Positions 1 through 32,093 of a stretch of DNA of 32,093 nucleotides are shown one piece after another. Numbering within the stretch: the stretch's first letter is position 1; the number at the start of each line of letters is the position of its first letter. Below the pieces are notes generated by a model. That model saw nothing but the letters and a program-made list of their open reading frames with translations. It did no database searches and was not told where the DNA came from. Location of the stretch: the NCBI GenBank assembly GCA_018065965.1, contig JAGHSH010000128.1, forward strand, positions 1 through 32,093. Direction: 5' to 3'. Position numbers and translations under genes: made by a program. Source of the DNA: Candidatus Apopatocola equi. Lineage in GTDB: Bacteria > Bacillota > Clostridia > Oscillospirales > Oscillospiraceae.

Positions 1-554
1 CCGATGCGCCCCAGCCCCCGGGCAGCAATGTGGGAGACCTCATCGGTTATATCCGCTACCGGGGCTGTGAGGTGCAGCACAGCGCGGTTTCCTCCGTGTT
101 CGATTTTCTGTACGCCGACTACCGGGAGAGCCGTATGGCCTATCTGAAGAAGCACGGCCGGGTGTCGGAATACGATTCCGAGAACCTGATGTATGCGCTC
201 ATCCGCGAGGTGCTGGCAGAGCGGGGAGAGCTGCCGCTGGAGGTGGCCTGCCACCCGGAGCTGCAGCTGATCTTCCGGGATCAGACGCGGATGAGCGAGG
301 AGGAGCGGCGGTTCGTGAATACAGGCCTGTCCCATCTGGATTTCCTGATCTTCAACCGGGTCACAAAGGCTCCTGTCCTCGCCATCGAGGTGGACGGCTT
401 CCGCTACCATCGGGAGGGAACCCGTCAGGCGGAGCGGGACAGAATGAAGGATCACATTCTTTCGGAATACGGCCTGCCCCTCCTGCGCTTCCCCACCAAC
501 GGCAGCGGCGAGCGGGAACGGCTTCGCGCCGGACTCAGTGAGCTTTTCCCCTGA
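1..554 (+). CDS. C-terminal part of a DUF2726-containing helicase-like protein (5' truncated by window)
   Basis: The frame is open from the first bases of the window, so the GTG at 30 is not a real start; this is the tail of a larger protein. The visible 180 or so residues match, from memory, the C-terminus of large AAA/superfamily I helicases that end in a DUF2726 nuclease-like domain: an SVFDFLY segment, then YDSENLMYALI, then a core with HLDFLIFNR, AIEVDGFRYH and a final LLRFPTNGSGE. The D/E-x-D and LAIEVDG residues resemble the PD-(D/E)xK-like core of this family. No helicase motifs are visible because they would lie upstream. It ends 92 bases before the first possible start of the next gene, which has its own promoter, so the two are probably separate transcription units. 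Function in DNA repair or defence is inference only. Confidence 0.7.
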   Translation, partial: DAPQPPGSNVGDLIGYIRYRGCEVQHSAVSSVFDFLYADYRESRMAYLKKHGRVSEYDSENLMYALIREVLAERGELPLEVACHPELQLIFRDQTRMSEEERRFVNTGLSHLDFLIFNRVTKAPVLAIEVDGFRYHREGTRQAERDRMKDHILSEYGLPLLRFPTNGSGERERLRAGLSELFP

Positions 555-609
555 GCAGAAACGGCGCCCCTTTCAGCCCCTTCCGGGCTGCGGCCACGGG
601 AAAAAGCGG

Positions 610-638
610 TTGCTCTCCGGGCGCTTCGATGATATAAT
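610..638 (+). promoter_or_regulatory. Sigma-A-type promoter for the GPH symporter gene
   Basis: TTGCTC (610-615) and a perfect TATAAT (633-638) are separated by 17 bases, ending 53 bases before the chosen ATG at 692. A weak hairpin (CAGCCC/GGGCTG) lies just upstream at about 573-589 and might end the helicase transcript, but it has no T run. Confidence 0.6.
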
Positions 639-691
639 ACGGCCCTGTGGAGTGGGAGAGACTCCAAAATAAGACCGAAATGGAGAGAAAA

Positions 692-2101
692 ATGGAAACC
701 CCAAAGCTCGAAAACAGGCATATCAACCTCTTTGCCCTCTCACAGGGCATGAACATGATGGCCCAGACCGTCCCCCTGACCTACCTGACCCTGTTCCTGA
801 CCGATTATCTGAAAATCAGCCCGCTGGCCATCGGTACGGGTCTGCTCATTGCCAAGACCTGCGACTTCCTCATCTCGCTGGTGGCGGGCATCGTCATTGA
901 AAAGAGCAACATGAAGCGCGGCAAGTACCTTTCCTGGGTGCGTCTGCTGACCTTCACGCTCTTCTTCGGCAACATCGTGCAGATGCTCGATACCACCGCC
1001 TTCATCAGCAGCCCGAACCTCCGCCTTGCCGTGGTGTGCGTGTTTTATGTGATGTTCCACGGCTCCATGAACTTCTCCGCCTCTGCCCGCGGCGCGCTCA
1101 TTACCAAGCTCGCCGGCGCCGACATGGAGAACCGCAAGCGCCTGACGGCCCGCCAGACTCAGGTGGGCGCGGCCACGTCCATCATCACCTCGGCCGTCAC
1201 CCTGCCTGCCATCAATCTGGTCAAGTCCATGACCGGCTCCGATTCTCTGGGCTTCTTCGTGGTCACGCTGGTCTTTTCCGTGTGCTTCCTCATCACGAAC
1301 CTGATCTTTGCCCACAGCGTGCAGGCTTTCGATCCTCCCACAACGGAGGGCGCACCCCGGAAAAAGACTGCCAGCGTGAAGGAAATGGTGCAGTCCGTGG
1401 TCACCAACAAGCAGATGCTGGTGCTCTTTTTCGGCTTCACCGTGAATACCGTGGGCGGTCAGGTGTTCACCGGCCTTACGGCCTACTTCTTCCGCGCCAC
1501 CGATAACTTCAACTTCATGACCGTGGCCTTCACGGCCCGCAGCATCGTGGCGCTGCTCTGCTCCATGGCCGGCCCCGCTCTGGGCCGCAGGCTGGGCAAG
1601 AAGAAATCCCTGCTCATCGCCTGGGGCATTTATGCCGCCGTGATGGTGGGCATCCGCTTCTTCGCCGTGGACGCAGCGGGCAATGCCAACCTCTTCTTCA
1701 TCACCGTGATGCTCTGCCTGTCCACCGGCGGTATGTATCTCTACACCGTGCTCATGACCACCTACTATCTGGACTGCGGCGAGTACGGCTACTACGTCAC
1801 CGGCGTGGACAACCGTACCATGGCCGTTACGGTCATGAACTGGCCCACCAAGATCGGCTTTGCTCTGGGCGGCTCTCTGGTAGGCTATGCCGTGGCTCTC
1901 TCCGGCTACCATGCCCCCACGGAGACGGCGGCTGCCTTTGTAGACGACATGGGCCGCTTCCTGACCATCTGGGCGCTGATCCCCGCCTGCACCACGGCGC
2001 TGGCCATGCTGATCATCGGCTTCGGCTACAAGCTCACGGAGGAGCAGGCCGCCGAGTATGCCAAAGCCAACATGGAGCGCGAGCAGGCCGCGAACGCCTG
2101 A
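692..2101 (+). CDS. GPH/MFS-family cation symporter
   Basis: A 469-aa polytopic membrane protein with about 12 hydrophobic segments, fitting the glycoside-pentoside-hexuronide:cation symporter (MelB/MFS_2) family in length and layout. Evidence is the early LTDYLKISPLAIGTGLL segment, a basic loop with MKRGKYLSWVR (the GPH-type cytoplasmic loop 2-3 signature region) and the DCGEYGYYVTG segment late in the protein, which resembles the conserved D-x-x-E-Y region of GPH members. It would import a sugar or glycoside with a cation; the substrate cannot be read from sequence. The ORF track starts at 647, but ATG 692 has GGAG six bases upstream and gives a sensible short cytoplasmic N-terminus; ATG 680 is the alternative. 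A strong terminator follows, so it is monocistronic. Confidence 0.75.
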   Translation: METPKLENRHINLFALSQGMNMMAQTVPLTYLTLFLTDYLKISPLAIGTGLLIAKTCDFLISLVAGIVIEKSNMKRGKYLSWVRLLTFTLFFGNIVQMLDTTAFISSPNLRLAVVCVFYVMFHGSMNFSASARGALITKLAGADMENRKRLTARQTQVGAATSIITSAVTLPAINLVKSMTGSDSLGFFVVTLVFSVCFLITNLIFAHSVQAFDPPTTEGAPRKKTASVKEMVQSVVTNKQMLVLFFGFTVNTVGGQVFTGLTAYFFRATDNFNFMTVAFTARSIVALLCSMAGPALGRRLGKKKSLLIAWGIYAAVMVGIRFFAVDAAGNANLFFITVMLCLSTGGMYLYTVLMTTYYLDCGEYGYYVTGVDNRTMAVTVMNWPTKIGFALGGSLVGYAVALSGYHAPTETAAAFVDDMGRFLTIWALIPACTTALAMLIIGFGYKLTEEQAAEYAKANMEREQAANA

Positions 2102-2135
2102 GCCTCCCGCCCCTTTCAGACAGACCGAAATCCAT

Positions 2136-2174
2136 AAAAAGCTCGCGGCGCTGCGGCGCTGCGAGCCTTTTTGC
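2136..2174 (+). terminator. Rho-independent terminator after the GPH symporter
   Basis: GCTCGC ... GCGAGC closes a GC-rich stem (inner repeated GGCGCT), preceded by an A run and followed by CTTTTTG. It lies about 40 bases after the stop codon, and the A run could also serve the other strand. Confidence 0.75.
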
Positions 2175-2210
2175 GCTTCCCGGAGAAGGTTTTTCGGCTG
2201 CCTGCAGGAA

Positions 2211-2237
2211 TTGTTATACGTGTTGTATGTATAACAA
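2211..2237. promoter_or_regulatory. Inverted-repeat operator candidate upstream of liv operon
   Basis: TTGTTATAC and GTATAACAA form a perfect 9-bp inverted repeat around a 9-base centre, in an otherwise gene-free 300-bp gap (2175-2440). The spacing of the arms and the TTGT/ACAA ends resemble binding sites of GntR-type regulators. No regulator gene is in view. It lies about 115 bases upstream of the -35 box of the liv promoter. Confidence 0.4.
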
Positions 2238-2353
2238 TCCGATTATATAAAACGCTTTTTCTCCGGGCGCCTCTCACTCACACAGGCTGATTTTGCAGCA
2301 AAAAAACGAAGGGAGACAGACGGGGGAAACAGGAATTTGTACCTTTTTCCGTC

Positions 2354-2382
2354 TTGCATAAATATGCATTTTCGCTTATACT
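2354..2382 (+). promoter_or_regulatory. Promoter of the liv-type operon with a palindrome in its spacer
   Basis: TTGCAT (2354-2359) and TATACT (2377-2382) are 17 bases apart. The inverted repeat TGCATA-AA-TATGCA (2355-2368) overlaps the -35 box and spacer, a position where a bound repressor would block polymerase. The start codon of the binding protein follows 58 bases later. Confidence 0.6.
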
Positions 2383-2440
2383 ATTCAAACAAACCTAAAT
2401 AAGGTGAATGAAAAAAGAAACTACAGAAAGAGGGAGAAAA

Positions 2441-3622
2441 ATGAAAAATCTTAAGAAGCTCCTTGCCGCGCTCCTTGCGCTGGCCATGATGCTTGCCCTG
2501 TGCGCCTGCGGCGGCTCCTCCAAGACGGATGAGAACACGGTCGTGATCGGCTACATCGGGGATCTATCCAATGCGGACGCCTACGTGGGTGTTCCGCCTC
2601 AGCAGTTCCTGCAGGACTACTTTGAAGAGCTGAATGCCAAGGGCGGCTACCTCGGCAAGCAGGTCAAATTCGTTGCCTATGACATGCAGCCCGACAACGC
2701 GGTCGACGGTCTGAATGCCTGCAAGCGTCTGATCGACAACGATCATGCCATTGCCATTCTCGGCCCCTCCTCCAGCTCTGCCGCCATTCCCATGGCTGAG
2801 TACTGCGATCAGACCCATGTTCCCTTCATCGCTACCTCCGCTACCAATGAGCTGGTCACCGTCGCCGAGGACGGCACTCTGCACCCCTATGCCTTCCGCG
2901 TTTCCTTCATCGACTCCTATCAGGGCACTGCCGCCGCCATCTACGCGGTGAAGCAGGGCATTACCAAGGTCGCCATGATCGAGACCAACGGCAACCCCTA
3001 TTCTCAGAACATCTGCAACTTCTTTACGGAGTCCTTCGGCAAGCTGGGCGGCTCGGTGGTGGAGCGCATTGCCATTCAGGACAAGGATGTTGACTTCCGT
3101 GCGCAGCTGACCAACTTCGCCTCCATGGACATCGATGCCATCTTCATGCCCTCCGGCACCTACGTGCAGCCCGCCTACGTGGTACAGCAGGCCAAGGAGC
3201 TGGGTCTGAACCTCAAGTTTGTCTTTACTGACGGTGTGTATGACGATACGCTGCTGGAGCTCTGCGGCGATGCGCTGGACGGCTCCATCCTGACCGTGGG
3301 CGTTTACGGCGAGAATGAGGAGTACAAGGCCTTTGCCGAGCAGTTCACCGCCAAGCACCCCGAGTACGGCGCGAACATCTTCGTCTACCTGTGCTACGAT
3401 GCGCTCAAGCTCCTTGAGTACGGCATCGAGACCAGCCAGTCTCTGGATTCTGAGAAGATCCGAGACGCCATCGAGGGCGCTGCCGATGTGGATCTCTTCA
3501 CCGACCACCACTTCTCCGTGGATCCCGCTACCCACAACCCCCTCAACAAGATGGTTGAGATCGTCGGCTTTAAGAACGGCGAGTTCTATCTGGTCGACGA
3601 GTTCTATCCCAACATGGACTGA
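2441..3622 (+). CDS. Branched-chain amino acid-type ABC transporter substrate-binding lipoprotein
   Basis: A type I periplasmic-binding fold protein of about 393 aa of the LivJ/Peripla_BP_6 family. It starts with a lipoprotein signal (MKNLKK, hydrophobic stretch, LALCACGG lipobox region), so it should be anchored to the outer face of the cytoplasmic membrane. Mature sequence shows IGYIGDLSNADAYVG, a typical early strand, and LGPSSSSAAIPMAEYC, the ligand-binding loop of this family. The ORF track starts at 2408 (ATG with AAGGTG upstream); 2441 is preferred because GAGGGAGAAAAATG gives a strong ribosome site and a normal signal peptide. It heads a five-gene transporter operon. The ligand may be a branched-chain or aromatic amino acid, a short-chain amide or an acyl-amino acid, since members of this family vary widely. 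Confidence 0.88.
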   Translation: MKNLKKLLAALLALAMMLALCACGGSSKTDENTVVIGYIGDLSNADAYVGVPPQQFLQDYFEELNAKGGYLGKQVKFVAYDMQPDNAVDGLNACKRLIDNDHAIAILGPSSSSAAIPMAEYCDQTHVPFIATSATNELVTVAEDGTLHPYAFRVSFIDSYQGTAAAIYAVKQGITKVAMIETNGNPYSQNICNFFTESFGKLGGSVVERIAIQDKDVDFRAQLTNFASMDIDAIFMPSGTYVQPAYVVQQAKELGLNLKFVFTDGVYDDTLLELCGDALDGSILTVGVYGENEEYKAFAEQFTAKHPEYGANIFVYLCYDALKLLEYGIETSQSLDSEKIRDAIEGAADVDLFTDHHFSVDPATHNPLNKMVEIVGFKNGEFYLVDEFYPNMD

Positions 3623-3659
3623 TTCCCGTCCTGCTGCGGAACATACATTTTCTGACACG

Positions 3660-3686
3660 GGCAAAGCCGGATCCTCCGGCTTTGCC
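3660..3686 (+). terminator. Intercistronic hairpin (partial terminator or mRNA stabiliser)
   Basis: GGCAAAGCCGG and CCGGCTTTGCC make a perfect 11-bp stem with a 5-base loop between the binding-protein gene and the first permease. There is no T run, so it more likely protects the 3' end of the binding-protein message or lets some read-through occur. This would give an excess of binding protein over membrane parts, which is common in such operons. Confidence 0.55.
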
Positions 3687-3710
3687 ATGTGCCGTATCTG
3701 GGAGGAAACT

Positions 3711-4586
3711 ATGATTCAGATCTTGCAGCAGCTGGTTACCAGCGTGTCCGTCGGCGGGCTGTATGCCCTGCTTGCCGTCGGTTATGCACTGATCTACAGC
3801 GTGTTTGATTTCACGAAGTTAGCATTTGGCGGGATCATGATGGTCTCCGCCTTTGCCGGTTATTTTGCCACGAAGCTCGGTGTTCCCACTGCTGCTGCGA
3901 TGCTGGTCGCTTCCGCGGCCGGCGTTCTGATTTCCGTTGCCGTTGAGCTGCTGGCTTACCGGCCCATGAGAAAGAGAAACGCCAACAGGCTCTTCCTGAT
4001 GATCTCCGCCATGGGCGTGAATATTTTCATCACGAACCTGTTTCTCTGCCTCTTCGGCGCCAATCTCCGCGCCCTGCCCACCGGCTTTTCCAGCAATACC
4101 ATAGCGTTAGGCCCCCTGCGTATCGGCGTGGTCGATCTGCTCTCCCTGATCGTTTCGGTGGTCGCGCTGGTCCTGCTCACCTTCTTCCTTTACCGCACCA
4201 GAGCGGGTGTTACGGTGCGTGCCAGCGCACTGGATATGTCCACCGCCGGCCTGATGGGCATTGATGTGAACCGCGTGTCGCTCATCGTCTTTGCCATCTC
4301 CGGCATCACCGCCGCCATTGCGGGCATGTTCTTCGGCATGAAGTACAATGTATATCCCGCCATGGGCTCGATTTCCAACAAGGCGTTCATCGCCAGCGTG
4401 ATCGGCGGTCTCGGCAGCCTGAAGGGCGCGGTGATCGGCGGCTTCCTGCTGGGCATCCTCGAGATCATGGTAACGGCTTATATTTCCGCAACCTACCGGG
4501 ATCTGGTCTCCTTTGCCGTGATGATGATCGTGCTCATTTTCCTGCCCAACGGCCTCTTCGGCATGGGCGACCAGAATAAGCTGTAA
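3711..4586 (+). CDS. livH: Branched-chain amino acid-type ABC transporter permease (LivH-like)
   Basis: A 291-aa integral membrane permease of the LivH family. Sequence evidence: the N-terminal segment SVGGLYALLAVGYALIYSV, the loop ELLAYRPMRKRNANRL (the usual position of the conserved RP...R motif) and GVTVRASALDMSTAGLMGIDVNR, the cytoplasmic coupling loop (family form: R A x A x d), followed by IGGLGSLKGAVIGG. It should pair with the LivM-like protein to form the membrane channel. The ORF track starts at 3315 only because the frame is open through the previous gene; ATG 3711 has GGAGG upstream and the correct N-terminus. It ends 13 bases before the next gene. Symbol by family only; the substrate is not known. 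Confidence 0.85.
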   Translation: MIQILQQLVTSVSVGGLYALLAVGYALIYSVFDFTKLAFGGIMMVSAFAGYFATKLGVPTAAAMLVASAAGVLISVAVELLAYRPMRKRNANRLFLMISAMGVNIFITNLFLCLFGANLRALPTGFSSNTIALGPLRIGVVDLLSLIVSVVALVLLTFFLYRTRAGVTVRASALDMSTAGLMGIDVNRVSLIVFAISGITAAIAGMFFGMKYNVYPAMGSISNKAFIASVIGGLGSLKGAVIGGFLLGILEIMVTAYISATYRDLVSFAVMMIVLIFLPNGLFGMGDQNKL

Positions 4587-4599
4587 GGAGGCAACGAAC

Positions 4600-5508
4600 G
4601 TGTATATCCAGTCAGTTATCGTAACGATCTGCACCAATGTTATCTCCGTTGTGGGTCTTGCTCTGCTCACCGGCTACACCGGCATGTTCTCACTGGGTCA
4701 TGCGGGCTTCATGTGCATCGGCGCCTACACGGCTGTGCTGACCCACCTCCATCTGGGCATTCCCTATCTTCTCGCCCTCCTGCTGGGCGGCCTGACCGCC
4801 GGCCTCGTTGGCCTGATCATCGGCTATCCGACCCTTCGCAACCGGCTCCGCGGCGATTACTTCGCCATCTGCATGATGGGCTTCGGCACCGTGGTCAGAC
4901 TCATCATCAACAACATGAACAACCCCATCGTCAAGGGCTCTACCGGCATCTCCAAGATCCCGCAGCTGACCACGCTCTGGTCTGCGCTGTTCATCACGGC
5001 GGCTCTGGTGTTCTTCATGTGGAACTTCGTCCACTCTCAGTTCGGGAAAAACTGCCTCGCCGTGCAGCAGCAGGAAGTGGCAGCGGAGATGATGGGCGTT
5101 GACATCGTGAAGACCAAGCTGATCTCGCTGGTCATCTCGGCATTCTACTGCGGCATTGCCGGTGCGCTGCTGGCCTTCTGGATCCAGTACATCAGCCCCA
5201 ATAACTTTACCGACACCAAGTCCAACGACTTCCTGGCTACACTGGTCACCGGCGGCACCAACAGCATCACCGGCCCCGTGCTTGCGGCAGCGCTCATCAC
5301 CACCATGCTGGAGTATCTGCGCTTTCTGGCCAATTGGCGTCTGGTGATCTACGGTCTGCTGTATGTGGTAATCATGCGCTTCCGTCCCGAGGGACTGATG
5401 GGCTACCGGGAATTTTCCTTCCGCGGTACGCTCCGCTTTTTCCGGGAGCTGCCCGCCAGACTCAAGGGCATCCGGGAGAAGGTCACCGGCAGAAAGGGAG
5501 GCGTCTGA
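4600..5508 (+). CDS. livM: Branched-chain amino acid-type ABC transporter permease (LivM-like)
   Basis: A 302-aa LivM-family permease with many hydrophobic segments. Visible family signatures: TGYTGMFSLGHAGFMCIGAYTA (the family's G-x-x-SLGHAAF-x-GIGAY block), TLRNRLRGDYFAI (family form: LRLRGDYFAI) and, in the second half, EVAAEMMGVDIVKTKLISLVISAFYCGIAGAL. The start is GTG at 4600 with AAGGAGG upstream, which is the only start giving a normal N-terminal membrane segment. It is one base from the downstream ATPase gene (stop 5506-5508, ATG at 5510), indicating tight co-translation. The basic C-terminal tail (KGIREKVTGRKGG) is cytoplasmic by expectation. Confidence 0.85.
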   Translation: MYIQSVIVTICTNVISVVGLALLTGYTGMFSLGHAGFMCIGAYTAVLTHLHLGIPYLLALLLGGLTAGLVGLIIGYPTLRNRLRGDYFAICMMGFGTVVRLIINNMNNPIVKGSTGISKIPQLTTLWSALFITAALVFFMWNFVHSQFGKNCLAVQQQEVAAEMMGVDIVKTKLISLVISAFYCGIAGALLAFWIQYISPNNFTDTKSNDFLATLVTGGTNSITGPVLAAALITTMLEYLRFLANWRLVIYGLLYVVIMRFRPEGLMGYREFSFRGTLRFFRELPARLKGIREKVTGRKGGV

Positions 5509-5509
5509 A

Positions 5510-6286
5510 ATGAAAAGAATACTGGATGTTTCCGCGCTGACGATCCGCTTCGGCGGCCTGACGGCCATTGACAATTTCTCCATGCACATCGACGAGGGGG
5601 AGTTCGTGGGCATTATCGGCCCCAACGGCGCGGGTAAGACGACCTTTTTCAACTCGCTGACCGGCAATGTGACGCCTGCCTCCGGCTCCGTCAATTACTG
5701 CGGCACGAGCCTGATCGGAAAGATCCCATCCCGGATTTCTCAGATGGGCATCAGCCGCACCTTCCAGAACATCCGTATCTTTCCCAAGATGACGGTGCTG
5801 GAAAATGTGTGCATCCCTCTGCACAGCAAGCCTACCTACGGCCTTTTCCCGGCAGTTCTGGGTCTGAAGTCCGCCAAAGCGGAGGACGAGCGAATCCGGG
5901 ACGAGGCCCTGAGCTATCTCGAGCGCCTCGGCATCGGGGAGTACAGGGACTATGAGGCCGGCACGCTGCCCTACGGTCTGCAGCGCAGGCTGGAGATCGC
6001 CCGGGCTCTTGCCGCGCACCCCACGCTCCTGCTGCTGGATGAGCCCGCTGCGGGCATGAACAACGATGAGTGCCGGGAACTGGTGGAGCTGCTGAAAAAG
6101 ATCCACAGGGAATGCAAGCTCACCGTTATGCTCATCGAGCACCACATGGACGTGATTCAGCCCCTCTGCGACCGGCTCTATGTGCTGAATCTCGGCGCTC
6201 TCCTCCGGGAGGGAAAACCCGGGGAGGTACTCTCCGACCCCGAGGTGGTGCGTGCGTATCTGGGTGAAAGGAGAAAACGCAAATGA
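5510..6286 (+). CDS. livG: ABC transporter ATP-binding protein (LivG-like)
   Basis: A 258-aa ATPase with Walker A GPNGAGKTT near residues 40-48, a Q-loop region SRTFQNIRIF, a signature region LPYGLQRRLEIARAL (LSGGQ-type; here YGLQRRLE, the usual LivG form), Walker B LLLLDEPAAGMN and switch histidine in LIEHHMD. The long insert after the Q loop and the DEPAAGMN ending are typical of LivG rather than LivF. It powers the two permeases. Ribosome site GGGAGG precedes the ATG; its stop overlaps the next start. Confidence 0.87.
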   Translation: MKRILDVSALTIRFGGLTAIDNFSMHIDEGEFVGIIGPNGAGKTTFFNSLTGNVTPASGSVNYCGTSLIGKIPSRISQMGISRTFQNIRIFPKMTVLENVCIPLHSKPTYGLFPAVLGLKSAKAEDERIRDEALSYLERLGIGEYRDYEAGTLPYGLQRRLEIARALAAHPTLLLLDEPAAGMNNDECRELVELLKKIHRECKLTVMLIEHHMDVIQPLCDRLYVLNLGALLREGKPGEVLSDPEVVRAYLGERRKRK

Positions 6287-7011
6287 GCAAAATGCTGGAG
6301 ATCAGCGGCCTTTCCTCCTATTACGGCGGGATCTGCGCGCTGAACGATGTGAGTCTCTATATCAACGAGGGCGAGATCACCTCTATCATCGGCTCGAACG
6401 GTGCGGGCAAGTCTACCCTGATGCGCACCGTTGCCGGTGACAAAAAGATCGACAGCGGTACTGTCCTGTTCAACGGCAGCCCCCTGCCGGAGAGCGTGGA
6501 TCGGGTAGTTTCCGGCGGCATCTCGCTGGTGCCTGAAGGGAGAAGGATCTTTTCCTCTCTCACCGTGCGGGAAAATCTGATCCTCGGCACCTGCTCCCGC
6601 CGGGACTACAAGCAGGCCATGGCGGACACGCTGGATGAGGTGCTGGAGCTGTTCCCGAAGCTGAGGGAGCGTTACCATCAGCCCGGCGGCACGCTCTCCG
6701 GCGGCGAGCAGCAGATGCTTGCCATCGGCCGTGCTCTGATGGCCCGGCCCAAGCTGCTCTGCCTGGACGAGCCCTCTCTGGGTCTGGCACCGATCATCAT
6801 CGACGAGGTCTTTGACAAGATCATCCAGCTCAACGAGGAGCGGGGCCTGACGGTGCTGCTGGTGGAGCAGAATGCGTTTCTGGCCTTGGATGTTGCCCAC
6901 CGTGCCTATGTTCTGAACACGGGCCGCATCACGCTGGAGGGTACCGGTACGGAGCTGGCGGAAAACCCCAATGTGCAGGCGGAGTACCTCGGCGTGAAAA
7001 CAGGGGAGTGA
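6283..7011 (+). CDS. livF: ABC transporter ATP-binding protein (LivF-like)
   Basis: A 242-aa second ATPase with Walker A GSNGAGKST, the LivF-type segment ISLVPEGRRIFSSLTVRENL, signature LSGGEQQMLAIGRALMARP, Walker B LLCLDEPSLGLAPII and switch LLVEQNA. PEGRRIF after the Q loop and DEPSLGLAP distinguish LivF from LivG. It overlaps the LivG-like gene by four bases (ATGA), a translational coupling arrangement, and is followed four bases later by the M20 hydrolase, so all six genes seem to be read together. Confidence 0.87.
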   Translation: MSKMLEISGLSSYYGGICALNDVSLYINEGEITSIIGSNGAGKSTLMRTVAGDKKIDSGTVLFNGSPLPESVDRVVSGGISLVPEGRRIFSSLTVRENLILGTCSRRDYKQAMADTLDEVLELFPKLRERYHQPGGTLSGGEQQMLAIGRALMARPKLLCLDEPSLGLAPIIIDEVFDKIIQLNEERGLTVLLVEQNAFLALDVAHRAYVLNTGRITLEGTGTELAENPNVQAEYLGVKTGE

Positions 7012-7015
7012 GCAA

Positions 7016-8137
7016 ATGAAGGAAGAGAACTATCGGTTGGGCGCGGAGCTGCGCCATGAACTGCACAGACACCCGGAGCTGTCCTGCGAGGAGGTCTGGA
7101 CGAAGAACCGCCTTGCGGAGTTTCTCCGGGCGCATACAAAGAGTCTTGAGATCGTGGATCGCGGCAGGTGGCTCTATGCCCACTATCACGGAAACGGTCA
7201 GGGGAAAATGATCGCCCTTCGGGCGGATTTCGATGCGCTGCCCATCGAGGAGACCATTGAACTGCCCTACGGTTCCGAATGCTCCGGCGTGTCCCACAAG
7301 TGCGGCCACGACGGCCATGCGGCCACCCTGGCTGCCTTTGCGCTGGAGCTGGAGGAGCGCGGGACGGACAACGATGTGTATCTGGTCTTTCAGCACGCGG
7401 AAGAGATCGGTGCGGGCGCGGTGGAGTGCGCCGTACTGATGGATGAGGAGCAGATCGACGAGGTTTATGCCTATCACAATGCTCCGGGCATACCGCAGGG
7501 AAGCATTCTGGTGGGCGATGGGAATTACTCCTGCGCTTCCATGGGCATGAGTCTGTATTTTGAGGGCAAGGCCTCTCACGCCTCTGCCCCGGGCGTGGGG
7601 CGCAATCCCGCACCGGCCATCTCCCGCATCGTCCTCGCCCTCCCGCAGCTGTACCGACCCGAGGATTACACGGGTCTTGTGCTGGCTACCGTCATCCAGA
7701 TCGATCTGGGCGAGACCGCCTTCGGCACCTCCGCCGGCAGCGGTGTGCTTCGCCTGACAATCCGCGGTCAGCATGAGAAGGAAATGTACACCCTGCGCGA
7801 CAGGATCAACACCATGGCCAACGCTCTGTGCGCGGAGTACGGGCTGAGCTTCCGGGTGGAATACTGCGACGTTTTCCCCGAAAACGTGAACGAGCGGGGC
7901 TGCACGGAGAAGGTCAGAGCGGCTGCCCGCAGACTCGGGCTGCAGCTTCTGGAGCGGGAATTTCCGGAGGCCGGCTCCGAGGACTTCGGCTATTTTACCA
8001 AGCGTGCGCCGGGCAGCTACTTCGATGTAGGTGCCGGTGAGGACGTTACCCCCCTCCACACGGTCACCTATGATTTCCCGGATGAAATCATCCCCACGGC
8101 AGCAGCCGTGTTTGCAGAGCTCACGGAGCTGAAATAA
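7016..8137 (+). CDS. M20-family amidohydrolase / aminoacylase-like metallohydrolase
   Basis: A 373-aa cytoplasmic M20D-type hydrolase (N-acyl-amino acid amidohydrolase, hippurate hydrolase or indole-3-acetyl-amino acid hydrolase family). Visible motifs: HRHPELSCEE at the N-terminus, LRADFDALPI, HKCGHDGHAA (metal ligands Cys and His), FQHAEEIGAGA (catalytic and metal Glu) and late EAGSEDFGYF, with the final His in VTPLHTVTY. Length is slightly below the family norm of about 390. It is the last gene of the liv-type operon (ATG four bases after the LivF-like stop), suggesting that the transporter delivers an N-acylated or amidated amino acid that this enzyme splits in the cytoplasm. The exact acyl group is unknown. 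Confidence 0.82.
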   Translation: MKEENYRLGAELRHELHRHPELSCEEVWTKNRLAEFLRAHTKSLEIVDRGRWLYAHYHGNGQGKMIALRADFDALPIEETIELPYGSECSGVSHKCGHDGHAATLAAFALELEERGTDNDVYLVFQHAEEIGAGAVECAVLMDEEQIDEVYAYHNAPGIPQGSILVGDGNYSCASMGMSLYFEGKASHASAPGVGRNPAPAISRIVLALPQLYRPEDYTGLVLATVIQIDLGETAFGTSAGSGVLRLTIRGQHEKEMYTLRDRINTMANALCAEYGLSFRVEYCDVFPENVNERGCTEKVRAAARRLGLQLLEREFPEAGSEDFGYFTKRAPGSYFDVGAGEDVTPLHTVTYDFPDEIIPTAAAVFAELTELK

Positions 8138-8138
8138 A

Positions 8139-8181
8139 CCGAACGGACAGTCCGCTCACTGAGAGCGGACTGTCCGTTCGG
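8139..8181 (+). terminator. 19-bp perfect hairpin after the amidohydrolase
   Basis: CCGAACGGACAGTCCGCTC pairs perfectly with its inverse across a 5-base loop (ACTGA), starting right after the TAA. There is no T tract on either strand, so it may stop transcription poorly or act as an RNA end-stabiliser. The next promoter's -35 box begins three bases after it. Confidence 0.6.
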
Positions 8182-8183
8182 GC

Positions 8184-8212
8184 TTGAAATATCTTGCGCT
8201 GTGAGATACAAT
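8184..8212 (+). promoter_or_regulatory. Promoter of the ketopantoate reductase-like gene
   Basis: TTGAAA (8184-8189) and TACAAT (8207-8212) are 17 bases apart. The -10 box covers the ATG at 8211 used by the ORF track, which argues that translation starts downstream at 8256. Confidence 0.65.
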
Positions 8213-8255
8213 GGACGCACAGGCGAAAGCTGAAACGATACAGGAGGGAGCGCAA

Positions 8256-9269
8256 ATGAAATGTGCCATTTACGGAGCCGGGTCGCTGGGAACCGTGCTG
8301 GGGGCGTACATGACCAAAAACGGCCAGGAGGTCGATCTGATCAACCGCAACGAAGCCCATGTCAGGGCACTGCAGACCGGCGGCGCCCATATTACCGGCA
8401 CAGTGGAGTTTACGGTTCCCGTCAGGGCTATGCTCCCCGATGAGATGAAGGGCCCCTACGATGTGATCTTCCTGATGACAAAGCAGCTGCTGAACCGGGA
8501 GGTCGTTACGTTTCTCAAGCCCTTCCTGACCGGGGACGGCGTGATCGTTACGCTGCAGAACGGCATCCCGGAGCCGGGGATCGCAGAGATCGTGGGCGCA
8601 GACCATACGATGGGCTGTGTGGTGGAATGGGGCGCGACCCTGTCCGCTCCGGGCGAGAGCACGATGACCAGCAGCCCGGACAGCCTCTCGTTCCACATGG
8701 GAAGGATGGAGGGTATTACCGATGCGCAGGAGACTCTGGTCAGGTCGCTTCTGGAGAAAATGTGTCCTGTGGAGGTCGAAGCGAACCTTCTCGGAGTGAG
8801 ATGGTCAAAGCTTCTCATCAACGCTACCTTTTCCGGCCTCGGCACGGTGGTGGGCGGGCTGTTCGGCGATGTCAGCGAGAACAGGGACGTCCGGGAGGTC
8901 GCGCTTCGCTGCATTAAGGAGTGCATAGATGTGGGTCACGCTGCGGGAGCGGAATTCGCCCCCGTGCAGGGCAAGAATATCACAGGGCTTTTCTATTACC
9001 GAACCGGGCTGAAGCGTGCCTTTGCCGGGCTGCTGCTCCCTCTTGCCATGAAAAAGCACCGCAGTATTGAGCCGTCCATGCTGCAGGATCTCAAAAAGGG
9101 AAAGCTCTGCGAGGTGGACGCCATCAACGGTGTGGTCTGCCGTTGGGGCAGAAAGTGCGGCGTGCCCACGCCCATCAACGACCGGATCGTGGAGATCATC
9201 AGGAAGGAACAGACCGGCGAGCTGAAGCCGGAGCACAGCAACATCCGCCTTTTCGACGATCTTCTCTGA
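8256..9269 (+). CDS. Ketopantoate reductase family protein (ApbA/PanE-like 2-dehydropantoate 2-reductase)
   Basis: A 337-aa NAD(P)-dependent reductase. The N-terminal Rossmann motif is CAIYGAGSLGTVLGAYM, followed by VDLINRNEAHV (end of strand 2) and YDVIFLMTKQLLN, the family's VKt-type segment. VTLQNGIPEP matches the conserved LQNG motif and the C-terminal half contains LGVRWSKLLIN (family form: KL..N) plus a helical dimer domain. If it is a true PanE it would reduce 2-dehydropantoate to pantoate for coenzyme A synthesis, but many paralogues reduce other 2-oxo acids, and no panB or panC neighbours are visible. Start 8256 is preferred: GGAGGGAGCGCAAATG is a strong ribosome site and the Rossmann strand begins immediately. 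It has its own promoter. Confidence 0.75.
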   Translation: MKCAIYGAGSLGTVLGAYMTKNGQEVDLINRNEAHVRALQTGGAHITGTVEFTVPVRAMLPDEMKGPYDVIFLMTKQLLNREVVTFLKPFLTGDGVIVTLQNGIPEPGIAEIVGADHTMGCVVEWGATLSAPGESTMTSSPDSLSFHMGRMEGITDAQETLVRSLLEKMCPVEVEANLLGVRWSKLLINATFSGLGTVVGGLFGDVSENRDVREVALRCIKECIDVGHAAGAEFAPVQGKNITGLFYYRTGLKRAFAGLLLPLAMKKHRSIEPSMLQDLKKGKLCEVDAINGVVCRWGRKCGVPTPINDRIVEIIRKEQTGELKPEHSNIRLFDDLL

Positions 9270-9444
9270 GCGTGACCGAACGCACTGTACAGTAAACGGA
9301 TTGAGCCGATGACCCTTTCCGACGGAACCGAAAATGAAAGAACAGTCCCTAAAAGTGATGCGGCGGCGGACAAAGTGTTACCATCTTTGTTAACAAAGCA
9401 GGCTAAACGCGATTATTCTATGCTTATTCTGACACTCAACGAAA
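9270..9444. other. Gene-free gap before the island, with a 14-bp palindrome
   Basis: No ORF with a ribosome site is visible. CTTTGTTAACAAAG (9385-9398) is a perfect palindrome and a possible regulator site. Otherwise I see nothing. This is chromosomal DNA just outside the direct repeat. Confidence 0.4.
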
Positions 9445-9447
9445 AAA

Positions 9448-9485
9448 CAAAAAAGCCCTGAAACCGTTAAAGTTTCAAGGCTTTT
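9448..9485 (-). terminator. Terminator of the left tRNA-Leu gene
   Basis: Read on the minus strand, GCCTTGAAAC and GTTTCAGGGC form a stem (one G-T pair) followed by a T-rich run ending in TTGTTTTTTC. It starts just after the encoded CCA. The right copy has the same hairpin with perfect pairing. Confidence 0.7.
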
Positions 9486-9489
9486 ACGA

Positions 9490-9577
9490 TGGTGCGCGAG
9501 GGGGGACTCGAACCCCCACGTCCGGAGTGGACACTAGAACCTGAATCTAGCGAGTCTACCAATTCCACCACTCGCGC
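9490..9577 (-). tRNA. tRNA-Leu (CAG), intact copy
   Basis: A class II tRNA with acceptor stem GCGCGAG/CTCGCGC, anticodon loop TTCAGGT (anticodon CAG at complement of 9541-9543), a long variable arm (GTCC/GGAC stem), T arm GGGGG-TTCGAGT-CCCCC, discriminator A73 and encoded CCA. The D loop has the invariant G18G19. All leucine identity features I can check are present, so this is the likely functional copy. Its 5' side faces the island, so its promoter lies within the element. Confidence 0.95.
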
Positions 9578-9646
9578 GTGTCCGTATGTACCTTGAAAAG
9601 CGCTTTTTCGAGAACTGTAAATTTTTTTCTTATGGGATATATATTT

Positions 9647-9676
9647 ATTGTAGCACAACTCTCCTGTGGTTTGCAA
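9647..9676 (-). promoter_or_regulatory. Element-borne promoter of the intact tRNA-Leu
   Basis: On the minus strand TTGCAA (9671-9676) and TACAAT (9647-9652) are 18 bases apart, giving a 5' leader of about 60 bases that contains the 12-bp palindrome AAAAGCGCTTTT (9596-9607). Confidence 0.6.
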
Positions 9677-9702
9677 GTCTTTCTTTTCCGAATCGGAGAG
9701 CT

Positions 9703-9725
9703 TGTTACAAACGGTGTTACAAATG
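9703..9725. repeat. Left copy of 23-bp tandem motif (candidate integrase arm site)
   Basis: TGTTACAAACGG is followed directly by TGTTACAAATG, so GTTACAAA occurs twice with a 12-base period. The same 23 bases occur at 28226-28248 in the same orientation at the other end of the element. Tandem short repeats at element ends are where tyrosine integrases with an N-terminal arm-binding domain bind. Confidence 0.55.
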
Positions 9726-10022
9726 AAGTGGGCCTGTAAGGCTTGAATAAACAGGGGAGGGGAGGCGTCCCCCTACCCGGTAGCGCGGCAGAGCAGCACC
9801 TCCCGCGGAGGGCATGCCCCCCTTTTGGGGTACAAGAATATACAAATATAGAGCCGCGAAAATCGCGAGGCATTTTTTCCGTTTAAGTAGTAAATGTTCT
9901 CGATAGCCTCACTCATATGGAATCATGATGATGCGCAAATGATAGACTGCCATAAAACCGTTGTATTACAATTGACGCCATTTTTTCTTTATATCGCCAA
10001 CATAAATGAATCGATATCACGT
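9726..10022. other. Gene-free, structured region between left end and cas promoter
   Basis: A GC-rich stretch (about 9750-9835) with several short C/G complementary blocks is followed by a hairpin GCCGCGA/TCGCGAGGC with a T6 run (9853-9878), which looks like a plus-strand terminator with no gene before it. Further on, ATATCG (9991-9996) and CGATAT (10012-10017) form an inverted repeat just upstream of the cas3 promoter. The ORF at 9894 in the track has no ribosome site and overlaps cas3. Confidence 0.4.
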
Positions 10023-10051
10023 TTGCGTAATCGCCTCCTTTGTAGTACAAT
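10023..10051 (+). promoter_or_regulatory. Promoter of cas3
   Basis: TTGCGT (10023-10028) and TACAAT (10046-10051) are 17 bases apart; cas3 ATG follows at 10081 behind a G-rich ribosome site (GGGGGGG). An ATATCG/CGATAT inverted repeat lies six bases upstream of the -35 box. Confidence 0.6.
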
Positions 10052-10080
10052 AAATAAAAGCCATAGGGGGGGCAGGCAAT

Positions 10081-12264
10081 ATGGAGTATTATGCAAAATC
10101 TCGGCTACGCAACGGTACGCAGCCTACAGTAGCTCAGCATTGCAACGCGGTGGCGGAGATGGCAAGAGAATATGGCGAAGAACTTGGACTGAGCGATACT
10201 GCTGAATTGGCGGGGCAGTTCCATGATTTTGGAAAATATGCGGAGAGCTTTCAAGAACTAATAAAAAGTCTGAGACCGGGTCAACGTATTGATCATGCTT
10301 TACCCGGGGCCGCGTTGCTCGCACAAAAAAGCGCTTACAAAGCTGCAGCATTGGCTGTGGCGGGGCACCATGACGGACTAAGCAGTTTTACTTCACTGAA
10401 CGCCGCGGCAAAAGATAGTATCAAAGAATCGACCCCCATCGAGACCACACAACGAAAGACAGTCTCTCTTGCCGGGCAGCAGGATTATGGGCAGGCCGTA
10501 AATCTTTTCCGCGTAGACCATCCAGATTGGAAAGGATTCCCGAAACTCCCCAAAAGTAGCGGTTCTATGCTGGAAATTAGAATGCTCTTTTCCTGTCTAG
10601 TGGACGCAGACTACACGGTGTCTGCATCAGAGGAAGGAGAGGCACCTCCATCTGCCCCGGATTTAAAACCGACTTCAGTTCTTTCTGCTCTCTATGCTCA
10701 CCGAGACAACATCAGTGCCACATCCACAGCGGACAGCAATTTGAACCGCATTCGTGATGAGGTTTTTATGCGCTGCGGCTCCATGGGTGGAGAAAGCGAA
10801 GGCGTTTTTACTCTCACAGCGCCTACGGGCACCGGCAAAACTCTTGCCCTGCTGCATTTTGCTCTGCGGCACTGCCAGCGTTGGAAGAAAAAAAGAATCA
10901 TACTGGTGCTCCCTTACCTGAGTCTCACGGAGCAGAGCAGTAAGGAATACAAAGCCATCTGCCCCGATGTGCTGCTAGACGACAGCCGCAGCGAGCTTTC
11001 CGATGAAGAACGCTTATATGCCAGCCGATGGGATGCGCCATTGATCGTCACTACCTCCGTGCGATTCTTTGAAAGCCTTTTTTCCAACCTTCCGGGGGAT
11101 TGCCGGAAACTGCACAGGGTAGCCAATAGCGTGGTAGTTTTTGACGAGTCACAGACTCTTCCGGCAGAACTGACGGCTGAGACCATGCGTATGGTGCAGG
11201 AGTTGAGCAGCCGTTTTCACACTACTTTCCTTTTTTCTACAGCTACCCAGCCGGACTACACAGCTCTGCCCGGACTCAAATGGCAGAGTCGGGAGCTCAT
11301 TGATGAACCGGCTGCGCTCTATGCCGCACTCCGCCGAACGCGGGTAGCATGGCGCACTCAATTTCCGACAGCACTCTCTGCTATCGCCGATGAGATGGCC
11401 GAACAGGATAATGTCTGTGCGGTGATGAATCTCCGTGTCCACGCACGGAAACTATATGGCCTGCTAAAAGAACGGAATGATGAGGGACTGTTCTTCCTTT
11501 CTACGGACTTGTGTACGGCTGAAAGGAGTGCCATTGTAGAGGAAATCAAAACTCGTCAGAAAAACGATCTTCCTTGCAGAGTTGTAGCGACCCAATGCAT
11601 CGAAGCGGGCGTTGATTTGGACTTTTCTTCTTTATACCGTGCTCTGGCACCACTGGAAGCTATCGTTCAGGCTGCCGGGCGTTGCAATCGGAACGGGAAG
11701 CAGAAAGAGGGAATAGTGACAGTCTTCGTACCGGACGAGCCTGGACAGCTCTATCCCGGCGAAAGCTATGAACATGCCGCTCATGTGGTAGAGCTCATGA
11801 TAAACAACAGCAATGTCGATATCCATGATCCAACTGTTCTTCGAGATTATTATGAGCGCTATTTTCGCGACTGCAAAGAGAAGCAATCACTTCAAGATTC
11901 CATTAGGATAGAGGACTTCGAAAAGACACACAAGGCCTATAAGCTCATCAATGACAGTGGCCTGCAGGTCATCGTTCCCTATGGGGAGGTATACGCTGCC
12001 ATGGCACAGGAACTGCGGGAGCGGGGAATGGACGCCGTTCTCCGGCGCAAATGTGCCTCGTTACAGGTGGCTGTCCCCCTTTGGCAGCGTGAGAAGCTAC
12101 TCACCTATGCCGAACCTGTCTATGAGCGCCGTAAGAGCCGGGATGGAGAGCGGCTGGAAAGCCCGTTCTTTCTCCTTCGTCCACAGTACGAAAACCTTTA
12201 TGAGACTGGCGGATTAGGCTTACAACTACCGGAAAAAAAGGAGAACCTGGATCTGTTTGCGTAA
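10081..12264 (+). CDS. cas3: CRISPR-associated helicase-nuclease Cas3 (type I-C)
   Basis: A 727-aa protein with an N-terminal HD nuclease fused to a superfamily 2 helicase, the normal layout for type I-C. It is recruited by the Cascade complex to unwind and degrade the non-target strand. HD domain: H in AQHCNAV, HD48-49 in FHDFGKY, DHALPGA and AGHHDGL, all metal ligands present. Helicase: Walker A APTGTGKT at about 250, DExH-box variant FDESQ at about 355, SATQPDY (motif III), ATQCIEAGVDLDF (motif V) and QAAGRCNRNG (motif VI). No lesion is visible, so interference should be possible. First gene of the locus; a 127-bp gap with a hairpin and second promoter separates it from cas5c. Confidence 0.95.
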   Translation: MEYYAKSRLRNGTQPTVAQHCNAVAEMAREYGEELGLSDTAELAGQFHDFGKYAESFQELIKSLRPGQRIDHALPGAALLAQKSAYKAAALAVAGHHDGLSSFTSLNAAAKDSIKESTPIETTQRKTVSLAGQQDYGQAVNLFRVDHPDWKGFPKLPKSSGSMLEIRMLFSCLVDADYTVSASEEGEAPPSAPDLKPTSVLSALYAHRDNISATSTADSNLNRIRDEVFMRCGSMGGESEGVFTLTAPTGTGKTLALLHFALRHCQRWKKKRIILVLPYLSLTEQSSKEYKAICPDVLLDDSRSELSDEERLYASRWDAPLIVTTSVRFFESLFSNLPGDCRKLHRVANSVVVFDESQTLPAELTAETMRMVQELSSRFHTTFLFSTATQPDYTALPGLKWQSRELIDEPAALYAALRRTRVAWRTQFPTALSAIADEMAEQDNVCAVMNLRVHARKLYGLLKERNDEGLFFLSTDLCTAERSAIVEEIKTRQKNDLPCRVVATQCIEAGVDLDFSSLYRALAPLEAIVQAAGRCNRNGKQKEGIVTVFVPDEPGQLYPGESYEHAAHVVELMINNSNVDIHDPTVLRDYYERYFRDCKEKQSLQDSIRIEDFEKTHKAYKLINDSGLQVIVPYGEVYAAMAQELRERGMDAVLRRKCASLQVAVPLWQREKLLTYAEPVYERRKSRDGERLESPFFLLRPQYENLYETGGLGLQLPEKKENLDLFA

Positions 12265-12321
12265 AATGCATAACAAACGGGACTGCGAGTCCGATAAATT
12301 GGACTTGCTGTTTCTGTGGTA

Positions 12322-12350
12322 TTGACATACGATAAATGCTCTGATATGTT
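12322..12350 (+). promoter_or_regulatory. Second promoter, ahead of cas5c-cas2, with -10 box inside a hairpin
   Basis: Consensus TTGACA (12322-12327) and TATGTT (12345-12350) are 17 bases apart. The -10 box starts at the end of the left arm of the 12-bp inverted repeat at 12335-12365 and extends into its loop. It would allow the Cascade and adaptation genes to be expressed separately from cas3. Confidence 0.6.
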
Positions 12351-12369
12351 AAATATCAGAGCATTTTAC
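12335..12369 (+). terminator. 12-bp hairpin between cas3 and cas5c (terminator or operator)
   Basis: AATGCTCTGATA and TATCAGAGCATT form a perfect stem with a TGTTAAA loop. Only four T residues follow, so it may be a weak terminator of cas3 transcripts; as DNA it is also a palindrome sitting on a promoter's -10 box. Confidence 0.5.
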
Positions 12370-12391
12370 TATCTTAAAGGCGGTGATTATT

Positions 12392-13039
12392 ATGCGGGAA
12401 ATTACGGTGGAGGTCTGGGGTGACCTGGCATGCTTCACGGCTCCATGGAGCAAGGTGGAACGGTTGAGCTATCCCTTCCCCACCCCATCGGCGGCTCGAG
12501 GCATCCTCTCTGCCATTTACAGCAAGCCGATGGAATTCTACTGGCAGATCCGGCGCATAGAGGTGCTGCGTCCTATCCGTTATCTGAGCTTCAAACGCAA
12601 CGAGGTAAAGAGCACCGTAAGCACGAAACCGATTTATACTGACGAGGATCGCACTCAACGGCAGACGGTAGCGCTGAAAGATGTGCGCTATCGCATTACA
12701 GCATCGATCATTCCCCGTTCGGAGTTCCGAAGCAAGGAAACAGCTCTCTACGAGCAGGCGCTTCGACGGATTCGGGGCGGTAAATGCTTCATGCAGCCCG
12801 CTTTGGGACTGCGAGAGTTTGCGGCTTATTTCGAGCTTTACGACCCGGAAATCCATACCGATGAACCCATCGGCGCAGACATGGATGCTGGTCTTATAGT
12901 CTATGACATCTTCGATCTGGATGATTATAAAAAAGACCAGCCTATGCTCACTCTTTTCCACGCGGAGATGAAGCAGGGAGTCATCGAGGTACCGGAATGG
13001 CACAGTGCGGAGGTACGCCGGGGAGGGCAGCCATGTTAA
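12392..13039 (+). CDS. cas5c: Cas5c (Cas5d), crRNA-processing Cascade subunit
   Basis: A 215-aa RAMP protein of the type I-C Cas5 family. In I-C systems Cas5 replaces Cas6: it cuts the repeat hairpin and stays bound to the 5' handle of the crRNA. Family features seen: EVWGDLACFTAPWSKVERLSYPFPTPSAARGILSAIY at the N-terminus (the F-T-x-P-x-x-K-x-E-R-x-S-Y pattern), LKDVRYRITASI and the glycine-rich GLREFAAYFELY block. The track starts at GTG 12383; ATG 12392 is preferred with AAAGGCGG upstream. It overlaps cas8c by seven bases. Confidence 0.92.
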   Translation: MREITVEVWGDLACFTAPWSKVERLSYPFPTPSAARGILSAIYSKPMEFYWQIRRIEVLRPIRYLSFKRNEVKSTVSTKPIYTDEDRTQRQTVALKDVRYRITASIIPRSEFRSKETALYEQALRRIRGGKCFMQPALGLREFAAYFELYDPEIHTDEPIGADMDAGLIVYDIFDLDDYKKDQPMLTLFHAEMKQGVIEVPEWHSAEVRRGGQPC

Positions 13040-14826
13040 AATCTCTCTATGATTATGCTATTCGCAATGATTTGGTTCTGCCTTCCGGGTATGTCAAAAA
13101 AGTGATTAAGGCCTGGATCCTTCTCTATGAGGACGGAACCTTTCAGGGAATAGAAATGGGCAGCAGCGAGGCAATCGCTGTGCCGGATATCGGATCATTA
13201 GCCAACAGCGCAGACAAGTGCAATATATTGCGGGAGAAACGCAGTGTGGTGATCCCTGAAAAGCCCAGCGCAAAGAGCAGCTATTTTCTGTCTACCCTCC
13301 GGGATGCCGCCGAGGCTGAGCCGAGTTTGTCGCTCTGTGCGGATGCTTTGGAAAATGAGGCGACTGCAGCCACTATCCGGCAGGCGCTGGATGATGCAAA
13401 GATTAAGAAAAACGATGTCATCTCTTTTAAAGTGAATTTGCAGCCGATTATGGATTCGCCCCGTTTTCTTTCGTGGTGGGAAAATTTTCGCAGCACGCTT
13501 GGGAAAAAGAATGGATCGAGCAGCCTATGTCTGATCACGGGACAAGAGACTGTTCCCCTATCCACGGTCAGCAAGGTTGTTGGCCTTCGGTCTGTAGGGG
13601 GACACGCCTCCGGGGATGCCCTCATTTGCTTTGACAAAAGTGCTTTTTGCTCTTACGGTTTGAAACAAGGTGCTAATGCTCCAGTATCTGAGGAAGCGTT
13701 TTCTGCGGCAAATGCTGCATTAAATGAGCTGTTGGAGCACGCTCCCTCCTTGGCGGGCATGAAGTTTGTTCATTGGTTTAACCGTACTCTCCCCCTGGAG
13801 GAAGACCCATTCGCTTCTTGTCGTGATTTCCTTGGTATGGACGTAGACGATGACACAGAAAAAGTCACAGGCGAAGAGAGTATCAACGAGTTTGCCCTCA
13901 CCGCTCAAGCTAATGAGTTGGTGGAAAGTGTGAAGAGCGGTAAGCATGTTTCAATGAACTCTGATGTTGAATACTCCATCCTTCTGCTCTCTGGCGTTAG
14001 TGGACGTGTGATGATTCGCCGTTGGGAGCAAGGTAACTATGCGGAGTTGAAAAAGCGTCTTGAGCAATGGAGCCAAGATTTGGAGTTGGTTCATCCTTCA
14101 GGCAGCGGGACAATCCGCTCTCAAAAGCTCTCTGCCCGTCTGCTTCGGCTGATGAAATATCAGAGTGTTGACAAAAATCCCTTTGAACGTGCCGCGAAAG
14201 AACTTTCCGGTCTCTCACCCGCTATCCTCAACGCAATCCTCAGCGGAGGTCCATTGCCGGATGCTGTGGCTGTGCGTGCATTGAACTACATTCGCTCGTC
14301 CATGCTCTCCGTGGACGATGATGGGAAAAATACCAGCGGGATCTTTGGAAAAGACGCCTGCGTATGGCAGTGGCTGAAGGTCTGGCTGCTGCGAAAGAAT
14401 GGAAGGAGTGAAAACAACCTTATGAGCGAATACAATCCCGACTATCAGGGCGACGCCTATCACTGCGGCGCACAGATGGCGCTGTTCGAAGCGATTCAGA
14501 ATCTGGCTGACCCCAATGTGAATGTGACTGTGGCAGAGCGCTATTATGCCTCCTGCATTCAGACTCCTGCACTGGTGTTGGGGCGTCTCAGCCAGCTTTC
14601 TCAGTACCACCTCGCAAAAGTAGGGGACAAATATAAGAGCCTGGCCGAGATATACCGGGAAAAGCTTGCCACGGTGAACGCATCTATGGAAGGCAAGGCA
14701 CCTACCACTTTGACGCTGACACAGCAGAGCGAGTTTGCGCTGGGTTATTACCAGATGCACGCGTTGCTCAGCCGGGAGAAAAATGAACGTATAGTTGCCA
14801 AAAAAGAGAAAGAAGCCAAGAACTGA
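13033..14826 (+). CDS. cas8c: Cas8c, large subunit of type I-C Cascade
   Basis: A 597-aa Cas8c (Csd1) protein, within the family's usual size. It recognises the PAM and helps open the target DNA. Recognisable parts are the N-terminus MLKSLYDYAIRNDLVLPSGY, the central CLITGQE plus GHASGDALICFDKSAFCSYG and NAPVSEEAF blocks that are diagnostic for Csd1, and a helical C-terminus with RYYASCIQTPALVLGRLSQL. The track starts at 12997 inside cas5c; ATG 13033 behind GGGAGGG fits the family N-terminus. The last 134 codons can also be translated separately as Cas11c. Confidence 0.93.
   Translation: MLKSLYDYAIRNDLVLPSGYVKKVIKAWILLYEDGTFQGIEMGSSEAIAVPDIGSLANSADKCNILREKRSVVIPEKPSAKSSYFLSTLRDAAEAEPSLSLCADALENEATAATIRQALDDAKIKKNDVISFKVNLQPIMDSPRFLSWWENFRSTLGKKNGSSSLCLITGQETVPLSTVSKVVGLRSVGGHASGDALICFDKSAFCSYGLKQGANAPVSEEAFSAANAALNELLEHAPSLAGMKFVHWFNRTLPLEEDPFASCRDFLGMDVDDDTEKVTGEESINEFALTAQANELVESVKSGKHVSMNSDVEYSILLLSGVSGRVMIRRWEQGNYAELKKRLEQWSQDLELVHPSGSGTIRSQKLSARLLRLMKYQSVDKNPFERAAKELSGLSPAILNAILSGGPLPDAVAVRALNYIRSSMLSVDDDGKNTSGIFGKDACVWQWLKVWLLRKNGRSENNLMSEYNPDYQGDAYHCGAQMALFEAIQNLADPNVNVTVAERYYASCIQTPALVLGRLSQLSQYHLAKVGDKYKSLAEIYREKLATVNASMEGKAPTTLTLTQQSEFALGYYQMHALLSREKNERIVAKKEKEAKN
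14422..14826 (+). CDS. cas11c: Cas11c, small Cascade subunit from an internal start in cas8c
   Basis: In-frame ATG at 14422 (Cas8c residue 464) is preceded by AAGGAG at 14403-14408. It would give a 134-aa, mainly helical protein identical to the Cas8c C-terminus (MSEYNPDYQGDAYHCGAQ...). In characterised type I-C systems (Desulfovibrio, Neisseria) the small subunit is made from just such an internal site and is needed for a complete complex. The spacing from AAGGAG to ATG is 13 bases, longer than ideal, and ATG 14479 (GAQMALFEA) is an alternative. This is inference from position and family knowledge. Confidence 0.6.
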   Translation: MSEYNPDYQGDAYHCGAQMALFEAIQNLADPNVNVTVAERYYASCIQTPALVLGRLSQLSQYHLAKVGDKYKSLAEIYREKLATVNASMEGKAPTTLTLTQQSEFALGYYQMHALLSREKNERIVAKKEKEAKN

Positions 14827-14870
14827 CCGACTGAAAGAACAGGAACAGAATCATATAGGAGGACTAAGAT

Positions 14871-15854
14871 ATGTCTATTGAAAATCGTTATGAATTCCTT
14901 TACTACGTGGCTTACACTGATTGCAACCCCAATGGCGACCCGGATATGGGCAACGCTCCCCGCATCGATCCGGAGACTATGCAGGGCTACATCACTGACG
15001 TGTCCGTGAAGCGTCGCATCCGGAACTATGTGGAGTTGGCCCATGGGGACGAGCCGGGTATGGGTATCATCATCCGGCAGAGCAGCAACATCAACGTTGC
15101 TATCGGCGAGGCTAAGGTTGCCGCCGGCGTGGAAGATAACGCCAAGACCAAAGATGCGGTCTATGCGGGTCGGAAAAAGGCCTGCGAGCTTTACTACGAT
15201 GTGCGCACCTTCGGCGCTGTCATGTCCACGGGCCCCAATGCGGGTCAGGTTCGCGGCCCCGTCCAGCTCTCTTTTGGCAGAAGTCTTGACCCCATTCTCC
15301 CTTTGGATATCTCCATCACCCGCATGGCCATTGCCAGCGGGGACACGCTCGCAGAAGCGGAGAAGGTAGAAGCTGAGACCGAGGAGAGATCTCTCCGTAC
15401 CATGGGCCGCAAGCAGTTCATTCCCTTTGGCCTTTACGAATTCCGCGGTTTCATCAGTGCGAATCTGGCTGCGGAAACGGGCTTTGATGACGAGGATCTG
15501 CGCATCCTCTTCGAAGCTATCCTCAACATGTACGAAAACGACCACTCCGCCAGCAAGGGACAGGTCAGCATCGTGTCCCCCTTGATCCTCTTCCGCCACG
15601 ATGGCACCGACTCTGATCTTGTCCAGCGCAAAAAGCAGGCCAAGCTGGGCTGTGCACCGTCCCATAAGCTCTTCGAACTCGTGAAGGTTCAGAAGAAAGA
15701 AAACGTCGATCATCCCCGTTCTTATCGGGACTATGAGGCAACGATCGCCCTTGACAAGGTTCCCAAGGGAATCTCTGTGGGCTTCCAGTCCAATCCCTAC
15801 GGGGAGATCAGCTGGAATAAGCTCCCCGAAGATGAATGGCTTACCCTTGAATGA
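14871..15854 (+). CDS. cas7c: Cas7c, crRNA backbone subunit of type I-C Cascade
   Basis: A 327-aa Cas7/Csd2 protein. Multiple copies form the helical backbone that holds the crRNA spacer. The start ENRYEFLYYVAYTDCNPNGDPDMGNAPRID is the hallmark of this family, followed by DVSVKRRIRNYV, DVRTFGAVMSTG and GQVRGPVQLSFGRSLDPI. The ribosome site is TAGGAGG eight bases before the ATG. Its codon use is more GC-rich than that of cas3 and cas8c, perhaps reflecting high expression. The 3' end overlaps cas4 by 23 bases. Confidence 0.95.
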   Translation: MSIENRYEFLYYVAYTDCNPNGDPDMGNAPRIDPETMQGYITDVSVKRRIRNYVELAHGDEPGMGIIIRQSSNINVAIGEAKVAAGVEDNAKTKDAVYAGRKKACELYYDVRTFGAVMSTGPNAGQVRGPVQLSFGRSLDPILPLDISITRMAIASGDTLAEAEKVEAETEERSLRTMGRKQFIPFGLYEFRGFISANLAAETGFDDEDLRILFEAILNMYENDHSASKGQVSIVSPLILFRHDGTDSDLVQRKKQAKLGCAPSHKLFELVKVQKKENVDHPRSYRDYEATIALDKVPKGISVGFQSNPYGEISWNKLPEDEWLTLE

Positions 15855-16512
15855 GGAGAGAGAATACCTGCCGCTCAGCCGTCTTTCTCAGGCAGAATAC
15901 TGTCTGAGAAGGGCAGCTCTGCTGATGAATGAACAGTTGTGGCAGGAGAACATCGACACAGCAAAAGGCAGAATGGAGCATAGTCGCGTACACGATCATC
16001 GTATTGAGCGGAGGGGAAACTCACTGAAGCTTTACGACTATGAAGTAGTGTCCGAAGAACTAGGTATCAGCGGGAAATGTGACTGCATTGAGGCCGAAGC
16101 GTGGGAAAGCGGCTGCATGATTCCGGCGGCGAACTTCCCGGTAAGGCTCTACCCTGTGGAATATAAGCACGTGACGGTTCGAGAGGAAAGTTCCTATTGC
16201 CTCCAACTGTGTGCCCAGGCGATGGCTCTGGTGGAGATGTATCATGCCCATATTTCGGAGGGAGCCCTCTTCTTTATCAGCTCCCATCGGAGGCTGCCCG
16301 TAGTTCTGGACGATTCTCTCCGCCGGCAGGTGCGTCAGAGAGCAGCAGATTTACGCATGATCCGCAATACCTTTTCAATCCCCCCTGCAGAATACAGTCC
16401 TAAATGCAAAAAGTGCTCATTGAAGGAAGTGTGCATGCCCAAAGCCAAACGGTCTGCTGCTGACTATTGCAAAAGGTTGATTCGCGAGGCGACAGGGGAG
16501 GATGAAATATGA
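15832..16512 (+). CDS. cas4: Cas4, adaptation nuclease
   Basis: A 226-aa RecB-like nuclease that trims and orients prespacers by their PAM together with Cas1-Cas2. The N-terminal cysteine is in RLSQAEYCLRRAALL and the C-terminal cluster is KCKKCSLKEVC, together the four Cys ligands of the iron-sulphur cluster. RecB motifs: ISGKCDCIEAE (Asp) and PVEYKHVT (ExK), with a motif III-like YCLQLCAQAMAL. All expected catalytic residues seem present. The track starts at 15733 in the wrong part of cas7c; ATG 15832 gives the family N-terminus, though its ribosome site is weak and it may be translated by coupling to cas7c. It overlaps cas1 by four bases (ATGA). Confidence 0.9.
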   Translation: MNGLPLNEEREYLPLSRLSQAEYCLRRAALLMNEQLWQENIDTAKGRMEHSRVHDHRIERRGNSLKLYDYEVVSEELGISGKCDCIEAEAWESGCMIPAANFPVRLYPVEYKHVTVREESSYCLQLCAQAMALVEMYHAHISEGALFFISSHRRLPVVLDDSLRRQVRQRAADLRMIRNTFSIPPAEYSPKCKKCSLKEVCMPKAKRSAADYCKRLIREATGEDEI

Positions 16513-17531
16513 AAAAGCTGTTGAACACGCTCTATGTTCTGACCCCTGAGAGCTATCTCTATGTACGAAACCAGACTGTAGGTATTAAGCTGGGCGGTGA
16601 AGAAAAATATTCCGTTCCAGCCGGAAATTTAGACAGCATTGTTTGCTTTGGAGTCAACACGGTCTCTACGCCGTTCATGGGTTTTTGCGCGGAAAATGGT
16701 ATTGCCTTGAGCTTCTTGAGCCCGCAGGGACGATTCCTTGGCCGGGTTCAAGGCGGAGTGAACGGGAACGTACTGCTGCGTCAAGCGCAGTATCATCTTT
16801 TGGATGACGACTCCCGGCGCTTGGAAACGGTAAAGAATATCCTTCTCTGCAAACTCCGCAACAGTCGTGAGGTGCTCCTTCGAAGCGGAAGAAATCAGAA
16901 AGACGATTCGGCCTCTGCTGCTTTGACCGCCGCTGCCAAGTCTATTGCGGCCGTGGCGCAGGATCTTACTCTTGCAGAAAGTCTCGATTCTTTGCGCGGA
17001 CTGGAGGGCGTTGCGGCTGCCCAGTACTTTGCCTGTTTTGATACCATGCTCTATGCCAGCCCCTTGAAATTTAAGGAGCGCAGCCGCCGCCCGCCGAAGA
17101 ACGAGGTCAACGCAGTCCTTTCCTTTGTCTATACAATACTTGGCAACGAAATCACAGCCGCACTGGAAGCCGTGGGGCTGGATCCTGCGGCCGGTATTAT
17201 GTACAGCTTGCGGCCGGGACGCAATTCCTTTGCGTTGGACCTGTTGGAAGAACTGCGTGCACCGCTCTGTGACCGCTTTGTGATATCCCTTTTCAATCAG
17301 CACAGACTAGATGAAAAGGATTTCGACAGTGACGGAGAAGGGGTGTATCTAAATGATAAAGGCCGCAGAACAGTGTTAACCGCATGGCAGCAGCGCAAGC
17401 AAGAAACCGTACTGCATCCTTTTCTAAATGAAAAACTTCAAATAGGGATTATCCCTCATTCTCAGGCCATGCTGTATGCTCGATATCTCCGGGGAGATCT
17501 GGACATCTATCCTCCCTATGTCTGGAGGTAG
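16509..17531 (+). CDS. cas1: Cas1 integrase, with Tyr in place of the catalytic His
   Basis: A 340-aa type I-C Cas1, full length and colinear with family members (MKKLLNTLYVLTPESYL start, RRPPKNEVNAVLSF, RGDLDIYPPYVWR end). Cas1 integrates new spacers using three metal-binding residues. Here Glu166 (LRGLEGVAA) and Asp244 (FALDLLEEL) are present, but the expected histidine in the G-[FI]-[LM]-H-x-x-RPGR block is Tyr232 (GIMYSLRPGR; codon TAC at 17202-17204, one transition from CAC). Mutating this His abolishes acquisition in studied Cas1 proteins, so this enzyme may be inactive. The rest of the gene is undamaged, suggesting a recent change or an assembly error. Confidence 0.95.
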   Translation: MKKLLNTLYVLTPESYLYVRNQTVGIKLGGEEKYSVPAGNLDSIVCFGVNTVSTPFMGFCAENGIALSFLSPQGRFLGRVQGGVNGNVLLRQAQYHLLDDDSRRLETVKNILLCKLRNSREVLLRSGRNQKDDSASAALTAAAKSIAAVAQDLTLAESLDSLRGLEGVAAAQYFACFDTMLYASPLKFKERSRRPPKNEVNAVLSFVYTILGNEITAALEAVGLDPAAGIMYSLRPGRNSFALDLLEELRAPLCDRFVISLFNQHRLDEKDFDSDGEGVYLNDKGRRTVLTAWQQRKQETVLHPFLNEKLQIGIIPHSQAMLYARYLRGDLDIYPPYVWR

Positions 17532-17533
17532 CC

Positions 17534-17824
17534 ATGTTCGTGCTGATAACTTACGATGTGTGCACATCAGATCCGGCAGGCGCTAAAAGGCTGCGGAAAG
17601 TATCCAAGCTCTGCGAACGATACGGTATGCGGGTTCAGAACTCAGTTTTTGAAGTACTGGTAGATGCTGCCCAGTTGGCTGTTCTCAAAGCAGAACTGAA
17701 AAAGATCATTGACCTTGAAACGGATTCTGTTCGTTTTTACCGACTGGGAAATACCTATGAGAACAAGATCGACACTCTTGGAAAGTCTGCTGTGATTGAT
17801 GCTTGTGCTACGCTGCTCTTGTAG
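17534..17824 (+). CDS. cas2: Cas2, adaptation complex subunit
   Basis: A 96-aa Cas2 that dimerises and bridges two Cas1 dimers. The ferredoxin-like fold start is FVLITYDVCTSDPAGAKRLRKV with the conserved Asp8, then YGMRVQNSVFEVLVD and SVRFYRLGNTYENKI, all typical of type I-C Cas2. It begins two bases after the cas1 stop and is the last cas gene; the leader follows at once. Confidence 0.95.
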   Translation: MFVLITYDVCTSDPAGAKRLRKVSKLCERYGMRVQNSVFEVLVDAAQLAVLKAELKKIIDLETDSVRFYRLGNTYENKIDTLGKSAVIDACATLLL

Positions 17825-17994
17825 TGCGCTAAGCCTCCCCACGCAGATCTTACCGTTAGTTTAGCGCAGAAAAAAGAAGCCAAAAACGAGAGTATTCTTT
17901 TGTTTGGCTCAAGACCTTTGTACAATTCATTGCAGAAAAGCAATGTTTTGGAAATAATGCAGCAAAAAGCCGTGATAATTTGTGGGTTTTTGCT
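17825..17994 (+). promoter_or_regulatory. CRISPR leader
   Basis: An AT-rich 170-bp stretch between cas2 and repeat 1. It begins with an 8-bp inverted repeat TGCGCTAA (17825-17832) / TTAGCGCA (17861-17868), which may end the cas transcript or bind the adaptation machinery. A TACAAT box (17921-17926) lacks a good -35, and a small hairpin CATTGC/GCAATG follows. Repeats next to it are perfect while those at the far end are degenerate, which identifies this side as the leader end. Confidence 0.65.
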
Positions 17995-20900
17995 GTCGCC
18001 CCTCGCGCAGGGGCGAGAGTTGAAATTACCTATCTTTGGCGAAGCAATTGAAGAGCTGAGTCGCCCCTCGCGCAGGGGCGAGAGTTGAAATTATTCGTCT
18101 AAGGCAGAAATCATGAAAATCAAAGAGTCGCCCCTCGCGCAGGGGCGAGAGTTGAAATTTTGAGGTCGAAGCTATCATCAAAATCCTCGTCAGGTCGCCC
18201 CTCGCGCAGGGGCGAGAGTTGAAATTTCTTATCGCCATAGCCCGAATCAACGGCGATGGTCGCCCCTCGCGCAGGGGCGAGAGTTGAAATATGACTTGCT
18301 TATCAAGCCAGTATTGCGCTTTTGCGTCGCCCCTCGCGCAGGGGCGAGAGTTGAAATCTTTTCGCCGGAGAAAGTAACGGTAGCATCAAGAGTGGTCGCC
18401 CCTCGCGCAGGGGCGAGAGTTGAAATCAGCCATTCCTTTACAGCAGCACGGCGGGACTGAGGTCGCCCCTCGCGCAGGGGCGAGAGTTGAAATTGTCCGT
18501 GATGGGCTATATGATGGGAGATCTCCCGTCGCCCCTCGCGCAGGGGCGAGAGTTGAAATAACATAGTACAGGACAATGTTTTCCACGGGTGTAGTCGCCC
18601 CTCGCGCAGGGGCGAGAGTTGAAATGATACAGACCAGAACATCATTTTCACGGAAACTGTCGCCCCTCGCGCAGGGGCGAGAGTTGAAATTGGAACGGTG
18701 TCAACCACGCGGATTTTCAGTGACGTCGCCCCTCGCGCAGGGGCGAGAGTTGAAATAAGATCGGAGGGATTGAGATTCTCACCTATCAGTCGCCCCTCGC
18801 GCAGGGGCGAGAGTTGAAATTCAGCTGCCGCTACATTATCTGCAACGACCTGACGTCGCCCCTCGCGCAGGGGCGAGAGTTGAAATCTACAATCACAAAG
18901 GAGGTAACCCAATGGACAAGTCGCCCCTCGCGCAGGGGCGAGAGTTGAAATAGATGACAGTCGGCGATATGGCGGGCAAGGTGCTGTCGCCCCTCGCGCA
19001 GGGGCGAGAGTTGAAATATCTGAACGGCCACATCATAGCCGTAAGAGTTGAGTCGCCCCTCGCGCAGGGGCGAGAGTTGAAATAAGATACAACAGCGCCT
19101 ATGAGGCCGCCATGGACGGTCGCCCCTCGCGCAGGGGCGAGAGTTGAAATACATAGGATGCCGCCTTGATATAAGACTGCATGTCGTCGCCCCTCGCGCA
19201 GGGGCGAGAGTTGAAATTCCTTCTCTGGCGGAGAGCACGCTCTTTTCCATAGTCGCCCCTCGCGCAGGGGCGAGAGTTGAAATGACTCCGTCCAAATCCG
19301 AATCAAACTCAAATTCGGTCGCCCCTCGCGCAGGGGCGAGAGTTGAAATCTTCTTGGTCTACTTATCAGCAGACTCTTGAATCGTCGCCCCTCGCGCAGG
19401 GGCGAGAGTTGAAATTACACCGAGTATTTCCTCCCGATCCATGACGCTATGTCGCCCCTCGCGCAGGGGCGAGAGTTGAAATTTTATAGACTATTGCAAG
19501 ATCTTTATAGACCATGTCGCCCCTCGCGCAGGGGCGAGAGTTGAAATATGCAATTCCAACACAGCACCCGGCCATATGTTGTCGCCCCTCGCGCAGGGGC
19601 GAGAGTTGAAATTGAACGTGGGCGGCACGGCCCAGTTCAACAACAGGTCGCCCCTCGCGCAGGGGCGAGAGTTGAAATTGGCACCGCCAGGCGCCCGAGG
19701 GCGAGCCGGTACGGTCGCCCCTCGCGCAGGGGCGAGAGTTGAAATTCGCAGGCCTCGCACCGTGCGCTGGCGCAGTCCTCGTCGCCCCTCGCGCAGGGGC
19801 GAGAGTTGAAATACGGACTGGCTCAGCGGCTCCGCCGCTGCCAAGGTCGCCCCTCGCGCAGGGGCGAGAGTTGAAATTGACCTCAGGAACTATATTAACC
19901 GGACATCCGGAGGTCGCCCCTCGCGCAGGGGCGAGAGTTGAAATCTATTGCGCCCACTACACCACGAAAAAGATTGTGTCGCCCCTCGCGCAGGGGCGAG
20001 AGTTGAAATGGGTCATTCCACCATTGAGCAACAGTAGAACCAGGTCGCCCCTCGCGCAGGGGCGAGAGTTGAAATAAGCTCATAAAAAGGAACAGGAGTC
20101 CAACGGGAAGTCGCCCCTCGCGCAGGGGCGAGAGTTGAAATTCGTCGTTTTCGGCGTACATGTCGGCGCTGATCGGTCGCCCCTCGCGCAGGGGCGAGAG
20201 TTGAAATACGCCGACATGGCGGAACGCAGGGCTGTATGCCCGGGTCGCCCCTCGCGCAGGGGCGAGAGTTGAAATGGTTAAGTTCTGATCGCGGAAGAAT
20301 CTATCCACGTCGCCCCTCGCGCAGGGGCGAGAGTTGAAATACAAAAACGGCGGTCTTACTATGATCAAGTTCAAGACAGTCGCCCCTCGCGCAGGGGCGA
20401 GAGTTGAAATATTGCGCTGGTTGTGCTTCTGACCGTGCTCAAAGTCGCCCCTCGCGCAGGGGCGAGAGTTGAAATAAGACCGCCCGCAATCAAGCTGTCA
20501 TATTCGCCTTCAGTCGCCCCTCGCGCAGGGGCGAGAGTTGAAATAATAACAACGCGCTTCATCGGCTTGTCATTAGTGGTCGCCCCTCGCGCAGGGGCGA
20601 GAGTTGAAATCCGGCGGACGCGGATCGGCTGCTGGAGGCCGCAGGTCGCCCCTCGCGCAGGGGCGAGAGTTGAAATATCCAAAAAATAACCAGCAATACC
20701 GGGTCGGCGAGGTCGCCCCTCGCGCAGGGGCGAGAGTTGAAATTTTTTGAGGATACCCTTCCATCCGATGGAGCTGTCAGTCGCCCCTCGCGCAGGGGCG
20801 AGAGTTGAAATAGGAGAGGTTCCTGCAGGTGTAAACTCAACACCGGGTCGCCCCTCGCGCAGGGGCGAGAGTTGAAATAGCAGTATGGCGGAAGTAAGCC

Positions 20901-21596
20901 TTATCAGCAGAAGGTCGCCCCTCGCGCAGGGGCGAGAGTTGAAATTGATCCTCAATGAAGCGGACGTGCTCGGAGGAGGTCGCCCCTCGCGCAGGGGCGA
21001 GAGTTGAAATTACATACACCCGGAGAAGCGCTACTACACGGTCGAGGTCGCCCCTCGCGCAGGGGCGAGAGTTGAAATCTGATGACGGTAGTACTACAGG
21101 CAACCCTAGAACGTCGCCCCTCGCGCAGGGGCGAGAGTTGAAATATGGTGTTCTTTGCCAGCGCCCCGCGTCCGAAAGCGTCGCCCCTCTCGCGGGGGCG
21201 AGAGTTGAAATTTTCAGAGTTACGGAAATTACTTCAGAGCCAGCAGTCGCCCCTCGCGCAGGGGCGAGAGTTGAAATTTGGGGCAGTGTATATTATTAGG
21301 TCGCCCTCAGGTCGCCCCTCGCACAGGGGCGAGAGTTGAAATAGAGTAATGAAAACAGCCTTCTTGGTATGGTCAAAGTCGCCCCTCGCACAGGGGCGAG
21401 AGTTGAAATTGAAGAATCACAACATCTTTATCGCCGAAAGCAAGTCGCCCCTCGCGCAGGGGCGAGAGTTGAAATTACCCTGGTGATACCTTTGATGTAT
21501 CCGTGAGTAGTCGCCCCTCTCGCAGGGGCGAGAGTTGAAATGAGCGTGACGGTCTGAAGGCCGGAAACCTCGACAGGTCGCCCCTCACGCAGGGGC
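17995..21596 (+). CRISPR. Type I-C CRISPR array, 55 repeats and 54 spacers
   Basis: The 32-nt repeat starts GTCGCCCCTCGCGCA and ends GAGAGTTGAAAT, the I-C style (GTCGCC start, TTGAAA near the end). CGCCCC and GGGGCG pair around a TCGCGCA loop, the substrate for Cas5c; the last bases form the crRNA 5' handle, so transcription is left to right. I counted repeat starts by hand from 17995 to 21577, with spacers of 32-38 nt (mean about 34). By eye, repeats 1-48, 50 and 53 are identical; 49, 51, 52 and 54 differ only in or beside the loop, and the last (21577-21596) is cut after 20 nt. No two spacers look alike. Several carry apparent gene starts. Confidence 0.98.
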
Positions 21597-21616
21597 AAAT
21601 GCTTTCCGGAAAAGAG

Positions 21617-21655
21617 AAAAAAGCAGCAGAGTCATTGTCTGATTCTGCTGCTTTT
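21617..21655. terminator. Bidirectional terminator between array and unknown gene
   Basis: GCAGCAGA ... TCTGCTGC stem (11 pairs with inner G-T, T-A and C-G) is flanked by A6 on the left and T4 on the right, so it can end the array transcript on the plus strand and the 483-aa gene on the minus strand. Confidence 0.75.
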
Positions 21656-21691
21656 GCATTTTCCTTCGTCTGCCGATTCTCGATGAAAACA

Positions 21692-23143
21692 TCATTCTGC
21701 CGGCACTATTTTTTCGCTTGATCTCGGAGGAGTGGGGACATCATCGAAATAAGTGATTTGTACGCCCAAATCCGCCAGTATTTCCAAAAGGGGAAGTTGT
21801 TTAACAGACCAGTGCTCTCGTTTGTATTCGTAGTGAGAATCACCGCACTCCTCATAAACGATTTCATAGGAATCATTCTCATATTCCTCCTCCGGCGTGG
21901 AGAAGAACGGCGTATAGAGCCCAAGCTCACGATCATAGGTTGTTAGGATACCGGCGGGAAAAGACCCTAATAATTGGTAATCTATTCGATAATATCCGTT
22001 GCCCTGGTCAAGTAAGCGAGTCATCTTTCCCAGATATGCTGATGAACTTTTTATGCGTTGACGAAAAACAAAGTCAGACCACACTATAAAAAAGCAAGGG
22101 ACTGATGTATAAAAGCCCGTATCCTCATATATGGGGGTGTATTTTGAAATGATGGGGGCGGAAGTATAGCGAGACTCAAGTGCCCTTTCATTCTGAACAT
22201 AGAGATGCCCGGTTTTTCTATCTGGGTTATAGTTGAATTCATTAGTGACGAAATCGTTAGCAATGAAATTGTAAAAAATGCAGTCAGAAAAAGAGGGGTG
22301 ATTGCCGAAATTGTGGTCTTCTGAACAGCCAAAATTTACATCGCATGGATTAGTGTCGGTCTCTACACTATCATTCCCGGCGGGGGAGAACACAGGGCTT
22401 CCTTCTTCTGTAGCCGATATTTCAGGCGGAGCATTGTCGTTGCTGCAATCAGTGAAACTATCGGAAGTCAGGAGGACCGGTTTGTCACAATACACAAGGC
22501 CAACGGCTGCCGGACCGTACTTCTCCAATTCGGAGATATATCCGGAGCCAACGTCTTTCCACCGCTTTACTGTATCAGCCCCGTCTTTCACATTGACGTG
22601 GCATAGGGCATACTCCCAAACGCCTAACAGAAAAGGCTGTACTGTAACGGAAGATAAATGACGCAGCTCTGCTTTTGAGCAGGGGTGGCCATCTTCAAAA
22701 ATATAAAACAGTTGAGATTCGGATATCTTAGAGTCATGAAGAATCAGCCCGATGAGTGCCAAAACAAGGTGCTCATCTTTTCTTGTATCAGCGGCTACGT
22801 CGAGAAAAGTTGAGACAAGATCACACATGGCGGAAAGCGGAATCATGTAATGATGCTGAACCTGCTCTTGAAAAGCCTTTCGCACAGCGGGGTCTCTGAA
22901 GTTGCATATTGGACCACCGTACCCGGTGCAGTTTTTCAAAATAGAGGCTTGCGTCTTAACTACGTCACGTGTACCGGTGGAGTACTCAGGAGGCTCACCT
23001 CGGACACATTCTCCTAAAGCCATGTACAGATCAGAATCGGATGTACCGCTCCGAACTCCTTGATAACGCTGGCCGTAATTTTTTTGAGGCCGCTTGGAAT
23101 CTGACAACAAGCGAAAAAATGTACCGGCACAGAGCCTGTCCAT
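21692..23143 (-). CDS. Unknown protein, 483 aa, accessory cargo beside the array
   Basis: I do not recognise a named function. The N-terminal 170 or so residues (MDRLCAGTFFRLLSDSKRPQ, later LKNCTGYGG, then KDEHLVLALIGLILHDSKI and VQPFLLGVWEYAL) resemble an N-terminal region I have seen in hypothetical proteins of Firmicutes accessory genomes; this is an impression. The middle (about 220-290) is rich in Ser, Asn, Asp and Cys and looks disordered. The C-terminal part has aromatic and acidic stretches, no membrane segments and no nuclease or ATPase motif that I can see. ATG 23143 is preferred over TTG 23149, with AGGTGG upstream on the minus strand. It has its own promoter and terminator, like a stand-alone cargo gene. 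A defence or regulatory role is only a guess from position. Confidence 0.8.
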   Translation of the reverse strand: MDRLCAGTFFRLLSDSKRPQKNYGQRYQGVRSGTSDSDLYMALGECVRGEPPEYSTGTRDVVKTQASILKNCTGYGGPICNFRDPAVRKAFQEQVQHHYMIPLSAMCDLVSTFLDVAADTRKDEHLVLALIGLILHDSKISESQLFYIFEDGHPCSKAELRHLSSVTVQPFLLGVWEYALCHVNVKDGADTVKRWKDVGSGYISELEKYGPAAVGLVYCDKPVLLTSDSFTDCSNDNAPPEISATEEGSPVFSPAGNDSVETDTNPCDVNFGCSEDHNFGNHPSFSDCIFYNFIANDFVTNEFNYNPDRKTGHLYVQNERALESRYTSAPIISKYTPIYEDTGFYTSVPCFFIVWSDFVFRQRIKSSSAYLGKMTRLLDQGNGYYRIDYQLLGSFPAGILTTYDRELGLYTPFFSTPEEEYENDSYEIVYEECGDSHYEYKREHWSVKQLPLLEILADLGVQITYFDDVPTPPRSSEKIVPAE

Positions 23144-23190
23144 TGTCAAAGCACCACCTATTTTTGATTTTGGTGAAAGCGAATAACATA

Positions 23191-23219
23191 ATTATAGCAG
23201 AAAAGAAGAGTATTGTCAT
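23191..23219 (-). promoter_or_regulatory. Promoter of the 483-aa unknown gene
   Basis: On the minus strand ATGACA (23214-23219) and a perfect TATAAT (23191-23196) are 17 bases apart, about 48 bases upstream of the ATG. The remaining divergent gap to the primase gene (23220-23390) is AT-rich and shows no further clear gene. Confidence 0.65.
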
Positions 23220-23390
23220 CCAGATATTTTTTACTAACTTTACCTGGCTTTTTTACCAATCTTTCCGCCAACACTTGGTGCATGCAAGGGAATCTTACTT
23301 TTTACTAGCAAGCGTAAGGCAGAGAGCTGCGACTTATGGGAAGGTCAGCTCCGGCCAGTAAATATATGCCGCTTATGTCGGCGGAGAGGA

Positions 23391-25679
23391 GTGACAAAAG
23401 TGTCATCACCAATTGAAGATTTGAAGAACCAGCCCGTCTGGCTGTGCTACCGGAAACAGAATCGGGACGGGAGAACCAGCAAAGTGCCTTGCTCTGCTGC
23501 GGGAGTGAGAACCGGCACCACGGAGGAGTACCGCAGTACATGGGTCATCTACGACGAGGCCGTAAAGGGAGCGGAGCGGATCGGCGCCGACGGCGTTGGG
23601 TTCGTGCTCCAGCCGGGAATGTTCCTGCTGGACATGGATGGCGTGGACGCCGGGAGTCCACGGGTGCGTGAGCTGCTCGATCGTTTTGGTAGCTACGCTG
23701 AACTAAGCCAGAGCGGTCACGGTATCCACATCTATGGGGAGTGCAATTTGTCCCAGATTCCCACAACAAAACGGGAAGGCAGGATGACGCTGAGCGACCG
23801 TTATTGGACGCGCCACGGTGATTTGGAGCTTTACATAGGAGGAATCACCAACCGCTATGCTGCTTTTACGGGAAATGCGTTGATGGATATTCCGCTCCAA
23901 GACTGCACCGATGCCGTGCTGGAAACGCTGGAGCGTGATCTGAAGCGGGACGAGGGACAGCCTTGGCAGACCCCGCTCACAGAGGAGGAAGTCGAAGGGC
24001 TGAGAGATCTGGATGCTGCGGAAGTAATTGATGCCCTGTGCAGACAGGCAAACGGCGAGAAGTTCCGTCGGCTGTTTTACGACGGCGACCTAACTGATTA
24101 TGGCGGCGATCAGTCGAGGGCTGATCTGGCGCTCTGCTCCATGATTGCATTTCGCACGGGGGATGACCCGGCACTTATCGACGCTGTATTCCGCGAATCC
24201 GCCTTATACAGGGCCAAGTGGGAGCGGGAGGACTACCGCCGGGATACTATCCGCAAGGCCATTGAAGGGCAGAGGGGGCAGTTCTACACACCGCCGGAAG
24301 AAGTACCCTATTTCGTGATTCGCGATCGTAAGGGCCACGAGTCCATCAGTAAACCTCTGCTGGCACGGTATGTCCGGGAGAACCTGACCTACATCCTGGT
24401 GCGAGACAACGCCACACAGGGAATCCTGACCTATGTCTACCGTGACGGCTACTACCAGCTTTATGCCCCAGAAATGCTCAAAGGCGAGATCCGGGCTATG
24501 ATTGAAGCCTACGACGAGAGGCTGGTGTCCATGCCCGTCATCAACGAAGTCTACCAGATTTTGCTGACCGACATGGACTACCACCAGCAGGATGAGCTGA
24601 ACGAGGACGAAAGTCTGATCAACATCGAAAACGGTTTACTCAAAGTCACCGGGGAGAGTACGGAGTTGCTGCCCCACACCCCGGAGGTCCTTTCCACGAT
24701 CCGGATTCCGGTTCGCTGGACGGGAGAGGCAGGAGACACGCCGGTCTTCGACAGCTATCTACAGCAGCTTTCCGGGGGAAATAACGAAGTGATCGATTTC
24801 CTCAAAGAGTTCATGGGCGTGGCGCTCTCCAACGTGAAGGGCTACAGAATGAAAAAGGCGCTCTTTCTGGTTGGCCCCGGCAATACCGGCAAAAGTCAAT
24901 TCAAGCGGCTTCTGGAGCGGCTTCTGGGCCCGGAAAACTTCGCCAGCATCGATCTGAGCACACTGGAGGCGCGCTTTGGCACCGCCAACGCCTACGGAAA
25001 GCGGCTGGTGGGGAGTGCAGATCTGGGCTATGCAAGCCTGCGGGAGCTCCGTGTTTTCAAGCAGATGACGGGCGGGGACTCAATATTTGCTGAATTCAAG
25101 GGCGTTCAAAGCTTTTTCTTCGTGTACGTGGGCCTGATTCTTTTTGCCATGAATGAGCTGCCACGCTTCGGCGGTGACAACGGAGACTGGGTTTACGACA
25201 GAATTATCCCCCTGCGCTGCGAGAATGTGATCCCCGCGGCGATGCAGGATAAAGCTCTCCTTGACAAACTCTATGCTGAGCGTGACGGAATCTTCTATCG
25301 TGCGGTAGAGGCACTGCAAAAGGTCATGAGGAACGGCTACGCCTTTGACGAGCCGAAGTGCGTGGCAAAAGAGCGGTGGGAATACAGCCGGGTCAACAAC
25401 TCTGCGCTGACCTTTATTTCCGAGTGCATGGAGGCAATCGGTGAGCAGCAGCATAAAGAGACCTGCACCAGCGGTATCGTATATAGGCTTTACCGCGCCT
25501 GGTGTAACGATAATGCCAATGGATTCGCAAAGACTGACCGGGAGTTCAAGAGCGCCGTGGCAGACTGGTTGCTATGTGACGAGAAGGAAGTCGTGGAGCA
25601 CCGACGGGGCGGAAATTACTACCGGGAGCTGACGCCCACAGAGGAAATCTTCCAACGGTATTACGGCAGGTGGAATTAA
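23391..25679 (+). CDS. Phage/plasmid-type primase-helicase (PrimPol plus P4/D5 superfamily 3 helicase)
   Basis: A 762-aa replication protein. The N-terminal third looks like a PrimPol-type primase (FVLQPGMFLLDMDGVD with acidic metal ligands, then ELSQSGHGIHIYGE, the s-G-x-G-x-H-x-x nucleotide-binding motif). The C-terminal half is a D5/P4 helicase: Walker A FLVGPGNTGKSQ at about 495, GKRLVGSADLGYASLREL (Walker B region), FKQMTGGDSIFAEFKG and ILFAMNELPRF (motif C). Such proteins open and prime the origin of phages, plasmids and satellites. Start is GTG 23391 or GTG 23400; the second has better spacing from GAGAGGAG. It implies the element can replicate after excision. No frameshift is visible. 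Confidence 0.85.
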   Translation: MTKVSSPIEDLKNQPVWLCYRKQNRDGRTSKVPCSAAGVRTGTTEEYRSTWVIYDEAVKGAERIGADGVGFVLQPGMFLLDMDGVDAGSPRVRELLDRFGSYAELSQSGHGIHIYGECNLSQIPTTKREGRMTLSDRYWTRHGDLELYIGGITNRYAAFTGNALMDIPLQDCTDAVLETLERDLKRDEGQPWQTPLTEEEVEGLRDLDAAEVIDALCRQANGEKFRRLFYDGDLTDYGGDQSRADLALCSMIAFRTGDDPALIDAVFRESALYRAKWEREDYRRDTIRKAIEGQRGQFYTPPEEVPYFVIRDRKGHESISKPLLARYVRENLTYILVRDNATQGILTYVYRDGYYQLYAPEMLKGEIRAMIEAYDERLVSMPVINEVYQILLTDMDYHQQDELNEDESLINIENGLLKVTGESTELLPHTPEVLSTIRIPVRWTGEAGDTPVFDSYLQQLSGGNNEVIDFLKEFMGVALSNVKGYRMKKALFLVGPGNTGKSQFKRLLERLLGPENFASIDLSTLEARFGTANAYGKRLVGSADLGYASLRELRVFKQMTGGDSIFAEFKGVQSFFFVYVGLILFAMNELPRFGGDNGDWVYDRIIPLRCENVIPAAMQDKALLDKLYAERDGIFYRAVEALQKVMRNGYAFDEPKCVAKERWEYSRVNNSALTFISECMEAIGEQQHKETCTSGIVYRLYRAWCNDNANGFAKTDREFKSAVADWLLCDEKEVVEHRRGGNYYRELTPTEEIFQRYYGRWN

Positions 25680-25918
25680 GGGGGTGTGAACGCGGTGAGG
25701 GAAATCCTTATTCTGAAGTACTGTCCAAAAAAAGTACTCTTTTTTTCTGAAAAGAATTTGCAATTTCCCTTCATTGTGTTCACCAATGTGGCCGTGGGTC
25801 GAGTGCAAACGTGACCCTAGTTCCGGTAACCGTATGTTTCGAAATATAGTTTAAAACAACGCCGCCATGTGCTGCGGTGTGGTATGTCAAGTATTTTTTA
25901 TAAAAAAGGAGTTATCAA
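25680..25918. other. 239-bp gap between primase and DUF2815 genes
   Basis: It holds AGTACT repeated around an A7 run (25718-25738), a long T run and a short hairpin ACGCCGC/GCGGTGT near 25860. A 42-codon GTG-started reading frame just after the primase stop has no recognisable features. It could hold a replication origin or a promoter, but I cannot show either. Confidence 0.3.
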
Positions 25919-26473
25919 ATGATTGCAACCAAAGTTGTCACCGGCGAGAGAACCCGGTGGTCTTATGTTCATGTGCTAGAGCCGCAGAGCATCAACGGCT
26001 CCAAGCCGAAATACTCCGTCTGCCTGTTGATCCCCAAGGAGGATCAGGCAACGGTGGATGCTATTCGTGAGGCAATCAGATTTGCCTATACCGCCGGGAA
26101 AGCTAAACTACAAGGGAATAGCAAAAGCGTTCCTCCTTTGGAAACCATCAAGACGCCTCTTCGTGACGGCGATGTGGAGCACCCGGGAGAACTGCCCTAT
26201 GCTAATTGCTTCTTCCTAAACGCTAACAACACCATCAGACCCCAAGTTGTAGATTCTGAATGCCGCCCCATTATGAATCAGGAAGACGTCTATTCCGGAT
26301 GCTACGGTCGTGCCAGCATCAGCTTCTATGCTTTTAATGTAAACGGGAACCGCGGTATCGCCTGTGGCTTGAACAGCCTTCAGAAGTTAAGCGACGGAGA
26401 TCGACTGGGCGGAGGACCGTCTTCTGCCGCGTTGGATTTCGGCGATATGATTTCTGATCCGCTGTTATTATGA
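25919..26473 (+). CDS. DUF2815-family phage-type protein (probable single-stranded DNA-binding protein)
   Basis: A 184-aa protein that fits DUF2815, found in replication modules of Firmicutes phages and prophages: VVTGERTRWSYVHVLEPQSI at the start, KPKYSVCLLIPKED, a central block with LRDGDVEHPGE, and the C-terminal GCYGRASISFYAFNVNGNRGIACGLNSLQKLSDGDRLGG that is typical of the family. Family members are considered ssDNA-binding proteins with an OB-like fold, which suits the neighbouring primase-helicase. ATG 25919 follows AAGGAG. The KGG-motif gene follows after 12 bases. Confidence 0.82.
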   Translation: MIATKVVTGERTRWSYVHVLEPQSINGSKPKYSVCLLIPKEDQATVDAIREAIRFAYTAGKAKLQGNSKSVPPLETIKTPLRDGDVEHPGELPYANCFFLNANNTIRPQVVDSECRPIMNQEDVYSGCYGRASISFYAFNVNGNRGIACGLNSLQKLSDGDRLGGGPSSAALDFGDMISDPLLL

Positions 26474-26485
26474 AGGAGGAGACCT

Positions 26486-26920
26486 ATGCCATCTGACAAC
26501 ACTGCCAATCTTCGTCAGTACCGCAACCCTTTAAGCCCGGAGGAAGCCCGTGAAAACGGCCGTAAGGGCGGTTTGGCATCCGGTGAATCACGCCGTCGCC
26601 GCAAAGCCATGCGGGATGTCCTCTCCAACCTTATGACGGCAGAGGTCACTGAACCGGAGCTGAAAGAGCTTCTGGAGGCTTGTGGACTGCCTGCAACGCA
26701 GGAGGCAGCAATCTGCTTTGCCGCGGTGAAACGTGCCCAGAGAGGAGATATTGAGGCCTGCCGCTTTGTGCGGGACACGTTGGGCGAAAAGCCTGTTACA
26801 GGCGTATCCGTTGCACCGCTGTATGAGCTCACAGCCGAAGAACTGAAACGAATAGACATGTCCCAATATTCTGACGCTGAGCTGCTCCTGATGATTGAGC
26901 AGGCAGAAGAAGTGCGATAA
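26486..26920 (+). CDS. KGG-motif small phage-like protein
   Basis: A 144-aa soluble protein with an N-terminal basic motif (SPEEARENGRKGGLASGESRRRRKAMRD), a helical middle (LEACGLPATQEAAICFAAVKRAQRGDIEACRFVRDTLGEKP) and an acidic end. The combination NGRKGG plus the A-Q-x-G-D-x-x-A-x-x-x-x-R-D-x-x-G-E-K-P segment recalls proteins found beside terminase small subunits in Firmicutes phages and satellites; this is by pattern memory. It may bind DNA. No terminase partner is visible. Strong ribosome site GAAGGAGG; it is co-transcribed with the DUF2815 gene and convergent with int. Confidence 0.7.
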   Translation: MPSDNTANLRQYRNPLSPEEARENGRKGGLASGESRRRRKAMRDVLSNLMTAEVTEPELKELLEACGLPATQEAAICFAAVKRAQRGDIEACRFVRDTLGEKPVTGVSVAPLYELTAEELKRIDMSQYSDAELLLMIEQAEEVR

Positions 26921-26960
26921 AAAACCGGACCCCCACGACCATGAAGGCTGTGGGGGCCTT
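26921..26960. terminator. Bidirectional terminator between KGG gene and integrase
   Basis: CCCCCAC (26930-26936) and GTGGGGG (26950-26956) form the stem; on the minus strand a T6 run follows, so it ends the integrase transcript well. The plus-strand T run is short. Confidence 0.7.
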
Positions 26961-26971
26961 TCTGCATTATC

Positions 26972-28174
26972 TCACAGGTTCAGGGCGGCAGCAAGACCGT
27001 TGGCTGCGCTCTTCATCCGTGTCATATCCGTGGAAACATAGAAGTTCAAAGTGGTGCTGGCATCTGTGTGACCGAGGATCTCCTGCACGCTCTTGATATC
27101 CGCACCGCTACTGAGGAGCAGAGTGGCACAAGTGTGACGGAGATCGTGGGGGGACATATCCGGCAGACCGTGGGTCTCCATGAAGCGCTTCACTCTGTGG
27201 GTCACGGCACCGGGATCGCGGGGAAGTAGACCGGCATCATCGGCAGGGAAGAGAAGGTGATCATCGGCTGCGGCGCTCCGAAGCTGCTTCAGTTCCTCCG
27301 CTACGAAGGGCATGAGCGGGACTTCGCGGATGCTGTTGGCGGTCTTGGGTGTGCTGACTTCTATCCCGTGTGCCTTAGTTTTCATCACACTCCGGCGCAC
27401 CTCAATCACCAGCGTATCGAAATGAATGTCCCGCCACTGCAGCCCGAGCAGCTCTCCCCGCCGGACGCCGGTGGTGATCATCAGGTAGAGCATGCAGCGA
27501 AACTCAAGCTCCAAAGCAGGGAGAAGAGAAATGAAACGGGAAGCATCCTCCTGTGAGAGTGCATTGACTTTTTTTCGTGTGAGCTTGGGGCAGCTGATTT
27601 TGCTCATAGGGTTCTTGATAATCAACTCCAGCTCCATGGCATACTGAAAGACCTGTACTAACACGCAATAGCAGTGGCGGATCGTCACGTCCCCTATGGG
27701 CTTCCCTTGCGGACTGCGGTACTCGGTGCGCAGGTAGGTGAAGAAGGCCTTCAGATCGGTTATGGTGAGATCTGCAATGTCATGCCCACGGAAGTACTCG
27801 ACCACGATCCGCGTGACGGAGCGGTAGAACTCTACGGTGGAGGGCTTGCGGCTGCCGTCTTCAACGCAGTCGGGAAACCAAATCTGCTCCGTAAAGGCGG
27901 CAAACTCTGTGGGACGGGTAGACAGGGATGCTAATTCGGTGGGAGCGGGACCGTGATTCAGCAGGGACTCCTCATACTCCCGGCGCATCGTCTTCTCCCA
28001 CTGACCCGCTGCGGCTTTTGCTGCACGTTCCGCTTTGGACGGGGACATACCGTCGGGAATTTTCCATGAGGTACTGCGAACAATCTGCTTCCCGGCATCG
28101 TCCCTGGCGACGCAGGTACGAAAGTGATAGGAATAATTTTTGCCGTTTTTCTTGTAGAGGGTGATGGTTGCCAT
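26972..28174 (-). CDS. int: Site-specific tyrosine recombinase (integrase) of the element
   Basis: A 400-aa phage-type integrase. It has an N-terminal arm-type DNA-binding region (ATITLYKKNGKNYSYHFR), a core-binding SAM-like domain (TVEFYRSVTRIVVEYFRGHDIADLT) and a catalytic domain with Arg in TTGVRRGELLGLQ, His-x-x-Arg in SPHDLRHTCATLL, His in ILGHTDAST and nucleophile Tyr in LNFYVSTD: an intact R-H-R-H-Y set. It cuts and joins the tRNA-Leu attachment site. The track starts at TTG 28210; ATG 28174 (MATITLY) with AAAGG upstream is preferred. It reads inward, with its start 119 bases from the right direct repeat, the usual place for an integrase. No excisionase gene is visible. Confidence 0.92.
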   Translation of the reverse strand: MATITLYKKNGKNYSYHFRTCVARDDAGKQIVRSTSWKIPDGMSPSKAERAAKAAAGQWEKTMRREYEESLLNHGPAPTELASLSTRPTEFAAFTEQIWFPDCVEDGSRKPSTVEFYRSVTRIVVEYFRGHDIADLTITDLKAFFTYLRTEYRSPQGKPIGDVTIRHCYCVLVQVFQYAMELELIIKNPMSKISCPKLTRKKVNALSQEDASRFISLLPALELEFRCMLYLMITTGVRRGELLGLQWRDIHFDTLVIEVRRSVMKTKAHGIEVSTPKTANSIREVPLMPFVAEELKQLRSAAADDHLLFPADDAGLLPRDPGAVTHRVKRFMETHGLPDMSPHDLRHTCATLLLSSGADIKSVQEILGHTDASTTLNFYVSTDMTRMKSAANGLAAALNL

Positions 28175-28225
28175 AGCTGTGCTGACCTTTCCGTTCCCGG
28201 AAAATGCCAAGGAATTCGGACAGCC

Positions 28226-28248
28226 TGTTACAAACGGTGTTACAAATG
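28226..28248. repeat. Right copy of 23-bp tandem motif (candidate integrase arm site)
   Basis: It is identical to 9703-9725 (TGTTACAAACGG then TGTTACAAATG). The preceding dozen bases are also similar (AAT-CGGA-AGC). Its distance to the tRNA repeat differs from that on the left, so it is not part of the same duplication. Confidence 0.55.
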
Positions 28249-28292
28249 GGACGAAATCAGCGCCAGAGAGAGCTGCAACTCCGCGTCACCGC

Positions 28293-28430
28293 AAACAAAA
28301 AAGCCTTGAAACCGTTGAAGTTTCAAGGCTTTTACGATGGCGCGCGAGGGGGGACTCGAACCCCCACGTCCGGAGTGGACACTAGAACCTGAATCTAGCG
28401 AGTCTACAAATTCCACCACTCGCGCGTGTC
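28293..28430. repeat. Right attachment-site direct repeat
   Basis: The second copy of the 138-bp tRNA-Leu plus terminator unit; see the left copy. Mismatches are at 28306, 28317, 28341 and 28408. Confidence 0.85.
28338..28425 (-). tRNA. tRNA-Leu (CAG), second copy, probably defective
   Basis: It has the same anticodon, variable arm and stems as the left copy, but with two changes at key positions. Residue 18 is U instead of the invariant G (28408), breaking the G18-pseudouridine55 contact between D and T loops. The discriminator base is G73 instead of A73 (28341), and A73 is a main leucine identity element. A tRNA search program would probably still report it. Its 5' side faces the chromosome, where a consensus promoter lies. 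Confidence 0.85.
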
Positions 28431-28439
28431 AGCCTGGTA

Positions 28440-28468
28440 ATAATAGCACCGGGACAAATTTTTGTCAA
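28440..28468 (-). promoter_or_regulatory. Chromosomal tRNA-Leu promoter
   Basis: On the minus strand TTGACA (28463-28468) and TATTAT (28440-28445) are 17 bases apart, ending about 15 bases before the tRNA. It is close to consensus and lies outside the direct repeat, so it was presumably the original promoter of the tRNA before integration. Confidence 0.75.
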
Positions 28469-28506
28469 TAGGTTTCGAAAAAGTTTTTTTGTTTTTTCGC
28501 TGCGCC

Positions 28507-28535
28507 TTGCCAAGGCCGGGAAGCCATGTTACAAT
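28507..28535 (+). promoter_or_regulatory. Promoter of the GlmU-like gene
   Basis: TTGCCA (28507-28512) and TACAAT (28530-28535) are 17 bases apart; AAAGGT precedes the ATG at 28569. It is divergent from the tRNA promoter. Confidence 0.65.
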
Positions 28536-28568
28536 GCTGTTAATCCTAACAGAAAGGTCAAAAAACCT

Positions 28569-29312
28569 ATGAATAAACCGATCAAGGCTATCATTCTTGC
28601 CGCCGGCAAGGGCAAGCGGCTCCAGCAGGAGGGCGTGGACGCCCCCAAGGTCATGCGCCTGGCTGCCGGAGAGCCTCTGCTGCGCCATGTGCTCAACGCC
28701 CTGCGCTTCATTCCTCAGGAGGATGTGATGCTGGTGCTGGGCTACAAGAAGGAGCAGGTGCTTGCCGCCTTCCCGGAATACCACTGGGCGGAGCAGGCGG
28801 AGCAGCTGGGCACCGGCCATGCCGCCATGTGCGGTCTGCGCGAGCTGGGCGATTTTGAGGGCGATGTGCTGGTCTGCGCCGGAGATATGCCCCTGCTCCG
28901 GCAGGAGACCTATGAGGCGCTGCTGGCCGAGCACCGCACCGCAAACAACGCCTGCACCGTGCTTACCGGCACTGCCGACATCCCCTCCAAGGGCTACGGC
29001 CGCATCCTCCGGGATGAGAACGGCGCCTTCCTCACCGTGGTGGAGGACAAAGACTGCACCCCCGAGCAGGCTGAGATCCGGGAGCTGAACACCGCTACCT
29101 ATGCCTTTGACGCCGCCGCCCTCCGGGAGGCGCTCACCCATGTGCGCAACGAAAATGCTCAGGGCGAGTACTACCTGACCGAGGTGCCTGCCATCCTCAT
29201 GGAGCAGGGCAGAAAGGTGGGCGTGGGCTGCCGCCATCTGGGGCTGGAGATCATCGGCGTGAATACCCCCGAGCAGCTCTCGCAGGTGGAAAAGGCTCTG
29301 CAGGAGGGCTGA
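28569..29312 (+). CDS. GlmU-like nucleotidyltransferase without acetyltransferase domain
   Basis: A 247-aa nucleotidyltransferase of the GT-A-like fold. It matches the N-terminal pyrophosphorylase half of GlmU: AIILAAGKGKRLQ (nucleotide loop), APKVMRLAAGEPLL, EQLGTGHAA (uridine binding), CAGDMPLL (metal Asp), KGYGRILRD, ELNTATYAFD and GEYYLTEVPAIL. Full GlmU is about 455 aa with a left-handed beta-helix acetyltransferase; here the gene stops after the transferase domain, at a strong terminator, so it is a genuinely short form. It probably couples UTP to N-acetylglucosamine-1-phosphate or a related sugar phosphate. Whether a separate acetyltransferase exists cannot be seen here. Confidence 0.8.
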   Translation: MNKPIKAIILAAGKGKRLQQEGVDAPKVMRLAAGEPLLRHVLNALRFIPQEDVMLVLGYKKEQVLAAFPEYHWAEQAEQLGTGHAAMCGLRELGDFEGDVLVCAGDMPLLRQETYEALLAEHRTANNACTVLTGTADIPSKGYGRILRDENGAFLTVVEDKDCTPEQAEIRELNTATYAFDAAALREALTHVRNENAQGEYYLTEVPAILMEQGRKVGVGCRHLGLEIIGVNTPEQLSQVEKALQEG

Positions 29313-29342
29313 GGCTCGCGCCGCTTCCCCCTGAAAACTGAA

Positions 29343-29388
29343 AAGGGTTCGCTGCAAAACGAATGATTGCAGCGAACCCTTGTTTATT
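29343..29388. terminator. Bidirectional terminator
   Basis: AAGGGTTCGCTGCA and TGCAGCGAACCCTT form a perfect 14-bp stem, with a T-rich tail on the right and an A-rich start on the left. It separates the convergent GlmU-like and isomerase genes. Confidence 0.8.
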
Positions 29389-29423
29389 TCATCTGTTCCC
29401 CAACACCGCGGGGGACGCAGAGA

Positions 29424-30344
29424 TCAGATAACGAAGTTTTCCGGATAGTGCTTGCTGAGCTGCAGAGATTTGAGCACATCCTCCTCGCAGCTCTCGAAGG
29501 CCTTGTCCTCCACCTCGATGCAGGCGAAGCCCTTGTAGCGGATATCCGTAAGGGCGGAGACGAACCGGCCCCAGTCTACGTCGCCCAGACCGGGCAGCTT
29601 GGGGCTCATGTAGTCCAGCGGATAGGCCATGGTACCCACACGCGCGAGCTTTTCGGGATAGAGCTTGATGTCCTTGAAGTGGACATGGAAGACCTTGTCC
29701 CTGAACTCATAGAGGGGAGCAATGTAATCGGCCATCTGCCAGACAAAGTGACTGGGGTCATAGTTGATGCCCAGCGCATCGCTGGGGAGAATTGCAAAGA
29801 CCTGCTGCCAGCGGTCGGGGGTAGTCATGAGATTCTGTCCGCCTGGCCACTGGTCACGGGTGAAGAGCATGGGGCAGTTCTCGATGGCGATCTTCACGCC
29901 CAGCTCCTCCGCCAGCGCGATGATGGGGGGCCAGATCTCCTTTACCAGCTCCAGATTCTCCTCCACGGTCCTGGTCTGATCGCGGCCGATGAAGGTGGTG
30001 ACCATGTTCACGCCCAGCCGGGCGCTGGCGCGGATCACGTTCTTCAGGTGCTCCACGTTGTGGGTGCGCTTCTCGAGATCGCCGTCCATGGTGTTGGGAT
30101 AGAAGGCCAGAGAGGAGATCTCCACGCCGCTCTTCGCGGCATAGTCCAGAAGGTGGGCGGCGTAAGCGCCGTCCTCCAGCACACGCTCCACATCGATGTG
30201 GCTCACACCGGCGTAGCGGCGCTCGGCCTTGCCGGCGGGCCAGCAGGCCACCTCCGCGCAGGTAAAGCCCATGGCAGAGAGCGTGTCCATCATTTTTTCA
30301 TAATCGTACTGCTCCAAAATTGCGGTAACAAGACCAAGCTTCAT
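29424..30344 (-). CDS. Sugar phosphate isomerase/epimerase (xylose isomerase-like TIM barrel)
   Basis: A 306-aa AP-endonuclease-2/xylose-isomerase-like barrel. Visible elements: KLGLVTAILEQYDYEKMMDTLSAMGFTCAEVACWP at the start, GVNMVTTFIGRD, a metal-binding Glu in KIAIENCPM, then LGINYDPSHFVWQ (Asp and His ligands), VFHVHFKDIK (His) and FACIEVEDKAF (Glu). These four sites are the metal-binding set of the family, so it should be an active isomerase or epimerase for a sugar or inositol derivative. The track starts at 30362; ATG 30344 with GGAGG upstream is preferred. It is divergent from a Gfo/Idh/MocA oxidoreductase, a common pairing in sugar or inositol breakdown. Confidence 0.82.
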   Translation of the reverse strand: MKLGLVTAILEQYDYEKMMDTLSAMGFTCAEVACWPAGKAERRYAGVSHIDVERVLEDGAYAAHLLDYAAKSGVEISSLAFYPNTMDGDLEKRTHNVEHLKNVIRASARLGVNMVTTFIGRDQTRTVEENLELVKEIWPPIIALAEELGVKIAIENCPMLFTRDQWPGGQNLMTTPDRWQQVFAILPSDALGINYDPSHFVWQMADYIAPLYEFRDKVFHVHFKDIKLYPEKLARVGTMAYPLDYMSPKLPGLGDVDWGRFVSALTDIRYKGFACIEVEDKAFESCEEDVLKSLQLSKHYPENFVI

Positions 30345-30387
30345 GCGTTTATCCTCCGACATTCCGGGTCTGCGCCCTTTTAAGGCT

Positions 30388-30416
30388 ATGGTAACGGCCT
30401 TTTACGGATTTGTCAA
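30388..30416 (-). promoter_or_regulatory. Promoter of the isomerase gene
   Basis: On the minus strand TTGACA (30411-30416) and TACCAT (30388-30393) are 17 bases apart, 44 bases before the start codon. The rest of the 342-bp divergent gap (30417-30592) shows no gene. Confidence 0.6.
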
Positions 30417-30592
30417 GGCTAAACCGCTGCTTTGAAACTGCCTGACGGTGTGATTTATGAGCGTCTGACCGGTTATTCATCAGGGTGTTATATCTCTGCT
30501 GCCGATTCCGAGACTGTATTGTGTATTGCGTACAAAATCCCTTTGGAAAAATATGCACAAAGCAGATTTTAGATAAATCATCGGAACTTCTG

Positions 30593-30622
30593 TTGACTTT
30601 CGCGGCTGAAAAGGGATATAGT
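30593..30622 (+). promoter_or_regulatory. Promoter of the Gfo/Idh/MocA oxidoreductase
   Basis: TTGACT (30593-30598) and TATAGT (30617-30622) are 18 bases apart, 65 bases before the ATG at 30687. Confidence 0.6.
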
Positions 30623-30686
30623 AAAGTGCTCGAGCGGCGGACAGTCACCGCACGCATCGGAAGAAAAGAAACGGGAGAGTGTTTTC

Positions 30687-31721
30687 ATGAAGGTCGGCAT
30701 TATCGGCTGCGGCTCCATTGCAAAGCAGCGTCACGGCTATGAGTATTTTCACAAGGACGGCGTGGAGATCGGCGGCTTCTATGACCGCATGACGGAACGC
30801 GCTGAAAATCTCGTGGGTCTCTACGGAGGCAGGATCTATGCCAGCGTGGAGGAAATGCTTGCCGATGCGTCCATTGACGCGGTTTCCGTCTGTGTGGCAA
30901 ACGCCGCCCACGCGGAGATCACGATCGCTGCGCTGAATGCCGGGAAGCATGTCCTCTGCGAGAAGCCCATGGCCGTTTCCGAGCAGGAATGCGAGGCTAT
31001 GGTCGCCGCTGCGAAAAAGAACGGCAAGCGCCTGATGATCGGCCACAACCAGCGTCTTTCTCCCGCCCACAAACGCGCCAAGGAGCTGCTGAGCGAGGGC
31101 CGCATGGGCCGCGTGCTCACCTTCCAGTCCACCTTCGGCCACAAGGGTCCCGAGATGTGGTCGGCAGATCAGGGCAACCACACCTGGTTCTTCCGCAAGG
31201 CGGACGCCTCCTTCGGCTCCATGGCCGACCTGGGCATCCATAAGCTCGATCTGGTGCGCTACCTGGTGGGCAGTGAGATCACGAGCGTGTTTTCCACCAT
31301 GTCCGTGCTGGACAAGAAGCTCCCCGACGGCAGCCCCATCGAGGTGGACGACAACTCCGTGGAGGTGCTGCAGTTCGCAAACGGCACCGTGGGCACCGTG
31401 ACCACCAGCTGGACCTACTACGGCGAGGAGTGCAATGCCACCGTTCTCTATTGCGAGAAGGGCATTATGAAGCTCTATGCCGACCCCGAATATTCCCTGC
31501 AGATCGTCAATGCCGACGGCAGCACGGAGCGCTACGCCCTTGACCGGATGCAGACCAACGACGATGAGCAGATGAGCTCCTCCGGTGTGATCGACGAATT
31601 TGTGGACGCCATTCTGGAGGATCGCCCCAGCATTCTGGACGCAGAGGACATCCTCCGCTCCATGAAGGCCGTGTTCGCCTGCCTGCGCTCTGCCGAGGTG
31701 CAGAAGCCCGTGCAGCCCTGA
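30687..31721 (+). CDS. Gfo/Idh/MocA family NAD(P)-dependent oxidoreductase
   Basis: A 344-aa two-domain dehydrogenase. The N-terminal Rossmann fold has VGIIGCGSIAKQRH (GxGxxA/G), DAVSVCVANAAHAE, GKHVLCEKPMAVS (the EKP motif whose Lys is catalytic) and MIGHNQRLSPAHKRAKELL. The C-terminal domain carries GSMADLGIHKLDLVRYLVG, the family's D-x-G-x-H motif. It likely oxidises or reduces a sugar or cyclitol, possibly together with the divergent isomerase and the downstream binding protein. The ribosome site is GGGAGAG. The binding-protein gene follows after 73 bases. Confidence 0.87.
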   Translation: MKVGIIGCGSIAKQRHGYEYFHKDGVEIGGFYDRMTERAENLVGLYGGRIYASVEEMLADASIDAVSVCVANAAHAEITIAALNAGKHVLCEKPMAVSEQECEAMVAAAKKNGKRLMIGHNQRLSPAHKRAKELLSEGRMGRVLTFQSTFGHKGPEMWSADQGNHTWFFRKADASFGSMADLGIHKLDLVRYLVGSEITSVFSTMSVLDKKLPDGSPIEVDDNSVEVLQFANGTVGTVTTSWTYYGEECNATVLYCEKGIMKLYADPEYSLQIVNADGSTERYALDRMQTNDDEQMSSSGVIDEFVDAILEDRPSILDAEDILRSMKAVFACLRSAEVQKPVQP

Positions 31722-31794
31722 GGGCGCGGACAAAACCGTTATTACCCGCTTCGGCGGATAATATAAAACAAATTTTTTGGAGGAATACCAAACA

Positions 31795-32093
31795 ATGAAG
31801 AAGTTCATCGCAATGCTTCTTGCTCTCGTGATGGTCCTCTCCCTGTGCGCCTGCGGCGGCACCAAGGAAGAGACCAAGACCGAGGAGCCCGCTGCTGAGG
31901 AAAGCGCTGCCGAGGCTCCCGCCGAGACCGCCGGTACCCTGTATGTCATGGGCCCCACTCCCGACCACGGCTGGACTGCTCAGGCCGGCGCTTACGCCGA
32001 TGCCAAGTGCGCCGAGATCACCGCTGCCGGCCAGTACAAGGCCGTCTACATGGCCGCCTCCTCCGGTGAGGAGCAGGTCGACCAGGTCAACAC
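31795..32093 (+). CDS. Sugar-type ABC transporter substrate-binding lipoprotein (3' truncated by window)
   Basis: The ORF track omits it because it runs off the end. ATG 31795 follows TTTTTTGGAGG. The visible 99 residues start with a lipoprotein signal (MKKFIAMLLALVMVLSLCACGG), an acidic Ala/Glu-rich linker, then TLYVMGPTPDHGWTAQAGAYADAKCAEI and VYMAASSGEEQVDQVN, the opening strand and helix of a Peripla_BP_4 (ribose/galactose-type) binding protein. The D-H-G-W-T segment is the usual early ligand loop. It likely heads a sugar transporter whose other genes lie outside the window and whose substrate may be handled by the adjacent oxidoreductase and isomerase. Confidence 0.8.
   Translation, partial: MKKFIAMLLALVMVLSLCACGGTKEETKTEEPAAEESAAEAPAETAGTLYVMGPTPDHGWTAQAGAYADAKCAEITAAGQYKAVYMAASSGEEQVDQVN

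Follow-up and report, generated by a model that had tools for sequence, protein, structure and literature searches.

We identified two full-length tRNA-Leu(CAG) genes, called in agreement by ARAGORN and Infernal, that bracket an integrative element of about 18.8 kb carrying a type I-C CRISPR-Cas system in Candidatus Apopatocola equi. The window, by which we mean the whole stretch of DNA analyzed, is 32,093 nucleotides long and corresponds to contig C49 of a MAG (G000) of 1.56 Mb that is divided among 293 contigs and is 75.6% complete. The left tRNA gene is intact. The right gene, which adjoins the integrase gene, carries U18 and G73 and is most likely a redundant duplicate undergoing decay.

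The explanation we favor, with a probability of about 0.6 for the whole, combines insertion at the anticodon beside an older relic, an attP site that contained a complete tRNA, and later decay of the right copy. By tyrosine-integrase recombination, the element would have entered the single tRNA-Leu(CAG) gene of the host in its anticodon region, at an insertion site that is recurrent in the genus and beside the remains of a related element inserted earlier. The attP of the element would have carried the complete tRNA sequence, not just the usual 3' part, and integration would thus have produced two full genes. With two copies present selection would be relaxed, and the right copy would then have gained U18 and G73 while the left copy stayed intact. 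The duplication, the two variants and their uniqueness, the arm sites and the promoter geometry are read from the sequence itself; where the crossover fell, whether mutation or insertion came first, and the expression, charging and dependence are inferred.

The two tRNA-Leu(CAG) genes

Both genes lie on the minus strand. The left copy (9490-9577) has G18 and A73 and is identical to the gene of a sister species (G001), and the right copy (28338-28425) has U18 (base 28408) and G73 (base 28341). These are the sole differences between the two tRNAs, the corresponding bases of the left copy being G at 9560 and A at 9493 as read on the minus strand. A comparison of Infernal scores, proposed in an earlier note on this DNA, gives 49.4 bits for the left copy and 44.8 bits for the right; both are far above the cut-off, and by its score the right copy would not stand out. 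Folding the two tRNAs into secondary structures was uninformative.

The genes are part of a direct repeat of 138 bp, consisting of the tRNA, its terminator and 5 nt upstream, with copies on the minus strand at 9445-9582 and 28293-28430 that are 97.1% identical. Apart from the two tRNA differences, the repeats have two mismatches, both within the terminator. The identity of the tRNA copies could have been sharpened by later gene conversion. As the sequence comes from a fragmented and incomplete MAG, bases 28408 and 28341 might be consensus errors or reflect a mixed strain. However, a single contig holds both repeats, told apart by four separate differences, and the right flank is syntenic with that of two genus relatives (G001 and G006), and we consider an assembly artifact very unlikely.

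Positions 18 and 73

G18G19 and A73 are found in 35 of 35 other tRNA-Leu(CAG) genes, 34 from relatives in the family plus the left copy; one of the 35 is cut at a contig end, and the automatic count puts its A73 one position away. We also searched 401 genomes of the family with degenerate patterns, which detect solely tRNAs that are otherwise close to the window sequence. One search asked for the 5' half of this tRNA with any base except G at position 18, the other for its 3' half with any base except A at position 73; the right copy was the only match to either. In viral contigs, a tRNA pattern allowing G or U at position 18 gave two matches, none with U18. Judged by these sequence comparisons, U18 and G73 are not a normal polymorphism.

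In E. coli, leucylation requires A73 and the contacts between G18G19 and the T-loop, and the G73 of tRNA-Ser works against LeuRS (PMC9976931). The earlier note had named A73 as a key leucine identity element and G18 as invariant, which agrees both with their importance to the E. coli enzyme and with their constancy in all 35 genes. The left copy has the A73 and G18G19 that E. coli LeuRS needs, and the right copy lacks this combination. The changes at U18 and G73 would be expected to prevent leucylation of the right copy. It had also been proposed, from an A73-to-G change in human tRNA-Leu, that the right copy might be charged with serine. That result does not transfer directly, because converting a leucine to a serine tRNA in E. 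coli took eight changes, according to the title of a study in the reference list of PMC9976931, and seryl-mischarging of the right copy is speculative.

Gene content of the element

The element occupies 9583-28292, between the two repeats. A tyrosine integrase gene (26972-28210, minus strand; Phage_integrase domain, 2.7e-27) lies downstream of the right tRNA gene, 127 nt from it and in the same direction. On the plus strand are the genes cas3, cas5c, cas8c, cas7c, cas4, cas1 and cas2 of a type I-C system (10081-17824), followed by a CRISPR array (17994-21600, the end being approximate) in which 54 repeat copies were found, with a spacing of 64-69 nt among the copies listed. Further on are plus-strand genes for a primase/helicase-like protein with NrS-1 polymerase HBD, DUF5906 and D5_N domains (23391-25679) and for an Enc34/Gp2.5-like single-stranded DNA-binding protein (25919-26473). 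The CRISPR-Cas operon thus shares its integrative element with replication genes of phage type. A protein of 485 amino acids encoded between the array and the primase gene (21692-23149) is without a Pfam or PHROGs match. No structural or conjugation genes were recognized among the element proteins searched, and the CRISPR array gave no match to phages.

The layout is that of an element targeted to a tRNA gene by a tyrosine integrase: the integrase gene adjoins the tRNA gene, and both ends carry the target repeat and arm-type sites. The displaced tRNA fragment usual at the far end, which is not strictly required, is absent and a full tRNA gene stands there instead. The best relative of the integrase, 56% identical, is encoded in another genus (G025) and adjoins the same tRNA, the far end of that element being off the contig. 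In a search for further copies of the element, the integrase protein gave one distant match in genome contigs, and no close relative was found in viral contigs, phages, plasmids, the order or the genus of G025.

Arm-type sites and a probable older insertion

We identified a predicted arm-type integrase site on the integrase side of the element (28217-28246, minus strand), in which TGTAACA is repeated at 12-bp spacing. A second predicted site, identical at 28 of 30 positions to this 30-nt motif, is found at the far end (9694-9723, minus strand). When the right-side motif was slid across the whole window, the best match after these two was a site beyond the left tRNA gene that agrees at 21 of 30 positions and has the same orientation (9367-9396, minus strand). 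This eroded site lies 94 nt from the end of the left tRNA gene, compared with 92 nt on the right side, and only one in 5000 shuffles of the left flank gave as good a match. Arm-type sites thus bracket the left tRNA gene on both sides, as they would at the junction of two tandem elements. From its sequence and placement, the eroded site probably marks where an earlier element ended, and because of it the insertion in the window looks like the second at this position, beside an older relic. We looked for remains of an integrase gene beyond the left copy and found none.

Further to the left, the panE gene ends at 9269, and homology with the panE regions of two relatives (G008 and G002) stops at this same position. 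Between panE and the left terminator, the sequence 9270-9444 has no match in the relatives' panE regions and is probably the remains of the earlier element. As judged from the eroded site that it carries, the 3' flank of the left copy is not clean host DNA. Since panE does not adjoin the tRNA gene in G001 or G006, an unexplained rearrangement must also have taken place here.

Close tandem pairs of tRNA-Leu(CAG) genes occur in several genomes of the family, and the host might have had such a pair before insertion; the element would then have entered one gene and the left copy would be the second, with a promoter of its own. However, the stretch that separates the left copy from the far-end arm site contains no displaced 3' tRNA fragment and has the layout of an element end in this family, and every genus relative with an assembled tRNA-Leu(CAG) gene carries a single full-length copy. 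A prior tandem pair is highly improbable.

Position of the crossover

Integrases that are 46-48% identical in amino acid sequence are found in the family beside genes for tRNA-Pro, tRNA-Val, tRNA-Arg and other tRNAs. We examined five related elements for which the DNA covered both ends (genomes G163, G155, G035, G048 and G160; loci L059, L064-L068, L070 and L071). All five have a 3' fragment of the tRNA, 47-53 nt in length, at the end opposite the integrase. The identity with the tRNA starts at position 29, 30 or 31 in four of the five and in the same anticodon region in the fifth, for which a full tRNA was not called. As the identity begins there, this family of elements uses the anticodon stem-loop. 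In a genus member (G005), tRNA-Leu(CAG) is likewise the target, cut at position 32 by a different integrase.

The window itself contains no boundary inside the tRNA, so we infer the crossover site from these relatives. The -10 of the outward promoter is 96, 96, 97, 77 and 98 nt from the core in the five elements; the window gives 100 nt for a core at tRNA position 32 and 69 nt for one at the tRNA start. The distance from the core to the integrase-side arm site is 150 nt for position 32 and 181 nt for position 1, compared with 128-131 nt in the relatives, and part of the excess over the relatives at position 32 comes from the greater length of a class II tRNA. The far-arm distance favors neither position. 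Based on where identity starts in the relatives and on the spacing of promoter and arm sites, the crossover of the window element was probably in the anticodon stem-loop.

A crossover at the anticodon would mean that integration exchanges halves of the tRNA gene. The right gene would then consist of the host promoter, a host 5' half with U18 and an element 3' half with G73, and the left gene of the outward promoter of the element, an element 5' half with G18 and an older 3' half with A73. Thus U18 would belong to the host-side DNA and G73 to the element DNA, and excision would leave U18 and A73 in the chromosome. The suggestion in the earlier note that a whole damaged gene was placed behind the host promoter does not hold under this geometry, which puts only G73 on element DNA.

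Its account would instead require a crossover near the 5' end of the tRNA, by which the element brought in a whole damaged tRNA and left the intact host gene behind an element promoter, as an addiction-like trait. The duplication of whole genes with 5 nt of identity on the 5' side would fit this, as would the promoter contexts, which are as that account describes them, and the finding of no other tRNA-Leu(CAG) in the assembly. However, related integrases cross over at the anticodon, the promoter and integrase-arm spacings favor a core at position 32 over position 1 (the far-arm spacing being neutral), and the 3' flank of the left copy bears an element-type arm site. We therefore regard a 5'-end crossover as unlikely.

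Since an anticodon crossover assigns U18 to the host and G73 to the element, alleles that existed beforehand would fit as well. A host tRNA with U18 and A73 and an element tRNA with G18 and G73 could have been shuffled in one step into a doubly changed tRNA and a normal one, the insertion repairing the host tRNA. This would require two independent rare alleles to meet, and the other tRNA-Leu(CAG) genes examined in the family all have G18 and A73; we think it rather unlikely. As every relative has G18 and A73, we prefer the order in which both changes arose after insertion to one in which each partner contributed one of them.

An attP site containing a whole tRNA appears to be rare but has precedent in this family of elements, given that decayed 5' halves are found on the attP side of two relatives. 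The vestigial tRNA 5' half of G048 matches in register at 15 of 29 positions, as none of 500 shuffles did, and that of G035 has a local match of 16 nt (p 0.002).

We also observed that insertions have targeted tRNA-Leu(CAG) repeatedly. Beside it or in its vicinity, integrase genes or a displaced tRNA fragment are found in two other genus members, G005 (L072) and G004 (L073), and in G025 (L058), which belongs to another genus.

Promoters and terminators

The right copy is preceded by a chromosomal promoter on the minus strand (28468-28440; TTGACA-17-TATTAT, 11 of 12 consensus positions, with an extended -10). By eye, the same arrangement stands in front of the tRNA-Leu(CAG) gene in seven genus relatives (G001, G002 and G004-G008), and the nucleotidyltransferase gene beyond the promoter is syntenic in G001 and G006. 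Since its position is conserved in the genus and the neighboring gene is syntenic, this promoter is native to the chromosome. The description of the right copy as a U18/G73 tRNA behind a near-consensus chromosomal promoter is therefore borne out.

For the left copy, the nearest promoter-like site upstream in the sense direction lies in element DNA (9676-9647, minus strand; TTGCAA-18-TACAAT, with TG before the -10). The earlier note was correct that this copy has G18 and A73 and that its nearest candidate promoter belongs to the element; the promoter assignment does not follow from the motif itself, as a match of 9 of 12 is not significant alone (p about 0.15) and only its position is telling. 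The place and direction of the site fit a promoter that, in the circular form of the element, would direct transcription through attP toward the integrase gene. Judging from the sequences of its relatives, such an outward promoter is an ordinary feature of this family, comparable to the 3'-end integrase promoters of excised ICEs.

An intrinsic terminator with a 15-bp stem follows the right copy on the element side (28299-28333, minus strand) and separates the tRNA from the integrase gene, and its counterpart follows the left copy (9451-9485, minus strand). With this terminator staying in place, the displacement that would allow cotranscription of tRNA and integrase in the integrated state is not seen.

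The proposal that integration had swapped promoters between the two tRNAs thus survives in part: the intact copy is on the side of the element promoter and the damaged copy on the side of the chromosomal promoter, but halves would have been exchanged, not whole genes. A more fitting description is that tRNA halves were exchanged where an earlier element had already inserted, with subsequent decay of one copy.

Possible dependence of the host on the element

If tRNA-Leu(CAG) is used by the host, it probably comes from the left copy via the outward promoter of the element. A count of further tRNA-Leu(CAG) genes, which the earlier note had suggested, found none elsewhere in the assembly, itself 75.6% complete. 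CUG is the commonest leucine codon in the host genes of the window, accounting for 58%.

Leu(UAG) can read CUG through wobble. At a threshold of E 1e-15, 16 of 151 genomes of the family, nearly all of them at least 90% complete, have no match to tRNA-Leu(CAG), and in one that is 100% complete (G223) the long-arm tRNAs include those for Leu UAA, UAG, CAA and GAG, not CAG. Given these genomes and the wobble reading by Leu(UAG), loss of tRNA-Leu(CAG) seems to be tolerated in the family, though it is perhaps costly. It is conceivable, but in our view doubtful, that the only working tRNA-Leu(CAG) of the host is supplied from the promoter that serves the integrase in the circular element, in which case losing the CRISPR-carrying element would cost growth because excision would leave a tRNA with U18.

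Comparison with known elements

Of the 3919 islands in Islander, 2083 are anticodon-centered, and 125 tandems are listed (PMC4383910). As in its class A islands, the integrase gene in the window adjoins a regenerated tRNA gene with a native promoter, and a direct repeat is present at both ends (PMC4383910). However, the far end in the window is a full-length tRNA and not a fragment, and the copy on the integrase side is damaged. Islander discards matches that fall within a full-length tRNA gene, and because second-end matches of this kind are rejected, the layout of the window would escape it (PMC4383910).

In ICEKp1, ICEclc and ICEEc1, a promoter at the 3' end drives the integrase in the excised form (PMC13023037). 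The window has a similar putative outward promoter opposite the integrase, recognized here from sequence, that would read across attP in the circle. These ICEs have a displaced tRNA terminator, and their integrase is transcribed from the tRNA promoter (PMC13023037), whereas the window keeps a strong terminator between tRNA and integrase. It differs further in that its outward promoter would read a complete tRNA when integrated, and in that no conjugation genes were recognized among the element proteins searched. The five related elements of the family resemble that of the window in their integrases, their tRNA targets, the 12-bp spacing of their arm repeats and the distance of the far-end promoter. 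However, they are 4-10 kb in length, compared with 18.8 kb, and their far ends have only a tRNA 3' fragment. In the literature searched we found no directly comparable case of full-length tRNA duplication by islands.

An element that enters a tRNA gene is generally regarded as neutral for this target, because it restores the gene under the gene's own promoter. The window differs in that the restored copy appears to be dead and the intact copy now lies behind an element promoter. If the dependence described above is true, plain duplication and decay of the copy with the host promoter made a mobile element hard to lose, which would be a simple path to an element that is costly to lose without a toxin-antitoxin system. 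Given that a standard island-finding pipeline rejects second ends within full-length tRNAs, such cases may be undercounted (PMC4383910).

One further feature was observed at the ends of these elements. In the window, the far-end leader shows no significant pairing with the 5' region of the integrase. In the related elements of G035, G048 and G160, and at borderline level in G155, the far-end leader has runs of 11-14 nt that are complementary to the DNA between the tRNA and the integrase gene (p 0 to 0.013), and these could pair in a transcript of the circle, for example against the terminator.
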